A stretch of DNA of 64,000 nucleotides from Aureimonas jatrophae. Lineage in GTDB: Bacteria > Pseudomonadota > Alphaproteobacteria > Rhizobiales > Rhizobiaceae. This document shows positions 1 through 64,000 of this stretch, piece by piece. The position numbers and the translations under genes are program-made. The stretch spans positions 1-64,000 of the forward strand of contig NZ_FNIT01000012.1 in NCBI RefSeq assembly GCF_900104035.1. Direction: 5' to 3'. Under the pieces are notes generated by a model. It was given only the letters and a program-made list of their open reading frames with translations, was not told the DNA's origin and ran no database searches. Position 1 is the first letter of the stretch. Every line of letters starts with the position of its first letter.

Positions 1-91
1 TCTGCCACTCCCCTTGCGGGGCGTTCGACTTGCATGTGTTAAGCCTGCCGCCAGCGTTCGTTCTGAGCCAGGATCAAACTCTCAGGTTTGA
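1..91 (-). rRNA. rrs: 16S ribosomal RNA, 5' end only (runs off the left edge)
   Basis: The complement of positions 1-91 contains the universal 16S 5' region, with GAGTTTGATCCTGGCTCAG at about 68-86 followed by the conserved GAACGAACGCTGGCGGCAGG block. Only the first ~90 nucleotides of the gene are present. Transcription runs leftwards, so the 23S and 5S genes would lie outside the window. The mature 5' end is placed at about 88-91 by comparison with other 16S genes. It could be a base or two off. Confidence 0.97.
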
Positions 92-300
92 TATAAGAGC
101 TTGCCTGACCGTCACACTGTCTCAAAGCAAAAGACGAAGCTCTGATGAACCCAAAACCCAGACAGGATCTCTCCCAACCAGGTCCAAAGCCATCAGCTTC
201 TTCTCTCACGAAACGTGTCCGATCCGGCTCGTTCCTCGGACGTCCAAGCCAGCAAAGGATAAGCCAGCCCTTCTCGTCCTCAGCGCAACACCGCCGTCCA

Positions 301-340
301 CGTCTCTCTTTCTTCTCACATTATGCAGTTGTCAAAGAAC
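301..340 (-). promoter_or_regulatory. rRNA leader boxA-like antitermination element
   Basis: The minus strand reads GTTCTTTGACAACTGCATAA from 340 to 321, followed by an A/G-rich stretch. The GTTCTTTGACA core is like the boxA/leader motif found upstream of 16S genes in Rhizobiales, where NusB/NusE bind the nascent rRNA. It lies about 240 nucleotides before the mature 16S end. The match is by eye. The TTGACA inside it could also be read as a -35 box. Confidence 0.5.
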
Positions 341-548
341 ACGCCGACGAAGCGGCGTTGCGCAGGACGTTGCCATCCTACTGCGAAACTGTCAGATCGA
401 CGCTCGATCCGGTGAGAGGTTCATCGGGGGTAACGAACTACCGGGGACATCCGTCCCGGGCGCTTCGTAACCCCTTCGTCCGAGCCGCGATCGGTGCGTT
501 CCGCTCCGGTCCGCCGCTCCGGCGCCGCAGCGCCGTCTCGATGGGCGG

Positions 549-578
549 CTTATAGGCGGCACCCGCTTTCGGGGTCAA
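549..578 (-). promoter_or_regulatory. Probable rRNA operon promoter
   Basis: On the minus strand TTGACC (578-573) and TATAAG (554-549) are separated by 18 bases. This is the usual layout of alphaproteobacterial rRNA promoters read by the housekeeping sigma factor. Transcription from here would give a leader of about 450 nucleotides before the 16S 5' end. No competing open reading frame is convincing in 92-698, so this stretch is read as the rRNA leader and promoter region. Confidence 0.75.
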
Positions 579-698
579 GCACGAAAATCGAAAAAACTGC
601 ACCTCGCGTCGATTCCTGTGCCCGATCAGTGTCTTACGTCCGGGTTTGCGCGTCACTCAAGTGTCGCGCAGTGCTTCGAGCCGTCGTGCCGGCTTGTC

Positions 699-2069
699 CT
701 AGCTGAGCGTCGAGGTCGCGAAATCGACGACGAGCTTGGCGTTCAGCGCCACGATCAGGGTTGCGATCGCGACCGCGACGACGAGGAGCCAGTTCGGCGC
801 TCGAAACGCGCCCATCTTGCCGCGGTCCATCGACAGCCGAACCAGAGGCACGACCGCGAAGGGCAGTTGAAGTGACAGGACGACCTGACTGAACACGAGG
901 AGCGCGCTCGCGCTTCCCTCCCCGTAGACGAGGATGATCGCGGCTGCGGGTACGATCGCAAGACTGCGCGTGATGAGGCGCCGCACCACGGGTGACAGGC
1001 GAAGGCGCAGGAAGCCCTCCATTACGATCTGGCCCGCGAGGGTCGCCGTCACGGTCGATGACAGGCCCGAGGCCAGGAGGGCCACCGCGAACAGCACGGG
1101 CGCGATCGCGGCGCCAAGCAGCGGGGCGAGCAGCGAATGGGCTTCCTCCAGGTCGCCCACCGCGCCGTGCCCCGTCTCGTGGAAGCTCGCGGCCGCCAGA
1201 ATCAGGATCGAGGCGTTGACGAGCAGCGCGAAGCCGAGCGCGATCGTGGAGTCGAGCGTCGCGAAGCGGATCGCTTCGCGCTTGCCCGCCGGATCCTCAT
1301 GGTAGGCGCGCGTCTGCACGATGCCGGTGTGGAGGTAGAGGTTGTGCGGCATGACGGTCGCGCCCAGGATGCCTAGCGCCAGATAGAGCTGCTGCTGGTC
1401 GGTCACAATGCTGGCTCGCGGCAGGAAGCCCGAGGCGATCGCGGCGATCGAGGGCTGCGCCAGAAGAAGCTGGCCGACGAAGCACAGGGCGATCACGAGG
1501 ATCATCGTCGCGACAAAGGCTTCCAGGCGGCGGAAGCCGCGCGACTGCAGCCAGAGGATCACGAACACGTCCAGCGCGGTGACCAGCACGCCCCATTCCA
1601 GCGGCAGGCCGAACAGCAGCTTCAGCGCGATCGCCGTTCCGATCACCTCGGCCAGGTCCGTCGCCACGATCGCCAGTTCCGCCAGGATCCAGAGCGCGAA
1701 CGAGGTCGGGCGCGAGTAGGTATCGCGACAGGCTTGGGCGAGGTCGCGGCCCGTGGCGATCGCAAGCCGCGCGCAGAGCGCCTGAAGCACGATCGCCATC
1801 AGCGACGACAGAAGCACCGCAAACAGCAGCGTGTAGCCGAACTCCGACCCGCCGGCGAGCGAGGTCGCCCAGTTGCCGGGATCCATGTAGCCGACCGCCA
1901 CGAGATAGCCCGGTCCTAGAAAGGCGAGGAAGCGGCGCCAGAACGGGCCGCCCTGGCCCACGGGCACGGTGCGATACGAGCTGGCGAGCGACCCCTCTTC
2001 GCGGGCGGAATGAAACCCGTCCGGCCGCCGCACGGACGGATCGAGGGCGGCGGTATCATGGGGCGGCAT
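699..2069 (-). CDS. mntH: Nramp-family divalent metal (Mn2+) transporter MntH
   Basis: This 456-residue polytopic inner-membrane protein belongs to the Nramp family, which couples uptake of Mn2+ (and Fe2+) to protons. The two family signatures are present: MDPGNWATS in the first helix, with the metal-binding Asp and Asn, and [10 protein letters not shown] in the sixth. About eleven hydrophobic segments are visible. The ATG at 2069 is chosen because homology begins shortly after it; the frame is open further upstream but that part has no family similarity. A Mur-type inverted repeat lies 60-80 bases upstream (2130-2150), so repression by Mur/Fur with manganese is likely. A Fur-family gene sits 2.7 kb away. 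Confidence 0.93.
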
Positions 2070-2129
2070 GAGGTCGATCCGGTTCTGGAAGGTCGCCAGC
2101 AAGCTAGGTCGAGCAAGGGCCGAGGTCAA

Positions 2130-2150
2130 TGCAAATGCGAATGGTTTGCA
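2130..2150. promoter_or_regulatory. Candidate Mur/Fur operator upstream of mntH
   Basis: TGCAAA (2130-2135) and TTTGCA (2145-2150) form a perfect 6-bp inverted repeat with a nine-base spacer, 60-80 bases upstream of the mntH start. Mur-responsive sequences described upstream of manganese-uptake genes in rhizobia have the same TGCAA...TTGCA form. Binding is inferred, not shown. The divergent gene at 2344 starts about 190 bases on the other side and may not be affected. Confidence 0.55.
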
Positions 2151-2343
2151 ACAAACCGATCCCAACCGCTGCGTGCGAGCTTCAATCCCTTGTCGGGCGA
2201 TGCCGGAACCCGACGACCAGCCACTGCCGACGGTCGCCCGTCCCCTGCACCTGCGGACCGGTGTTAGTATGATCGTCGCCTTGCAGCGGGCCGTATCGCG
2301 CTCCGCCCGTCGCCCGCTCGACACCGCCGCACGCGGCGACTAG

Positions 2344-3531
2344 ATGTCGCCCATGGTCGAACCCGTTCGGAAACGGGCCGTGTTCTTCATCGGAGGATAC
2401 GACCCCAAGACACCCGATGCCTTCTTCGAGCGGTTCCGACGCGACCTCAGCCGCTCCGGCGAGCTCTGGAACCTCGTCTCCTCCACGCAGCGCGCGGACA
2501 ACGAGCCCGCGCGCGATATCGGGACGCTCGCGATCCGCACGACATCGGCGGACGCAGGCTGGGAAACGCGCACCGACTTCACGTTCTTCTCGCTCGACAC
2601 GATCGTGCTCGCCGACTTCGCGCGACCGCCGCCTGTCCGCCTTTGGCGCTACCTCGTCGCCTTCGCCGACTTCGTGGCAAGCGGCACGGCCGGTCGCTTC
2701 TTCATCCATGCCTGGCGCTTCGGCCTGTACTTCCTCTACCCCTTTGCGGTCGTGCTCGCCTGCCTGCTTCTGGGAGCTGTCGCGGCCGCCGGCGCGTGGC
2801 GCTGGCTCGGGCCCTTCGCCCTCGCCCTCGGCGTTGCGGTCTTCGCGCTGACGCTGGGTCTGGCCGGTCGCCGCTGGTCGATCGCCCATCTCATGGATCT
2901 TTGGAGCTTTTCGCGCGACCACATGCGCGAACAAAGGCCGGAGGCGGACGCGTTGCTGCACCGCTTTGCCGAAGCGATCCGCGACCGGGTCGCTGAGGAG
3001 ACCTACGACGAGGTCCTTCTGGTGGGGCACAGCACGGGCGGCATGATCATGCTGGAGGTGGCTTCGCTCTACGCGGCGCTCGACACCCCCTCCCGTCCGG
3101 GCACCGCCACGCTGGTGCTGACCCTCGGCTCCACCGCGCTCAAGGCCGGCTATCACCCGGCCGCCGTGCGGTTCCGCGAGCGCGTTGGTCGCCTCGCGCA
3201 GGATCGGCGCCTCGGTTGGGTCGAGGTCCAGTGCCTGACCGACGTCATCAACTTCTACAAGACCGATCCTCTCGCCGAGATGGGCCTCCGGTCGAACCGG
3301 ACGGAACCCTTTCCCATCGTGCGAACCATCAAGATCCGATCGATGCTCCAGGCCGACACCTACCGGCGCGTCCGCCGCCGCCTGTTCCGGGTCCACTACC
3401 AGTACGTCTTCGCCAACACGAAGCCCTACTGGTACGACTTCTTCCAGATCGTCTGCGGGCCGGTTCCGCTGACCGAGCGCGCCCAGCACGCGCTGGTCGG
3501 CAGCCCCGCCGCTCGGGTGACCGCATCGTGA
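2344..3531 (+). CDS. Membrane-associated alpha/beta-hydrolase-like protein
   Basis: This 395-residue protein carries a serine-hydrolase nucleophile elbow, GHSTGG, with the Ser near residue 230. That indicates an alpha/beta hydrolase fold, although the substrate is unknown. Two strongly hydrophobic segments at about residues 125-150 and 155-175 precede the elbow and would anchor it in the membrane. Its stop overlaps the GTG start of the next gene by four bases (GTGA, 3528-3531), so the two are probably translationally coupled. Another in-frame ATG at 2353 is an alternative start. The neighbouring methyltransferase and second hydrolase suggest a small lipid- or envelope-modifying operon; this is inference. 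Confidence 0.65.
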   Translation: MSPMVEPVRKRAVFFIGGYDPKTPDAFFERFRRDLSRSGELWNLVSSTQRADNEPARDIGTLAIRTTSADAGWETRTDFTFFSLDTIVLADFARPPPVRLWRYLVAFADFVASGTAGRFFIHAWRFGLYFLYPFAVVLACLLLGAVAAAGAWRWLGPFALALGVAVFALTLGLAGRRWSIAHLMDLWSFSRDHMREQRPEADALLHRFAEAIRDRVAEETYDEVLLVGHSTGGMIMLEVASLYAALDTPSRPGTATLVLTLGSTALKAGYHPAAVRFRERVGRLAQDRRLGWVEVQCLTDVINFYKTDPLAEMGLRSNRTEPFPIVRTIKIRSMLQADTYRRVRRRLFRVHYQYVFANTKPYWYDFFQIVCGPVPLTERAQHALVGSPAARVTAS

Positions 3532-4112
3532 CGCCCGCGCTCTCCGTCGCGATCTGGGTCGCATGCCTCGTCGCCTGGGTGGTGATCCGCCTTCCCTACC
3601 AGCGGCGGGCCCGCCGCATCGGCGTGTCGCGCGATGCCCGCACCCTTCCGGATCGCCTGGCGCTCGGCGCCGCAACCGTGGGTCTTGCGGTCATCCCGGG
3701 CCTTCACGTGGCGACCGGCGTCTTCCGCTTCGCCGATTACCCCTTCCAGCCCTGGCTCGCCTGGATCGGCGTGTTCGTCGCCGCCGCCTTTCTGGCGCTG
3801 TTCACCGCCAGCCACCGGGCGCTGGGAAAGAACTGGTCGGTGTCGCTGGAGATCCGCCGCGAACACACGCTCGTGACCGACGGGCTTTACCGCTACGTCC
3901 GCCATCCCATGTACTCGTCCTTCTGGCTCTGGGCTCTGGCGCAGGCCTGCCTCGTGCAGAACGCGATCGCGGGCCTGAGCGGACTTGTCGGCGTCGCGCT
4001 CCTTTACTGGACGAGGGTCGGGCCCGAGGAGCGGATGATGCGTGAGGCTTTCAACGGGGCCTACGACGCCTACGCCCGTCGCACGGGCCGCGTCGTCCCC
4101 AAGGTCTGGTGA
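3528..4112 (+). CDS. Isoprenylcysteine carboxyl methyltransferase / phospholipid methyltransferase family membrane protein
   Basis: This 194-residue membrane protein has the ICMT/PEMT-type signature RYVRHPMYSS around residue 125 and an acidic EERMM helix after it. In this superfamily the RHP motif helps bind S-adenosylmethionine. About four hydrophobic helices are visible. The GTG start at 3528 overlaps the previous stop, and the following gene begins one base after this stop. In bacteria such proteins methylate lipids or small molecules; the true substrate cannot be read from sequence. It sits between two hydrolase genes in the same transcription unit. Confidence 0.7.
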   Translation: MTPALSVAIWVACLVAWVVIRLPYQRRARRIGVSRDARTLPDRLALGAATVGLAVIPGLHVATGVFRFADYPFQPWLAWIGVFVAAAFLALFTASHRALGKNWSVSLEIRREHTLVTDGLYRYVRHPMYSSFWLWALAQACLVQNAIAGLSGLVGVALLYWTRVGPEERMMREAFNGAYDAYARRTGRVVPKVW

Positions 4113-4113
4113 G

Positions 4114-4755
4114 ATGATCGATCCCGCGAACGAGGCGCCGGCCGGCCTGACCCGCCGCTCGCTGCTGACGGCTGGCCTGGGCCTGGTGCTTCAGGGACTG
4201 ACGGGTCCGGCTGGGGCCGCCGGTCCGGCGGAGCGGGGTTCCCCGGCGGCGCCCCCGTCGGTGTATCTCCTGCGCGGGTTCGCGGGTGTCTTCTCCACCG
4301 GCATCGACGAGATCGACGGCGCGCTGCGCGCCTCGGGCGTCGCGAGCCATATCGGCAGCCATCTCGGCTGGCGCTCGGTCGCCGACACGATCCTCCAGCG
4401 CCACGCGGCGGGCAGCGACGGACCGGTCGTGCTGATCGGTCATTCGCTCGGCGCCAACGCCGCCATCTCCGTGGCCGAGCTCCTGGAGCGCGAGCGCGTC
4501 GACGTGCGCTATCTCGCGACCTTCGCCGCGACCGCGCCCGATCCCCTGCCCGGCAACATCGACCGCGCCGTGAACTTCTACTTCTCGCAGGGAGGCTGGG
4601 GCCTGCCGCTGGTTCCCGGCCCGCGCTTTCGCGGGCGGCTCGAGAATCGCGACTTCGCCGGATACCGCGACGTCGGCCACTTCAACATCGACAAGCAGCC
4701 TGCCCTCCAGACCGAGGTCGTCAAGGACACGCTTCGGATCCTGCGCCGGGGATGA
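4114..4755 (+). CDS. Exported alpha/beta hydrolase with Tat-like signal
   Basis: This 213-residue protein starts with a twin-arginine-like signal, TRRSLLTAG (Arg14-Arg15), followed by a hydrophobic stretch and an Ala-rich cleavage region. Export to the periplasm by the Tat system is therefore likely. The mature part contains GHSLGAN with a candidate nucleophile Ser near residue 111, and a late GHFNID His that could complete a triad. The ATG at 4114 follows the preceding stop by one base, which implies coupling. The frame is open further upstream inside the previous gene, but that is shadow. The physiological substrate is unknown. Confidence 0.7.
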   Translation: MIDPANEAPAGLTRRSLLTAGLGLVLQGLTGPAGAAGPAERGSPAAPPSVYLLRGFAGVFSTGIDEIDGALRASGVASHIGSHLGWRSVADTILQRHAAGSDGPVVLIGHSLGANAAISVAELLERERVDVRYLATFAATAPDPLPGNIDRAVNFYFSQGGWGLPLVPGPRFRGRLENRDFAGYRDVGHFNIDKQPALQTEVVKDTLRILRRG

Positions 4756-4809
4756 AGCGGTCCGCCGCCGGCCCCTAGGCGGCGAGAAAGAATTTGATAG
4801 ACAGGGCGG

Positions 4810-5250
4810 ATGACGAGGTCCGCCCCCCCGCCCCCGGAAAAGCCCGACTACGAGACGCTCCTGCGCGAGAGCGGCGTGCGGATCACGCGTCCGCGCCGCA
4901 CCATCCTCGGTATCCTCGCCGCGCAGCCCGGCCATCCCGATGCGCTGGAGATCTTCCGTCGCGCCAGCGCCGTCGATCCCGCCATCTCGCTCTCCACCGT
5001 CTACCGCACCATGCGGCTCCTCGAGGAGATGGGCGCCATCCATCGCCATGCCTTCGGCGACGGCCCCTCGCGCTTCGAGACCGCCGACGGCGACCATCAC
5101 GACCACCTGATCGACATCGAGTCCGGCGAGGTCGTGGAGTTCAGCTCCGAGCGCATCGAAGCGCTGCAGACCGAGATCGCCCGCGAGCTGGGCTACGACA
5201 TCGTCTCCCACCGCCTCGAAATCTACGGCCGCAAACGCCGGCCGGCCTGA
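4810..5250 (+). CDS. fur: Fur-family metal-responsive repressor (Fur/Mur type)
   Basis: This 146-residue Fur-family repressor has an N-terminal winged helix ([10 protein letters not shown]; recognition region [14 protein letters not shown] at about 61-73) and a C-terminal metal-sensing dimer domain with [10 protein letters not shown] at 94-103. The C-terminal CxxC pairs of zinc-containing Fur proteins are absent. That is typical of the alphaproteobacterial Fur branch, many of whose members act as the manganese regulator Mur. It starts 54 bases after the hydrolase gene. A plausible target is the TGCAAA...TTTGCA repeat before mntH in this window. Whether it senses iron or manganese cannot be settled from sequence. 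Confidence 0.88.
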
Positions 5251-5377
5251 GCGACGCTTGGGTCCAAGACGAGCCTCCGCCCCGGACCCGGCCTGGGCGA
5301 GCCACGGGTCTCTCCCGTCCCGACGGACCCGTCCGAGAAGGAATTTCCGAACCCTTCTTCGCGTTTGGTGACATGTC

Positions 5378-5414
5378 TGAGCCCGGGGAGGGCCACCGGC
5401 CCTCCCCGGGCTCA
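5378..5414. terminator. Strong bidirectional hairpin between convergent fur and osmC
   Basis: A perfect 17-bp inverted repeat, TGAGCCCGGGGAGGGCC and its complement (5378-5394 and 5398-5414), has a three-base ACC loop. It lies between the convergent fur and osmC genes, so it can end transcription from both sides. No long U-tract follows on either strand. Confidence 0.65.
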
Positions 5415-5439
5415 GAAACCTCTTCAAGTGAGGAGGGGT

Positions 5440-5462
5440 CCAGGGGAAATCATTTCCCCTGG
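5440..5462. repeat. Perfect 23-bp palindrome, possibly a dispersed palindromic element or osmC terminator
   Basis: CCAGGGGAAAT at 5440-5450 and its exact complement at 5452-5462 flank a single central C. It lies 45 bases beyond the osmC stop codon and is followed by a second GC-rich dyad (GGGGCGGTAGCCCC, about 5471-5484). Stacked palindromes of this type after genes can be extragenic repeats or terminators. Only one copy is seen in the window. Confidence 0.5.
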
Positions 5463-5506
5463 TGGGGTCGAGGGGCGGTAGCCCCGCCTCAGCCCCTAGC
5501 GCCCGC

Positions 5507-5941
5507 TCAGACCAGCTTGGCGTCGAGCGAGACCTGGATGGCGCCGAGCGCCTTGGAGATCGGGCAGCCTTCCTTGGCCTTGGTGGCGAGTTCCTGGAAC
5601 TTGGCGTCATCGATGCCGGGCACCTTGCCTTCCAGCGTGATGGCGCTGGACTTCACCTCGAAGCCGCCGCCGGCCTGCTCGACAGAGACCACGGCGCGGG
5701 CCTTGAGCTCGTCGGCCGGCGTGCCGTTCTCGGCCAGGAAGTGAGAGAGCTGCATGGCGAAGCAGCCGGCATGGGCGGCGGCGAGCAACTCTTCCGGATT
5801 GGTGCCCGAGCGGCCGGACTCGTCCTCGAAGCGCGACTTGAACGAATAGCCGTGCGCGTCGAGGGCGCCGGACTGGGTGGTGACGGTTCCCTTGCCGTCG
5901 CCCAGGGCTCCGTTCCAGATAGCGGTCGCGTGACGTTTCAT
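5507..5941 (-). CDS. osmC: OsmC-family peroxiredoxin (hydroperoxide reductase)
   Basis: This 144-residue cytoplasmic protein matches the OsmC/Ohr fold and length. The two reactive cysteines are in their usual contexts: Cys60 in AHAGCFAMQLSH and Cys126 in EGCPISKAL. OsmC proteins reduce organic hydroperoxides, with electrons usually from lipoylated proteins and dihydrolipoamide dehydrogenase. The spacing and the NPEELLAAAHAGC motif fit OsmC rather than Ohr. The ATG at 5941 is chosen over in-frame codons upstream because it gives the family N-terminus (MKRHATAIW) and an AAGGGA ribosome-binding site. It converges on fur. Confidence 0.92.
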   Translation of the reverse strand: MKRHATAIWNGALGDGKGTVTTQSGALDAHGYSFKSRFEDESGRSGTNPEELLAAAHAGCFAMQLSHFLAENGTPADELKARAVVSVEQAGGGFEVKSSAITLEGKVPGIDDAKFQELATKAKEGCPISKALGAIQVSLDAKLV

Positions 5942-6179
5942 GATGGGACATCCCTTCAGCGTGAGTCTGATCGGCCGGGCGGCCGGGCTTCGGCAACGCG
6001 GCAGCGCGCCACGGGTTGCCTGGAAACGCATGGTGCGCGATCCGATCGCCCCTATGGGGGCGCAGCGGTAGATGGTCCGTTCGGGCGCCTCGTCCAGCGC
6101 GGCGCGCGGCGTTAAAACTTTGCCGCGAAGCGCGCGGATAGAATGGACCGGTCCGCCTCCTCCCGCCGGTTCGAAGCCC

Positions 6180-7151
6180 ATGCCCGACGCCCCCGCCCCG
6201 CTTCTCGTCTTCGCGACGCCCCGGCTTCTCGCGCTGAAGGCGGCGTGGCTGGACCGGCTCGGCGGCGAGCGCGCGCTCGGGCCCGAAACGGTGGAAGCCT
6301 ACGAGCGGGACCTGCGCCAGTTCCTCCAGTTCCTGGCGCGCTACCACGGCCGCCCGGTCGAGACCGCCGACATGGCGGATCTGAAGCCGGTGGATTTGCG
6401 CGCCTTTCTGGCGGAGCGGCGGCGCGAGGGCGCGGGCGCGCGCTCGCTGAACCGCAACCTGTCGGGCGTGCGCTCCTTCGTGCGCCATCTGGAGCGCGAG
6501 GGGCTGGCCTCGTCGGCGGGAACAGGGGCCATGCGCGCCCCGAAGGTGCCGAAAAGCCTGCCCCGTCCGTTGAGCGTGCCGGACGCGCGGCTCGTGACCG
6601 AGGAAGCGGGCGCGATGGCGACCGAGCCCTGGATCGCCGCGCGCAACACGGCGGTGCTGACGCTGCTCTACGGCTGCGGGCTGCGCATCGGCGAGGCGCT
6701 GGCGCTGCCGGGCGATGCGCTCGCCGACCCCAAGGCGCGCTCCATGCGCATTCTTGGCAAGGGGCGCAAGGAGCGGCTGGTGCCGCTGCTGCCGGCGGTT
6801 CTGGAGGCGGCGGCCGAGTACCGCCGTCTCGTGCCCTTCGCGCTCTCGCCGGAGGAGCCCCTGTTTCGCGGCGCGCGGGGCGGGCCGCTCCGGCCGCAGA
6901 TCGTGCAAGCGGAGATGCAGCGCCTGCGCGGCCTGCTCGGCCTGCCGGACTCGGCGACGCCGCACGCGCTGCGCCACTCCTTCGCCACGCACCTTCTGGC
7001 GCGCGGCGGCGACCTGCGCGCGATCCAGGACCTCCTGGGCCACGCTTCGCTCTCGACGACGCAGGGCTACACGGCGGTGGACGCCGCGCGTCTCGTCGGC
7101 GTCTACGACAGCGCCCACCCGCGCGCGCGCCGCGCCGCGCGCGGTTCGTGA
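6180..7151 (+). CDS. xerC: Tyrosine recombinase XerC
   Basis: This 323-residue tyrosine recombinase has the full catalytic set: Arg169 (GCGLRIGEAL), a Lys near 194-197 (GKGRKERL), His262 and Arg265 (HALRHSFATHLL), His288 (LGHASLSTTQGY) and the nucleophile Tyr297. The N-terminal SAM-like core-binding domain covers about residues 15-115. XerC and XerD resolve chromosome dimers at dif. Gene context near lpdA and the sucABCD block is usual for xerC in Rhizobiales. The ATG at 6180 gives a family-typical N-terminus; the open frame before it has no similarity. It is divergent from osmC. Confidence 0.9.
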   Translation: MPDAPAPLLVFATPRLLALKAAWLDRLGGERALGPETVEAYERDLRQFLQFLARYHGRPVETADMADLKPVDLRAFLAERRREGAGARSLNRNLSGVRSFVRHLEREGLASSAGTGAMRAPKVPKSLPRPLSVPDARLVTEEAGAMATEPWIAARNTAVLTLLYGCGLRIGEALALPGDALADPKARSMRILGKGRKERLVPLLPAVLEAAAEYRRLVPFALSPEEPLFRGARGGPLRPQIVQAEMQRLRGLLGLPDSATPHALRHSFATHLLARGGDLRAIQDLLGHASLSTTQGYTAVDAARLVGVYDSAHPRARRAARGS

Positions 7152-7259
7152 CAAGGCGACGGATCCTGTTCAGCCTTTGGTGGGCACGCCCATGAGAGGA
7201 TCGCAACCTCGCCTTCGCCGTCCGGGCATCCGCCGCCCGTCCTTACCGGAGCCCGTTGC

Positions 7260-8330
7260 ATGACGCCGACCCCCTTCCGGCCGGGCCGCCTGGCCCGCTT
7301 CGCGCTCGCAACAGCGCAGGCGCTGCCGCTGGCCTTGTGCGGGCTTCTCCTGTTCGGCCTGTTCGCCGCACCGGCGCAGGAGGCGGCACCCGGCGTCTGC
7401 CGGCCGGCCGAAAGCGCGGTGCCGACCCTGCGGACCGAGGGACGGCTCGAGGCGCTGGAACGCGAGGCGGCCGCCGAGCCGAACGGCGAAGGCCGCTTCT
7501 ACCGGATCGAGCGGCCGGGTCTTGCGCCCTCGTTCCTGTTCGGCACCATGCACCTGTCCGATCCGCGCCTTCTCGCCCTGCCGCCCGCGGCCGATCGGGC
7601 TCTGGCCGGTGCATCGGCGCTGGTGATCGAGACCACCGACATTCTGGATCCGGCCGCCACGGGGCGAGCGCTGCTGCTGCGCTCCGACCTCACGACGCTT
7701 CCCCCCGGCCGCAAGCTGGCCGACCTCCTGCCGGCGGACGAACTGGACCGGGTCCAGCGGGCGCTGGCGACGCGCGCGCTGCCGCCGGCCTCCGTGGAAA
7801 CGCTGCAGCCGTGGTTCCTGGCGACCGCGCTGGTGATGACCCCGTGCGAGGCCGAACGGCTCGCCGGCGGCGCCGAGGTTCTCGACGTCGATCTGGCGTC
7901 CCGCGCGAAGGCGGCGAACAAGCCGGTGGAGGGCTTGGAAACCGCGGTGGAGCAGATGGAGGCGCTGGCCTCCCTGCCGTTGGAAGCGCAGGCCACCAAC
8001 CTCGTGGCGACGGTGGAAACGCTGGACCGGCTGCCGGCCGTGCTCGAAACCATGACCGATCTCTACCTCCAGGGACGGATCGCGCTGATCGGCCCGGTGA
8101 TCGAGGCGATGGCGCCGGGCGGCACCGACGAGGCCAGCGCGCTCGAGGTCACGCAGGCCTTCGAGGAGCGCGTCATCACGGCGCGCAACCGGCTGATGAC
8201 GGAGCGCCTGCAGCCGCTTCTCCAGAAGGGCGGACGCTTCGTCGCCGTGGGGGCGCTCCACCTGCCGGGCGAGGAGGGTGTCGTCGAAGCGCTGCGCCGC
8301 GCCGGCTGGCAGGTGACGCCGGAGGGCTAG
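7260..8330 (+). CDS. TraB/GumN-family protein, exported or membrane-anchored
   Basis: This 356-residue protein has an N-terminal hydrophobic signal or anchor at about residues 15-45. It then has the TraB/PrgY/GumN motifs SFLFGTMHLSD near residue 95 and VGALHLPGEEGVVEALRRAG near the C-terminus. The two His-containing motifs are the conserved ends of the fold and are proposed to form a metalloprotease site in this superfamily. The bacterial role is not well defined. It ends six bases from the convergent DUF1007 gene. It begins about 110 bases after xerC and may share its transcript. Confidence 0.8.
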   Translation: MTPTPFRPGRLARFALATAQALPLALCGLLLFGLFAAPAQEAAPGVCRPAESAVPTLRTEGRLEALEREAAAEPNGEGRFYRIERPGLAPSFLFGTMHLSDPRLLALPPAADRALAGASALVIETTDILDPAATGRALLLRSDLTTLPPGRKLADLLPADELDRVQRALATRALPPASVETLQPWFLATALVMTPCEAERLAGGAEVLDVDLASRAKAANKPVEGLETAVEQMEALASLPLEAQATNLVATVETLDRLPAVLETMTDLYLQGRIALIGPVIEAMAPGGTDEASALEVTQAFEERVITARNRLMTERLQPLLQKGGRFVAVGALHLPGEEGVVEALRRAGWQVTPEG

Positions 8331-8336
8331 GCACCC

Positions 8337-8945
8337 CTACCGATAGGGGGCGGGCCGGCAGGTCAGGCGGATTTCCTGGGGCACGATCGTGCCGTCGAAA
8401 TAGGGATGCTCGGTGTCGTCGCGCACGGTGGCCGCGCATCGCCCTTCCCGGTCGCCGCGCAGCACCGCCGGCTGGTCCTGCGTCAAGGCGGCGTAGACCG
8501 CGAAGTCGGGGTCCTTCAGCTCCACCGCGATCTGCGTCGCGATCGGGTCGATCGGCTCGGGCAGGCGGAAGCCGAAGGCGAAGGTCACCGCGCCGTTGTC
8601 GAGGCTCGCTCGGAAGCCGAAGGGCTGCAGCGGCTCGCGCTCCGCGCCGTCCACGGTCAGATACGTGTAGTAGTGGATCTCGGCGAGCCGGCCGAGGACC
8701 TCGGTTTCCATGGCCTTGGCCTCGCGCTCGTCGAAGCGGCCGTCGTGGTTCTCGTCGTAGTCGAGGACGAGCTGCGCGCTGAAGGCCTCGTCGAAGGTCC
8801 AGGCCTCGCCGAACCCGCTGAGCCGGCCGTTCTCCATGTTGAACAGGACGCGGCATTCCATCGAGATGTCGGGATGGGCCTCGGCCGGCGCCGGCAGCGC
8901 GAGAAGCGCCGTGCCGAGAACGGTCGCGATGCGCGGGCCCCTCAC
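8337..8945 (-). CDS. DUF1007-family periplasmic protein
   Basis: This 202-residue exported protein has a signal sequence ending in APAEAHPDI, then the DUF1007 pattern: the ECRVLFNMENGRLSGFGEAWTFDE region and a C-terminal DDTEHPYFDGTIVPQEIRL region. A DENHDGRFDEREA segment near residue 85 looks like a calcium-binding EF-hand loop. DUF1007 genes are often next to nickel/cobalt permeases, so a metal-uptake role is inferred. The GTG start at 8945 overlaps the upstream gene's TGA by four bases (GTGA), which implies translational coupling in the hupE operon. Confidence 0.72.
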   Translation of the reverse strand: MRGPRIATVLGTALLALPAPAEAHPDISMECRVLFNMENGRLSGFGEAWTFDEAFSAQLVLDYDENHDGRFDEREAKAMETEVLGRLAEIHYYTYLTVDGAEREPLQPFGFRASLDNGAVTFAFGFRLPEPIDPIATQIAVELKDPDFAVYAALTQDQPAVLRGDREGRCAATVRDDTEHPYFDGTIVPQEIRLTCRPAPYR

Positions 8946-9685
8946 GGCGCGGATCCCGCCGGCTCGGGCGCGAAGTCGGGAAACGGCGTGCTGTCGGCCG
9001 GTCCCATCAGGCCCGTCGCATCGGGTGCGACCATGCGGCCGCGAAAGGCGATCGTCGCGCCGCCGTAGAGCAGCGCCACGGCCAGCACCCAGGCGCCCAA
9101 GATGCGGGCGCCCAGGCCTCGTGCGGAAGCCGGCATCGCGCGCGCCAGCGCGAACAACAGAAGCACGAGCGCCAGAAGCCCGGCCGCCGCCAGCACCGGC
9201 ACGGCGGGATCGTGGAAGCTCGGGTCGAGCAGCGGGATCGCGATCGACGCCATCGCCGAGGCCAGGGCCGCCGCTAGGAGCGTCCCGACGCGCGCAAACC
9301 GCGTCCCGCCCGAAAACAACGCCAGGCCGACGCCGAGGCCCGCGACCGGTCCCGTCAGGAAGGCATGCGTCGCGGCGTTCGGCAGAAGCGTCGCGCCCTG
9401 CAGGAACAGGGGCTGGCCGAGGTCGCCCAGCCAGCCGCCGAGCGCCAGGGCCGGCACGAAGAGAACGAGCGGCGTGCCGCTGGCACCGGCCGCAAAGCCC
9501 AGGCCCAGCGCCGGCAGAAGGAGCTCGCCGGCCAGGCGCCCCGCCAGAACGCCCCAGGCGACGCCGGGTCCGGCCCAGACGAGCCAGCCCAGGGCGCCGG
9601 ATCCCACGACCGCGAGACCGGCGGCGAGCGGCGCCAGCGCCGCGCGGAACGCGGGGCGCTGTTGGACGGGCGCCGTGGCGCTCAC
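8942..9685 (-). CDS. Polytopic membrane protein of unknown family between hupE and DUF1007
   Basis: I do not recognise this 247-residue protein. It is mostly hydrophobic, with about six membrane segments rich in Ala, Gly and Leu, and ends in a soluble tail rich in Pro. A GGWLGDLGQPLFLQGATLLPNAATH stretch near the middle might form a loop or half-helix. The GTG start at 9685 overlaps the hupE stop (GTGA), and its own TGA overlaps the next GTG in the same way. In this position other genomes often have a nickel/cobalt permease, so it may be the transport partner of HupE. That is inference from context only. Confidence 0.55.
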   Translation of the reverse strand: MSATAPVQQRPAFRAALAPLAAGLAVVGSGALGWLVWAGPGVAWGVLAGRLAGELLLPALGLGFAAGASGTPLVLFVPALALGGWLGDLGQPLFLQGATLLPNAATHAFLTGPVAGLGVGLALFSGGTRFARVGTLLAAALASAMASIAIPLLDPSFHDPAVPVLAAAGLLALVLLLFALARAMPASARGLGARILGAWVLAVALLYGGATIAFRGRMVAPDATGLMGPADSTPFPDFAPEPAGSAP

Positions 9686-10272
9686 GGCACCGCCACGAGA
9701 AAGCCGACACCCGCCAGCGCGATCGCTCCGCCCAGCGCCTGCGCGAGCCGTCCCCCGAAGGGCCGCCCGATCAGGAGCCCGACCGCAATGCCAGCGAGAT
9801 GGATCGCTCCGGTCGCCAGCACGAAACCGATCGCATAGAGCGCCGGATCGGCGCTGAGCGGCAGTTCGACCCCGTGCGCATAGCCGTGGAAGACGGCGAA
9901 CGTGCCGACCACCACGAGCGCTAGAACCTCGGGCAGCGGCAGGCGCAGGGCGATCAGGAGGCCGAGCGCCAGGATCGAGAGCGCGATGCCCACCTCGACA
10001 TGGCCGAGCGGCAGGCCCGCCATCCCGGCCAGCGCGGCGGCGGCCATCACGAGCGGGAAGGTGGCGGGCAGCGCCCAGACCGAACGCCCGCCGATCTGGG
10101 CGCCCCATAGGCCGACCGCGAACATGGCGAGGAAGTGGTCGAGACCGGTGAGCGGATGGGCCAAGCCGCTGCCGAAGCCCCCGGCATCCTGCAGGATATG
10201 GGCCGAGGCGGGCGAGGCGAGAAGAAGCGCGAGAGCCGGCAGCGCGGCGGCGGAGCGAACCGAAGGGCGCAT
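9682..10272 (-). CDS. hupE: HupE/UreJ-family metal transporter
   Basis: This 196-residue protein has a signal-like N-terminus ending near ASPASAHIL, followed by the HupE/UreJ signature HPLTGLDHFLAMFAVGLWG and a second FHGYAHGVELP motif. About six membrane helices are visible. The family is linked to nickel or cobalt uptake for hydrogenase, urease or B12 enzymes. No hydrogenase or urease gene is present in this window. The ATG at 10272 gives a complete signal peptide. It is the first gene of a three-gene unit joined by GTGA overlaps. Confidence 0.82.
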   Translation of the reverse strand: MRPSVRSAAALPALALLLASPASAHILQDAGGFGSGLAHPLTGLDHFLAMFAVGLWGAQIGGRSVWALPATFPLVMAAAALAGMAGLPLGHVEVGIALSILALGLLIALRLPLPEVLALVVVGTFAVFHGYAHGVELPLSADPALYAIGFVLATGAIHLAGIAVGLLIGRPFGGRLAQALGGAIALAGVGFLVAVP

Positions 10273-10424
10273 GACGAGCCGACATCCTTTCGTGAGGCGT
10301 TGGGTCGAGCGCGCGGAACCGCCGGCGCCCGAGCGCGACAGTCGCCCGAAGGGCGGCGAAAAAAGGGCGGATCGCCGGAGTCGCCTGCACACCCGCCCCC
10401 GCGCCGGCCCGGCGAAGGCCCGGT

Positions 10425-11354
10425 TCAGCGTTCGCGCTCGCCCGGCAGTGTCCTCGGGCCGCCGCCCATGCGCAAGCCGTTCTCGTAGTGGAAGGCCAGA
10501 AAGCCGAGAGCCTTCAGGATGCAGTCGAGATAGGTGTCCTCGAGCCGGGCGGTGACCGTGGGCGCGCCCGCCTCATCGGCGCCGAAGAGCCCGCTTTCGC
10601 GCCCCACCGCCACGATGCGCGTCACCTGCGCCCGGCTCATGTGGAAGCGCCGCGCGAGATCGCCCCGGCTCGGTCCCGGACCGCCCTCTCTCGCGCTCGC
10701 CACCACCGCCATCACCACGAGGCTTCCGCCCTCGATCTCCGCGAACAGGTGACGGAAGTCCGGATCGGGAAAGAAGACGTAGCCGTCCTGCGCATAGGCG
10801 TCGCTGCCCGAAACCGTGAGCGCGGGCATGAGCTGGCGCGGCGTCGCCTCCCGCGCGGCGGGCACGTCGAGAAGGCGCAGGGCGATCAGCGACGCCTCGA
10901 TCCAGTCGGTCAGGAACTGCACGAGCTTCGGCTCGGCCCGGTAGAGCCGGCTGCGGCGGTCCGAGGGATCGATCCGCATCTGCGCGAAGCCGTAGTGGAC
11001 GAGGAGCTGCAGCGTGGTCTGCGCGGTGCGCTTGGAGATGCCGGCCGCCTGCTCGCAGTAGCTCGCGAAAAGGCCGTTCGGCAGGCCGTATCCCTTCTCG
11101 TCCATCGCCGACATGAGCCCGAAGATCATGAAGGCGCGGTAGCGCTCCTCCTTGGACAGGAGCTTGAAGGCATAGGCCGCGTCCTCGCGCACCGCGAGGA
11201 TCGCGCTCGTGTAGCGGTCCACCGCCTCGTCCACGGCGGCATGGCGCCGAAACCGGGCCTCGTAGCCTGCGGGCCCGCCACTCAAGCCCTCGTTCAGGGG
11301 ACTTGAGGACCGCTTATGACCAGTCGCACGGGCCAACTCATCGTTATGAAGCAT
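10425..11354 (-). CDS. Probable winged-helix transcriptional regulator
   Basis: This 309-residue soluble protein contains two regions that look like helix-turn-helix units: ASYCEQAAGISKRTAQTTLQ near residue 100, followed by a wing-like PSDRRSRLYRAEP segment, and RGDLARRFHMSRAQVTRIVA near residue 235. That resembles a duplicated MarR-like arrangement. No effector domain is recognised. The downstream hupE operon is on the same strand 150 bases away, and a small gene is divergent only 29 bases upstream, so either could be its target. The start is uncertain because the first ~45 residues are basic and low in complexity. Confidence 0.55.
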   Translation of the reverse strand: MLHNDELARATGHKRSSSPLNEGLSGGPAGYEARFRRHAAVDEAVDRYTSAILAVREDAAYAFKLLSKEERYRAFMIFGLMSAMDEKGYGLPNGLFASYCEQAAGISKRTAQTTLQLLVHYGFAQMRIDPSDRRSRLYRAEPKLVQFLTDWIEASLIALRLLDVPAAREATPRQLMPALTVSGSDAYAQDGYVFFPDPDFRHLFAEIEGGSLVVMAVVASAREGGPGPSRGDLARRFHMSRAQVTRIVAVGRESGLFGADEAGAPTVTARLEDTYLDCILKALGFLAFHYENGLRMGGGPRTLPGERER

Positions 11355-11383
11355 GCCCGGTCCGTCTACCTGAGAGTTTCGCG

Positions 11384-11635
11384 ATGATGCATGCGCAGTC
11401 GAAGAAGATCAGCCAGGGTGCGGCGACCCGCCAGCTTCTCGACGAGATGGCCTTTGCGATCGCCGCGCTCGGTGCCCTCGTGACGGCCGCGCGCGCCCGC
11501 GGCGTTTCGCTGGACCTCGAGAGCGAGCGGATGGAGGATCTGGCCAACCGGCTGCTCGACCTGTCGGAGGAGGCCGGCGCACTCAGCGGACCGGGGCCGA
11601 CCGATCGCCGCCCCGCCAACATCGATCTGCAATAG
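11384..11635 (+). CDS. Small helical protein of unknown function
   Basis: This 83-residue protein is predicted to be all helix, with a basic N-terminus and an acidic Leu-rich middle (LDLESERMEDLANRLLDLSE). I recognise no family. Two consecutive ATG codons at 11384 and 11387 are possible starts, behind GAGAG. It is divergent from the regulator gene, with 29 bases between their start codons, so a shared promoter region is likely. Coding is supported by strong third-position GC bias. Confidence 0.5.
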   Translation: MMHAQSKKISQGAATRQLLDEMAFAIAALGALVTAARARGVSLDLESERMEDLANRLLDLSEEAGALSGPGPTDRRPANIDLQ

Positions 11636-11754
11636 CGGGAGCCGGCCACCAATCTGACGCATCGGGTCCCGGAACACGGGTCTCGGCCAGCCGTTCCACA
11701 ACCGGAAACGGGCACGCACGATTTCGTCCGCCCGTCCGGTTTCGGAGGCCCGTC

Positions 11755-12033
11755 ATGCGCCGTCTCGTCCCCCTTCTCCTGGCCGGTCTCCTGACCGGCT
11801 GCACCGCGGCGGCCGACCAGCCCTTCGTGCCCGATGCCGGCCTCGTGCCGTCCTCCTACCGCAAGCCCGTGACGCGCAGTTGCGAGAACTACGCGGACCA
11901 GACCTACCGGAACTCCTACGAGAACTACTCCGACGATTCCGACGGCTTCGGCGTCAACGCGCTGCAGCGCCAGCGCGCCGAGGCCGACGGGCGCGAGGCC
12001 CTGGCGCGCTGCCGGGCCGGCCGGCTGAACTGA
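11755..12033 (+). CDS. Small lipoprotein of unknown function
   Basis: This 92-residue precursor has a short basic N-terminus, a hydrophobic stretch and a lipobox LLTGC with the lipidated Cys at residue 16. The mature part is hydrophilic with a Tyr/Asn-rich segment (YADQTYRNSYENYSDDSDG). The residue after Cys is Thr rather than Asp, so sorting to the outer membrane is expected if the Lol rule holds. No wider family is recognised. It is transcribed in the same direction as the 76-residue gene that follows 76 bases later. Confidence 0.6.
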   Translation: MRRLVPLLLAGLLTGCTAAADQPFVPDAGLVPSSYRKPVTRSCENYADQTYRNSYENYSDDSDGFGVNALQRQRAEADGREALARCRAGRLN

Positions 12034-12109
12034 ACCCCGTCAAGGCGCTTCACAAGCGCCGCGCTTGGGCGCAGTCTCGCCTCGTCTGCAACGGGAGGAG
12101 ACGAACAGC

Positions 12110-12340
12110 ATGTCGCGATACAGGATCGAGACCGGAACCGTCAGCGGTGACGAGTTCAGGCCCGGCCCCTTCCACGACGCGGTGAACGCGGCCAGCGTCG
12201 CCCAGGCGGTCGAGGCGGTTCGCCCGGTCCTTGCCGAGGGCGGCTTCACGGCGGACTGGGGCGACCATGCCCGCGTGCTCGACGCCGAGCGGCGCGAGGT
12301 CGCCCGCGTGGCGCTGACCCCGGAGTTCTGGTCGCACTGA
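12110..12340 (+). CDS. Small conserved-looking protein of unknown function
   Basis: This 76-residue soluble acidic protein is preceded by a strong ribosome-binding site (GGGAGGAG) seven bases before the ATG at 12110. The open frame extends upstream to 12065, but the RBS decides the start. It is rich in Ala, Val and Glu, with a central SVAQAVEAVRPVLAEGGF helix and a C-terminal LTPEFWSH. No function is assigned. It converges on lpdA, and the hairpin at 12406-12438 lies between them. Confidence 0.55.
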   Translation: MSRYRIETGTVSGDEFRPGPFHDAVNAASVAQAVEAVRPVLAEGGFTADWGDHARVLDAERREVARVALTPEFWSH

Positions 12341-12405
12341 CGGGTATCGACCCGTCCGGCGGGGCTGCCCGTCGGACGCAGCCCGGATGGGCGGGAGCCC
12401 GATAC

Positions 12406-12438
12406 GAAAAAACCGCCGCGAGAGGTCTCGTGGCGGTT
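12406..12438 (-). terminator. Intrinsic terminator of the lpdA transcript
   Basis: On the minus strand AACCGCCACGAGA and its near-perfect complement, with one G-T mismatch in the stem, are followed by a T run (the plus strand shows A at 12407-12412). It lies 225 bases beyond the lpdA stop and would also stop plus-strand transcripts coming from 12340. The rest of 12341-12662 holds no gene that I can support, apart from the parS site. Confidence 0.7.
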
Positions 12439-12634
12439 CTCGTTCGGGAAGCGCGGGCTTTCGGGCAGCCTTGTGTCGGCGTCGCCAGTACATCCGTGGT
12501 CGGGCCGGGCGCCCGAAAACCCATCTTCCAGCCAGCGGCGGCTTTGTCTTTCGACCGCCTTCATCGCTTGGCCTGGACCCTAGATGGGAAGGCTTGCGCG
12601 AACCTGCAAGGGGCAGCGCCCCCGGCAGGATAGG

Positions 12635-12650
12635 TGTTTCACGTGAAACC
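12635..12650. promoter_or_regulatory. parS site (ParB binding), intergenic
   Basis: TGTTTCACGTGAAACC contains the 14-bp palindrome GTTTCACGTGAAAC, the invariant core of chromosomal parS sites across bacteria. ParB loads here as a CTP-dependent clamp to segregate the replication origin. The site lies 13 bases beyond the lpdA stop codon. A second identical 16-base copy lies at 33555. Their presence suggests that the replication origin is not far away. Confidence 0.88.
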
Positions 12651-12662
12651 GGTCTGCCTGCC

Positions 12663-14081
12663 TCAGACGTGGATCGGCTTGGCAAAGGCGGCGAACGCCG
12701 CCTCGCGCACGGCCTCCGACAGCGTCGGATGCGCGTGGCAGGTGCGGGCGAGATCCTCCGCCGACCCGCCGAACTCCATCAGCACCGAGGCTTCCGCGAT
12801 CATGTCGCCGGCGCTGTGGCCGAGGATGTGGACGCCGAGCACCCGGTCCGTCTTGGCGTCGGTCAGGAACTTCACGAAGCCGTCGGTGTGCAGCATGGCG
12901 CGCCCGCGTCCGTTGGCCGTGAAGGGGAACTTGCCGACGCGGTACTCGACGCCCTTGGTCTTCAGCTCCTCCTCGGTGTGGCCGACCGAGGCCACTTCCG
13001 GCGAGGTGTAGACCACGGAGGGGATCACGCCGTAGTTCACGTGGCCGGCCTGGCCGGCGAGCTGCTCGGCCAGCGCGATGCCCTCGTCCTCGGCCTTGTG
13101 GGCGAGCATCGGGCCCTTCACCACGTCGCCGATCGCGTAGATACCCTCGACATTGGTGCGGTAGTGCGCGTCGATCTCGACGCGGCCCGCGCGATCCATC
13201 GCGACACCCGCCTCTTCCAGGCCGAGACCGGCGGTGAAGGGCTTGCGGCCGGTGGCGACCAGGACGACCTCGGCCTCCAGCGTCTCCGCCTCGCCGCCCT
13301 TGGCCGGCTCGAAGGTGACGGCCGCGCCCGCGCCGGTGCGCTCGATATTCGTGACCTTGGCGCCGAGCTTGAAGTGGAAGCCCTGCTTGACAAGGATCTT
13401 CTGGAACTGCGTGGAGACCTCACCATCCATCGGACCGAGGACCTTGTCGAGATACTCGACCACGGTGACGCGCGCGCCGAGCCGCGACCAGACCGAGCCG
13501 AGCTCCAGCCCGATCACGCCGCCGCCGACCACGATCATGGTGGCCGGCACCTTCTGCAGCGCGATGGCATTGTCGGAAGAGACAATCGTCGTCTCGTCGA
13601 GGGGGACGTCGAGGCCGGGAATGCCGGCGACCGCGGAGCCCGTCGCGATCACGATGGACTTCGTCCGCAGCGTCTGCTTCGCGCCGTCCTCGGCGGTCAC
13701 CTCGACCTCGCCCGCCTTCGCAATGCGGCCCATGCCGGTGACAGGCGTGATCTTGTTCTTGCGGAACAGGAAGGCGACGCCGTCGACGTTCGCCTTCACG
13801 GTCTTGTCCTTGTGGCCGAGCATGGTCGGCAGATCGAGCTCCGGCGCGACCTTGATGCCGAGGTCGGCGAAGGAGTGATGGGCCTCGGCATACATCTCGG
13901 AGGCGTGGAGCAGCGCCTTGGACGGGATGCAGCCGATGTTGAGGCAGGTGCCCCCGAAGGTCGAGCGCTTCTCGACCACGGCCACCTTGAGACCGAGCTG
14001 GGCGGCCTTGATGGCGCAGACATAGCCGCCCGGGCCGGAGCCGATGACGACGAGATCGAAGGAGGAGGCGGTTTCGGACAT
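12663..14081 (-). CDS. lpdA: Dihydrolipoamide dehydrogenase (E3)
   Basis: This 472-residue flavoprotein reoxidises the dihydrolipoyl groups of the 2-oxoglutarate dehydrogenase complex, reducing NAD+. Visible elements are the FAD Rossmann motif GSGPGGYVCAI near residue 14, the redox disulfide GGTCLNIGCIPSK (Cys44/Cys49), the NAD-binding VVGGGVIGLE near 180, and the C-terminal HAHPTLSEA with the catalytic His and Glu. Length and motifs are complete. It is the last gene of the suc-type cluster on the minus strand. In rhizobial genomes this copy serves 2-oxoglutarate dehydrogenase rather than pyruvate dehydrogenase. Confidence 0.97.
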   Translation of the reverse strand: MSETASSFDLVVIGSGPGGYVCAIKAAQLGLKVAVVEKRSTFGGTCLNIGCIPSKALLHASEMYAEAHHSFADLGIKVAPELDLPTMLGHKDKTVKANVDGVAFLFRKNKITPVTGMGRIAKAGEVEVTAEDGAKQTLRTKSIVIATGSAVAGIPGLDVPLDETTIVSSDNAIALQKVPATMIVVGGGVIGLELGSVWSRLGARVTVVEYLDKVLGPMDGEVSTQFQKILVKQGFHFKLGAKVTNIERTGAGAAVTFEPAKGGEAETLEAEVVLVATGRKPFTAGLGLEEAGVAMDRAGRVEIDAHYRTNVEGIYAIGDVVKGPMLAHKAEDEGIALAEQLAGQAGHVNYGVIPSVVYTSPEVASVGHTEEELKTKGVEYRVGKFPFTANGRGRAMLHTDGFVKFLTDAKTDRVLGVHILGHSAGDMIAEASVLMEFGGSAEDLARTCHAHPTLSEAVREAAFAAFAKPIHV

Positions 14082-14109
14082 CGGGGGAACGCTTCTTGCG
14101 GTTGACGGT

Positions 14110-14517
14110 CTAGACGAGGAGGAGAAGGCGCAGGCCCATCAGGCCGAGGCCTGCGATGGAGCCGAGCCAGACGAGGCTGCGGATATAGGGAATGCCGCCG
14201 AGATAGAGCGGCACGTAGGCGATGCGGGCGACGAGCCAGATCCAGGCGCCGACGCTGCCAAGGCCGCCGTCGCGATCGGTCGTGACCAGCGCGAGCGCCA
14301 GGGCGATGAAGACCGGAAAGGTCTCCTTGAAGTTGTCGAGCGCGCGCTGGGCGCGGCCGGCGTGGACGCCGGTGGGCTTGCGGTCGCCGTCGCGCGGGCC
14401 GGCGTTCCACTGGGAGCCGAGCTCGCGCGTCGCCAGCATGCCTTGGAGGCCGAGCTGCACGAAGAACAGGACGAGGGCGAGAACGAGAACGACGAGTTCG
14501 TGAGGCAGGCTGGCCAT
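14110..14517 (-). CDS. MAPEG-family membrane protein
   Basis: This 135-residue protein has four membrane helices and the MAPEG pattern, with RAQRALDNFKETFPVFIALAL near residue 60 (conserved Asn and Glu) and a closing VWLGSIAGLGLMGLRLLLL helix. Bacterial MAPEG proteins are related to glutathione-dependent membrane enzymes; the activity of this subgroup is not known. The ATG at 14517 is preferred over the start at 14553 because of a GGAG ribosome-binding site and because the shorter form begins at the first helix. It lies between the periplasmic protein gene and lpdA, where many Rhizobiales carry it. Confidence 0.75.
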   Translation of the reverse strand: MASLPHELVVLVLALVLFFVQLGLQGMLATRELGSQWNAGPRDGDRKPTGVHAGRAQRALDNFKETFPVFIALALALVTTDRDGGLGSVGAWIWLVARIAYVPLYLGGIPYIRSLVWLGSIAGLGLMGLRLLLLV

Positions 14518-14593
14518 CAGGCGGCTCCGGGCGCAGGGGACGATGCGCACCATGTGGCTCGCCGGGACGCGAAGGGAACGGCGGCGACCCTGC

Positions 14594-15097
14594 TCACGGC
14601 GTCGCGTCCGGCGTGCATGTCGCCTCGGCCGCGTCGAAACCCGCGTCCACGGCCCGCAGGTGTCCCGCGGTGACCGCGATCGGGCGGAAGGGCGGCTCGC
14701 CCTGCACGCCCGGCTGCGTCTGGTGGATCGTGTAGCAGCCGGCGAAGACCCGGCGCGTACCGTTCCGGTCGCGCGCCTCGATGACGGCCGGCACGCGCCA
14801 GTCGGTCTGGCTCATGCCGCTCTCGGCGCTCGCCGTGCCGAGCCGGAGGCGCACGGCCAGCGTCGTCTCGTAGCCGCGACGGAAGGTCTCGAAGTCGGGG
14901 CGCTCGGGCGTGTCGCGGAAGTAGCTCCAGGCGCGCACGATCTCGCCCCGGTCGACGGCGTTGTAGAGCGAGCGCAGCACCGCCTCGGGCGTCGAGCGGT
15001 CATCGAGATAGGGCGCGGCATCGGGCGTCTGGGCCCGGGCGCCGGGGGCGAGCACGGCGAGAAACGCTGCGGCGACGCCGAACCGGCGGCCCGTCAC
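14594..15097 (-). CDS. Exported protein of unknown function
   Basis: This 167-residue precursor has a clear signal peptide ending in GARAQTP. The mature part contains TPEAVLRSLYNAVDRGEIVRAWSYF, which looks like the helical start of an NTF2-like or similar small periplasmic domain, and three Cys residues in the C-terminal half. No confident family. The GTG at 15097 overlaps the stop of the upstream dehydrogenase gene by four bases (GTGA), so the two are coupled. This start gives an intact signal peptide. Confidence 0.65.
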   Translation of the reverse strand: MTGRRFGVAAAFLAVLAPGARAQTPDAAPYLDDRSTPEAVLRSLYNAVDRGEIVRAWSYFRDTPERPDFETFRRGYETTLAVRLRLGTASAESGMSQTDWRVPAVIEARDRNGTRRVFAGCYTIHQTQPGVQGEPPFRPIAVTAGHLRAVDAGFDAAEATCTPDATP

Positions 15098-15855
15098 GGC
15101 AGCACCGCCCGCGCGCCGGACACGTCGAGGATCGCGCCGGTGGAGTAGCTGGCCTCGTCGGAGGCGAGCCAGAGGATGGCGCGCGCCACCTCCTCGGCGG
15201 TGCCGGGGCGACGCATGGGCAGGCCCGGCGTCATGTCGCGCACCCGGTCCGGCAGCCCGCCCGAGGCGTGGATCTCGGTGTCGATGATGCCGGGCCGTAC
15301 GGCGCACACGCGGATGCCCTCAGCCGCGACCTCCTTGGCGAGGCCCACGGTGAACGTGTCGATCGCCCCCTTGGCGCTGGCGTAGTCCACATACTGGTCG
15401 GGCGAGCCGAGCTTGGCGGCGGCCGACGACACGTTGACGATGGCACCGCCTTTTCCGCCCTGCGCGGTCGACAGGCGGCGCACCGCCTCGCGGGCGCAGG
15501 CGATCGACCCCAGCGTGTTGATGCGGAACATGCGATCGAGCCGTGCCCAGCTCATGTCGGCGACGCGTGCGGGGTGGTCGACGACGCCGGCATTGTTGAC
15601 GAGAACGGCAAGGCGCCCCATCCGGTCGGCGCTCGCGAAGATCGCCGCGACGCCCTCCTGCGTGCCGACGTCGCCGCGAACCGTCTCGGCCCGTCCGCCG
15701 TCCGCGCGGATGGCGTTTGCCACGACCTCGGCGGCCGACGCGTTTTCAGCGTAGTTCACGAGAACCGCATAGCCGGCGACCGCGGCCAGGCGCGCCGTGG
15801 CGGCGCCGATGCCGCGCGAGCCGCCGGTGACGACGAGGACGCCGCGATCGCTCAT
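15094..15855 (-). CDS. Short-chain dehydrogenase/reductase (SDR)
   Basis: This 253-residue cytoplasmic oxidoreductase has the classical SDR motifs: TGGSRGIG for NAD(P) binding near residue 10, NNAG near 90, catalytic Ser in NVSSAAAKLG, and YVDYASAKGA with the Tyr-x3-Lys pair. RPGIIDTEIH follows. The Asn-Tyr-Ala after the second strand suggests NADP preference, as in FabG-like enzymes. The substrate is unknown. It starts 71 bases after sucB on the same strand, a placement common in Rhizobiales, and probably rides on the sucAB transcript. Confidence 0.85.
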   Translation of the reverse strand: MSDRGVLVVTGGSRGIGAATARLAAVAGYAVLVNYAENASAAEVVANAIRADGGRAETVRGDVGTQEGVAAIFASADRMGRLAVLVNNAGVVDHPARVADMSWARLDRMFRINTLGSIACAREAVRRLSTAQGGKGGAIVNVSSAAAKLGSPDQYVDYASAKGAIDTFTVGLAKEVAAEGIRVCAVRPGIIDTEIHASGGLPDRVRDMTPGLPMRRPGTAEEVARAILWLASDEASYSTGAILDVSGARAVLP

Positions 15856-15926
15856 CCGTGGAGATCCTTCTTCCGGCGATCGCGGAAACAAGCGGGGCGG
15901 GCGAACCCGCCCCGGTCGCGCGGGTC

Positions 15927-17252
15927 TTAGAGGTCGAGCACCAGGCGCTCGGGATCCTCGAGGCTTTCCTTGACGCGCACGAGGAAGGTCACGGCCTCCT
16001 TGCCGTCCACGATGCGGTGATCGTAGCTGAGCGCGAGGTACATCATCGGCCGGATCTCGATCTTGCCGGCGACCACCATCGGCCGCTCCTGGATCTTGTG
16101 CATGCCCAGGATGCCCGACTGCGGCGCGTTCAGGATCGGCGTCGACATGAGCGAGCCGTAGACGCCGCCGTTCGTGATCGTGAACGTACCGCCTTGCATG
16201 TCCGACATCGCGAGCTGGCCGTCGCGGGCGAGCTTGGCCATGCGGCCGAGCTCCTTCTCGACGCCCGCGATCGAGCGCTCGTCGGCGTTGCGGATCACCG
16301 GGACCACGAGGCCCTTGTCGGTGCCCACCGCCATGCCGACGTGGCAGTAGTTCTTGTAGATGATGTCGGTGCCGTCGATCTCGGCGTTCACCGCCGGGAT
16401 CTCCTTGAGCGCGTGCGTCACGGCCTTGGTGAAAAAGCCCATGAAGCCGAGCTTCACGCCGTGCTTCTTCTCGAACACGTCCTTGTAGCGGTTGCGCAGC
16501 TGCATCACCGCGGTCATGTCCACCTCGTTGAAGGTGGTGAGCATGGCGGCCGTGTTCTGCGCGTCCTTGAGGCGCTTGGCGATGGTCTGGCGCAGGCGGG
16601 TCATCTTGACCCGCTCCTCGCCCGACGCGTCGTCGCCCGTGGAGGGGGCGCGCGCCTGCGCGGGCGCGGCAGTCGCGCTGGCGGCCGGCGACGACACGCC
16701 CTTGGCAATGGCGTCGAGGACGTCGCCCTTCAGCACCTGTCCGCGCTTGCCCGAACCCTCGACGTCCGCGGCCTGCAGCCCGCGCTCGTTCATGAGCTTC
16801 TGGGCGGAGGGGGCGGCGGGCATCTGGCCGCCGTTCATGCCGGCCGACGAGGCCGAGGGCAGCGAGGTGTCGGAGCCCGACGGCGCCGGCGAGGCGTTGC
16901 CGTAGCCCTCGGTCGCGCCGGAGGCCGGGCCCGGCGTCACGGGCGCCTTGGCGTCCGCCTTCGGCGTATCCGCGGTCTTGGCCGGCTCGGCGGCCTTGGG
17001 CGCGGCGCCCTCGCCGGCCGCGCCGATCATCGCGATCAGCGCGCCGACCTCGACCGTCTCGCCTTCCTTGACGAGGATCTCCGACAGAACGCCGGAGGCC
17101 GGCGCCGGCACCTCGACCGTCACCTTGTCGGTCTCGAGCTCGGCGATGGTCTCGTCCGCCTGGACCGTGTCGCCGGCCTTCTTGAACCACTGGCCGATCG
17201 TGGCCTCGGTGACGGACTCGCCCAGCGTCGGGACTTTGACTTCGGTGCTCAT
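15927..17252 (-). CDS. sucB: 2-oxoglutarate dehydrogenase E2, dihydrolipoyl succinyltransferase
   Basis: This 441-residue E2 core enzyme has an N-terminal lipoyl domain with the lipoylated Lys in ETDKVTVEV (residue 43), an Ala/Pro-rich linker, an E3-binding domain ([25 protein letters not shown] region near 145-180) and a catalytic domain ending in [13 protein letters not shown] with the active-site His and Asp. It transfers the succinyl group to CoA. It begins 54 bases after sucA stops, so the two are co-transcribed. Confidence 0.97.
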
Positions 17253-17306
17253 GGATCGGCTTTCGCGTTCGGGATGGTCGGGTGCGGGACGAAGGGGCGC
17301 GGGCGT

Positions 17307-20300
17307 TTAGGACTTCTGCCCGTCGCCCAGCGCCTCCTCCAGGAAGGCCTCAAGCTGGGCCAGGTGCTTCGACATCGTGCCGACCGCCGGCGAGGCGGCC
17401 GCCTGGCGTCCGGCGTAGCGGGCGCGGCGCTTCTCGCCACCGATGCGGTCCAGCACCCATTCGAGGTAGGGCTCGATGAAGCCCCAGGCGCCCATGTTCT
17501 TGGGCTCCTCCTGGCACCACACGATCTCGGCCTGGCCGAAGCGGCCGAGCTCGTTGATCAGCGCCTTGGCCGGGAACGGGTAGAGCTGCTCGACGCGCAG
17601 GAGGTAGATGTCGTCGATCCCGCGCTTCTCGCGCTCCTCCAGAAGGTCGTAGTAGACCTTGCCGGTGCACAGCACGACGCGGCGGATCTCCTTGTCCTTG
17701 CGCAACTTCACCGTCACGGAGGCCGGCTTCATCTCCGCGTCGTCCCACAGGAGACGGTGGAACGAGGTCTCGCCCGCCATCTCCGAAAGGTCCGACACGG
17801 CACGCTTGTGGCGCAGCAGGGACTTCGGCGTCATCAGGACCAGCGGCTTGCGGAAGTCGCGCTTCATCTGCCGGCGCAGGATGTGGAAGTAGTTCGCCGG
17901 CGTCGTGACGTTGGCGACCTGCATGTTGTCCTGCGCGCAGGACTGGAGATAGCGCTCGAGGCGCGCCGAAGAGTGCTCGGGTCCCTGCCCCTCGTAGCCG
18001 TGCGGCAGCAGCATCACGAGGCCCGACATGCGCAGCCACTTGGCCTCACCCGACGAGATGAACTGGTCGACCACGACCTGCGCGCCGTTGGCGAAGTCGC
18101 CGAACTGCGCCTCCCAAAGCGTCAGGGCGTTCGGCTCGGCGAGCGTGTAGCCGTACTCGAAGCCAAGCACGGCTTCCTCGGAGAGCATCGAGTTGATGAC
18201 CTCGTAGGTCGCCTGACCCTTGGCGAGGTTCTGCAGCGGGATGTAGCGGTTCTCGGTCTGCTGGTCGTAGAGCACCGAGTGACGCTGCGAGAACGTGCCG
18301 CGCTCGGAGTCCTGGCCCGACAGGCGGATCGGCGTGCCCTCGACGAGCAGCGAGCCGAAGGCCAGCGCCTCGCCGGTCGCCCAGTCGAGGCCCTCGCCCG
18401 AGTCGATGGCCTTGAGGCGGTTGTCGAGGAAGCGGCCGATCGTCTTGTGGACCTCGAAGCCCTGCGGCACCTCGGCGAGCTTCGCGCCGATCTCGCGCAG
18501 CGTCTTCAGGGGAACGCCCGTCGCGCCGCGGCGCTGCTCGTCCTCGTCGTCGGCCCGGCGCAGGCCCGACCACGCGCCGTCCAGCCAGTCGGCCTTGTTG
18601 GGCTGGTAGCTCTGGCCCGCCTCGTACTCGGCGTCGAGATTCTGGCGCCATTCGGCCCGGCGCGCCTCGACGTCGCTCTCGGTGAGGACGCCGCTCTCGA
18701 CGAGCTTGCGCGTGTAGATCTCGAGCGTCGTCTTCTGCTCGCGGATCTTGCGGTACATCAGGGGCTGCGTGAAGCCCGGCTCGTCGCCCTCGTTGTGGCC
18801 GAAGCGGCGGTAGCAGAACATGTCCACCACGACCGGCTTGTGGAAGGTCTGGCGGTATTCGATCGCGATCTTGGCCGCGAAGGTGACGGCCTCGGGGTCG
18901 TCGCCGTTCACGTGGAAGATCGGGGCCTCCACCATCTTCGCCACGTCGGACGGGTAGGGCGAGGAGCGCGAGAAGCGCGGGTTGGTGGTGAAGCCGATCT
19001 GGTTGTTGATGATGAAGTGCAGCGAGCCGCCGACGCGGTGACCCTTCAGGCCTGAGAGGCCGAAGCACTCCGCCACCACGCCCTGGCCGGCAAACGCCGC
19101 GTCGCCGTGGATCAGGAGCGGCAGGACGCGGTTGCGGTCCTCGATCGCGACCGGCTCGGTGCGGGTGCGACCGCCGCCGATCTGGTCCTGCTTGGCGCGC
19201 GCCTTGCCCATCACGACCGGGTTGACGATCTCGAGGTGCGAGGGGTTGGCGGTCAGCGACAGGTGGACGTTGTTGCCGTCGAACTCGCGGTCCGCCGAGG
19301 CGCCGAGGTGGTACTTCACGTCGCCCGAGCCGTCGACGTCCTCGGGCTTGTAGGAGCCGCCCTTGAACTCGTGGAAGATGGCGCGGTGCGGCTTGCCCAT
19401 GACCTGGGACAGGACGTTCAGGCGGCCGCGATGGGCCATGCCGAGCACGATCTCCTGGAGGCCGAGCTGGCCGCCGCGCTTGATGATCTGCTCCAGCGCG
19501 GGGATCAGCGACTCGCCGCCGTCGAGTCCGAAGCGCTTGGTGCCCTTGTACTTGACGTCCAGGAACTTCTCGAAGCCCTCGGCCTCGATCAGCTTGTTGA
19601 GGATGGCGCGCTTGCCCTGGTCGGTGAAGTCGGCGCCCTTGCCCTCGCCCTCGATGCGCTCCTGGATCCACTGCTTCTCGACGGGGCTCGAGATGTGCAT
19701 GAACTCGACGCCGAGCGTGCCGCAATAGGTGCGCTCGAGGATCTCGACGACCTGGCGGATCGTGCCGAACTCGAGGCCCAGCACCTTGTCGAGGAAGATC
19801 GGGCGATCCCAGTCGGCGGGCGTGAAGCCGTAGTTCTCCGGGCTCAGCTCGTTGTAGTCCTCCTCGGGCTTGGCGATGCCGAGGGGATCGAGCTTGGCAT
19901 GCAGGTGGCCGCGCACGCGGTAGGCGCGGATCAGCATGAGCGCGCGCACGCTGTCGCGCGTCGCCTGGAGGATGTCGGCCTCGGACGGGGCGGCCTTGCC
20001 GTTTGCGGGAGCGGCGGCGGCCTTGTCGCGCAGCTTCCGCTCGACGCGGATCTCCGCCTCGCCCCAGTTGCCGTCCAACGCCGAGACGAGCTCGCCGTTG
20101 GCCTGGATCGGCCAGTTGCGGCGCGTCCAGGACGGGCCGTCGGCGTTCTTCTCGACGAGCGTCTTGTCCTCGCCCAGCGACTGGAAGAAGCCGCGCCACT
20201 CCTCGTTGACCGACTGGGGATCGCGCTCGTAGGCGGCGGCCAGTTCGTCGATGTAGTCGGCGTTGCCGCCGTAGAGGAAGGAGGTCTGCGCGAAGGTCTC

Positions 20301-20321
20301 GTTCGCCGGATTGCGTGCCAT
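17307..20321 (-). CDS. sucA: 2-oxoglutarate dehydrogenase E1
   Basis: This 1004-residue thiamine-diphosphate enzyme decarboxylates 2-oxoglutarate and succinylates the E2 lipoyl group. Family hallmarks are the N-terminal FLYGGNADYIDELAAAYERDP segment, GMAHRGRLNVL near residue 295, the ThDP-binding GDAAFAGQGVVAE, and the C-terminal EPKNMGAW region. Length is typical. It is separated from sucD by 248 bases that contain a terminator-like hairpin, so it may have its own promoter. Confidence 0.97.
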   Translation of the reverse strand: MARNPANETFAQTSFLYGGNADYIDELAAAYERDPQSVNEEWRGFFQSLGEDKTLVEKNADGPSWTRRNWPIQANGELVSALDGNWGEAEIRVERKLRDKAAAAPANGKAAPSEADILQATRDSVRALMLIRAYRVRGHLHAKLDPLGIAKPEEDYNELSPENYGFTPADWDRPIFLDKVLGLEFGTIRQVVEILERTYCGTLGVEFMHISSPVEKQWIQERIEGEGKGADFTDQGKRAILNKLIEAEGFEKFLDVKYKGTKRFGLDGGESLIPALEQIIKRGGQLGLQEIVLGMAHRGRLNVLSQVMGKPHRAIFHEFKGGSYKPEDVDGSGDVKYHLGASADREFDGNNVHLSLTANPSHLEIVNPVVMGKARAKQDQIGGGRTRTEPVAIEDRNRVLPLLIHGDAAFAGQGVVAECFGLSGLKGHRVGGSLHFIINNQIGFTTNPRFSRSSPYPSDVAKMVEAPIFHVNGDDPEAVTFAAKIAIEYRQTFHKPVVVDMFCYRRFGHNEGDEPGFTQPLMYRKIREQKTTLEIYTRKLVESGVLTESDVEARRAEWRQNLDAEYEAGQSYQPNKADWLDGAWSGLRRADDEDEQRRGATGVPLKTLREIGAKLAEVPQGFEVHKTIGRFLDNRLKAIDSGEGLDWATGEALAFGSLLVEGTPIRLSGQDSERGTFSQRHSVLYDQQTENRYIPLQNLAKGQATYEVINSMLSEEAVLGFEYGYTLAEPNALTLWEAQFGDFANGAQVVVDQFISSGEAKWLRMSGLVMLLPHGYEGQGPEHSSARLERYLQSCAQDNMQVANVTTPANYFHILRRQMKRDFRKPLVLMTPKSLLRHKRAVSDLSEMAGETSFHRLLWDDAEMKPASVTVKLRKDKEIRRVVLCTGKVYYDLLEEREKRGIDDIYLLRVEQLYPFPAKALINELGRFGQAEIVWCQEEPKNMGAWGFIEPYLEWVLDRIGGEKRRARYAGRQAAASPAVGTMSKHLAQLEAFLEEALGDGQKS

Positions 20322-20534
20322 GGGCTTTGTCGAAGCGCCGGTCGGGCGCCGTCTCCCTTTGGAATTCGAGATGGCGCGAGAACCGGATGGGCCGCGCCGT
20401 TCACTCTACAAACGTTGCAGCGCCCCCGGTGGGAGCGCCCGTGCCGCCCTGATGGCGCGCTCCCCTTGCGGGAAGCCTGCCGCCGGGCGGGTCTGGCGAC
20501 AGCCAAGGCCATCGCTTCATGGCGAGATAGCGAC

Positions 20535-20560
20535 GGCGGCGCTCGTTTTCGAGCGCCGCC
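20535..20560 (-). terminator. Hairpin after sucD
   Basis: A perfect 11-bp stem, GGCGGCGCTCG with its complement, closed by a four-base loop (TTTT on the plus strand), begins ten bases beyond the sucD stop. No U-tract is obvious, so it may attenuate rather than fully stop transcription. It separates sucCD from sucAB, which many relatives transcribe together. Confidence 0.6.
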
Positions 20561-20569
20561 CCGGTCTCG

Positions 20570-21472
20570 TCAGCCCTTGAGGACCTCGACCAGCGTCTTG
20601 CCGAGGCGCGCCGGGGACGGCGACACGCGGATGCCCGCCGCCTCCATGGCCGCGATCTTGGACTCCGCGTCGCCCTTGCCGCCCGAGACCACGGCGCCCG
20701 CATGGCCCATGGTGCGGCCCTTGGGGGCGGTCCGGCCCGCGATGAAGCCGGCCATCGGCTTCCGGCGGCCGCGCTTGGCCTCGTCGATCAGGAACTGGGC
20801 GGCGTCTTCCTCGGCCGCGCCGCCGATCTCGCCGATCATGATGATCGACTGCGTCTCGTCGTCGGCCAGGAACATCTCCAGCACGTCGATGAACTCGGTG
20901 CCCTTGACCGGATCGCCGCCGATGCCGACGGCCGTGGTCTGGCCGAGGCCCTCGTTGGTGGTCTGGAACACCGCCTCGTAGGTCAGCGTGCCGGAGCGCG
21001 ACACGATGCCGACGTTTCCTTTCCGGAAGATCGAGCCCGGCATGATGCCGATCTTGCACTCGTCCGGCGTCATGATGCCCGGGCAGTTGGGGCCGAGCAG
21101 GCGCGACTGGGACTTCTCCAGGCGCCCCTTCACGCGCACCATGTCGAGCACCGGGATGCCTTCGGTGATGCAGGTGATGAAGGGGATCTCGGCGTCGATC
21201 GCCTCGATGATGGCGTCCGCCGCGCCGGCGGGCGGCACGTAGATCACGGAGGCGTTGGCGCCCGTGGCGTCCTTGGCTTCCGCGACGGTCGCGAAGATCG
21301 GCAGGGTTTCGCCGTTCTCGCCGGCCCAGCTTTCGCCGCCCTTCTTGGGGTGGATGCCGGCCACCATGGTGCCGGCGTGATAGGCGTTGGCCTGGTTCGT
21401 ATGAAACGAGCCGGTCTTGCCGGTCAGGCCCTGCACGATGACCTTGGTGTTCTTGTCGACGAGAATGGACAT
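20570..21472 (-). CDS. sucD: Succinyl-CoA synthetase alpha subunit
   Basis: This 300-residue subunit binds CoA in its N-terminal Rossmann domain ([13 protein letters not shown], residue 13 on) and carries the phosphorylated His in [13 protein letters not shown] near residue 250. With SucC it converts succinyl-CoA to succinate while making ATP or GTP. Length and motifs are complete. It follows sucC by 67 bases on the same strand. Confidence 0.97.
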
Positions 21473-21539
21473 GGGATGATCGAAACCTGGAAGGGGAGGT
21501 GAAGGACGAGGCGTCGGCGGATCAGACGATCACGAAGGA

Positions 21540-22730
<1,191 letters not shown>

Positions 22731-22998
22731 CGAAACGGTCTCGGTTGAGGAAGGACGGCGGAACGGTGGATCCGGGGTTGGTCGGCTCGGGTGGCTGCGT
22801 TTCGAGCGCGACGGGCTCCGGACGAATGGGAGGCGGATACATGGACCGACGGGCGCGACCGTCACGGTCCCGCCGTCCGAGCGATCGGTCGAAGACCCGC
22901 CCAAGGCGCTCGTGCCGCCGGGCATAGCCTTCCGCAGCGTCGAATTCAACCGAGCGACGCCCGGTCCAGCAACATCAATCGGTTAGAACGTGTGGGGC

Positions 22999-23013
22999 TT
23001 ACGTAAACGTCAA
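22999..23013. promoter_or_regulatory. Candidate MerR-family operator upstream of sucC
   Basis: The minus strand reads TTGACGTTTACGTAA, an imperfect dyad of the ACGT-containing type bound by LiuR-like MerR regulators of acyl-CoA catabolism. It lies about 270 bases before sucC and 150 before the GGDEF gene, in the 433-base intergenic stretch 22731-23163. No other element is recognised in that stretch. No such regulator gene is in the window. Confidence 0.35.
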
Positions 23014-23163
23014 TCTCATTGCGGTGCGAAAACAAGGTCGTGGCGCTGTTGCGGCGTCCCGCAAACTTTTCTCGCGCAAGACCACCGTCGGCCACCGATA
23101 CCAAGGCGACGTTAACACCGTGCCCCCATAGTCCGCGAACGGACGCCGTCGATCAAGAATGGA

Positions 23164-24306
23164 ATGCCCATGGCCGAGGTCCTGGCCTTTGCGATCATGC
23201 TCAGCAACGGCATCGGCCAGCTAGCGGTGATCGCCATCCTGTTCGGCACGTTGCAGCGCCACCGCAGCCCGCCGCTCCTGCAGGCCGTGCTGACGAGCAC
23301 GCTGTTCGCGGTCTGCGGCCTGATCGCGATGTCGGAGCCGGCCCGGTTCGACAACGGCGTGGTGGTGGACCTTCGCGGCGTGATCACAGGGCTGGCCGGC
23401 GCCTTCGGCGGATGGCCGGCGGCCCTCGCGACCGCGCTCGCCACCTGCCTCTACCGCATCCATCTCGGCGGCATCTACGTCGCGGGCTGCGCCTCGATCG
23501 TGTTCGTCGCGCTCCTCGGGCTCGCCTGGCGCTGGCTGACACGCCACGAGCGCTCAACGCGCCTTCGCTACCTCCTTGCGCTCGGCGGCCTGATCGCGCT
23601 CCACCCGCTGCCGCTCCTGTTCGTTCCCGCGACTTGGAACGTCCACACCCTTCTGCCGACGCTCTCGACCCTTCTCCTGGCATCGCTGGCGGGCGCGATC
23701 GCCTTCGGCAAGCTCGTGGAACGCGAGATGCGGCAGATCGCGCAGGAGCGGCTCCTGGTTCGCGAGGCGCTGCACGATCCCCTGACCAACCTCCTGAACC
23801 GACGTGGCTTCGAGTCCGCCTTTGTGGAAGCGCGTGGGCTCGACCAGGACGCCCCGCTCGCCCTGCTCCTGATCGACATCGATCACTTCAAGTCGGTGAA
23901 CGACCGCTTCGGCCACGACGTGGGCGACTTGGTTCTCCAGACGGTCGCGCACGGGCTGCAGGCCCAGGCGGGGCGCTTCGAGCGCTGCTCGCGCCACGGC
24001 GGCGAGGAGTTCGCGGTTCTCCTGCCGCGCTCCAACGCGGCCGCCGCGGTTCAGCGCGCCGAGGCGATCCGCACGGCGATCGAGGGGCTGGAAACGCCGC
24101 GTTCGGGGGGCGAGCCGATCCGCGCCACGGTCTCGATCGGCATCGCGGCCTGCGGCGACGGGCGCACGCCGCTGGCCGACCTGTTCCAGAACGCCGACAA
24201 CGCGCTGTACCGGGCCAAGGGCGCGGGCCGCAACCGGGCCGTCCTGCGCGAGATGGGATCCCCGGCGCCCGTGGCGGCCGGTGCCTGGAGCCTCGCCCCG
24301 GCGTGA
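23164..24306 (+). CDS. Membrane-bound GGDEF diguanylate cyclase with 5TM-type sensor
   Basis: This 380-residue protein has about six N-terminal membrane helices (1-190). A GAFGGWPAALATALATCLYRIHLGG segment resembles the 5TMR-LYT sensor region. A GGDEF domain follows (about 205-365) with RHGGEEFAVLLPR as the active-site loop, so synthesis of cyclic di-GMP is expected. The position of the inhibitory I-site reads RFER rather than RxxD, so product inhibition may be lost. The start is either ATG 23164 or ATG 23170. It sits between zapE and sucC, where relatives have mdh. Confidence 0.85.
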   Translation: MPMAEVLAFAIMLSNGIGQLAVIAILFGTLQRHRSPPLLQAVLTSTLFAVCGLIAMSEPARFDNGVVVDLRGVITGLAGAFGGWPAALATALATCLYRIHLGGIYVAGCASIVFVALLGLAWRWLTRHERSTRLRYLLALGGLIALHPLPLLFVPATWNVHTLLPTLSTLLLASLAGAIAFGKLVEREMRQIAQERLLVREALHDPLTNLLNRRGFESAFVEARGLDQDAPLALLLIDIDHFKSVNDRFGHDVGDLVLQTVAHGLQAQAGRFERCSRHGGEEFAVLLPRSNAAAAVQRAEAIRTAIEGLETPRSGGEPIRATVSIGIAACGDGRTPLADLFQNADNALYRAKGAGRNRAVLREMGSPAPVAAGAWSLAPA

Positions 24307-24309
24307 GCG

Positions 24310-25488
24310 TCAGGCGGGCGCGACCTTGCGCGCCTCGGCGAGGTAATCCTGCGATCCCATCTCCGTCAGGCGCGACAGGGCCCGCGCGAACTCGAACCGC
24401 TCCGTGCCGCGCTGCCCTTCATAGAGCGCCTCGGCCGGGCGCTCGGCCGACAGCACCAGCCGGCGGCGCCGCTCGTAGAGCGTGTCGACCAGCAGGATGA
24501 AGCGCTTGGCGGCGTTCCGCTCGCCCTCGCCCATCACGCGCACGCCGTCGATCAGAACCGTCCGGTAGCGCTCGGCTATGGCGAGAAAGTCGGCCGCGCC
24601 CAGCGGCGCGTCGAGAAGCGCGGCGGCGGGAAAGCGGGCCGCCCCGTTGCCCGCGCGCGGCACCGCGAGCGCCCGACCGCGATGCTCGATGCGCTCCGGC
24701 GCCTCCGCCTGGCCCGCCAGGGCGCGCGCCCAAGCGGCGTCCATGCGCCGGTCAGCCTCCGCGCCCAGCGGCGCGATCACCACCGCGTCCTCCTCCTCGC
24801 CCTCGAGGCGGTAGTCGGTCGGCGCGTCCAGGAAGAAGACGTCGCAGCGCGCTTCCAGAAGGTCCACGAAGGGCAGGAACAGCGCGCGGTTGAGGCCGTC
24901 GCGGTAGAGGTCCCGCGGCGCGACGTTGGAGGTGGCGACCAGGACGATCCCGTGCCGGAACAAGGCCTCGAACAGGCGCGACAGGATCATCGCGTCGGCG
25001 ATGTCGGTGACCGTGAACTCGTCGAAGCACAGGAGGCGCGTTTCGCGCGCGACCGCCGCCGCGACCGGCGCGATCGGATCGTCGCCTTCGCCGCTTCCCG
25101 CAAGGATGAGCCGCCGCTGCTCGTTGATGCGGGTCTGGATCTCGCCCATGAAGGCATGGAAATGGGTGCGCCGCTTGAGCCGCTCGGGCGCGAGCTCGAA
25201 GAACAGGTCCATCAGCATGGACTTGCCGCGCCCGACGCCGCCATGGACGTAGAGGCCGCGCGGCGCCTCCACCGGCTTGGCGCGGCCGAACAGCCAGCCG
25301 AGCGCGCTGGACTTCGCCGGCAAGCGGCTTTCGCGCAGCCGGCGGCCCAGCGCGTCGAGCCGGTCCGCCAGCTGGCGCTGGAGCGGGTCCGGCTGCAGCA
25401 GCCCGGCCGCCACGCGCCGGTCGATCTCGGCGCGCACGGGTCCGCGCTCGGCACCAACCGTGCCGTAGCCTTCGAGGGGCGGCGTCAC
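24310..25488 (-). CDS. zapE: AFG1/ZapE-family cell-division ATPase
   Basis: This 392-residue AAA-type ATPase has Walker A GGVGRGKS at residues 83-90, Walker B LLCFDEF with Asp156-Glu157, and the ATSNVAPRDLYRDGLNR sensor region typical of AFG1/ZapE. ZapE is associated with the Z-ring under stress in E. coli, while the mitochondrial homologue Afg1 helps clear membrane proteins. The start is a GTG at 25488. It follows omp19 by 34 bases and is likely co-transcribed. In Brucella and relatives the order omp19, AFG1 ATPase, mdh, sucC is found. Confidence 0.9.
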   Translation of the reverse strand: MTPPLEGYGTVGAERGPVRAEIDRRVAAGLLQPDPLQRQLADRLDALGRRLRESRLPAKSSALGWLFGRAKPVEAPRGLYVHGGVGRGKSMLMDLFFELAPERLKRRTHFHAFMGEIQTRINEQRRLILAGSGEGDDPIAPVAAAVARETRLLCFDEFTVTDIADAMILSRLFEALFRHGIVLVATSNVAPRDLYRDGLNRALFLPFVDLLEARCDVFFLDAPTDYRLEGEEEDAVVIAPLGAEADRRMDAAWARALAGQAEAPERIEHRGRALAVPRAGNGAARFPAAALLDAPLGAADFLAIAERYRTVLIDGVRVMGEGERNAAKRFILLVDTLYERRRRLVLSAERPAEALYEGQRGTERFEFARALSRLTEMGSQDYLAEARKVAPA

Positions 25489-25522
25489 GATGCGGGGGAT
25501 CCGCCGGCGGCGTGCGTCCGGG

Positions 25523-26062
25523 TCAGCGGTAGAGGCTGACCTGCTGGCCGCCCGCCGTCGTGCCCTCGTAGCGGGTTCCGCCCGTGTTGGAGAGCGTGGC
25601 GACCGTGGAGCCGCCCGAATCCTTGAGAACGACCTGGCTGCCCGACACGTCCCAGGCCGACACGTCGGCCACCTGTCCGGGGCAGCCGCGCGAGGCGGCG
25701 CGATAGCCGCCGGTCCATTGCGTCAAGGCCATGAAGATCTGGCAGTTGCCGCCGCCCGACGAGACGCGCCAGGCGCCCACCAGACCCTCGCGAGTGACCG
25801 GGGCGGCCGAGGCCGTCTGCACCGGCGCATCGGTGGCGGCGGGCGTGGCGGCCGCGGTTTCGGTCGCGGGTGCGGGCGTCTGCGCGACGGGGGCCGCCGG
25901 CGGCGGCGGCGGGGGCGGCAGGCGGTTGGAATAGACCTGGCCCGCCGGCGCGGGCGTCAGCGGGGCGATGCCGCCGCCCGACAGGTTCGATCCGGCCGAG
26001 GTGCAGCCGGCCAGGAGCCCCAGCGTCAGGAGGGCCGCACCGCTTCGGGTCCAGTTCAGCAT
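25523..26062 (-). CDS. omp19: Omp19-like outer-membrane lipoprotein with protease-inhibitor domain
   Basis: This 179-residue precursor has a lipobox LLAGC with the lipidated Cys at residue 20, a Pro/Ala-rich linker (PPPPPPPAAP), and a C-terminal domain of the AprI/Inh protease-inhibitor family (GLVGAWRVSSGGGNCQIF to the end) with the paired Cys of that fold. The domain order and closing motif (TTAGGQQVSLYR) closely resemble Brucella Omp19, a surface lipoprotein that inhibits host proteases. The ATG at 26062 gives a proper signal peptide. The open frame before it is shadow. Confidence 0.82.
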   Translation of the reverse strand: MLNWTRSGAALLTLGLLAGCTSAGSNLSGGGIAPLTPAPAGQVYSNRLPPPPPPPAAPVAQTPAPATETAAATPAATDAPVQTASAAPVTREGLVGAWRVSSGGGNCQIFMALTQWTGGYRAASRGCPGQVADVSAWDVSGSQVVLKDSGGSTVATLSNTGGTRYEGTTAGGQQVSLYR

Positions 26063-26215
26063 CGGGCGGGTCCTTTTCGTGCCATGGGGCGGTCCGCCCC
26101 GGATCGGGCGGCGTCGTGACATGGTTAAAATGCAAACGATGGCGTTCGGGCAAGTCGCCGCCGGCGCTTTTCCCCGAAGCAGGCTCGCGATTGTGCTCGC
26201 CGCGCCACGCGGCCC

Positions 26216-26881
26216 TCAGGCGAGGCTCGGCTCGTCGAAGTCCACGAGCGGGCGCTGGAAGTCGCCGGTCTCGCCGTCCATCGCCCAGAGCTCGCCGGTG
26301 GAGATGTCGAACCAGGCGCCGTGCAGCGACAGCTCGCCCCGCCGCTCGCGCTCGGCCACATAAGGAAAGGAGCGCAGGTTCGCGATGGAGTGGCGGATCG
26401 AGATGCGCTCCAGCGCGGTCTGGCGCTCGCCCGGCGTCATCAGCTCGTTGGCCGCCACGCCCTTGGCCACCGGCTCCACCATCGACATCCACTTGCCGAT
26501 GAAGTCGCCCGGCGACAGCGGCTCGTGGTCCGGCGACAGGGCCGCCTTGATGCCGCCGCAGCGCCCGTGGCCCATCACCACGACATGCCGGACCTTCAGG
26601 GCCTGCACGCCGAACTCCAGCGCCGCCGAGGTGCCGTGGAAGTCGCCGTCGGGATTGTAGGGCGGCACGAGGTTGGCGACGTTGCGCACCACGAAGAGCT
26701 CGCCCGCGCCCGCGCCGAAGATGGTCTCGGGCGCCGCCCTCGAGTCGCAGCAGGCGATCACCATGGTTTCCGGCGTCTGGCCGTCGCGCGCCAGCTGTCG
26801 GTAGGTCTGCGTTTCCTGGAGGTAGCGCCCCTCGATGAAGCGGCGGTACCCGGTCAGGAGCTGTTCGGGAAGAAGCGACAT
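26216..26881 (-). CDS. cynT: Beta-class carbonic anhydrase
   Basis: This 221-residue zinc enzyme interconverts CO2 and bicarbonate. The zinc ligands are in place: Cys44 with Asp46 and Arg48 in ACCDSR, and His105 with Cys108 in GHGRCGG. The PYNPDG and GTSAALEFGVQ motifs are also typical. The ATG at 26881 gives the family N-terminus MSLLPEQLLTGYRRF. It stands alone on the minus strand, with DUF429 and pdxY lying upstream of it. The gene symbol follows common usage for this family rather than proven cyanate metabolism. Confidence 0.93.
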   Translation of the reverse strand: MSLLPEQLLTGYRRFIEGRYLQETQTYRQLARDGQTPETMVIACCDSRAAPETIFGAGAGELFVVRNVANLVPPYNPDGDFHGTSAALEFGVQALKVRHVVVMGHGRCGGIKAALSPDHEPLSPGDFIGKWMSMVEPVAKGVAANELMTPGERQTALERISIRHSIANLRSFPYVAERERRGELSLHGAWFDISTGELWAMDGETGDFQRPLVDFDEPSLA

Positions 26882-26941
26882 GGCGGAACCTCCGGCGTGA
26901 TTTGGACCGCTTCTAGCGCGAGTTTCGCAACCGCACAAAAC

Positions 26942-27688
26942 TCAGGCGTGGATCGTGATCGGCAGGTCGTAGCGATCGCGCTCCGGCGGGTCGGGAAAGC
27001 GGCGGATCCGCCCCGCCTGCGCCCGCCGCGCGGCCAGAAGCAGGGCGCAGGCGTCGAGCCGGTCGTCCTCGGCCGCCCCGCACGGCCGCGGGGCCGCGGC
27101 GAGCCCGGCCGGCAGGCCGTGGGCGAGAAGGATCGCCCGGCGCTCCGCGGCCCCCTCGCGCACGGTCTTCGGATAGCGGCAGGGCGCCCCCGCGAGCCCG
27201 GTCAGGACCAGTTCGGGGTGACTTTCCAGAACCCGCTCCGCCAGCGTCGGATCGGCCCGGAGCAGATCGTCAATCTCCAGGATCTTGCCGAACAGGCCGA
27301 AGCCCTGGATCGACACGGCGCTCGGCGGCGCCGAACGCAGACGCGCCAGACGGCAGCTCTCGCGATAGGCCGCGAGCCGCGTCGCGCGGTCGCGAAACGG
27401 ACCCCGACCCGCTTCCACGGCCTCGCGCGCGGGGATCGAGAACACCGAGCCGCGCCGCGCGCCCAGATGCGGCCGGGCCGCCTGTTCGGCGGCGCGGCCC
27501 GGCCCCCGGATCTGATCCGGCAGGCCGATCGGCATGTCGACGAGGACGAGGGCATCCGGGGGAACCGTCTGGAGAAGCGCGGCGAAGCCGGCAAAGAGCC
27601 GGAGTCCGCACGCGCCGTCCGGCCATTCGATCGCGGCGATCCAGCCGCCCCGGCAGCCGTCGACGCCGGCCAGCGCCCGCTGGCTCAG
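26942..27688 (-). CDS. DUF429-family protein (predicted RNase H-like fold), apparently with a CTG start
   Basis: This 248-residue protein begins with the DUF429 signature AGVDGCRGGWI close to its N-terminus. It carries DMPIGLPD near residue 55 and a late DDRLDACALLLAARRA, which hold the conserved acidic residues. DUF429 proteins are predicted RNase H-fold nucleases of unknown role. No ATG, GTG or TTG occurs in frame between the pdxY overlap and the conserved start region. The best candidate is CTG at 27688, overlapping the pdxY stop as CTGA, or CTG at 27673. A sequence error is an alternative. Confidence 0.7.
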   Translation of the reverse strand: MSQRALAGVDGCRGGWIAAIEWPDGACGLRLFAGFAALLQTVPPDALVLVDMPIGLPDQIRGPGRAAEQAARPHLGARRGSVFSIPAREAVEAGRGPFRDRATRLAAYRESCRLARLRSAPPSAVSIQGFGLFGKILEIDDLLRADPTLAERVLESHPELVLTGLAGAPCRYPKTVREGAAERRAILLAHGLPAGLAAAPRPCGAAEDDRLDACALLLAARRAQAGRIRRFPDPPERDRYDLPITIHA

Positions 27689-28611
27689 GCGCGCAAGCCC
27701 CCGCCCGCCGGCGCCAGACGGCGCATCTGCACCATGGCGAGCGGCGAGCGCAGAACGTCGGCGTCGGTCTCGAGCGTCAGTTCGTCGGCGCCCCGCTTGG
27801 TGGTGCGCGCCAAGATCTCGAACACCGCCGCCGTGGTGGACTGCAGCGCCTTTTCCGACGAGGCGCCCGCCAGGATCCGCGCCAGAAACACGGCGCCCGT
27901 CAGGTCGCCCAGACCGTGCGGCACGCGCTCGATGCGCCGGTGCTCGGCCAGAAGCGTCGTTTCGCCCTCCACGAGGAGATTGCCGATGCCACCGCGCAGG
28001 AGCGGAAATGCCGAGGTCACCACGACCCGCGCGGGGCCGAGAGCGCTGGCCGCCTCCACGAGGTGACGGTTGTCGGAGAATTCGAGGCCCGTCAGGAGTT
28101 CCAACTCGAACCGGTTGGGCGTCGCCATGTCGGCGCGCCGGATCAGCTCGTCGCGGATCGCGTGAAGCGTCGCCTCCGGCTGGTAGAGGCGCGCCGCCCC
28201 CTCGCCGCCCGCCGCCCCGTCGCCCACCACCGGATCGCACAGGAACACGGCGGCCGGGTTGCGCCGCTTCACGGCGTCCACGAGGCGCGCGGCATGGGCG
28301 ACCTGCGAGGGCGCCCCGAAGTAGCCCGTGATCACCGCGCCGACCTCGCCGAGCCAGGGGGCCTCGCACAGGTCCGAAACGAAGCCGGCAAAGCCGGCTT
28401 CGTCGGGCACGAGCCGCGTCGAGGGACCGTGGCCGGGGTGCCAGGGCAGGGTGACGGTGGGCACGCTCCAGACGGGATGGCCGAGCGACTCCAGTGCGAA
28501 CACCACAGCGCGGTTGCCCACCGTGCCGCGCGCCACATGCGAGGAGATCGAGATCACAGCGGGCTTGTCGCCGGCGTGCGGCGGCGCGGAAGGGGGAACG
28601 GCCGACAGCAT
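27685..28611 (-). CDS. pdxY: Pyridoxal kinase
   Basis: This 308-residue ribokinase-fold enzyme phosphorylates pyridoxal for the B6 salvage pathway. Family motifs are SISSHVARGTVGNRA near residue 21, TGYFGAPSQ near 94, DPVVGDGAAGG near 125, the NRFELELLTG block near 163 and the anion-hole HGLGDLTGAVF near 233. In the last, an Asp occupies the catalytic base position. It is about 20 residues longer at the N-terminus than usual. It overlaps the DUF429 gene. Confidence 0.9.
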   Translation of the reverse strand: MLSAVPPSAPPHAGDKPAVISISSHVARGTVGNRAVVFALESLGHPVWSVPTVTLPWHPGHGPSTRLVPDEAGFAGFVSDLCEAPWLGEVGAVITGYFGAPSQVAHAARLVDAVKRRNPAAVFLCDPVVGDGAAGGEGAARLYQPEATLHAIRDELIRRADMATPNRFELELLTGLEFSDNRHLVEAASALGPARVVVTSAFPLLRGGIGNLLVEGETTLLAEHRRIERVPHGLGDLTGAVFLARILAGASSEKALQSTTAAVFEILARTTKRGADELTLETDADVLRSPLAMVQMRRLAPAGGGLRA

Positions 28612-28614
28612 GGA

Positions 28615-28887
28615 TCAGCTCAGTTGCATGGCGAGAAGGGCCGCGAGCACCACGAAGGCGAGAAGGCCACCGAGGCGTCCGACGCGCCGGCCCCACACCT
28701 CGGCGCGGTCGCCCGGGTCGGCATCCCCACCGCTGAAGTGGCGCCAGACGCCCCCGGTCATCGCGTGCGCCGTCACACCGGTCTGCGGGTCGGTTTCCTG
28801 CCCGACGCGGCGCAGGATCGCCTCCGCCTCGCGCCGGCGGTCGGCGTCCGGGTCGGGGCGGGCGGGAGGGCGATGGGACGTCGTCAT
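28615..28887 (-). CDS. Small C-terminally anchored membrane protein
   Basis: This 90-residue protein has a hydrophilic, Arg/Asp-rich N-terminal two thirds (DADRRREAEAILRRVGQE) and one C-terminal hydrophobic helix (LGGLLAFVVLAALLAMQL). A tail-anchored topology is therefore likely. The function is unknown. The ATG at 28887 is the first that excludes the antisense region of the glutamate dehydrogenase leader. It lies three bases before pdxY starts and probably shares its transcript. Confidence 0.6.
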   Translation of the reverse strand: MTTSHRPPARPDPDADRRREAEAILRRVGQETDPQTGVTAHAMTGGVWRHFSGGDADPGDRAEVWGRRVGRLGGLLAFVVLAALLAMQLS

Positions 28888-29055
28888 CGGTGCGAACCCT
28901 GCGCCAAAAGCGGCCTGAAGGCAACGGCGCGCCGGCCGTGCGCGAGCGGCAAAAAGGGGGTTGCGGCCCCGCTCGTCCCGTGGACATGACAGCGCTCGGT
29001 GCCAGTTGGGAGCGGGCGCCGCAAGACGACCTCGAGACCGGCGGGAGAACGGGCG

Positions 29056-32000
29056 ATGATCGAAGACGGGTTCAAGGCAGCGATCCTCACGCGGGTCCGC
29101 GAGCATCTGGCCGGCTCGCAGGAGGCCGCGGAACTCGTGCCGCTGCTTCTCGCCCGCCCCCCGGCCGAAGATCTTCAGGCGCTCGCCATCGGCACGCTGG
29201 CGCGGGCCTGCGAGACCGCGGCGCGTCTTCTGGCCGACCAGCGCCCCGGCACCTCGCCCGTGGACGTCCGGCGCCTCGACGACGAGCGGCTCGGCGAGCT
29301 GGCGCTGATCACGATCGTCCACGACGACATGAGCTTCCTGTTCGATTCCACGATCGCCGAGATCGCGGATCGCGCGCCCGCCATCCACGCCATCAGCCAT
29401 CCGATTCTGCGCGTGGAGCGCGACGAGACCGGACGGATCCGCCGGTTCGAGGCCGCCGGACCGAAGGGAGCGGGAGGCGGCGAAAGCGAGCGTCTGTCGC
29501 TGATCCAGGCCGTGATCACCGCCCTGCCCGACCCCGCCGCCGACGCGCGGCTCGCGGAGGCGATCGAGCGCATCCTGCGCGAGGTGACGCTCGCCAACCG
29601 CGATTTCGCGGCGATGCGCGCCGAAACCAACCGGCTCGCCGAGGCGCTGCTCGAGGAGGGCGCGCGCGAGGGCGACGGGGACCTGCGCGCCGAAAAGGCG
29701 GAAGGGGCCGAGCTCCTGCGCTGGCTCGCCGAGGACAACTTCATCTTCCTCGGGCTGCGCCGCTTCACCTATCACGAGGATGGCGAGGCGCTCCGGCGCG
29801 TCGAGGGCTCCGAGCTCGGCATCCTGCGCGATCCGGCCGTGCGCGTCCTGCGCCGCGACGACGACGGCGAGACGCCCGACGCCATCCGCCGCTTCCTTCT
29901 CGAGCCCGCCCCGCTCATCGTCGCCAAGGCCAACAGCCGCTCGCGCGTCCACCGCCGCGTCTACATGGACTATGTCGGCGTGAAGCACCGCGACGAGGCG
30001 GGGCGGCTGGTGGGCGAGACGCGCATCGTCGGCCTCTTCACCTCCTCGGCCTACACGCGCCCGCTCGGCACCATCCCGTATCTGCGGCGCAAGGCGGAGG
30101 CCGTGCGCGAGCGCTTCGGCTTTCCGCCCCGCTCGCACGCCGACAAGGCGCTGACGGTCGCGCTCGAGACCTACTCGCGCGACGAGATGTTCCAGATCGA
30201 CGTCGATCTCCTGGAGCGCTACGCCGGCATCGTGGTGGAACTCGGCGAGCGGCCGCGCGTGCGCGTCCTGCCGCGCGTCGACCGGTTCGACCGCTTCGTC
30301 TCGGTGCTCGTCTTCGTGCCGCGCGAGAGCTACGACGCGCGCCTGCGCGACGAGATCGGCCGGCTGCTCGCCGAGCGCTACGAGGGCCACGTCTCGGCCT
30401 ATTATCCCGCCTTCCCGGAAGGCTCGCTCGCCACGATCCACTTCATCATCGGGCGCAGCGGCGGCGCGACGCCCCAGCCCGACGTCGCCGCGATCGAGGC
30501 CGAGGTCGCCCGCATCGCCCGCGACTGGGGCCAGGCCTTCGAGGCCGCGATCGGCGGCACGGGCTCGCACGCCGAGATGCTCGCCATGGGCGCGGGCTTC
30601 CCGACGAGCTACCAGGAGGCCGTGGAGCCGGAAGAGGCGGTGGCCGACGGCTGGCGCGCGCTGGCGCTCGACACCGCGCGACCGATCCATGTCGACTTCT
30701 ACCGCCGCGAGGACGATGCGGCCGGCACGCTGCGCCTCAAGGTCCTGAATCTCGGCGAAGCCCTGCCGCTCTCTCGGCGCGTGCCGATCCTGGAGAACAT
30801 GGGCCTGTCGGCGGTCGCCGAGCGCACCTTCCGGCTGCGCCGGCCGGACGGCATGGCGGTCTTCCTGCACGACATGACGCTCCGGCGCGCCGACGGCGGG
30901 CACCTGAGCGACGAGGGCGCGGCGCTGGAGGCGCTGTTCTCGGCGGTCACCGACGGCCGGGTCGAGAACGACCGCTTCAACGCGCTGGTGCTCGGCGCCG
31001 GGCTCGACTGGCGCGAGGCCAACGTCCTGCGCGCCTATGCCCGCCACATGCGCCAGACGGTGGGCGCGGCGAGCGACTTCGCGGCCGAGGTGCTGGAGCG
31101 CCACCCGCAGATCGCGGCCGACCTCTTCGCGCTGTTTCGCGACAGCTTCGATCCGGCGCGCGTGCGCCATGCGGAAACCAGCGAGGACCCGGCGCTGGCC
31201 CGTGCGGCCGAGCGCGGCGTAGCAAGGCCCGCGCAGCGCATCCTCCAGGCGCTCGACACGGTGGCGAGCCTCGAGGAGGACCGCATCCTGCGGCGCTTCC
31301 TCGCCGAGATCCTGGCCACGCTGCGCACCAACTACTTCACGGTGCCCCTCGTCTCGGCCGCCACCGGCTCCACACCCCAGGCGGTCGAGCCGGCGCTCAG
31401 CTTCAAGTTCGACCCCCATCGGATCGAGGGCCTGCCGGCGCCCGTTCCCTATCGCGAGATCTTCGTGTTCGACGCGCGCGTCGAGGGCGTTCACCTGCGC
31501 TTCGGGCCGGTGGCGCGCGGCGGCCTGCGCTGGTCGGACCGCTCGCAGGACTACCGCACGGAAGTCCTAGGCCTCGTGAAGGCCCAGCAGGTCAAGAACG
31601 CGGTGATCGTGCCGGTCGGCTCCAAGGGCGGCTTCTTCCCCAAGCGCCTGCCCGATCCGGCGGCCGGTCGCGAGAGCTGGTTCGAGGCGGGCCGCTCGGC
31701 CTATGTCGTCTTTATCGCTTCGCTTCTGTCGCTCACCGACAACGTGGATGCGGAAGGCCGCACCGTCACGCCCGACGGGCTCGTGCGCTTCGACGCCGAG
31801 GATCCCTACTTCGTGGTGGCCGCCGACAAGGGCACGGCGACCTTCTCCGACACCGCCAACGCGGTGGCGCTCGCACGCGGCTTCTGGCTGGGCGATGCCT
31901 TCGCCTCGGGCGGCTCGGCGGGCTACGACCACAAGGCCATGGGCATCACGGCGCGCGGCGCCTGGGAGGCTGTGAAGCGCCACTTCCGCGAGATGGGCCG

Positions 32001-33915
32001 CGACGGCCGCGCGCTCGACATCCAGTCGGAGCCCTTCACCTGTGTGGGCTGCGGCGACATGTCGGGCGACGTCTTCGGCAACGGCATGCTCCTGTCGCGC
32101 CAGACGCGGCTCGTCGCGGCCTTCGACCACCGCGACATCTTCCTCGACCCCGATCCCGATCCGGCCGTGGCGTTCGCCGAGCGCGAGCGCCTGTTCGCGC
32201 TGCCGCGCTCCTCGTGGCGCGACTACGACGCCTCGCGCCTGTCGCGCGGGGGCGCCGTGGTCAGCCGTTCCGAGAAGCGCGTCACGCTGTCGGAGGAGGC
32301 GGCCGCCGCGATCGGCTGGGACAAGCGGACCGGCACGCCCGCCGAGATCATCACCGCGATCCTCCAGGCGCCGGTCGACCTTCTCTGGTTCGGCGGCATC
32401 GGCACCTATGTGCGCGCCTCCACCGAGACCAACGCCGATGTCGGCGACCGCGCCAACGACAGCTTGCGCATCACCGGCCGGCAGATCCGCGCCCGGGTCG
32501 TCGGCGAGGGCGCCAATCTCGGGCTCACCCAGCGCGCCCGCATCGAGGCGGCGCGCGCGGGCGTCCGGCTCAACACGGACGCGATCGACAACTCGGCGGG
32601 CGTCAACACGTCGGACGTCGAGGTCAACATCAAGATCGCGCTGAGCGGCCCGCTGCGCGCCGGCTCGCTGCCGATCGGGGAGCGCGACGGGCTGCTCGCC
32701 GAGATGACGCCGGACGTCGCCAAGCTCGTGCTGCGCAACAATTACGACCAGACGCTCGCCCTGTCGCTGGAAGAGCGGGCGGGCGCCGCGCGCCTGTCGC
32801 TGCAGCAACGCTTCATGCAGGCCCTGGAGGCGCAAGGCGCGCTGGACCGCGAGGTCGAGTTCCTGCCGGGCGACGCGCAGATCGCGGACCTGCGCGCCAA
32901 GGACCGGGGCCTGACGCGGCCCGAGCTCGCGGTGCTCCTCGCCTACGCGAAGATCGACCTCTTCAACCACCTGGCGGCGAGCTCGCTGCCGGACGACCCG
33001 TATCTCGCCGGGCGCCTTTCGGGCTACTTCCCGCCCGCCATGCGCCAGAGCTATGCCGGCGCGATCGCGGCGCACCGGCTGCGGCGCGAGATCGTGGCGA
33101 CCGCGGTCGCCAACGAGTTCGTCAACCGGCTCGGGCCGTCCTACGCCACGACGCTCGCCGACGCGACCGGTCGACCGGCCGAGGACGTGGCGTCGCGCTT
33201 CCTGGCCGCCTTCGACGGCTTCCGCATCGGCGACCTCGTCGCGCGCGTCGACGCGCTCGACGCGGCGCTGCCGGGCGACCGGCAGAACGAGGTCTATGCC
33301 GCGATCTCGGAGTTCCTCCAGGCGGCGACCGCGATCCTCCTGCGCCTGCCGGCCGAGCCGATCGGTGAAGTCGTGCCGCGCCTGCGAGCGCGCGCCGAGG
33401 AGTTGCGCCCCGTTCTGCCGGCTCTCGCGAGCGAGCGGGCCCGCGCCGAGTTCCAGGCGCGCGAGGCGCAGTGGCAGGAGCGCGGGCTGGACGAGGACCT
33501 CGCCAGCGACCTCGCCCTCCTCCCGCTTCTGGCGCTCCTGCCCGACATCGAGCGTGTTTCACGTGAAACCGGCACGTCGATCGAGGACACGGTACAGGCC
33601 TTCTTCGCGGTGACGCAGATGCTGCGCATCGGCCGCCTCGAGGGCGCGATCGCCCAGCTGCGGCCGACCGACTACTACGAGACGCTGGCGCTGGAGCGGG
33701 CCGCGAGCCAGATCCTGCGCGAGCGCCGCCGGCTCGTCGCCAAGGCGCTCCAGGGCGCGAGCGACGCGGACCACGCGGTCGACAGCTTCCAGGCCGAGCA
33801 CGGCGCGACGCTCGCGCGCGCCGCCGAGCGGCTCGGGCAGCTCGCCGGCACCGGCGAAACCAGCGTCGCGCGCCTGACGCTCGCGGCCGGCCTGCTGCAG
33901 GACATCGCACCGTAA
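29056..33915 (+). CDS. gdhZ: NAD-specific glutamate dehydrogenase, large (180 kDa) type
   Basis: This 1619-residue enzyme deaminates glutamate to 2-oxoglutarate with NAD+. The long N-terminal regulatory part of the large GDH class occupies the first ~700 residues. The catalytic part follows, with RGGLRWSDRSQDYRTEVLGL, the KAQQVKNAVIVPVGSKGGF substrate-binding Lys region, and the EGANLGLTQRARIEAA segment near residue 1150. The ATG at 29056 is chosen for its GGGAG ribosome-binding site. A perfect parS site lies inside the coding sequence at 33555-33570, where it encodes VSRETG. The gene feeds glutamate carbon into the TCA block encoded nearby. Confidence 0.95.
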   Translation: MIEDGFKAAILTRVREHLAGSQEAAELVPLLLARPPAEDLQALAIGTLARACETAARLLADQRPGTSPVDVRRLDDERLGELALITIVHDDMSFLFDSTIAEIADRAPAIHAISHPILRVERDETGRIRRFEAAGPKGAGGGESERLSLIQAVITALPDPAADARLAEAIERILREVTLANRDFAAMRAETNRLAEALLEEGAREGDGDLRAEKAEGAELLRWLAEDNFIFLGLRRFTYHEDGEALRRVEGSELGILRDPAVRVLRRDDDGETPDAIRRFLLEPAPLIVAKANSRSRVHRRVYMDYVGVKHRDEAGRLVGETRIVGLFTSSAYTRPLGTIPYLRRKAEAVRERFGFPPRSHADKALTVALETYSRDEMFQIDVDLLERYAGIVVELGERPRVRVLPRVDRFDRFVSVLVFVPRESYDARLRDEIGRLLAERYEGHVSAYYPAFPEGSLATIHFIIGRSGGATPQPDVAAIEAEVARIARDWGQAFEAAIGGTGSHAEMLAMGAGFPTSYQEAVEPEEAVADGWRALALDTARPIHVDFYRREDDAAGTLRLKVLNLGEALPLSRRVPILENMGLSAVAERTFRLRRPDGMAVFLHDMTLRRADGGHLSDEGAALEALFSAVTDGRVENDRFNALVLGAGLDWREANVLRAYARHMRQTVGAASDFAAEVLERHPQIAADLFALFRDSFDPARVRHAETSEDPALARAAERGVARPAQRILQALDTVASLEEDRILRRFLAEILATLRTNYFTVPLVSAATGSTPQAVEPALSFKFDPHRIEGLPAPVPYREIFVFDARVEGVHLRFGPVARGGLRWSDRSQDYRTEVLGLVKAQQVKNAVIVPVGSKGGFFPKRLPDPAAGRESWFEAGRSAYVVFIASLLSLTDNVDAEGRTVTPDGLVRFDAEDPYFVVAADKGTATFSDTANAVALARGFWLGDAFASGGSAGYDHKAMGITARGAWEAVKRHFREMGRDGRALDIQSEPFTCVGCGDMSGDVFGNGMLLSRQTRLVAAFDHRDIFLDPDPDPAVAFAERERLFALPRSSWRDYDASRLSRGGAVVSRSEKRVTLSEEAAAAIGWDKRTGTPAEIITAILQAPVDLLWFGGIGTYVRASTETNADVGDRANDSLRITGRQIRARVVGEGANLGLTQRARIEAARAGVRLNTDAIDNSAGVNTSDVEVNIKIALSGPLRAGSLPIGERDGLLAEMTPDVAKLVLRNNYDQTLALSLEERAGAARLSLQQRFMQALEAQGALDREVEFLPGDAQIADLRAKDRGLTRPELAVLLAYAKIDLFNHLAASSLPDDPYLAGRLSGYFPPAMRQSYAGAIAAHRLRREIVATAVANEFVNRLGPSYATTLADATGRPAEDVASRFLAAFDGFRIGDLVARVDALDAALPGDRQNEVYAAISEFLQAATAILLRLPAEPIGEVVPRLRARAEELRPVLPALASERARAEFQAREAQWQERGLDEDLASDLALLPLLALLPDIERVSRETGTSIEDTVQAFFAVTQMLRIGRLEGAIAQLRPTDYYETLALERAASQILRERRRLVAKALQGASDADHAVDSFQAEHGATLARAAERLGQLAGTGETSVARLTLAAGLLQDIAP
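33555..33570. promoter_or_regulatory. parS site (ParB binding) inside the glutamate dehydrogenase gene
   Basis: TGTTTCACGTGAAACC matches the site at 12635 in all 16 positions and contains the same 14-bp palindrome. It lies in the sense of gdhZ, about 1500 codons in, where the GTG TTT CAC GTG AAA phase is not used; the coding frame reads it as Val-Ser-Arg-Glu-Thr. Intragenic parS sites are known in several bacteria. Confidence 0.88.
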
Positions 33916-34008
33916 AGGCTGCAAAGGGGTCGGTGCGCGGCCGGATAGGTCAGTATTGTTGACATAATTTCGGCGCTGGGTCAGAGCTGGCCGCCGGAGG
34001 AACCACCC

Positions 34009-35226
34009 ATGGACATGACCGAACTCTTCGCCACCCGCTCGTCGCGCATGCGCGCGTCCGAGATCCGGGAACTCCTGAAGCTTCTCGACCAGCCCGACAT
34101 CGTGAGCTTCGCCGGCGGCATCCCGGACCCCGCGCTGTTTCCGCATGAGGCGTTCCGCGAGGCCTACGGGCGCGTCCTATCGCCGGGCACCTCCAATCAG
34201 GCGCTGCAGTACCAGGTGAGCGAGGGCTACCGGCCGCTGCGCCAATGGCTGGCGGCCGAGATGGGCAAGCTCGGCGTCGCTTGCGACGAGAGCAACATCT
34301 TCATCACCTCCGGCTCGCAGCAGGGACTGGACTATCTCGGCAAGCTCTTCCTGTCGCCCGGCGACACGGCGCTCGTCACCTGGCCGACTTATCTCGGCGC
34401 GCTGCAGGCCTTCAACGCCTACGAGCCGCGCTACGACCGGCTGACGCCGGTCGGCGGCAACACGACGCCCGACGCCTACCGCGCGGCAGCCGCCGTGAAC
34501 GGCGGGCGCGTCAAGTTCACCTATCTCGTGCCGGACTTCGCCAACCCGACCGGCAAGACGCTGGACGAGGCGGCGCGCCTCGGCGTTCTGGATCTTGCCC
34601 GCGACCTCGACTGCGCGGTGATCGAGGACGCGGCCTACCGCGCCCTGCGCTACGAGGGCCGGGACGTGCCTCCGATCCTCGCGCTCGACTGCCAGCGCTC
34701 GGGCGGCATCGAGGCGACGCGCACGATCTATTGCGGCTCCTTCTCGAAGATCCTGGCGCCGGGCCTGCGCGTCGGCTGGATCTGCGCGGCCAAGCCCCTC
34801 GTCGAGAAGCTGGTGCTCGCCAAGCAGGCCTCCGACCTCCACAGCCCCTCGATCAACCAGATGGCGATCCTGGACGTGGCCGAGCGCAGCTACGACACGC
34901 AGGTCGAGCGCCTGAAGACGGCCTACGGCGCGCGACGCGACGCACTGCTGGCGGCGCTGGAGGCGCACATGCCGGCGGGCGTCACTTGGAGCCGGCCGGA
35001 AGGCGGCATGTTCGTCTGGGTGACGCTGCCGGACGGGGTGGACGCCGCCGCGCTTCTGGCGCGCTCGGTGAGCGAGGCCCGCGTCGCCTTCGTGCCCGGC
35101 GGGGCCTTCCATGCCGACGGCTCGGGCACCAACACGATGCGCCTGTCCTTCACGCTGGCCGACGAGCGTGCGGTGCGGGACGGGATCCCTCGCCTCGGCG
35201 CGCTGCTCGAGCGCACGCTGGGCTGA
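34009..35226 (+). CDS. Fold-type I PLP aminotransferase (2-aminoadipate/valine-pyruvate aminotransferase-like)
   Basis: This 405-residue enzyme has the class I/II aminotransferase layout: ISFAGGIPDP-like VSFAGGIPDPALFP near residue 30, QYQVSEGYRPLRQWLA near 65, TSGSQQGLDYLGKLF near 103, YLVPDFANPTGKT near 170, and the PLP Lys in GSFSKILAPGLRVGW near 248. Closest in style to LysN/2-aminoadipate transaminases that lack the GntR domain. The substrate cannot be fixed. The 93-base gap before it contains TATTGTTGACATAAT, an AT-rich imperfect dyad that could be a promoter or operator. Confidence 0.85.
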   Translation: MDMTELFATRSSRMRASEIRELLKLLDQPDIVSFAGGIPDPALFPHEAFREAYGRVLSPGTSNQALQYQVSEGYRPLRQWLAAEMGKLGVACDESNIFITSGSQQGLDYLGKLFLSPGDTALVTWPTYLGALQAFNAYEPRYDRLTPVGGNTTPDAYRAAAAVNGGRVKFTYLVPDFANPTGKTLDEAARLGVLDLARDLDCAVIEDAAYRALRYEGRDVPPILALDCQRSGGIEATRTIYCGSFSKILAPGLRVGWICAAKPLVEKLVLAKQASDLHSPSINQMAILDVAERSYDTQVERLKTAYGARRDALLAALEAHMPAGVTWSRPEGGMFVWVTLPDGVDAAALLARSVSEARVAFVPGGAFHADGSGTNTMRLSFTLADERAVRDGIPRLGALLERTLG

Positions 35227-35253
35227 AACGCAACGCTCCGCTAAAACGAAGAA

Positions 35254-35274
35254 GGGCGGCCGATCCGGCCGCCC
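35254..35274. terminator. Hairpin between the aminotransferase and the 44-residue gene
   Basis: GGGCGGCCG and its complement CGGCCGCCC flank ATC, giving a nine-bp stem with a three-base loop, 28 bases after the aminotransferase stop and nine before the stop of the convergent small gene. It can act on both transcripts. Confidence 0.65.
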
Positions 35275-35282
35275 CTCGATCC

Positions 35283-35417
35283 CTACTTCTTGCCGGCGTC
35301 CTTCTGGGGCGCGGCGAACTTGCCGGGCACGGTCTGCGCGCCCGCATCCACCTTGACCTTCTTGTCGGCCTTCGGCTTGCGGGTTTCCTTGTTCGAACGC
35401 ATCTGGCCCTTGGCCAT
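35283..35417 (-). CDS. Small basic protein, conserved in Rhizobiales
   Basis: This 44-residue protein is very rich in Lys (MAKGQMRSNKETRKPKADKK at the start) and carries no hydrophobic segment. Short proteins with the same MAKGQxRSNKExRKPK beginning occur widely in alphaproteobacterial genomes; their function is unknown and nucleic-acid binding is a guess. The ATG at 35417 has GGGAGA upstream. The larger in-frame start at 35477 adds only low-complexity Arg/Pro sequence and is rejected. Confidence 0.65.
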   Translation of the reverse strand: MAKGQMRSNKETRKPKADKKVKVDAGAQTVPGKFAAPQKDAGKK

Positions 35418-35513
35418 CGGTCTTCTCCCTGGAGATCGTTGCGGGCGCAATCTGCGCCCGCGGCCCGGTTTCGGCAAGCAGGGCCGCTTGGGTCGGCGGC
35501 AGGTGCCCGATCG

Positions 35514-35910
35514 CTACAGCGTCTCGTCGAGGATGCGAGGCTCGCGCCGGTAGCCGAACGGCCCCTCCCCCGTCCAGGATCGGCCATCGGGATAGCGCAG
35601 TTCCAGCCCCGCCAGATCCTTCGCCTCGGCCAGCGCCATGTTGACGCCCATCATCGTGTTGCCGTGGCGCTGCGCGGCGCTCGGCGTCAGAACGAAGTGG
35701 GTCGTCGCGCCGCAGCGCGGGCAGAAACGGATCTCGGCCGCCGGATCCGCCTTATCGGACCGGCTGTAGCCGGAGGTCTCGCCCGCGACCGCGACCTCCG
35801 AGGGATGAAAGTAGCTCCAGCGCGCGCCGGTCTTGCGGCAGAGCGTGCAGTTGCACTCGGCGACGAAGTCCGGGCGCTTGCGCGTCTCGAGGCGGACCGA
35901 GCCGCAAAGG
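35514..35910 (-). pseudogene. GFA-family gene missing its 5' end (cut by the mobile element)
   Basis: Reading leftwards from 35909 the frame gives LCGSVRLE, then ECNCTLCRKTGARWSYFHPSE and IRFCPRCGATTHFVL, the zinc-binding Cys pattern of the GFA (glutathione-dependent formaldehyde-activating enzyme) family, and ends at a TAG at 35514. About 130 codons remain. The family start (normally ten or so residues ending in Cys just before LCGS) is missing, and the first codon across the junction to the foreign DNA in this frame leads at once to a TGA. This places the boundary of the accessory region at 35910/35911. Confidence 0.8.
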
Positions 35911-35950
35911 TGTCGATATCACCATAGTTCCGAACCATGTCGCCCGTAAC
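35911..35950. repeat. Candidate left terminal sequence of the Tn7-like element
   Basis: The first 40 bases start TGTCGATATCACCATAGTTC. ACCA recurs at 35921, 35934, 35949, 35992, 35995 and 36017, which may be parts of TnsB-binding sites, but the spacing is irregular and I cannot define a repeat unit. The stretch 35911-36120 is less GC-rich than the surroundings and has no gene. Confidence 0.45.
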
Positions 35951-36120
35951 CAACTGTGAATGCTTAGGGTTTTGAGACGCGTTCTATATTGACCACCATT
36001 GATCGCGATTCCTAACACCAATAAGCAGAATCGGACGTCTGGGGTCGCCGTTCGGGGCTGAAGCGGTCCAGAGTCTACCAGACGGAGCGGGCGCATCGCG
36101 ACGTGCCCGGATGGTGGATT

Positions 36121-36294
36121 TCAGCTACCGTAGCCAGCGAGACGGATGCCGACGTACCCAGCCAGATCCGCTCCCGAACGGTCCGTCGTAGAGACCCCTT
36201 CCAACACCGCCGTCAGGTCCGCCACCTCGCCGTAAGTGGCAAGGACATCCGCGAGCCCTTCCTCCGCAGCATCGCCTCCCGCAGTCGGTATTTA
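36121..36294 (-). pseudogene. C-terminal fragment of an unknown protein
   Basis: On the minus strand a frame with coding-like composition runs from about 36294 to a TGA at 36121, including GLADVLATYGEVADLTAVLE and GADLAGYVGIRLAGYGS at its end. It has no start codon, and its upstream side meets the IS fragment at about 36299. It looks like the tail of a gene cut by that insertion. No family is recognised. Confidence 0.35.
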
Positions 36295-36298
36295 CTAG

Positions 36299-36597
36299 GT
36301 AGGGGACTCACTCAACCCATTGAGTTACTGCGGCAACGAGGGCGATGGCGGCGAGATATGTTTCGGCCAAGCGATCGTAGCGGGTTGCGACGCGCCGCCA
36401 GTCCTTCAGTCGGCCAAACATGATCTCGATGCGATTGCGTCTGATGTAGCGGCGTTTATCGTGGCGCACCGGCGCGTTGCCCGACTTGCGCTCTGGAATG
36501 CAGGGTTTGATGCCCTTCGCTTGCACGGCGTCCCGGAACCAGTCGGCGTCGTAGCCGCGATCGCCGAGAAGCCATTGTGCCTTGCCGGCGAGCGCGA
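36299..36597 (-). mobile_element. IS5-family (IS427-like) transposase remnant, 3' part
   Basis: The minus strand encodes the C-terminal ~95 residues of an IS5-type DDE transposase: AQWLLGDRGYDADWFRDAVQ (with the second Asp region), KRRYIRRNRIEIMFGRLKDW (with the catalytic Glu) and YLAAIALVAAVTQWVE before a TGA at 36308. GGTAGGGGACTCA just beyond the stop (about 36298-36310) is probably the terminal inverted repeat. The N-terminal half of the transposase is missing; at about 36597 the sequence switches to an unrelated gene fragment. The element cannot move by itself. Confidence 0.7.
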
Positions 36598-36997
36598 AGA
36601 ACTGATCGGGCAGGTCACCGAACTGATGGACTGGTTGCACGAGCATCAGCTGGTCGAGAACGACTTCATCCGGCAGGCCCTCATAGAAGGACTGGGCCAC
36701 CTCCTGTTCCGCCTCGAACGGTTCCGCTGGCTGGGCGGGGGCTATACGCTCGCTTCGCTGAGGGAGGTGATCGCAGCCTACATGTTGCTGGAGCGGCAGG
36801 GTCTCGACGCCGCCCGCAATCCGGACGCCGCAGCCGTGCTGTCGAAGGTCGCAACCCTCATCGAGGCGGTCTACGGGAAGCTGGAGAAGACCAAGACCGC
36901 CTACGAGACCGGCGACTGGCTCCTAAAGGCATATGGCGCGGCTTCGCTCGCCCAGACGGCGGTCCCGGCCATCGAGGGGCTCCTGACCGCATCGTAG
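36598..36997 (+). pseudogene. C-terminal fragment of an unknown helical protein
   Basis: The plus strand from about 36598 to a TAG at 36997 encodes some 132 residues with good coding character, including WLHEHQLVENDFIRQALIE and VLSKVATLIEAVYGKLEKT. The frame is open further left to 36320, but there it only mirrors the transposase remnant, so the true 5' part of the gene is gone. All-helical; no family recognised. The abrupt join to the IS fragment suggests insertion followed by deletion. Confidence 0.45.
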
Positions 36998-37356
36998 CCC
37001 GCTCTACACGTGATCGCCACCCGTCTGCCGTCCCATGTCGCCATCGTCGGCGAGCGCGCCGGCTGGCGGTTTCCCACATTCTTTCCCTCGCATCGGCAAC
37101 CCCGGTATCAAGCGTTCCCATGGGCGAGCCGTGACCTGGCTTCTCGTCGGGTGCGAGGCACGTCGCTTCGCATTGTCCGGGCCCGTGCAGTCGCTGCACG
37201 TCGTCGGCCACACCCCTGCAGACCCCGTGCCGATCGGGCTTCGGAGATGGCACGAGACGACGCTTCTCGCAGCGACCCCATCCCGGCGTCCGAAACGTCG
37301 ACCCCAGGGTGACAGGTCCGGAAGCGGACGTGGTCGTCTCGGGACGGACGATGGCG
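36998..37356. other. Intergenic stretch without recognisable features
   Basis: This 359-base stretch separates the gene fragment ending at 36997 from the stop of the membrane-protein gene at 37357. Neither strand shows a frame with convincing start, ribosome-binding site and composition. No repeat or RNA gene was recognised. Confidence 0.4.
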
Positions 37357-38109
37357 CTAGTTCCGCCAGGACGAGATCGGGAGCGAGCCGCCACTCTGGT
37401 CAAGGGCGTTCTGGATGCCCTCCATGCGTCGATCGTAGAGCTGCAGCAGTTCCGCGAGCGCATGATGCGGACCGACGAGGCTCCCCTTCATGTCCTCGTC
37501 CGGTTGCCCCCCGCCATCCACCAATGACGCGACCTCCTCCAGCCGGGCTAGCATATCGTCCGTCAGGACCCTGGCGTTCGCGATGACGTGCGACACCATG
37601 GGATGGATATGGTCCGTCCGGGCAGCGAAGGCCGCCAGACTCGACGAGGACGTCAACATGCGCATGCGCCAGTCGCGGACGTCCGCAGGGGTGATGGCGA
37701 CGCTGCGATTGACGAGATCGGCCGCGACGATCTGACTTTCGAACTGGGCCTGGGCGATCACGAAGCGTACGTGTCCCGCCGCCTCCTCGTACTGGCGTCG
37801 ACGATCCCTGCGGGCACGAGCGGCCTCGCTTCGTGCGATCCATGCGGCTCCGACGATCGCCGCGATCGATCCCGCAGCCTGAATCCACGACGCGGCATCG
37901 CCGGTCCAGCCGCGAGCGGCCACGCTCGCGGCTGCGGCATACATCGAGACCGCCACGAGGATCATGGCCGACGCGAACAGCACAGGGCCGATGGTATCCG
38001 CACCCCGCTCCAAGAGCGGCCCGACGCGGCGTTGCCAACCCGGTGCCGCATCCGTTCGACCGTTCGGTGGCGAAGGCATTTCAGTACCGTCCTTCGACGA
38101 CTGGTTCAC
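37357..38109 (-). CDS. Two-helix membrane protein next to the caspase-like gene
   Basis: This 250-residue protein has a hydrophilic N-terminus, two membrane helices at about residues 40-65 and 75-93, and a long cytoplasmic helical C-terminal part (ARSEAARARRDRRRQYEEAAG onward). No family is recognised. The start is GTG 38109 or ATG 38079; both have purine-rich sequence upstream. It begins 150 bases after the caspase-like gene ends on the same strand and may be its partner, for example as a membrane effector or anchor. That role is inference from position only. Confidence 0.55.
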   Translation of the reverse strand: MNQSSKDGTEMPSPPNGRTDAAPGWQRRVGPLLERGADTIGPVLFASAMILVAVSMYAAAASVAARGWTGDAASWIQAAGSIAAIVGAAWIARSEAARARRDRRRQYEEAAGHVRFVIAQAQFESQIVAADLVNRSVAITPADVRDWRMRMLTSSSSLAAFAARTDHIHPMVSHVIANARVLTDDMLARLEEVASLVDGGGQPDEDMKGSLVGPHHALAELLQLYDRRMEGIQNALDQSGGSLPISSWRN

Positions 38110-38259
38110 CAGACGTTTCCCTTTCGCTTCTCGGATACTGGCAGTACCGGACCATCGAGCGTCGACCGCGTCGCGCCATGGCGGACGATGTCGGACCCGG
38201 ATCCGTCCGCCTGCACGGCGGGTCGTTCCGACGACGCGCTCCCGGTACGCATCGCGACC

Positions 38260-39966
38260 TCACCGTCGCGGCCACGCGCCGAAGAACGTCACCTCGCCGT
38301 GGCCGCCGACGACCACGAGTTCGCGGTCGGAAAGGAAGTGCACGCCGGAGACGATAGCCGGGTTGCCGGAGCCGACGTCCAGCTCCTGGATCACCTGGCG
38401 GTCGCGCGTGTCGAGGAGGACGACGCTGCTTTCCTGTGTCGCGACTGCCAGGATCGGCATCGTCGGCGACGCGGCACAGGCATGGTAGTCGGGAACTCCG
38501 AGGCGTTCCACCAGCTTCTTCTGGACGTCGTTCCGAAGCTTCGACGGTTCGAAGATGAACCGATGGATGACCTCGTCTTCCGCCATGTCATGCAGCCGTG
38601 CACGGATGCCCGCGGCGGTCCCGAACTGTCGGGCGGGGAGCAGTTCCGCCGTCTGCCGGCCGGAGCGATCCAATTCCACGGCGAGACCGGACTGGCCGAC
38701 GACGTAGATCCGTTGCCCGTCGGGAGCGACCGCCATCGCGTTCACATGTGTCCTTACCCTGCCGATCTCGCGAGTTCGTCCGTCGGGCTTTCGTGGATCG
38801 ATCTCGCAGATCCTACCTTCGTCCCCGGCGATCCAGACCAGACCGTCGGGCATATAGCTGCAGCAGTAGACGTCGAAGCCGACGTCGTGCCGCACGATCT
38901 CCTCGACTTCAGGGTCGGTCTTCAGACAGCTGACGAAGCTGGCGCCATAGTGGACGAAGCCGTCGCCAGTCGGCGAAGCCGCCAACCCGTTGGAGTGGGG
39001 CACGTCGATCTGCAGTACGCACCCGTCGACGCCTACGGCATACAGCGCTCCTCGCGAGCCCGAGAGATAGATCCGTCGTCCCGACACGGCGGCGCCAACG
39101 AGTCGGTCCTCGCCATGGTAGGGAATCTGCATGGAACCGGCGAAGTCCAAGTTCCACGCCAGCGAATCTCCGAGTCCGACGAAGACGGAGCGCCTCTGGA
39201 CACCCATCGTCGTCCAGGTGCCGAGACTGGAATGATCATGGTTCGGCACGGCATGCCGCTGGATCACGGCGAAACGCGGCAGATCAGTGAAGGACTGCGT
39301 GCTCGCGAGGCTGGAGTATGTCCATGGCTGCTGTCCACGTCGATGGGCCACGACGTCCTGCGACACGCGTCGGAGGCATTCGTCGACGGTGAGCGCATGG
39401 TCCAGAAGATGACGGCAGAGGGAGCGGGAGAACACGCTGCCCTGTCCCTCGGCACCGTCACCGGCCTTCTCCGTCGAGCTGGTCGCATAGGCGAGGAGGA
39501 GGTTCGGCCAGCTCCTTTCGTCGGCCGACAGTTCCTCCAGATCGTGCAACGTGCGCCGGCCTTCGTCCGGGTCGTGGGGCCAGTTCCGACAGGCGTCGAG
39601 CACGAGGATGCGGGACGCGGCACCTTCCGTCGCATCGACGAAGGCGTTGAGGGGCGTCGCCATGAAGCGCAAGCGTCCGACCGTCAACGGAAATTCGAAA
39701 TCGACCGGCAGGAAGAACCCGTTGCCGTGGCGTTCGACGGCGTGCCCCGCGAGATAGATCATGGCCAGTTCCGCGTTCCGAGCGACGGACCTGAAGTCAG
39801 CGAGTGCTGACTCGACCGCCGACAGCTCGGGGTCGAGGACGATCTCAGTCGAGAAGCCACGCATGGTCAGCGCTGCCGCCACGCGCCGAGCGTCCCCGAC
39901 GGCATTGGATAGTTCCGCGCCCGGATATGCGTCCGCTCCGATCACCAGTGCATGACGTTCGTTCAT
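38260..39966 (-). CDS. Caspase-like (peptidase C14) protein with C-terminal beta-propeller
   Basis: This 568-residue protein has an N-terminal caspase-fold domain (1-230): HALVIGADAYPGAELSNAVGDA, the catalytic His75 in IYLAGHA and the catalytic Cys126 in VLDACRN. Residues ~250-568 form repeated strands of the WD40/propeller kind (for example GRRIYLSGSRGALYAVG and GLVWIAGDEGRICEID). Bacterial caspase-like proteases joined to sensor domains act in antiphage defence and regulated cell death. Propellers often serve as sensors. The ATG at 39966 has a GGAG ribosome-binding site seven bases before it. It lies between tniQ and the membrane protein gene, as element cargo. Confidence 0.75.
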   Translation of the reverse strand: MNERHALVIGADAYPGAELSNAVGDARRVAAALTMRGFSTEIVLDPELSAVESALADFRSVARNAELAMIYLAGHAVERHGNGFFLPVDFEFPLTVGRLRFMATPLNAFVDATEGAASRILVLDACRNWPHDPDEGRRTLHDLEELSADERSWPNLLLAYATSSTEKAGDGAEGQGSVFSRSLCRHLLDHALTVDECLRRVSQDVVAHRRGQQPWTYSSLASTQSFTDLPRFAVIQRHAVPNHDHSSLGTWTTMGVQRRSVFVGLGDSLAWNLDFAGSMQIPYHGEDRLVGAAVSGRRIYLSGSRGALYAVGVDGCVLQIDVPHSNGLAASPTGDGFVHYGASFVSCLKTDPEVEEIVRHDVGFDVYCCSYMPDGLVWIAGDEGRICEIDPRKPDGRTREIGRVRTHVNAMAVAPDGQRIYVVGQSGLAVELDRSGRQTAELLPARQFGTAAGIRARLHDMAEDEVIHRFIFEPSKLRNDVQKKLVERLGVPDYHACAASPTMPILAVATQESSVVLLDTRDRQVIQELDVGSGNPAIVSGVHFLSDRELVVVGGHGEVTFFGAWPRR

Positions 39967-40221
39967 GATCTCCTGGAACACCCTTGAGGCGAAGGTTCGC
40001 ATCCGCGATCGATCGGCCGGCGGAGGAAGCCATCTGCATTCCGACGAACCGCGGTCGTCCGTCGCCGTACCGAAGACGTCCGGCATGCGCTACGGGCCTG
40101 CCGTTGGAATGCGGTTCCAAGACCGACCGAGTGTCGGTCTCGGAAACTTTTCCCGCGGATCCCGAATCACTTCGAGTGCATGGAAGCATATCAGGAGCGG
40201 GCCTAGCCGAATGCCGGGGGG

Positions 40222-42357
40222 TCAACCCATCCGCTCTGCCGTCCACCTGCGCGACGGTACCCTCTTGCGACCGATCGCGCCCTTGATCCGACGGGACCTT
40301 CCGAGTCGCTTCCATTGCCGAGCAGGCTCCTCGGTCTCATCCGTGGTAGCCACGGCCCGCTCTTCCCTGGCGACCTCGCGCTGGATTTCATCAGCAGACT
40401 TCGCCGTCGCCGCCGCCGCTGCCTTCAGGCGTTCGGCGACCTCTCGGCGCGTCCGCTGCCGGAGAACCACCTTGTCCGGGTCGACGGACGCGACGTCGAG
40501 CCGTTCCGCCTTCCCCCTCGGATAGAAGGTCGCCGAGAACTCGACCGGGTCGAACATCGGCCCGATGCGGGCGACCGTCATGATCGCTTGCATCCGGAGG
40601 AAGTGGATGCCGTGGTGCTTAGCCAGAGCATGCAGGGTGATGTAGTCGCGCATGAAGCTCTCGACGCTTTCCTCGGTCGCGACGACCTCCTCGCTGCGCT
40701 TCACAGGGTTCCGGGCGATCCGCAGGTGGAAGATGCGATGTTCGAAGAGCTTCTGCACCGGCTTCTGCGTCAGCCCGGTCCGACGCTGCACCTCGATCCG
40801 GGTCAGGCCGGCCGGCTTCTCCCGCTTCGTCAGCGCCAACACTTCGGCCTGGGGCACCAGGACCGCGTCCAGACCTTCGGCGCCCCGGAGATTGCAGACC
40901 CGGGACAGCCTGCCGTCCAGGACGAGCTTCAGCACCTCGGAGAAGGTGCAGATCGCAGCGTGCCGGGCATCGACGATGGTCGCCATGCCGGACGGGATCC
41001 GGTCGACGGCTTCACCGCCCAGGAGCACTTCCATCGTGCCGTCGACGTTCCTCGCGCCGAAGCGGTGCTGCGCGTTGTGGACCTTGCCGGCATCGGTGAT
41101 GCTGACGAATCCGCCAGCCGATACGATCGCCTCGATGTGGCGCCTGGTCAGGCCCGTCCTCTTCATGACGCCGGGCAGCGTCAGGAGCTCGTCGTCCAGG
41201 GTCGCGACGACGGCGCGGACCTTCTCCGTATCGAACGTAGATCGGCTCGCCCTGAACTCCGACTTGGCGGACATGTAGCGGTTGCGGATCAGGATCTTCT
41301 TCAGGAGGGGCACCGTAGTCCCGACCTCGCGGGCCAGGGACCGCAGGTTCCAGACCCGACGGACGCCGACCGGCCTGCCGAGTACCTCGACGTCGGGATC
41401 GAGCGGAACCTCGTCCATGACGACTTCGCGAACGTAGTCCACGGCCGGCGCGTAGCCGGGATCGTCCCGGTGGGCATCCAGGAAGTCGTTGATGCGCCCG
41501 ATCGCGAGCTGAGGGCCCCAGACGCCCTTTCCGTCCCGCGTTTCCCGGATCAGGTCGAGGAGGAAGCGGCTGATGCCGGCCCTGCCCTCTGCGAGGACAG
41601 CATGCCCGGCGGCACCGGCATTGACGCGCTCGGCCGCCGACAGGTTGGTGACCCTGACCTTCTTGCCGTGCAGGGCGACGGCACCGAACACCTCGGACAG
41701 GTCCGCGGCGGCGTGGAAGGACAGATCGTCAAGCCAAGATCCCTTCTTCGTCCCGGTCAGGAGCCGATCCACCAGATAGGTTTCCAGCGGAGAGGTGGAC
41801 GGCCGTCCGGCCTCCTCCGTCAGCCGCGGCAGGTCGGAAGTCATGGGGAGGATCGTCCGGGCGAAGTCGTAGGGAACGAAGAAATCGCGGTCCGGCGATG
41901 CGCTTGCCAGGAGGAGCCCGTGTTCCCGGCAGGTCCGGAGTGCCGCGACGGTCCATTCGGCCCGCATGAACGGATTCGCCCGTCCGCCGGCTGCAAGATC
42001 CGCGGCGACGCATGCCGGGCAGAACCGGAAGAAGGTCCGCTCGACACCCTCGCAGCCCAGGTTCTGACCGTGCAGCTGCCAGGAGCGGTCCGGCCGCCGC
42101 CGGGGCGACCAGCGGGCGAGCGGACCGACGCCCATGCCGCAGAGCGTCGCCATGAAGCGGATGGCCGGTTCCTCGCCGAGATCGATGCTCCTTGGCTGGA
42201 TGCCGGTCTCGGTCCTCAGGTCGGCGATCGGGCGCCCGTTCATCCACGCCAGTCGCGAAAGGAAGCTCACGGCCGTCTCGTGCCGACCCGGCGCCGGCAC
42301 CCAGGCGAATCTCGCGCCTCGCCCCCGGCGTCTGGTGGCGGCACTTCGGTTCGCCAA
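40222..42357 (-). CDS. tniQ: TniQ/TnsD-family target-selection protein
   Basis: This 711-residue protein has a TniQ N-terminal domain: ETAVSFLSRLAWMNGRPIADL near residue 28, then a zinc-finger region FCPACVAADL plus LRTCREHGLLL at about 110-150. The long C-terminal half has several helix-turn-helix-like segments (MKRTGLTRRHIEAIVSAGGF; IEVQRRTGLTQKPVQKLFEH). It is longer than TniQ (~400) and Tn7 TnsD (~508). In Tn7-like systems such proteins recognise the attachment site and recruit TnsC. A TTG start at 42357, one base after the tnsC stop (TGAGTTG), implies translational coupling. It is the last gene of the tns operon. Confidence 0.8.
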   Translation of the reverse strand: MANRSAATRRRGRGARFAWVPAPGRHETAVSFLSRLAWMNGRPIADLRTETGIQPRSIDLGEEPAIRFMATLCGMGVGPLARWSPRRRPDRSWQLHGQNLGCEGVERTFFRFCPACVAADLAAGGRANPFMRAEWTVAALRTCREHGLLLASASPDRDFFVPYDFARTILPMTSDLPRLTEEAGRPSTSPLETYLVDRLLTGTKKGSWLDDLSFHAAADLSEVFGAVALHGKKVRVTNLSAAERVNAGAAGHAVLAEGRAGISRFLLDLIRETRDGKGVWGPQLAIGRINDFLDAHRDDPGYAPAVDYVREVVMDEVPLDPDVEVLGRPVGVRRVWNLRSLAREVGTTVPLLKKILIRNRYMSAKSEFRASRSTFDTEKVRAVVATLDDELLTLPGVMKRTGLTRRHIEAIVSAGGFVSITDAGKVHNAQHRFGARNVDGTMEVLLGGEAVDRIPSGMATIVDARHAAICTFSEVLKLVLDGRLSRVCNLRGAEGLDAVLVPQAEVLALTKREKPAGLTRIEVQRRTGLTQKPVQKLFEHRIFHLRIARNPVKRSEEVVATEESVESFMRDYITLHALAKHHGIHFLRMQAIMTVARIGPMFDPVEFSATFYPRGKAERLDVASVDPDKVVLRQRTRREVAERLKAAAAATAKSADEIQREVAREERAVATTDETEEPARQWKRLGRSRRIKGAIGRKRVPSRRWTAERMG

Positions 42358-42358
42358 C

Positions 42359-43405
42359 TCAGCAGCCGCTCTGGATGAGGAACGATCCGGCCTGCAGCGT
42401 GCGCCAGTCCTCGGCGACGAAGGGGTTCAGATGGTCCAGGCCTCGGGTGTGGGAGACCGAGCGATGGGCAGTGACGAAGTCGCGACCGGCCAGCACGCCC
42501 TCCCCCCTGAGGAGCGCCTTGTGGATGGCCCCGGCGATCACCTGGGCCACGCGGCCGATCTCGTAGTTGGCCGCGTGGGCGATGCGGTCCGGCAGATCGC
42601 CCTCCGGAATTCCGCCGATGTCGAGCTCGGCCTGCCGGACGGCGAGCAGTTCGATCATGTCGAGAACGATCCTACGGTCGGCCACGACATCCAGGTCCAG
42701 AGACGGATAGGACAGGAACCGTCCCCGCCGTTCGATCTGCTCGTCCGTCCTCGCGATCTCGGTCGCGATTGGAATTCCGGACAGGACGAAGCTGATGGGC
42801 CAGGCCTTGTTCTCCAGCACGTCCTTGAACGTGTTCGCCACGTTCTTGCGCTCGTACTCGCTCTGCATCGACCGCGCGAGATGCTGGGCCTCGTCGATAT
42901 GGACGACGAGTACGCCGCGCATGCGCAGCTGCTCCCCCAGAATCTCCCAGATGCGGTTCTCCGGGGTGTCCACCTTTGCGGGATACCCGATCTCGCGGCA
43001 GATCCGGAGACCCAGACGCTGGAGCGTACCTGGGCTCGGCCCCTTCACCGAGACCCAAGGAACGTAGGTTCGCCCCTGCCGCACGACGGGAGCGAGCGCT
43101 TCCTCGGCCGCCAGGAGCCGACGTATGGAGGAGGACTTGCCCGCGCCGCTCTCTCCGGTCACGAAGAAGCAGCGACCGTCGTCGCGCGTCCCGTCCTCAC
43201 GTTGAACGAGGACGTCGTCGAGGAACTCCGCGAACTCCCTTGCCAGGATGACGTCCCGCCTGGTCGGCAGATAGCCGCTCCTGACCCGCGACATGGTCTG
43301 CAGGACGGCCTGACGCCCAGCGCCGCGCCGGGCAGAGACGATCGACGCGATGTCGGGTGCCTCGGGATGGACGTGATCGCCGGAATCGCTTTTCGGCGCC
43401 TTCAT
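42359..43405 (-). CDS. tnsC: TnsC/TniB-family AAA+ transposition ATPase
   Basis: This 348-residue AAA+ protein has Walker A GESGAGKS at residues 84-91 and Walker B VVHIDEAQHL with Asp171-Glu172, followed by a sensor region SFVLSGIPIATEIA. TnsC-type ATPases polymerise on target DNA, link TniQ to the TnsB transposase and enforce target immunity. Its ATG overlaps the tnsB stop (ATGA). Size and motifs are nearer to TnsC/TniB than to MuB or IstB, which is expected next to a TnsB-type transposase. Confidence 0.85.
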   Translation of the reverse strand: MKAPKSDSGDHVHPEAPDIASIVSARRGAGRQAVLQTMSRVRSGYLPTRRDVILAREFAEFLDDVLVQREDGTRDDGRCFFVTGESGAGKSSSIRRLLAAEEALAPVVRQGRTYVPWVSVKGPSPGTLQRLGLRICREIGYPAKVDTPENRIWEILGEQLRMRGVLVVHIDEAQHLARSMQSEYERKNVANTFKDVLENKAWPISFVLSGIPIATEIARTDEQIERRGRFLSYPSLDLDVVADRRIVLDMIELLAVRQAELDIGGIPEGDLPDRIAHAANYEIGRVAQVIAGAIHKALLRGEGVLAGRDFVTAHRSVSHTRGLDHLNPFVAEDWRTLQAGSFLIQSGC

Positions 43406-45648
43406 AGGTCGTCCTCTTCGTCGAAGCGGGTCTGCATGGGCTTGGCTTTCGCGGGTACCTCCGGTTCCGGTGCCGGACGGTCCGCCCTCCGACGCCTGCG
43501 GACGACGTCGGAAGGCGCCACGACCGTCGGGCGTTCGGGAGCCCGTGCGACGAGCCGCCCGTAGGGTTCGCTGTCTCCTAGATCCGGCAGACGGTCGGCC
43601 GGGTTCGACAGGGCCGCCCGACCCTTTTGATCCACGACCCGCATCACCCTGTCGTACGTCTTCTGCGTAAGCACGTGGTCCGAGATGCCCGCCGCGATCA
43701 TGGCCTTCAGTCCACCCTTGAACAGGTCGATGCGCGCCTGGATGCGGATCGGGTCATGAATCTCCGCCTGTTCCCGCGCGAAGTCGCGCACCTCCTTCTG
43801 CGCGAGGAGCCAGCTGGCGAGCGTGAGGCCCCGCATCTCCGGCTCCAGGCAGGGTACGTCGACGTAGCGTCGACCGCCGAACGCGTCCCTGTCCCTGACA
43901 TCCTTGGGCACGACCAGCAGGATCGATCCCAGGTCGTCGGGATCGACGAGGACGTCGACCTTCCGTTGCGGACGATGCTGCAGGAGCCAACCGATTTCGT
44001 CGGACAGGTAGTAGACGTTGCAGAAGAGGATGCCTTCGCAGCTGACCTTCCGCGACTCTCGGAAGCCGAAGATCCTGCGCCGCTCGTCGTCGGACAGGGG
44101 AAGCTCGATGCCTTCGTCGTCGCCGGCGAGCCTATCCCAGACGTCCCTGGGCGTCAGCCGCTCCAGCGCGACGTGCGGCGTCAGGTGGTATACGTCCACG
44201 ATCCAGCGGACGACGAAGAGGAAGAGCTCGTCGAACGTCAGGCTCGCGAACGCCTCCGCCGCGTAGTCGCCCTTCGCCACCACGTCGGACTGGGTCGCTC
44301 CGGTGAACCACGTCGGAAACGTCCGCGCCATGGTGCCGAAGAACCGTTCGATGTGCCCCCTCATCCTCGGATCGGCGTCGGGGATGGACCGTCCCGAGCG
44401 GAGCTGCCGAACGACCTCCTCGAACTCGAACCGGAAAGCGGGACCCTTGTCGGTGACGATCTGCGCGGGACGTCCGTGCATGGGCCAGCCGCCGCCGCAT
44501 CCGGCCTGACGCGCGAGCTCCGTCTTGTCCGTCGACAGAGACCTCAGGCATGCGATCGCGGTAGCCGCGCTCGGCCGCTCTTCCGACAGGTTGATGCCGA
44601 CGATCGCGGACGTGCAGCAGTCGATCGCGACGGTCAGCGTGCAGCGTCTGCGCTGGAGCGCGGCGATCTCCTGCTTCGACAGGTAGGCGAGCGTCTCCCT
44701 CGTGCAGAGCAACGTCTGCAGGTCGAACTCCCAGTCGTCGATCTCGACGCGCTGCATGGGACGTTTGCAGGGAACGCCCTTGCCGACCAATGCGAACCAG
44801 CGCACCGCCGCGTCCTCTCCCTCGCGTCCGAGCTTGACCGCGAACGGATCGAGGGCGTCGATACGCTTCCGGACGATGCGGGGTGCCGGCAGGCATAGGC
44901 GTTCGCCGGGCGACCGGGTCGAGTTGAGGAGGGCGACCGCGTCGTGGACGTCCTGGACCACCCTCGCCTTCACCGGCTTGGCGCGGGTCATGTATTGCTC
45001 GCAGGCCGCGTCGATGACGTCGCGGACCTCGGGCGCGAGCTGGTTGCGGTTGCCGCACCGGGAACGACCGCTCCGTAGGGCTCCGATCTTGTAGCCGCCC
45101 TTCTCGTAGGCGCGAACCGCGGCGTAGAGCGTGGATGCCGACGGCGTCGGCATCGTCCAGGCGACCCGCCGCTCCCGCCGCCCCTGCTCGAACGTCTCTT
45201 CGTACCACTTGAGGACGGGTCCGGCCAGGAGCTCGATCGCCTTGGACATGAGACGGGGGGAGCGTCCGACGCGGGACCTGCCCTCGTTGCCGTGTTCGGC
45301 CTCCAGCCTGAGAAATTCCCTCACCCACCTATGCCGCCAGTGGATGGCGGCCAGCTGACCGTCGTTCAAGTCCTTCAGATCCGAATCGTCGTTCCGGACG
45401 CGCAGCTTCGTCTCGATCAGCGAGTAGAAGCCGACCTCGTGGGTGAACTGCTTCCGCTCCCGGGCCTTGTCGATCTGCTCGTCGGACAGACGGACGAAGT
45501 GGTCCTCCACGACGTCGCCGTTGACGAGCTGGAGCACGTGCACGCGGTCGACCTTGCCGATGTATCGGTAGGCACGCCCCTGGTGGACGATGCGGTCGTA
45601 GGTCCCGAACCGGTACGACCGTTTCGGGCGGGGGACGTGCACGTTCAA
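43402..45648 (-). CDS. tnsB: TnsB-type DDE transposase
   Basis: This 748-residue transposase has DNA-binding helical domains in the first ~250 residues, then an RNase H-fold rve core with the DDE triad: Asp near 341 (VAIDCCTSA), Asp near 399 (IVTDKGPAF) and Glu near 433 (RGHIERFFGTM), with 34-35 residues between the last two. A Mu-type beta-barrel and a basic C-terminal tail follow (AKPMQTRFDEEDDL at the end). TnsB joins the 3' ends of the element to the target. The start is TTG 45648, supported by GGAGG seven bases upstream; no ATG fits as well. Confidence 0.88.
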   Translation of the reverse strand: MNVHVPRPKRSYRFGTYDRIVHQGRAYRYIGKVDRVHVLQLVNGDVVEDHFVRLSDEQIDKARERKQFTHEVGFYSLIETKLRVRNDDSDLKDLNDGQLAAIHWRHRWVREFLRLEAEHGNEGRSRVGRSPRLMSKAIELLAGPVLKWYEETFEQGRRERRVAWTMPTPSASTLYAAVRAYEKGGYKIGALRSGRSRCGNRNQLAPEVRDVIDAACEQYMTRAKPVKARVVQDVHDAVALLNSTRSPGERLCLPAPRIVRKRIDALDPFAVKLGREGEDAAVRWFALVGKGVPCKRPMQRVEIDDWEFDLQTLLCTRETLAYLSKQEIAALQRRRCTLTVAIDCCTSAIVGINLSEERPSAATAIACLRSLSTDKTELARQAGCGGGWPMHGRPAQIVTDKGPAFRFEFEEVVRQLRSGRSIPDADPRMRGHIERFFGTMARTFPTWFTGATQSDVVAKGDYAAEAFASLTFDELFLFVVRWIVDVYHLTPHVALERLTPRDVWDRLAGDDEGIELPLSDDERRRIFGFRESRKVSCEGILFCNVYYLSDEIGWLLQHRPQRKVDVLVDPDDLGSILLVVPKDVRDRDAFGGRRYVDVPCLEPEMRGLTLASWLLAQKEVRDFAREQAEIHDPIRIQARIDLFKGGLKAMIAAGISDHVLTQKTYDRVMRVVDQKGRAALSNPADRLPDLGDSEPYGRLVARAPERPTVVAPSDVVRRRRRADRPAPEPEVPAKAKPMQTRFDEEDDL

Positions 45649-45698
45649 CGAAATCCTCCGCGGATGGGACGGGTATAGGAGGAAAGGCTTCCCTCCTC

Positions 45699-46379
45699 CT
45701 ACACTCCAGCGTTGAAGAGACGGTTCACGACCATGGTTTCCGGAGCGATACGCAGACCCGAAGGGACCACGACCGCTCCCGACTGGATCAGCGCGACCGC
45801 GGCACGGAATCCGCGGGACCCCAGTCCGGTGGCGCCATTGACGATGCCGAGCGGGAAGGTTCGGTCGGCAGCCTGGAGCCAGCCGCGGACGATGCCCGTC
45901 GCCTCGACGTCCTGTTCGGCTCCGCAGGCGACGATCGTCCGTGCGTTGTCGACCCGGACGCCATCGAGGTGCCGTTCCGTCACGATGCGATACTCGTGCG
46001 CGAACGGGACGAGGCGACCGTCGGCGTCGATCACGAAGGCCTGTCGGGCGACGTGACCCAACAGTTCGAAGAGACCGTCGCGGACGGCATCGTCATGGTA
46101 CTTGACGGCGGTCGCCACGCGACGCCCCTTCGACGTGCGATGACGCTGGTCGAACCAGTGGCTGTGTTCGTCGGACTTCGCGTCCCTGAAGAAGACCGGC
46201 TTCAGCTGCTCTTCGATCTCGGTGACGTCGGGGTCGGCGATCAGGACATGGAGAGCCTCTTCCTCCAGTCCGCTCTCGAAGACGTACTGGCGACCGCGGA
46301 ACGGATCGACGACGAAGCCCGTCCGAGAGCCGCGCTTCTTCGGTGCGGGGCGACGACCCGCTCGCGAGCGTTCGATCAT
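45699..46379 (-). CDS. tnsA: TnsA-family endonuclease
   Basis: This 226-residue restriction-like endonuclease contains the TnsA N-terminal pattern VFESGLEEEALHVLIADPDV followed by EIEEQLKPVFF. Candidate catalytic residues are Glu35, Asp77 (HWFDQ) and Lys93 (TAVKY). TnsA cuts the 5' strands of the transposon, so its presence predicts cut-and-paste movement rather than cointegrates. The ATG at 46379 has AGGAG upstream; the frame is open further upstream without similarity. tnsB follows after 50 bases. It is the first gene of the tns operon, as in Tn7. Confidence 0.8.
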   Translation of the reverse strand: MIERSRAGRRPAPKKRGSRTGFVVDPFRGRQYVFESGLEEEALHVLIADPDVTEIEEQLKPVFFRDAKSDEHSHWFDQRHRTSKGRRVATAVKYHDDAVRDGLFELLGHVARQAFVIDADGRLVPFAHEYRIVTERHLDGVRVDNARTIVACGAEQDVEATGIVRGWLQAADRTFPLGIVNGATGLGSRGFRAAVALIQSGAVVVPSGLRIAPETMVVNRLFNAGV

Positions 46380-47832
46380 GGGGATGCACTCCTGTTGGGT
46401 TCGAACGACGCTCGAACGGTTTTCGGGCTTCCGAACCGCCGTCGCCGGCCCGCGTCCGCAGGTCTCGACGTAGGTGGTGGATCGGGATGCCGGCCTGGAT
46501 CTGGTGCGCCATGCGGATGGCGAGGGATGCACGGATGCGCATGGCGGACCTTCGTGGAGGACGACGCGGAGGTTCGATCGCCGGCAGTCGCCTGCCTGCG
46601 TCTGGTCTCTCCGGGAATTTCTGAAATGCGCTTCGCGCGCCCGAAGCATCGGGCGCGAACGTTCGGTGCACGTCGCCGTTCGAGTGCCTGGACGGTGCCG
46701 GTCGCAGGAGGCAGTGCGGAGGACGGGAAAGTACTCGCCCAGCAGCGATGCCTACGAGCGACCTACGTCTCTCGAATCGGACGGAAGGCGTCGGATGACA
46801 GTGGGAGGGCGATGGATGGCGACACGGGACACCCGCCGCGATCGCACGACGATCGAACCGCGGCCATCGTTTCCGGAATGCGGTCGGACGAGCCGTTCCT
46901 CAGGGTCGGCGGCAATTTCGTCCCGCAGGCCCGCCTCGGCAGGAGGACCGCATACCTTCTCCGGAAAGGATCAGGCTACCGTCGCCGGGAGGGCGGTCAC
47001 GGCTTTTCGTACGACCGTCCGTCGCCGGCTCGACGCCGGAAGGTTGATGCCGATGTGAGCGCTGGTCATGACCATGATCCAATCATTGCACGGAAACGTT
47101 AGTGTCGGGTTAACGACCCGTACCGAGCGCGTCGGAACCCGAGAATCTTTGCGGCGCTGGTCCTGTTCGTACCTATCGGCCTCGTCCTGTCGGCAATGCG
47201 AGCGTGATGCCGTGTCTTTCTGCGGTGCCGGTCTGAAGGAAAATCCCTCGCGTACGTCCCGTACGACGTGACGGATGCCGTCGGTGTGTACCGTCGACGC
47301 CAGACATGTCGGTACGGTCTCGCGATCGTCGCAGGACGGCACGGTGGTTGGGATCCAATGCCACGATGCATGGGAGCGACGTCCGTGACGGGATGTGCCG
47401 CTCGGGTACGACGCCGTCGGTTTCGATCCCAAGGGAACGGGGCAGGATGGATCGGATCGTATGGCGTTCGTTGGCAAGGCATTCGTCCCGACGCGATGTG
47501 TGGGCAATGAATGCATCGGAGATAAAAAAGTTGCATCAAGCATATTTTTTTGCAGAACCGGCGTACCGGCGATACGGATCTGAGGCGCTTGATTCGACCG
47601 AACCTACTCTTCGCATGGTCCGCGATCGGGGCTTCGGAGACAGCTGGGTCGGGGCGAGGCCGCCGCAGACTCCCTGGACGAACGCGTCCGGCCTCGAAAT
47701 CCAGGTCGAGTGGACCCTGTCACGTATTCGATCCGGATCCGGATCGGAAGACGGCGACGTCGGCGCATCACCCTCTACGGTTGAATTCGGACATTCCTTC
47801 GGGCAAGCATCGAACGTGGCCGGGGGATACGG
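46380..47832. other. 1.45-kb stretch upstream of tnsA without a supported gene
   Basis: All frames here are interrupted, lack ribosome-binding sites or have an unlikely composition, so I call no gene. The stretch must hold the tns promoter (minus) and the promoter of the plus-strand operon that starts at 47833. Visible items are a dyad CGGGT-TAACG-ACCCG near 47105-47120 and an AT-rich patch with A and T runs at about 47520-47555. In Tn7 itself the right end lies just before tnsA, so this is where such an end would be expected, but none was recognised. Confidence 0.45.
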
Positions 47833-48423
47833 ATGGACGACGAACTGCTGCTCAGGGGTGGAGGGCTCGCGGCGATCCGCACCTACGAGAGGTGCATCTC
47901 CCTGCTGGTCGAGGTTCTGGCTTCGACGGGGACGGACTTCAAACCGAGCGGAGTCGGACAACGGGCACGCTTCGAATCGGTCCGGACTGCGCTTTCCGAC
48001 AGACTGCGCGAACGTTCGAGTCGCGACGACATATGGAAGGCGGTGGAGCCGCTCGGCATCACGCCAGCCGCCGACGAACGGGACGCCGATCCGATCCTGG
48101 AAGGCATAGGACGGCTTGGTCGCTCCCGAGAGGTGATCACCGTCGAGGATCTGTCGCCGAACGAGGTCAGAAGCGCGATGTGCGCCGTGGTGGATGCACG
48201 CTACGGTACCGAACGGCTGATCCTTCGCGGACGGGAATTCTTCCGGGCTTCGCTCGACGTCCTCCAGGCCGATGGGGTGATGCCGAGGCGGATCAACGTC
48301 GTGCAGGGAAACTTCCACAGGCTGTTCGGCTATCTCCAGGAACTGATCTTTGAGGACGGAAGGATCACGATCCACGGCGTCGGACGCAAGCTGGACACGC
48401 TGAAGATCCGGATCGGCCCCTAG
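47833..48423 (+). CDS. First gene of the Druantia-like operon, unknown function
   Basis: I recognise no family for this 196-residue soluble, mainly helical protein. It contains ISLLVEVLASTGTDFKPSG near residue 22 and ends RKLDTLKIRIGP. The ATG at 47833 has GGGGGA a few bases upstream. The next gene starts about 200 bases later on the same strand, so it may be an accessory or regulatory component of the helicase operon. That role is not shown. Confidence 0.55.
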   Translation: MDDELLLRGGGLAAIRTYERCISLLVEVLASTGTDFKPSGVGQRARFESVRTALSDRLRERSSRDDIWKAVEPLGITPAADERDADPILEGIGRLGRSREVITVEDLSPNEVRSAMCAVVDARYGTERLILRGREFFRASLDVLQADGVMPRRINVVQGNFHRLFGYLQELIFEDGRITIHGVGRKLDTLKIRIGP

Positions 48424-48621
48424 CTTCGTGAGCGACTTCGTAGAAACCGCACCGCCGCGAGCGCGGACGCGCCCGTCCACGGCGCCGTCGATCCCGGACC
48501 GGTCCTGGAACGTGCCCCCCTCCCGTTCGCGGAACAGTACGGCGTGCCGCGTTCCGGTCCGAAGCATGGGCACCGAGAAGTTTCCGCGGGGACGGAATGT
48601 CCCGAGGTTCGCGACAGGTCG

Positions 48622-51264
48622 ATGCTGAAAACGAAGCGACCAGGATTGTCTCCGTACTGGAGCTGGGAACTGGCGCTGACGCGCTACTATCTCGGCACCA
48701 GGGGATCCGAGGGATCGTCGGCCCTGGAGTTCGTGGACGCACAGCCCCGGCGGCTCGCGGAAGCGATCGGACTGCCGCCGTCGGACGGGGATGCGGCCAG
48801 GACGAGCTTCCTGGGCGTGTTCCGTCGCGACGGTCTCGTGGATGCGTTCGGCCATGGTTGGAGCGTCCGGCCACCGGACAGCCTGCCCGTGATGGGCTAC
48901 TTCAACTATCTCGTCTTGTCCTGCTACGTGGCATCCGTCGCCCCTGAGGTGGCGCAGTCCGGCCTGTTTCCCGAACGGCTGAGAGAGATCCTCGGTTGGG
49001 ACCAGGGAATCTCCTCCCTGGAAGGTCTGGCCACCCTCTGGAAGAACGCCGCCGTCTGGTGCGACGGCGCGAGGGCCGCGGGACGGGACGTAAGGCCGAT
49101 CGCGTTGCCGGATCCCGGCTGGATGAAGCGCATCGGACATTCCATCCGCATCGCCTTTCCATCGCGACACGATCTCGACCGCATGGGACGGTCGTTCTCG
49201 TCTCTCGCAGCCGTCCCGGCACTCGACTCTCACCGCCTTTCGGATGCGGTCCGCGCCGAGATCGGTCGTCAGAGATGGTCTCAGGGCTTCATCCGTGCGT
49301 TCGAGGACTTCGATCGGCGGCGCGCACGGGGCGAGCGGCTGCTCGCCGACCATGCGTTCTGGCTGGCGATGGCGGCGCTCAGGCCGCCTGTCGAGCGCGA
49401 CGACGCGGGTCGACGCTTCGAGTTGGACGTATCGACCGATGCCGACGGGCTCGACGCGTTCGTTCTGACCACGGATGCGGAGGACGTCCTGATGGCTCTC
49501 GATGTCTCGATCGACGAGCGACCGGGTTCGCCGGTCTCCGTCGACCTAACGCTCGATCAGGTCCTTGAGCTGTTTCGTGGACGGTCTGCGTCGCTCCCGC
49601 CTGATCTCCTGCGCTGCCACTCGGAAGGCTTCGTTCCCTTCGTCGAAGTGGAATGGGGCGTCTGGCGTGCCGCCAGGCACATCGAGGGCCCGTCGGTACG
49701 CCCCCTGGTCCGAAGGCGGGAGCGACCGGTCGGCGCGAGCGCTGCCGACCGGAACGCATGCTGGCGGCTCCATCCCGTCATGTCGGTCTCCGAAGCGGCA
49801 CGGCTCGCGGTAGGAACCGGGCGCCGGGATCCGTTGCACGCGACGGACGTGTCCCGCGTGCGGGTGGTCGGAGGCATCCGCGTCGGCGACGCGTACCTCG
49901 GACGGTCCGGGTTCCTACCGACGGTCGAGGCCGTGTCCGGATGCGACGCATCCATCGTGACCGTGCAGTCGACGACCGGCGCTCCGACGGTCCGGGTCGT
50001 CGCAGGCCGCGTCGAACTGGAATGCGCGGAGCCGATCGAGGGCGTCTGGCGCATCCCGATAGAGGAGGCTGGGTCGGTCCGCTCCTCGCCGGCGCTGGCG
50101 TTCCAGCGGGATGCACCGGAACGCGTTCCGAAGACGGCGGACAGCCTGGCTCCCGGATGGCGCATCGCGGAACCCGTTCCGGACGGTCTGACGCCGACGA
50201 CGATCACCGGCAACGCGACTGACCTGGTGGAAGCCTCCACCGAACGGCGCCTCTGCGATCTTCTTGAGGTCCTGGTCGCCGCGGGACGAAGGGGATGGGA
50301 CGAGGCGGGACTGCACAGGGTGCTGTCCGTCGTCGCGCCGATCAAGCGGGCGACCTGGGATCTTCTCCGTCTCCTGGTGGACGGGGGCTGGCTGGAAGGG
50401 CGGGTCTGCCCGGTCTGGCGGGCCCGCCGCTGGTTCCTCGTACCGCCGCGACTCGTCTCGTTCGCGGACGGTCGGACTTTCGCCCTGGAGGGAGCGGCGG
50501 GCGGGCGCATGCGAGACCGCTTCCACGAGACCGCACGTCGCCAGTGTGGCAGTTCGGGAATTCAGGAAGGTGGTGCGGGCTGGCGGGTACCGTTGCCGGT
50601 GGCGGAGGTCGCGGACGGGGTCGGTTTCGTGCGCGGCATGGGACTCCCGGTGGTGCAGCCGGAGACCGAGGTCCCTCCCGCCGATGGCCGACCGAGCTTC
50701 CCTCCGAGTCTGTATAGCGACGAGTTCCGATCGACGGCGTCGGTCTGGAGCTGGAGTTCCGGTCGTTTCGTCGGTCCGGTCGGCGGAGGGGGCGGAGCGG
50801 TCGTCCTATCGAGACTGACCACGCCAAGGCCCAACGCGGCGGACATCTACCGCATCGACACCGGAGATGCCCCTCCTTTGTTGCTGGACGGCCGATCGGC
50901 TGCGCTGATCGTAGCTCACAGCATGGCCGGACGCGCCCTCTTCCGCTTCGATGCCACCCTCGGTGCGTTCGACCGTCTCGCCCACGACGGTGGCCTCCCG
51001 CCGATCGTCGCGCGCCATCTCCGGTTGCGGACGCTTAGGGCTCCGGAGATGGTGTTCGGGGTGGACGGGTCGTGGATCTATCGAACGCCCTGCAGCCCTG
51101 CCGACGCCGGAATGCTGTCCGGATGGCTCGGTCCCGCATTCGAGGGACCGTCGTCGGACGGAGATCGGGGAACCGGACTGCGGGAAATGGCGATGGCGAG
51201 AGCGAGGGGAGCGAGGTCGGAGTTGCTGGCACGAAGCATCTGGAAGGCACCGCGTACGTGCTGA
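48622..51264 (+). CDS. Large protein of the Druantia-like operon (possible DruF/DruG counterpart)
   Basis: This 880-residue soluble protein has no recognised catalytic motif. It begins SPYWSWELALTRYYLGTRG. Its middle looks beta-rich (residues ~380-560), and a helical, winged-helix-like part lies near 560-620 (LLEVLVAAGRRGWDEAGLHR). Start: ATG 48622 is preferred, with AGG six bases upstream; the frame is open to 48544. Its stop overlaps the start of the next gene, so the genes are coupled. Druantia type II systems have two such large uncharacterised proteins before the helicase. I infer correspondence from order and size only. Confidence 0.6.
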   Translation: MLKTKRPGLSPYWSWELALTRYYLGTRGSEGSSALEFVDAQPRRLAEAIGLPPSDGDAARTSFLGVFRRDGLVDAFGHGWSVRPPDSLPVMGYFNYLVLSCYVASVAPEVAQSGLFPERLREILGWDQGISSLEGLATLWKNAAVWCDGARAAGRDVRPIALPDPGWMKRIGHSIRIAFPSRHDLDRMGRSFSSLAAVPALDSHRLSDAVRAEIGRQRWSQGFIRAFEDFDRRRARGERLLADHAFWLAMAALRPPVERDDAGRRFELDVSTDADGLDAFVLTTDAEDVLMALDVSIDERPGSPVSVDLTLDQVLELFRGRSASLPPDLLRCHSEGFVPFVEVEWGVWRAARHIEGPSVRPLVRRRERPVGASAADRNACWRLHPVMSVSEAARLAVGTGRRDPLHATDVSRVRVVGGIRVGDAYLGRSGFLPTVEAVSGCDASIVTVQSTTGAPTVRVVAGRVELECAEPIEGVWRIPIEEAGSVRSSPALAFQRDAPERVPKTADSLAPGWRIAEPVPDGLTPTTITGNATDLVEASTERRLCDLLEVLVAAGRRGWDEAGLHRVLSVVAPIKRATWDLLRLLVDGGWLEGRVCPVWRARRWFLVPPRLVSFADGRTFALEGAAGGRMRDRFHETARRQCGSSGIQEGGAGWRVPLPVAEVADGVGFVRGMGLPVVQPETEVPPADGRPSFPPSLYSDEFRSTASVWSWSSGRFVGPVGGGGGAVVLSRLTTPRPNAADIYRIDTGDAPPLLLDGRSAALIVAHSMAGRALFRFDATLGAFDRLAHDGGLPPIVARHLRLRTLRAPEMVFGVDGSWIYRTPCSPADAGMLSGWLGPAFEGPSSDGDRGTGLREMAMARARGARSELLARSIWKAPRTC

Positions 51265-53312
51265 GGGACGAAACGGATCCGGTCCGTCGGGACATCTTCA
51301 TCGGCGAACTGGCCTTCAACAACGAGCAGCGCAGGCTCTCCCGTGTCGTGGGCCGGGCGGTCGCGACCCGCACCGGTTGGCAGCCGCTTCCCGGCGATCG
51401 TCTTCCGCTGGAGGGGCACGCGTTCAGCACGGATCCGAGGCTCTTCGGCAAGCGGCCCGGCTACGTCGTCCTGTTCACCGTCGCCAGGAACGAGCGTCCG
51501 GACGCCAGGGACCGGTTCGTCACGGACGACGTCTGCGAGCCCTACGAGTACGTGGAGCGGCTGACGCGTCACACGCCCGAGATGCTCCGCGAGGTGGTGC
51601 TCGAACGCGGCATCGACCTGGGACACCAGAACGACGGCGCGGTGGTCGTCCCCGTCGGGCCGGACCTGGTCGCCCTGCCGCCGATCGTAAGGTCCGCGCA
51701 GACCGGTCGCTGGACGCTGTCGCACGCGGCCGAGGCGGAGGCGGTCGAGACGTTCCGGAACGAGTTCCGGAGGAACGACCTCTTCGAGATCGCCGGCCGC
51801 CGCTTCGTCCTGCCCGGGCGCGTTCCGGACGTTCCGACGGGCGCCGTCAACTGGCAGAACGATGCCGAGTTCCTACAGGCCGTTCTCCGGCGTCTCCGAA
51901 GGAACGGGGACTTCGGCTCCGGTTCGGAGGACTTCCGGTTGACCGAGCGGCTCGCAACGAGACTGTTCTCGCTGTACCGCGACGCGGACGCGATAGGCGG
52001 TCGCACCCAGGCGCTGCTGGCCGCGAGGGCACGTCTGGAGGAGTTCGTGCCGAAGCTGTCGAACGGCAGCGGAGCCGTCGCCGCCATCGCCGACGCGCTG
52101 CATTCCCACGACGGAGTGCGCAAGGCGCTCGTTGCGCTGACGGAAGCCGAACGCGCCGAACTCCGTCGCCGGGAAGGCGAGGCCGTCCGGGCCGAGACGG
52201 TACAGGCCGTCGAGACGGAGATCGGCGAGCGCATCGCGCTCCGGGACGATCTCGGAAGGGAGGCCGAACGCGTCGAGACGTTGGTGGCGTCGCGTTCGGA
52301 ACGGCTCGCGGAGATCGAGGCATCCATCGCCCGGGCCACGAGCCTGCTGGAGGGACGCGTCGCCACGTTCGTCGGCGAGGTGCGAGAGGCGGGACGACTG
52401 GTCGCGAACGTCCTCGGTTCGGACGATGCCGGGTCCGTCTCCGCCGCGGGCGTCGGACGGGTCGCCGGGCTCGCACCCTGGGCGCGTGCCGACCGTCCGG
52501 CTCCCGTCACGTCGATCGGAATACCGGATCTGGCGACCGTCCTGACGGCGAGGGCGAAATCGCTCGGTCTGGAAGCGGACGTCTTCCGAACGCTGGACAT
52601 CCACTGCAGGAGTGGCGACGTGCCCGTGCTGACCGGGGACTCCGTCGTGACGATCCTCAGGGGCTACGCGGACGTGATCGCCGGCGGACGCCTCGTCCGG
52701 CAACCCCTTGATCCCTCGGTTCTCGGTCCCGAGGACCTCTGGCGCCATCCCGGATCCGGTCAGCCGACCGCCCTAGCGGCGGCCTGGCAACAGGCTGACG
52801 CGGCGCCGTCGAAGTTCCTGCTCGTCGCGCTCGACGACCTGGATCGGGCGTCTCTCTCGGACTGGCTGCCCGCGTTCCGCACCGCCTTCCGCGAAGCGAG
52901 ACCGCGGAACCTCCTCGTCGTGGCCACCACGGCGCTTCCGAACTCGTCGGACCGAGAGGTCGGCGACCGACATCGGCGCCCCCTTCCCGGAACGTCAGGG
53001 GGAAGCAATGCCCTGGTCGCCGCACTGATGCGTGTGGGGACCGGGAGAACGACCGAGCTGGAACCCGTTCCGTCCCTGCCTCCGATATCCGCGGACGTAC
53101 GCGCCGTCCTCCTCTCGCTGGCCTTGGCGGAGGGGGTGTCTGGTGCCGACGCCGGCGAACGTCTCCTGACGCTCCATGCGGCCGCGACGGCGTGGGGCGA
53201 CGACGAGACGGCATGCCGGCTGGCGGTCGGGTGCCTGACGGGTCGGAACGCACGAGCCGCCCTGGTGGTCCAGCCCACACCGACGAACGAGAACGCGAGG
53301 ACGGGTACATGA
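51258..53312 (+). CDS. Second large protein of the Druantia-like operon (possible DruF/DruG counterpart)
   Basis: This 684-residue protein has an N-terminal beta-rich part (~1-200) and a coiled-coil-like Glu/Arg-rich centre at about residues 290-400 (AERAELRRREGEAVRAETVQ is an example). An ATPase-like C-terminal part contains KFLLVALDDLDRASLSDWL near 530, in which DDLD could be a Walker B-like strand, although no clear Walker A is visible. The start is GTG 51258 with GGAAGG upstream, overlapping the previous gene by seven bases; its TGA overlaps the helicase ATG (ATGA). Translational coupling across the operon suggests a multi-subunit complex. Confidence 0.6.
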   Translation: MLRDETDPVRRDIFIGELAFNNEQRRLSRVVGRAVATRTGWQPLPGDRLPLEGHAFSTDPRLFGKRPGYVVLFTVARNERPDARDRFVTDDVCEPYEYVERLTRHTPEMLREVVLERGIDLGHQNDGAVVVPVGPDLVALPPIVRSAQTGRWTLSHAAEAEAVETFRNEFRRNDLFEIAGRRFVLPGRVPDVPTGAVNWQNDAEFLQAVLRRLRRNGDFGSGSEDFRLTERLATRLFSLYRDADAIGGRTQALLAARARLEEFVPKLSNGSGAVAAIADALHSHDGVRKALVALTEAERAELRRREGEAVRAETVQAVETEIGERIALRDDLGREAERVETLVASRSERLAEIEASIARATSLLEGRVATFVGEVREAGRLVANVLGSDDAGSVSAAGVGRVAGLAPWARADRPAPVTSIGIPDLATVLTARAKSLGLEADVFRTLDIHCRSGDVPVLTGDSVVTILRGYADVIAGGRLVRQPLDPSVLGPEDLWRHPGSGQPTALAAAWQQADAAPSKFLLVALDDLDRASLSDWLPAFRTAFREARPRNLLVVATTALPNSSDREVGDRHRRPLPGTSGGSNALVAALMRVGTGRTTELEPVPSLPPISADVRAVLLSLALAEGVSGADAGERLLTLHAAATAWGDDETACRLAVGCLTGRNARAALVVQPTPTNENARTGT

Positions 53313-56300
53313 TCGATCCGATCGGAGGCTTCGAACGCCTGCGGGAGTTCTTCCAGAGCTATCTCGATACCGCGTTCCGGATACGGAACGACGATCTGGC
53401 CGAAGTCCGCCGATCGCTCATGGACCGGTTCGGGAACCTCGCCACCGATCCTCTCATGGAACCGGTCCCACGATACGAGGTCTGCGGATATCCGCTCGAA
53501 CGTCTCGTGGACGATTTCGAGGACAATCCGATCGGCGACATGCCGGTCGCCGCGAGGGAGGCGTTCGTCGAACTCGTCCTGTCCGGTCTCTTTCCGTCGG
53601 CTCCTGCCGAAGGCGGTCGGATCGGACGAAGGAGCCTCTACGAGCCCTACGGGCATCAGATGACGATGCTTCGCCGCGGCACCACCCCGGGATGTCCGGG
53701 CATCGTCACCTCGGGAACCGGATCGGGCAAGACCGAGTCGTTCATGCTGCCGATCGTCGCCGCCATCGTCCGCGAGGCGATGGGATGGCCGCGGCCACCC
53801 GACGGATACCTCGGTCGTCGCTGGTGGGGCACGGAGGATGCGGAGTTCGAGCGCAAGAGGCGGGGCGAACCGCAGGGCAGGCCTTCCGCCCTCCGGGCGC
53901 TCGTGCTGTATCCGATGAACGCCCTGGTCGAGGACCAGATGACCCGCCTGCGACGGACACTCGACTCGCCCGAGGCCCGGGACGTCATGGACCGCCGCCT
54001 CGGCGGCAACCGGATCTTCTTCGGACGCTACACCGGCGCCACTCCGGTCACCCAGTTCAGACGCCATCCGCGCAAGACCGGCCGTCAGGAGGAGCGGCGG
54101 CGGATTCGCAAGACGGCGCAACTCGCCGAATGCATGGTGGAGTTCCGGAAGGGGCACGATCTGGCCGTCTCGCACGACTGCCAGACCGGCGGACGACCGG
54201 AACCGACGCGATACCTCTTCCCGGCGGTGGACGGCGGGGAGATGGTGTCGCGCTGGGACATGCAGGCGGATCCGCCCGACATCCTCGTCACCAACGCGTC
54301 CATGCTCGGCACGATGCTCGCCCGCGAGGTGGAGGATCCCATCTTCGCGCAGACCGCGGCCTGGCTCGCAGAGGACAAGGACGCCTACTTCTACCTGGTC
54401 CTGGACGAACTCCATCTCGTCCGAGGGTCCGCCGGCACCGAGACGGCGGGCCTCGTCCGCGCGCTCGTCCATCGCCTCGGCCTCGACCGCGACGAGACCA
54501 GGCACAAGCTCCGCATCCTGGCTTCCAGCGCCTCGCTTCCCGTCGACGGCGAGGACGGGGAGCGCAGCATCCGGTACCTGGACGATTTCTTCGGTCCCTT
54601 CGGCACGTCGCGGCACGCCGGCGACCCCGGGTTCGCCGATCGGGCCGAATGGCGAAGCTGCATCGTCCCGGGCGCACCGATCCTTCCGGACGAACCCGTC
54701 GGCGGTCCCCTGTCGTGCGACGCCTTCGTGGAACTCGTCGACGCGGTGGCCCCGTCAGGAGACATGGCGCGGCGGATCTCGCCGACCGATCCACCGGTGC
54801 GCGACGCGATCGCGTCCTGCGTCTCCGCCCTCGGCGGCCCTTCGGGACTCGCGGAGGCGGATGCGGCCGTCCGTGCCGTGGAACTCGCGGCCGCCCGACT
54901 GGCCTGGTCGTGCGTCTCGGAGGACGCGCGAGGGGGCCGGCGTCCGAGAGCGACCACGCTCGGCATCATGGCGGAACGCATCTTCGGATCCTCTGGAGAC
55001 CGAGAACGGAAGGCGCTCAGGGGTCTGACGCTCCTGCGCGGCATGGGTGATCGCCTAGAGGAGACCTACGGGACCGCGCCGGACGGCGAGATCCCGAGCT
55101 TCCGCATGCATCAGTTCGTCCGCAGCATCGAAGGCCTCTTCGCCACGCCCGAACGGGTCGAGGGCGTCGACGGTGGAGTCCGCTTCCTCGGCGCGAGCGT
55201 CGATCGGGGCATCACCCACACGTCCGGCACCGGCTTCGTCAGGCGCAAGTTCGAACTCGTCTACTGCGAGGCCTGCGGCGAGACCTTCGTCGGCGGGATG
55301 AGGGGAACGCAGGCCGACGGTCGATCGGAGATCGAGCTCTTGCCGTCTTCGCCAGACCTGGGCGAGCTGCCCGAAGCGGGAGGCATCGGGCATTACGAAC
55401 AGTTGAGCTATCGCGAGTTCGCGATGTTCTGGCCATCGGTGGCGAGACCGGTCGATTCCGGCGACAACGAGGCCTGGCCCGAGGCGACGTTGGATACGGG
55501 CGCCGGGGTCGTCTCCCGCGGATGGCGTACCGACGACGACGAGGGATACGTCCGGGGCCGGATGTTCCACTGTGGCGGCACGCGTTCGAAGGGCCGCCCG
55601 CTGGACGCGTCCGGCACCGCGGGGCCGGACTGCTGCCCGTCCTGCGGCGTCAGCTACGCGATGAGGAAGAAGCCACGGTTCTCGCCGATCCGGAGCTTCC
55701 GCACTGGCTTCAACAAGACGTCGCAGCTGCTCGCCACCGAGATGTTCGAGACCCTGCACGCGAGCGGCGCGCTCGCGAAGATCGTGGCGTTCTCGGACAG
55801 CCGGCAGGACGCGGCGAAGGCGGCCCGGGAGATCGAGCGCGCCCACTACCAGGATCTGAGGCGTCTGCTGATCATGGAGATCGCCGCACGTCTCACCTCC
55901 GAGACCGACGCGTCCGCCGAGATCGCGAGAATGAAGGCGGAGATCGCGCGTCTGAACGAAGAGGAGCGGTGGGACGAGATACCGCCGGTCGCCGCGAGGA
56001 TCGGCATGCTGTCGACGGCCAGCGGCAAGGACCGCATCCCCCTGAAAGCCATCGTGGAACGGCCGGCGGCGGAGGCCGGAACGACGCCCGGTCCCATGAT
56101 GCAGGACATGCTGGCGCTCGGCGTCCATCCGACCGACGACGTAGGCATGCGACGGTACGGACGGTTCGCCTGGCAGGAGCTCTTCTCGCGCGACGGCGAA
56201 CGCTTCGCCTGGACGGTAGGCGGCGTCCACGCGAACGATCGCGCCGAGATCCGCAACACGATCGTGCGTGGGCAGGATCCGCACGTCGACGAGGTGCTGT

Positions 56301-59182
56301 TCTCCAAGTCCTACTTCGCTCTCGAGGAGACGGGGCTCGGCTACCCGACCCTGTTTCCCAGGTACCCTACGCCCGAAGACCATCAGGCCATGGACGCCTG
56401 GCTGCGCGTCTTCGGCGATGCCTACCGCATTTCGTCGAACCGGTACGTGACGGACGAATTCACGCCCTGGATCGATCGGGTGCCGACTAGGAACCGCGTC
56501 ATGGAAACGGCGCGCCGGTTCGCGCCCGAAGCACCCGAGGCCCTAGTTTCGAGGGTTTTGGAGAGGTTGCGCGGTCTCGGCCATGCGGAGGGTCGGATCG
56601 ACGCGGCCGAACTCGGCGTGAAGATGGCCAGGCCAGGCGATCCGTACTGGCGCTGTGACAGATGCTCCCGCGTACATCTGCACAGGGGACTGGAGATCTG
56701 CACGCGCTGCCGCGAACCGCTGCCCGTCGGAAGAAAGGGGGAGGTGCGGGAACTCTGGCGGTCCAGCTTCCTGGCCGGCCGGATCGTGCGTTCGCGGACC
56801 GAGAACCTTCCGAGCTTCCGCCTCCGTTGCGAGGAGTTGACCGGGCAGACCGGCAGTCCCGCGGAACGGCTTCGCCTCTTCAAGGGCATCGTCGTGCCCG
56901 ACGGGACGGGCGTCGACGCCGGTCTCCAGCGTGCCGCCTCCGAGATCGATCTCCTTTCGGTCACGACCACCATGGAGGTCGGCATCGACATCGGTGCCCT
57001 GCAGGCCGTCTACCAGGCGAACATGCCGCCGCAGCGCTTCAACTACCAGCAGCGCGTCGGACGTGCGGGTCGCCGGGGACAGGCCTACTCGTTCGTCGTC
57101 ACCCTGTGCCGCAGCCGAAGCCACGACCTCCACTACTTCCGCACGCCGGAGGCCATCACGGGAGATCTTCCCCCTCCCCCCTTCCTCGCGGTCGACCACG
57201 TCGACATTCCCCTTCGACTGGTGAGGAAGGTGTGGTTCACGGCGGCATTCGCGACGGTACGGGATGCCGAGGGTGCCGCGTTCCCGGAGGAGAACGGCTC
57301 CGCCGATCCACACGGGGAGTTCGTCCCGGCTGCGCTGTACTACGCGGACGATTCTCCTTGGCCGGCCAGGCTCCGCGCGGCCCTCGTCGCGACCCGGGAC
57401 GTGCGCGACGGGTTCGCGGGCACCATCGGCAGGGGTATCCCGGGACGGCAGGAAGAACTCGTCGCCGCGAGCGGGGTGGACGCCGTCATGGAAAGGATCG
57501 GCTCGCTGGCGACCGGCGGCGCGACCTACGGCGGTGGCTTCGCGAACTTCATGGCGGAGAAGGGGCTGTTCCCGATGTACGGCATGCCCACCCGCGTGCG
57601 GAACCTGTATCTCGGCCTGCGGAGAGATGGCGCCGCCAGGGTCGCCTGGGACGGCGTCGACAGGGATCTGGACCTCGCCATCTTCGAGTTCGCGCCGGGC
57701 CAGACGCTGGTGAGAGACAAGCAGGTACACCGTGCGGCCGGCTTCACGGGAAGCCTCCTTCCGCCGAGGCTGAGTCCGACGTATCCCGCCACCCTCGATC
57801 CCGGCCCGTCGTTCTGGGATGGCGAACGGCTCGTGGCGGAATGCCCGGGATGTCGGGGAAGGACCCAGCACGAGCCGGGCTTCTTCGAACCCTTCGAATG
57901 CGTGGACTGCTCGACCGAGGTAGAGGAACGACATACGAAGACGTACGTCGTTCCCTCGGGTTTCAGGACCACGTTCCGTCCGGTCGACGTCGAGGACGAC
58001 GAGGAGTCTCCGCCCGTCCGCCGGGTGGTCGCGGCCGAGATAAGGGAGGTCGTCGCTTCCGAGGTGCCGGGCACCAACATGAGCCTGCATGCCGGCCCCG
58101 GCGCCACGGTACTGAGGCTGAACGACGGTCCTCCCGCGGCCGACGAGGACGGAAGCGGTGGCTACGCCGCCCAGCGTGTCCGCCAGACCTTCGTACAGGT
58201 GCCGGCGGGAATGCGTGTCCGACGCCCGAGGCTCCTGAACCAGTGGATGTCGAACGACGCGGTCCTCGACCCTCAGGCCTGGGACGTGCCGACGGGCGAC
58301 GAGGCGGAGATCGCGGACGGCATCCGGCTCTTTTCGAGCAAGCCGACGGATGCCCTGTATCTGAAGCTCCGCACCATTCCTTCCGGGCTGAGGCTGGGAG
58401 CGCTGGACCGAACGGCACCGAACGCGGCGGTAAGGGCCGCGGCGGTGAGCGCCACCCAGATGCTGCTACAGAGGTCGGCTCTGGAACTCGACGTCGATCC
58501 GGACGAGTTCGAGCCTCTCGAACCCCGCGTGCCCGGCGGACGGCCCATGCTCCAGATCGCCGACCACCTCGTCAACGGGGCGGGCTTCAGTCGCCGTCTG
58601 GCCGAGGCGGAAGGAGACGGGCGACCGACGATCGTCAGGCTGGTCGCATCCATGCTGGACGATCCGGACGATCCGCTCGTCCGGAACTGGCGTTCCGAAG
58701 AACATCGTTCGGATTGCACCCAGGCCTGCTACCGCTGTCTCAGACGATACGGGAACCGCCAGTACCATGGTCTGCTCGACTGGAGACTGGGCCTGGGCTT
58801 CCTGCGTGCCACGGTCGATCGGTCGTACCGGTCCGGCCTGGACGGGCGTTGGGACCGATATCCCGAACTCGTCGACTGGCCGACCATGGCGGCCGCGGTC
58901 CGCGACGAACTCTGCCGTCTGGCAACGGGGACGCGTTCACCGGTCGCTCTGGGCAGCATGCGACTGCCCGGCATCCTGGAACGCACGCCTGGCGGCGATC
59001 GGCAGTACGTGATGGCACACCCATTGTGGAGCGTGGAGCCGGACGACCTCGCCGACGGCTCCCTCGCCTCGGCGGCAACCAACGGCTCCGAAACCTACTT
59101 CGTCGACCTGTTCGACGCGGCCCGCCGCCCCGTACAGGCGTTGGAGGCTGCTCGGAGGAGAACGACGCCGATCGATCGGTAA
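53309..59182 (+). CDS. Giant DEAD/DEAH helicase with DUF1998-type C-terminus (DruE-like)
   Basis: This 1957-residue SF2 helicase has Walker A TSGTGSGKTES near residue 135, LYPMNALVEDQM near 200, the DEAH-type box VLDELHLV near 366, motif III ASSASLP near 408, and a second RecA domain with TTMEVGIDIGALQAV and RVGRAGRRGQ near 1225-1260. Cysteine pairs occur in the middle (CEACGETF; CDRCSRVHLH with CTRCREPL; CPGCRGRT with CVDCST). A DUF1998/MrfA-type cluster CTQACYRCLRRYGN lies near 1810. This size and order are those of DruE of Druantia defence systems; DISARM DrmA/DrmB is the main alternative. It is the last gene of the coupled operon. Confidence 0.8.
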   Translation: MIDPIGGFERLREFFQSYLDTAFRIRNDDLAEVRRSLMDRFGNLATDPLMEPVPRYEVCGYPLERLVDDFEDNPIGDMPVAAREAFVELVLSGLFPSAPAEGGRIGRRSLYEPYGHQMTMLRRGTTPGCPGIVTSGTGSGKTESFMLPIVAAIVREAMGWPRPPDGYLGRRWWGTEDAEFERKRRGEPQGRPSALRALVLYPMNALVEDQMTRLRRTLDSPEARDVMDRRLGGNRIFFGRYTGATPVTQFRRHPRKTGRQEERRRIRKTAQLAECMVEFRKGHDLAVSHDCQTGGRPEPTRYLFPAVDGGEMVSRWDMQADPPDILVTNASMLGTMLAREVEDPIFAQTAAWLAEDKDAYFYLVLDELHLVRGSAGTETAGLVRALVHRLGLDRDETRHKLRILASSASLPVDGEDGERSIRYLDDFFGPFGTSRHAGDPGFADRAEWRSCIVPGAPILPDEPVGGPLSCDAFVELVDAVAPSGDMARRISPTDPPVRDAIASCVSALGGPSGLAEADAAVRAVELAAARLAWSCVSEDARGGRRPRATTLGIMAERIFGSSGDRERKALRGLTLLRGMGDRLEETYGTAPDGEIPSFRMHQFVRSIEGLFATPERVEGVDGGVRFLGASVDRGITHTSGTGFVRRKFELVYCEACGETFVGGMRGTQADGRSEIELLPSSPDLGELPEAGGIGHYEQLSYREFAMFWPSVARPVDSGDNEAWPEATLDTGAGVVSRGWRTDDDEGYVRGRMFHCGGTRSKGRPLDASGTAGPDCCPSCGVSYAMRKKPRFSPIRSFRTGFNKTSQLLATEMFETLHASGALAKIVAFSDSRQDAAKAAREIERAHYQDLRRLLIMEIAARLTSETDASAEIARMKAEIARLNEEERWDEIPPVAARIGMLSTASGKDRIPLKAIVERPAAEAGTTPGPMMQDMLALGVHPTDDVGMRRYGRFAWQELFSRDGERFAWTVGGVHANDRAEIRNTIVRGQDPHVDEVLFSKSYFALEETGLGYPTLFPRYPTPEDHQAMDAWLRVFGDAYRISSNRYVTDEFTPWIDRVPTRNRVMETARRFAPEAPEALVSRVLERLRGLGHAEGRIDAAELGVKMARPGDPYWRCDRCSRVHLHRGLEICTRCREPLPVGRKGEVRELWRSSFLAGRIVRSRTENLPSFRLRCEELTGQTGSPAERLRLFKGIVVPDGTGVDAGLQRAASEIDLLSVTTTMEVGIDIGALQAVYQANMPPQRFNYQQRVGRAGRRGQAYSFVVTLCRSRSHDLHYFRTPEAITGDLPPPPFLAVDHVDIPLRLVRKVWFTAAFATVRDAEGAAFPEENGSADPHGEFVPAALYYADDSPWPARLRAALVATRDVRDGFAGTIGRGIPGRQEELVAASGVDAVMERIGSLATGGATYGGGFANFMAEKGLFPMYGMPTRVRNLYLGLRRDGAARVAWDGVDRDLDLAIFEFAPGQTLVRDKQVHRAAGFTGSLLPPRLSPTYPATLDPGPSFWDGERLVAECPGCRGRTQHEPGFFEPFECVDCSTEVEERHTKTYVVPSGFRTTFRPVDVEDDEESPPVRRVVAAEIREVVASEVPGTNMSLHAGPGATVLRLNDGPPAADEDGSGGYAAQRVRQTFVQVPAGMRVRRPRLLNQWMSNDAVLDPQAWDVPTGDEAEIADGIRLFSSKPTDALYLKLRTIPSGLRLGALDRTAPNAAVRAAAVSATQMLLQRSALELDVDPDEFEPLEPRVPGGRPMLQIADHLVNGAGFSRRLAEAEGDGRPTIVRLVASMLDDPDDPLVRNWRSEEHRSDCTQACYRCLRRYGNRQYHGLLDWRLGLGFLRATVDRSYRSGLDGRWDRYPELVDWPTMAAAVRDELCRLATGTRSPVALGSMRLPGILERTPGGDRQYVMAHPLWSVEPDDLADGSLASAATNGSETYFVDLFDAARRPVQALEAARRRTTPIDR

Positions 59183-59395
59183 CCACGCCGACGAGCCGAG
59201 ACGGGAAACGCGACCGATACCGGTCGGCCGGACCGGATCGTCCCGAAGTCGGAGCCTTTACGCCAGTTGCCGGCCGGCCCGGTTCCGACTTCGATACCGA
59301 AAGGACAGCCGCGGCAGGAAACGTCGCTTGACTGACGTCACGTAGTATGGCGACATTTAGACGCCTAGAGAAAGCAAGATGACGAGGGGGTTCGC

Positions 59396-61285
59396 ATGCT
59401 TCCTTTCTTTGCTGTCGCATTGCGTCTATTCCCAAGCATTGTTTCACTCCTTACCGACGACAGGACGATCCGCAACGCCGCCGCCATGAAGGAGGCGGTG
59501 GACGTCGCCGTGAAGGAGATCACGGACGCGAAGACGCCGCAGGAGGCCGACGATCGTCTCAAGGACCCCGGGCGCGCGGACCGGTTCAAGCTGCGTATGG
59601 CCGAACTGTCGATCGAGGCGGAGCGGATCGGTTCTCAGGACCTCGCGGCCTACAATCAGGCGGCGAACGAGAGCACCGCATCGTCCCGCGCGACGTTGCT
59701 GGAACTCCTGAACAAGCCGGAGTCGGGCTGGATCAGCTCGACGCCGGCGGTCCTGTCCTACCTCGTGGTCGCCGGCTTCTTCGTGCTGATCGTGCTTCTG
59801 ATCACGGAATCCGTCACGATCGACGCAGAGGGTCGCGTCGCGGAACTAGTCTACATCTGCGTCGGAGCGGTGACGGCGGGCTTCTCGACCGTACTGAACT
59901 TCTGGCTCGGCTCCTCGCTGGGGTCGCGTCGCAAGGACAGTTCCGTAGCGCTGTCGGGCGCGGTGGACAAGCTACGGGAACTCGACGATCCGCCCGCCCC
60001 TTACGGTCCGGCGACCGGAGGTACCGCGAACGAGGGCGGCGGGGTCTCGCGCCCGTCGGGAGACGTAGCTCGCGACGGTACGCCCTCCAGGACGGAGCGG
60101 AGATCGCTACCAGCGGCGCTGGCGGGCGTCGGGCGCTCGACGGACCCGTCCACCGTCAACGTCCGGAGGGACGTGCCTCGCGTCGGGGAAACCCCGGCCA
60201 GCTTTCGCTACAACAATCCCGGAGCCCAGTATCCAAGCCGCGAAGCGGCACGCTTCGGCCAGATAGCCTACGGCGTGATAGGAGGCGGCCACAAGATCGC
60301 GGCCTTCCCCTCGGTCGTGAACGGCGCGGCGGCCAACTTCGACCTTCTGTACCGTCGTTATACCGGCATGACGATCCACGAGGCCGGAAGGAAGTGGACG
60401 GGACGCAACGCGTTCGGCGTCCCGGGCTACGACGACAACCTCGTCCTTTCGCAGGAGATGCTGACCGACCGCGAGCAGGCGATCGCCCTCCTGAAGGCCA
60501 TCGCCGAGCGCGAGTCGGGACGGGGCGTGAACCTGACTTCCGAGCAGTGGCGCTACGCACACGAGATGTTCCGCAGCCGGAGCGCCGATGCCTTCCTGGC
60601 TCGCTACGGTGCGGACGTGGGACGTGCGATCGCGCCGGTCCGCCCGGACGGTGCGCCCGACGAGCTGCTTGAGGTCCTGCTGACGGAGGCCTGCGAGAAG
60701 GCTGGATACGAACTCGACCGCGGCGAGGGCGAGATCAACGTCGTCTACGTGGAGGGAATGAACGAGGACGGTTCGCCCAACAACGACGAGCCCAACGTCT
60801 TCAACGACCTACGCTGCCTCGTCGGCTTCCGGGACGGCGCCCCGTTCATGGTCGGCAAGTGGAACGCCACCACCGAACCCGGCTTCTACTACGACAGGGA
60901 TCACCCCATGCGTCGCGAAGGCGCGGCCCGGATCAAATTCGGCCAATATAAGGCTTGGAGGGTCGGCATGCACAAAGGCGACTATGAGGCGTTGGTACAG
61001 GTCAGTGACGTGACGGTCTGCAGGGACCTGAACCGCGACATGGAGCGCGTCGGCGACATGGAGCACACCGGCGACGACTTCGGCATCAACCAGCACGGCG
61101 GCTACGACCGCCCGCAGGGCGATATCGGCAAGGCGAGCGCCGGATGCCTCGTCGGGCGCACGATGGCCGGCCACGACCAGTTCATGGCGCTGGTCAAGCA
61201 GGATCCGCGCTACCTGGCGGATCACGGCTACGTATTCCGTACGACCATCCTGCCAGCAGCGGACGTGACGCGTGTCGAAAGTTGA
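59396..61285 (+). CDS. Membrane-anchored fusion of a murein-hydrolase-like and an L,D-transpeptidase-like domain
   Basis: This 629-residue protein begins with a holin-like section: a hydrophobic N-terminus, a helical segment and two membrane helices at about residues 120-140 and 155-175. After a flexible linker comes a region near 265-420 that resembles phage muramidases (FRYNNPGAQYPSREAARFGQ; IAAFPSVVNGAAANFDLLYR). The C-terminal ~180 residues end with a His567...Ser-Ala-Gly-Cys583 arrangement (NQHGGYDRPQ; KASAGCLVGR), like the YkuD L,D-transpeptidase site. GAGGGGG precedes the ATG at 59396. A lysis or cell-envelope effector role in the defence island is inferred. Confidence 0.6.
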   Translation: MLPFFAVALRLFPSIVSLLTDDRTIRNAAAMKEAVDVAVKEITDAKTPQEADDRLKDPGRADRFKLRMAELSIEAERIGSQDLAAYNQAANESTASSRATLLELLNKPESGWISSTPAVLSYLVVAGFFVLIVLLITESVTIDAEGRVAELVYICVGAVTAGFSTVLNFWLGSSLGSRRKDSSVALSGAVDKLRELDDPPAPYGPATGGTANEGGGVSRPSGDVARDGTPSRTERRSLPAALAGVGRSTDPSTVNVRRDVPRVGETPASFRYNNPGAQYPSREAARFGQIAYGVIGGGHKIAAFPSVVNGAAANFDLLYRRYTGMTIHEAGRKWTGRNAFGVPGYDDNLVLSQEMLTDREQAIALLKAIAERESGRGVNLTSEQWRYAHEMFRSRSADAFLARYGADVGRAIAPVRPDGAPDELLEVLLTEACEKAGYELDRGEGEINVVYVEGMNEDGSPNNDEPNVFNDLRCLVGFRDGAPFMVGKWNATTEPGFYYDRDHPMRREGAARIKFGQYKAWRVGMHKGDYEALVQVSDVTVCRDLNRDMERVGDMEHTGDDFGINQHGGYDRPQGDIGKASAGCLVGRTMAGHDQFMALVKQDPRYLADHGYVFRTTILPAADVTRVES

Positions 61286-61318
61286 TTGCCGTCTTCCCAG
61301 CGGAGGGGACGTACGATC

Positions 61319-61908
61319 ATGACCGTCTCCGACGCGTTCCAGGCCAGAGCATCCGTTCTCGGACGTCGCTTCCTCACCCCGTACGGTCTGGTCGCGTGCC
61401 TCTCCATCCTCCTCCTGGCGGTCCTAGTTCGGTACGCCGGACATCTCGCGCTGAGCGACAGCCAGGCGCTTCCGGGACGTCCTCCTCAAGGGCCTCGGCG
61501 GCGTCGCCGTCCTGATCGGATCCGCCATCGCTCTTTCGAAGCACTTCGGGGAACGGACGGCGCACTACGAGGCTAGGATGGCGGAGGCACGCAAACCATT
61601 CAACGAGACCAGGCAGAGGGTCATCTCGATCTCGTCGAGGCAACCGGCACCATCGGCACCATCGCCGATCCTCAAGACAAGATCAGGCAGGATGCGTCGG
61701 CTCGCTTCTGGCGGCTCTACTGGAGCACGGCGCCCATGGTCAACGATCGGATCGTCGGACTGGCATTGGACGAGTACGCCTCCGTCCTCTGCGATCTTCC
61801 CAACGACGGGGTAGCACTGCGAAACGCCAGCATGAATCTTGCGCGAGCCTGCGGTTCCTCGCTGGGCTTCGATGGCTTTCGGGTGTTGCCGGTCGACAAC
61901 CGGATCTA
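61319..61908 (+). pseudogene. Two-helix membrane protein gene broken by two frameshifts
   Basis: A good ribosome-binding site (GGAGGGG) and ATG at 61319 start a frame with one membrane helix (LVACLSILLLAVLVRYAG). Coding then continues in a second frame from about 61465 (RFRDVLLKGLGGVAVLIGSA, another hydrophobic helix) and in a third from about 61612 (GHLDLVEATGTIGTIADPQ to a TAG at 61906-61908). Joined, the product would be about 195 residues. Either the gene is decaying or the sequence has two indels. It follows the fusion-protein gene by 33 bases. Confidence 0.6.
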
Positions 61909-62119
61909 GTCGTAGAGCCATCGCCTATTTCGAACCGCCTTGGTTGTTCGGCTAGGCAGCGACCGCCAGAAAAGCCGAGGGCGATCTCGATGCGACCGTC
62001 GGCCATGGATCTGTCCCACCCGTCGACGCGCGAAGCGGTTGCGCCTGTCGTCCATCCGGTTAGAGCAACCGGAGCTCGATGACGAAACCCTGGCATTTCT
62101 ACCAGGGACGGCAATGGTC

Positions 62120-62681
62120 TCAGGTCCCAGTGCAGCGCCGTGCGATCTTGCGCCCGAATTCGACCAGACCGTCGATCGTTCTGGAGTAGACCGTGAGCGC
62201 CCCGGTTCCGGTCGTTTCCCAGACCGACGCCCACTGTGGTCGCGATCTCGGTCAGAAGCTTCACGCGATCTGGTGCGGCGAAGAACACAACGAGCGGATG
62301 ATCCTCGTGGTGGTCATCGCCGAAGGCTCCCGCGTTGCAGCTGAATCCCGGATGGCAACCGATCGCAACGAGAGCATAGGTCGTACCAGCCACGCCCAGA
62401 TCGAAACCCATGTACTCGAAGTCGGACGACATCTCCTCGATGATCTCGGCGTACTCCGCCTCCTAGTCCTCGGCGGCCGCGATACAGTCGAGCTCTTCCA
62501 TCTCCTCGTCCTGGGCGCGCCGAACGTCTTCGGGACCGATGTCCGTCAGCTGGACGTACTCCCGGTTTCCGAAAACGGACCAGACCACGTAGCTGTCGTC
62601 GAGATGCTCGGGTCTGAGCAGCATATGCCCTTCGACGTCGATGCCAGCGTCTATGTCGAGCTCCCAAGCCCGATACGTCAT
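62120..62681 (-). pseudogene. Unknown gene with an in-frame stop and a frameshift
   Basis: AAAGGAA precedes an ATG at 62681 (MTYRAWELDIDAGIDVEG), and the frame reaches a TAG at 62463 after 72 codons. The same frame continues past the TAG with coding-like sequence (EAEYAEIIEEMSSDFEYMGF, then VAGTTYALVAIGCHPGF). Near 62220 the reading switches frame to WETTGTGALTVYSRTIDGLV and ends at a TGA at 62120. The complete product would be about 185 residues. Alternatively only the 72-residue protein is made. No family is recognised. Confidence 0.5.
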
Positions 62682-62821
62682 GAAGGTTCCTTTCGAATGA
62701 ACCGACGGACGCCCGTTGCCCATGCCGACGATGCCTGCCGTCATCGGAGGCGAACCTACACTCCCGACGACGTGCGATGGAACCGGACTGGCACCGGCCC
62801 CGATCCCTCGGTTTGAAACGT

Positions 62822-63982
62822 CTACGCCACCGAGCGTAGTCGGAGATCGTGGACGAAGTGTGCGTTCTTTCTCAGGGGAGCTGCCTCGTATCGTGCGACG
62901 AAGCCGGACAGTGCCCGCCGCGACAACGGCTTGCCAATCGACAGTCCGAACTCCGACAGGCTGCCGAGCGTCGAGGCGGAGGAGCCTTCCCGACGCACGT
63001 CGACCGCCATCGATCGCTCTCCCGGTCCACCCCAGGCCGCGCGAGGCAGCTTCGCCCCGCTCGGAAACGGTCTGCCTTCGATCGACGAGGCTCGCGTCGT
63101 CGCGAGACGATGCCCCAACCATTCGACGACGGGAACGCTGACGGCGTTTCCAACAAGGCGCCATCGCTGACGGTCGCCGTTCCGCAAGGAGATGGCGGCT
63201 TCGGTCCAGCCCTCCGGAAACCCTTGCAGGCGCTCCGCATCCCGCAGCTCCGGCGTATGGAACGTACCGGCCGTGCGATCCCATATCGCGGGCGGCGACG
63301 GTATGCCGATGTTCGATCCTCCCTTCAGGGGGGGGATGGCTTCCGGAGCCCAGCCTAGGCCACGCGTTCCTTCCGTCCAGTAGAATCCTACGAAGGCGGG
63401 GTCCGCCGGTAGATCCAGAGCCGGATGTCCGACGCCCTCAAGAAGGACGGAGGCAGCATCGTCATCCCGACATGCCAGCACGAAAAGTCTACGTCTTCGT
63501 TGGGGAAGACCGAACATGCGCGTGTCTAGGACGCGGTATGCCCAACGGTATCCCAACCTCGCCAGATTGGTCGTCACGTGTCGGACGGCTTCGCCACCGG
63601 CGAGATCGAGAGCGAAGGCGACGTTTTCGAGGAGGACGTAGCGCGGCCTGACGGACGCCCGTTCGATCAGACGGAAGACGTGATCGACGAGACCGGAGTT
63701 CTTGCCGCGGATGCCGGACCTGCGTCCGGCCAAACTGATGTCCTGACAAGGCCATCCGGCCGTCACGACGTCGCACGGGGGAAGGCCGGCGAGCGACGTC
63801 ACGTCCGGGGCGACGTCGATGCCCGGCAAGTTTCTGCCCAGGACCAGACGAGCGGCGGGATCGTTCTCACAGGCGAGAAGCACATCGTGGCCAGCCTTCC
63901 GCATGCCGACCTCGAAACCGCCGATGCCGCTGAAGAGGCTCACGACCCTGAGTGGTCTACCGATTGCGTCGGAGTGTTCCAT
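62822..63982 (-). CDS. C5-cytosine DNA methyltransferase (possible DruM-like)
   Basis: This 386-residue enzyme has the ordered C5-methylase motifs: FSGIGGFEVGM (I), GWPCQDIS with the catalytic Cys (IV), ENVAF (VI), QRRRRLFVL (VIII), a short target-recognition region with RLQGFP, and VGNAVSVPV (X). It methylates cytosine in a DNA motif that cannot be predicted. The 60 residues after motif X are unusual and basic. It lies 3.6 kb beyond the helicase on the opposite strand. Druantia type II includes a cytosine methylase, so it may protect self DNA; an orphan methylase is the alternative. A 14-bp palindrome covers its start codon. Confidence 0.85.
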   Translation of the reverse strand: MEHSDAIGRPLRVVSLFSGIGGFEVGMRKAGHDVLLACENDPAARLVLGRNLPGIDVAPDVTSLAGLPPCDVVTAGWPCQDISLAGRRSGIRGKNSGLVDHVFRLIERASVRPRYVLLENVAFALDLAGGEAVRHVTTNLARLGYRWAYRVLDTRMFGLPQRRRRLFVLACRDDDAASVLLEGVGHPALDLPADPAFVGFYWTEGTRGLGWAPEAIPPLKGGSNIGIPSPPAIWDRTAGTFHTPELRDAERLQGFPEGWTEAAISLRNGDRQRWRLVGNAVSVPVVEWLGHRLATTRASSIEGRPFPSGAKLPRAAWGGPGERSMAVDVRREGSSASTLGSLSEFGLSIGKPLSRRALSGFVARYEAAPLRKNAHFVHDLRLRSVA

Positions 63983-63992
63983 TCCGGAATGG
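63979..63992. promoter_or_regulatory. 14-bp palindrome over the methyltransferase start codon
   Basis: CCATTCCGGAATGG is a perfect palindrome and contains the ATG at 63982-63980. Some C5-methyltransferases bind their own promoter through such dyads and repress themselves. The position would block translation or early transcription. Function is inferred from position and symmetry only. Confidence 0.4.
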
Positions 63993-64000
63993 TCGCGGAA

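Follow-up and report, generated by a model that had tools for sequence, protein, structure and literature searches.

Does the four-gene operon of Aureimonas jatrophae in which a large helicase gene follows two long genes and a short one encode a recognised type of Druantia system, and what would its 196-residue first gene product, here called X196, contribute? The operon lies in a stretch of 64,000 nt (assembly GCF_900104035.1, contig NZ_FNIT01000012.1, positions 1-64,000 of the forward strand), referred to below as the window, and an earlier note on this DNA had described it as a Druantia-like operon of translationally coupled genes whose first member could be a new component. A literature search found no paper on Druantia in Aureimonas, and the titles and abstract openings of the Druantia literature, a scope outside which most subscription papers including the original Druantia description fall, mention neither a type II system with an additional gene in first place nor a detached DruM. 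In the accessible portions of PMC13192584 and PMC13316683, mechanistic Druantia work concerns type III. Whether DruFGE can act, and can be restrained, in the absence of DruM, and whether it is under the control of small helpers confined to one lineage, can be asked directly in loci whose methylase is detached, among them one that has an additional conserved gene. The reading that we favour, and regard as somewhat probable, is that of a putative anti-phage system of Druantia type II whose methylase is encoded outside the operon and which has one extra, lineage-specific gene in an accessory role.

Gene content and class of the operon

All four open reading frames of the earlier note are present on the plus strand at the sizes that it gave, namely X196 (47833-48423), druF (48622-51264; 880 aa), druG (51258-53312; 684 aa) and druE (53309-59182; 1957 aa), the last encoding an SF2 helicase. 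Upstream of the starts adopted for druF, druG, and druE the frames stay open (906, 746, and 1996 aa if counted from the earliest possible start), and the proteins read from the adopted starts align with relatives over their full length. A coding GC signature was found in all four frames, including X196, where GC is 0.78 at the third and 0.45 at the second codon position. Translational coupling is consistent with the overlaps between druF and druG (7 nt) and between druG and druE (4 nt, ATGA), but does not extend to X196, which is separated from druF by a 198-nt gap. No sigma-70-like promoter site was found in 46600-59450, an uninformative result given that 0.7 would be expected by chance.

Comparison with the Druantia profiles, as the note had suggested, matched three of the four proteins and left the 196-residue protein without a match. 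DruE matched PADLOC DruE2 (PDLC00014) with 2090 bits over residues 1-1951; DruF matched DruF2 (PDLC00019) with 339 bits (E 1.3e-101) over residues 14-876; and DruG matched DruG2 (PDLC00025) with 51 bits (E 2.7e-14) over residues 287-564 only, full-length relatives being present in plasmid loci. A motif scan identified the ATPase motifs GSGKT, DELH, SASL, and QRVGRAGR in DruE and found no Walker A motif in DruG. The DUF1998-type C-terminus ascribed to the helicase is only partly upheld, as the Pfam match there is weak (MZB, 18.3 bits against a curated cut-off of 24.2), and a cysteine cluster, CTQACYRC, does start at residue 1803. Since the high DruE2 score is accompanied by DruF2 and DruG2 partners, the operon is, as judged from its profile matches, Druantia type II and not merely Druantia-like. 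With PADLOC, no match to DruA-D or DruH was found among the three smaller proteins, which speaks against types I and III, and no DruL match was listed for the four proteins, which together with the presence of DruG2 speaks against type IV.

Genomic setting

The region is a defence island. Tn7-like genes lie upstream of the operon on the minus strand (40222-46649) and encode TniQ (52 bits), a TniB/TnsC-type ATPase (TniB, 54 bits), a TnsB-type integrase (Mu-transpos_C, 22 bits against a cut-off of 21.7, with rve below cut-off), and a weak TnsA-like protein (15 bits against a cut-off of 110); genes for TnsB, TnsC, and TniQ next to the operon are what a Tn7-like carrier, with Druantia as possible cargo, would have, and no convincing terminal inverted repeats were found around the Druantia genes in the stretches compared. 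Also on the minus strand are a gene for a 608-aa caspase-domain (Peptidase_C14) protein with weak beta-propeller matches (38260-40086), near the Tn7-like genes, and a 130-aa DDE transposase-family stretch (36311-36700) that is likely an insertion-sequence remnant. The left island edge was placed at about 35465-35910; similarity to the nearest genome of the genus stops at 35465, beside what looks to be a truncated, probably GFA-like gene.

Downstream of druE, a plus-strand gene (59396-61285) encodes a 629-aa protein whose C-terminal part resembles phrog_33083, a phage endolysin family, and phrog_3000. Two cytosine-5 DNA methylase genes follow on the minus strand, M1 (62822-63982) and, past the window end, M2 (contig 64064-65224). 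Further defence genes lie beyond these at contig 65258-75210 (L010:5258-15210) and encode an N6 methylase, a HATPase protein with a restriction-enzyme-type match, and NsnABC, the last known as the Menshen system; a Vsr gene lies in the plus-strand reading frame at contig 70679-71539. In Rhizobium sp. WSM4643 (L008:5646-7637), a gene located between the methylase gene and druF encodes an ATP-binding protein that is a relative of this HATPase protein (27% over 110 aa).

Methylases and the missing operonic DruM

The accessible portion of PMC8565338 terms DruM and DruG requisite for type II, and no DruM is present in the X196-druF-druG-druE operon; the earlier note mentions neither this absence nor the DruM-like methylases downstream. 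M1, which lies 3.6 kb downstream of druE on the opposite strand, matched Pfam DNA_methylase (144 bits), the generic type II methylase profile MTase_II of PADLOC (388 bits; M2, 364 bits), and DruM2 (124 bits; M2, 100 bits). To place these genes, we used a comparison set of 102 loci that consisted of 6 plasmid loci, the best 80 loci from the genome collection, and 16 viral-contig loci, many of the latter only distantly related. Purpose-built profiles detected DruF together with DruG in 51 of the 102 loci of this set, with its best 80 genomic loci; L042, a further locus with an M1-family methylase, was left out of the 51 for want of a detected DruG. Among these 51 loci, best 80 genomic ones included, a methylase directly precedes DruF in 28 (21 under a first rule, 28 under a wider rule that allows overlaps of up to 250 nt and gaps of up to 500 nt), an M1-family methylase is located elsewhere in 9, all without a DruM in the operon, a different methylase is located elsewhere in 9, and no methylase was seen in the remaining 5, 4 of them with fewer than 1200 bases on one side. 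The absence of an operonic methylase from all 9 M1-family loci, as compared with its presence in 28 of the 42 others in the set with the best 80 genomic loci, gives a Fisher p of 0.0003, a value that ignores shared ancestry. As a methylase is operonic in 28 of the 51 loci and M1-family enzymes occur in 9 that lack an operonic DruM, it is plausible, from these gene associations, that M1 is DruM or its stand-in.

The main alternative is that M1 and M2 belong to a neighbouring modification module, with the N6 methylase, the HATPase protein, and Vsr, and that this Druantia has no methylase. Genes of that module lie directly beyond M2, and M1 scores higher with MTase_II than with DruM2, which, like its distance from druE and its strand, counts against M1 as DruM. 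In addition, of 384 other genomes of the class (with up to 5 candidates scored in several genomes), 4 yielded an M1-family methylase, and all 4 lack a full-length DruE2 match, one having a match of 99 residues. Against this alternative, M1-family methylases lie beside DruFGE in 9 of the 51 loci from the set with the best 80 genomic loci, including the only other locus with X196, and this frequency exceeds that in the class genomes (p 1e-6, a comparison that sets loci against genomes and ignores shared ancestry). M1-type methylases are therefore enriched beside Druantia type II and not tied to it, and we regard assignment of M1 and M2 to the neighbouring module as possible, though doubtful. The Vsr gene does not discriminate here, since it was found in 18 of 28 loci with an operonic methylase, 9 of 9 M1-family loci, 8 of 9 loci with another methylase, and 0 of 5 without a methylase (best 80 genomic loci included), and is thus common in these loci and not special to M1.

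The X196 gene

The statement of the earlier note that the first gene corresponds to no known subunit holds, in that X196 has no match in PADLOC, Pfam, NCBIfam, or PHROGs. PDB profile matches to a short chain dehydrogenase (E 0.039) and to dystrophin (E 0.097) were taken as chance, and AlphaFold predictions, with mean pLDDT values of 34.6 for a two-sequence alignment and 40.0 for the C-terminal half alone, were both too poor for use. Only one convincing homologue was found, with 84% identity, in Aureimonas sp. ME7 (locus L015); it has a single PHROG match, with an E value of 0.23. X196 was not found in 296 other genomes of the family (among the candidates scored, up to 10 in several genomes) and has no match in plasmids, phages, or viral contigs. 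In 396 other genomes of the order, a single weak partial match was found (candidates scored, up to 8 in several genomes); this match, in genome G1009 (E 8e-4, about 81 residues; 60 bases inspected), was taken as chance among 397 genomes. Differences between X196 and its ME7 homologue are mostly synonymous (dN 0.088, dS 0.326; 16, 17, and 43 differences at the first, second, and third codon positions), which argues that X196 is a real gene, and this substitution pattern indicates that it is under purifying selection.

In the ME7 locus the gene order X196-DruF-DruG-DruE is conserved, with protein identities to the window of 84%, 89%, 83%, and 93%, respectively, and an M1-like methylase (61% identical to M1) and a Vsr gene are present as well. 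It differs in that its methylase gene is divergent from X196 and immediately precedes it, with Vsr, DUF262-like, and HEPN-like genes alongside (the latter two named by likeness to annotated neighbours), and in that no Tn7-like genes are present within the stretch compared. DNA identity is 87% in X196, 86% in the gap that follows it, and 86-90% in the three other genes, as compared with 45-57% over the 300 nt before X196 (45% over the last 150 nt) and about 50% past the DruE stop; within X196, the initial 30 nt show only 63% identity. A blastn comparison of the joined contig with the ME7 locus yielded three matches, the X196-DruE block (47866-59182), a stretch of M1, and a stretch within Vsr genes, and the parts common to both loci are therefore X196-DruFGE, the methylase, and Vsr, arranged differently; the 629-aa endolysin-like gene lies outside the shared block. 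X196 and DruFGE have thus stayed linked in two loci with different flanks. As the two loci are close relatives, this sharing may reflect shared descent. Of 21 genomes of the genus, the two in which X196 was found (A. jatrophae and Aureimonas sp. ME7) are also the two with DruE2, a co-occurrence with a p value of 0.005 that rests on 2 genomes and ignores shared ancestry. The suggestion that X196 could be a new component is supported by this association with DruFGE in both genomes that have it, its role being a prediction from gene context.

The same observations bear on whether X196 has anything to do with Druantia at all, as it could be a passenger of unrelated function that lies before druF in one lineage, the operon being an ordinary type II Druantia. 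Its restriction to two related genomes and the gap that follows it would fit a passenger, as would the absence of any common small gene before druF in the 17 other detached-methylase loci of the set with the best 80 genomic loci, a comparison filtered by length and base composition, which can drop true genes. By contrast, the edge of DNA similarity coincides with the start of X196 despite exchanged flanks, and the gene is under apparent purifying selection; we thus consider a passenger unlikely. X196 might alternatively be not a regulator but a physical subunit in a complex with DruFGE, such as an adaptor or a protein that senses a phage trigger. This would agree with its retention in one block with DruFGE and with the accessible portion of PMC13192584, in which Druantia types differ in the partners around a shared DruE. 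X196 was nevertheless not found in the 101 other loci with a DruE relative that were compared, including the other 50 with DruF and DruG (set including the best 80 genomic loci), so type II would work without it, and it is not coupled to druF; a subunit role appears quite unlikely to us. Given its small size, its place at the head of the operon, its lack of coupling, and its absence from the other type II loci compared, we infer that X196 more probably has an accessory or regulatory function than that of a core subunit, and a lineage-specific accessory gene is the best reading of its apparent role.

Proposed mechanism

The favoured reading, type II Druantia with an outlying methylase and an accessory first gene, is supported by the DruE2, DruF2, and DruG2 profile matches, the purifying selection on X196, the edges of the shared block, the co-occurrence in 2 of 21 genomes, and the M1-family counts; the two-genome distribution of X196, its lack of family or structure support, and its lack of coupling to druF count against it. 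By analogy with type III work, DruE would be the engine, DruF and DruG its partners, and the methylase the self mark. For type III, the accessible portion of PMC13192584 proposes DruH as a sensor and DruE as a helicase-nuclease effector on replication intermediates, and that of PMC13316683 reports that phage DNA circularisation and replication are blocked. In the system considered here, DruE may work on phage DNA as a helicase powered by ATP, with the type-specific partners DruF and DruG relaying the trigger, and an M1-type cytosine methylase would mark the host's own DNA, as relatives of these proteins suggest. X196 would act as an accessory, most likely by tuning the timing or strength of DruFGE action, under conditions in which the methylase and DruFGE do not share a message; this is the weakest step. 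A more specific version, which we put forward tentatively and think rather unlikely, is that X196 is a dedicated component of a type II subtype whose methylase is gone from the operon, and that it restrains DruFGE expression or activity in place of a co-transcribed DruM.

Comparison with known systems

A DISARM, Dpd, or housekeeping MrfA-type helicase cluster is scarcely credible, even though YprA-type helicases are common to all of these according to the accessible portion of PMC12458937, as DruE scores 23 bits with DrmA, in a 61-residue helicase stretch, and 58 bits with DpdJ, as compared with 2090 bits with DruE2, and its partners are DruF and DruG; on profile scores, the DISARM-type helicase with unmatched partners against which the earlier note had weighed its reading is thus not what the operon encodes. 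The other DruE profiles gave 1152 (DruE4), 440 (DruE1), and 242 bits (DruE3). The operon resembles Druantia type IV (DruE, DruF, and DruL) in having a DruF and a DruE related to DruE4, but its DruE fits type II far better, and it has a DruG, which is absent from type IV in the accessible portion of PMC8565338. With type II, given as DruMFGE in the accessible portion of PMC13316683, it shares the canonical order DruF-DruG-DruE with overlapping genes and a cytosine methylase in the neighbourhood; it differs from type II in that the methylase lies outside the operon, downstream and on the other strand, in two copies, and in that an extra 196-aa gene stands in first place.
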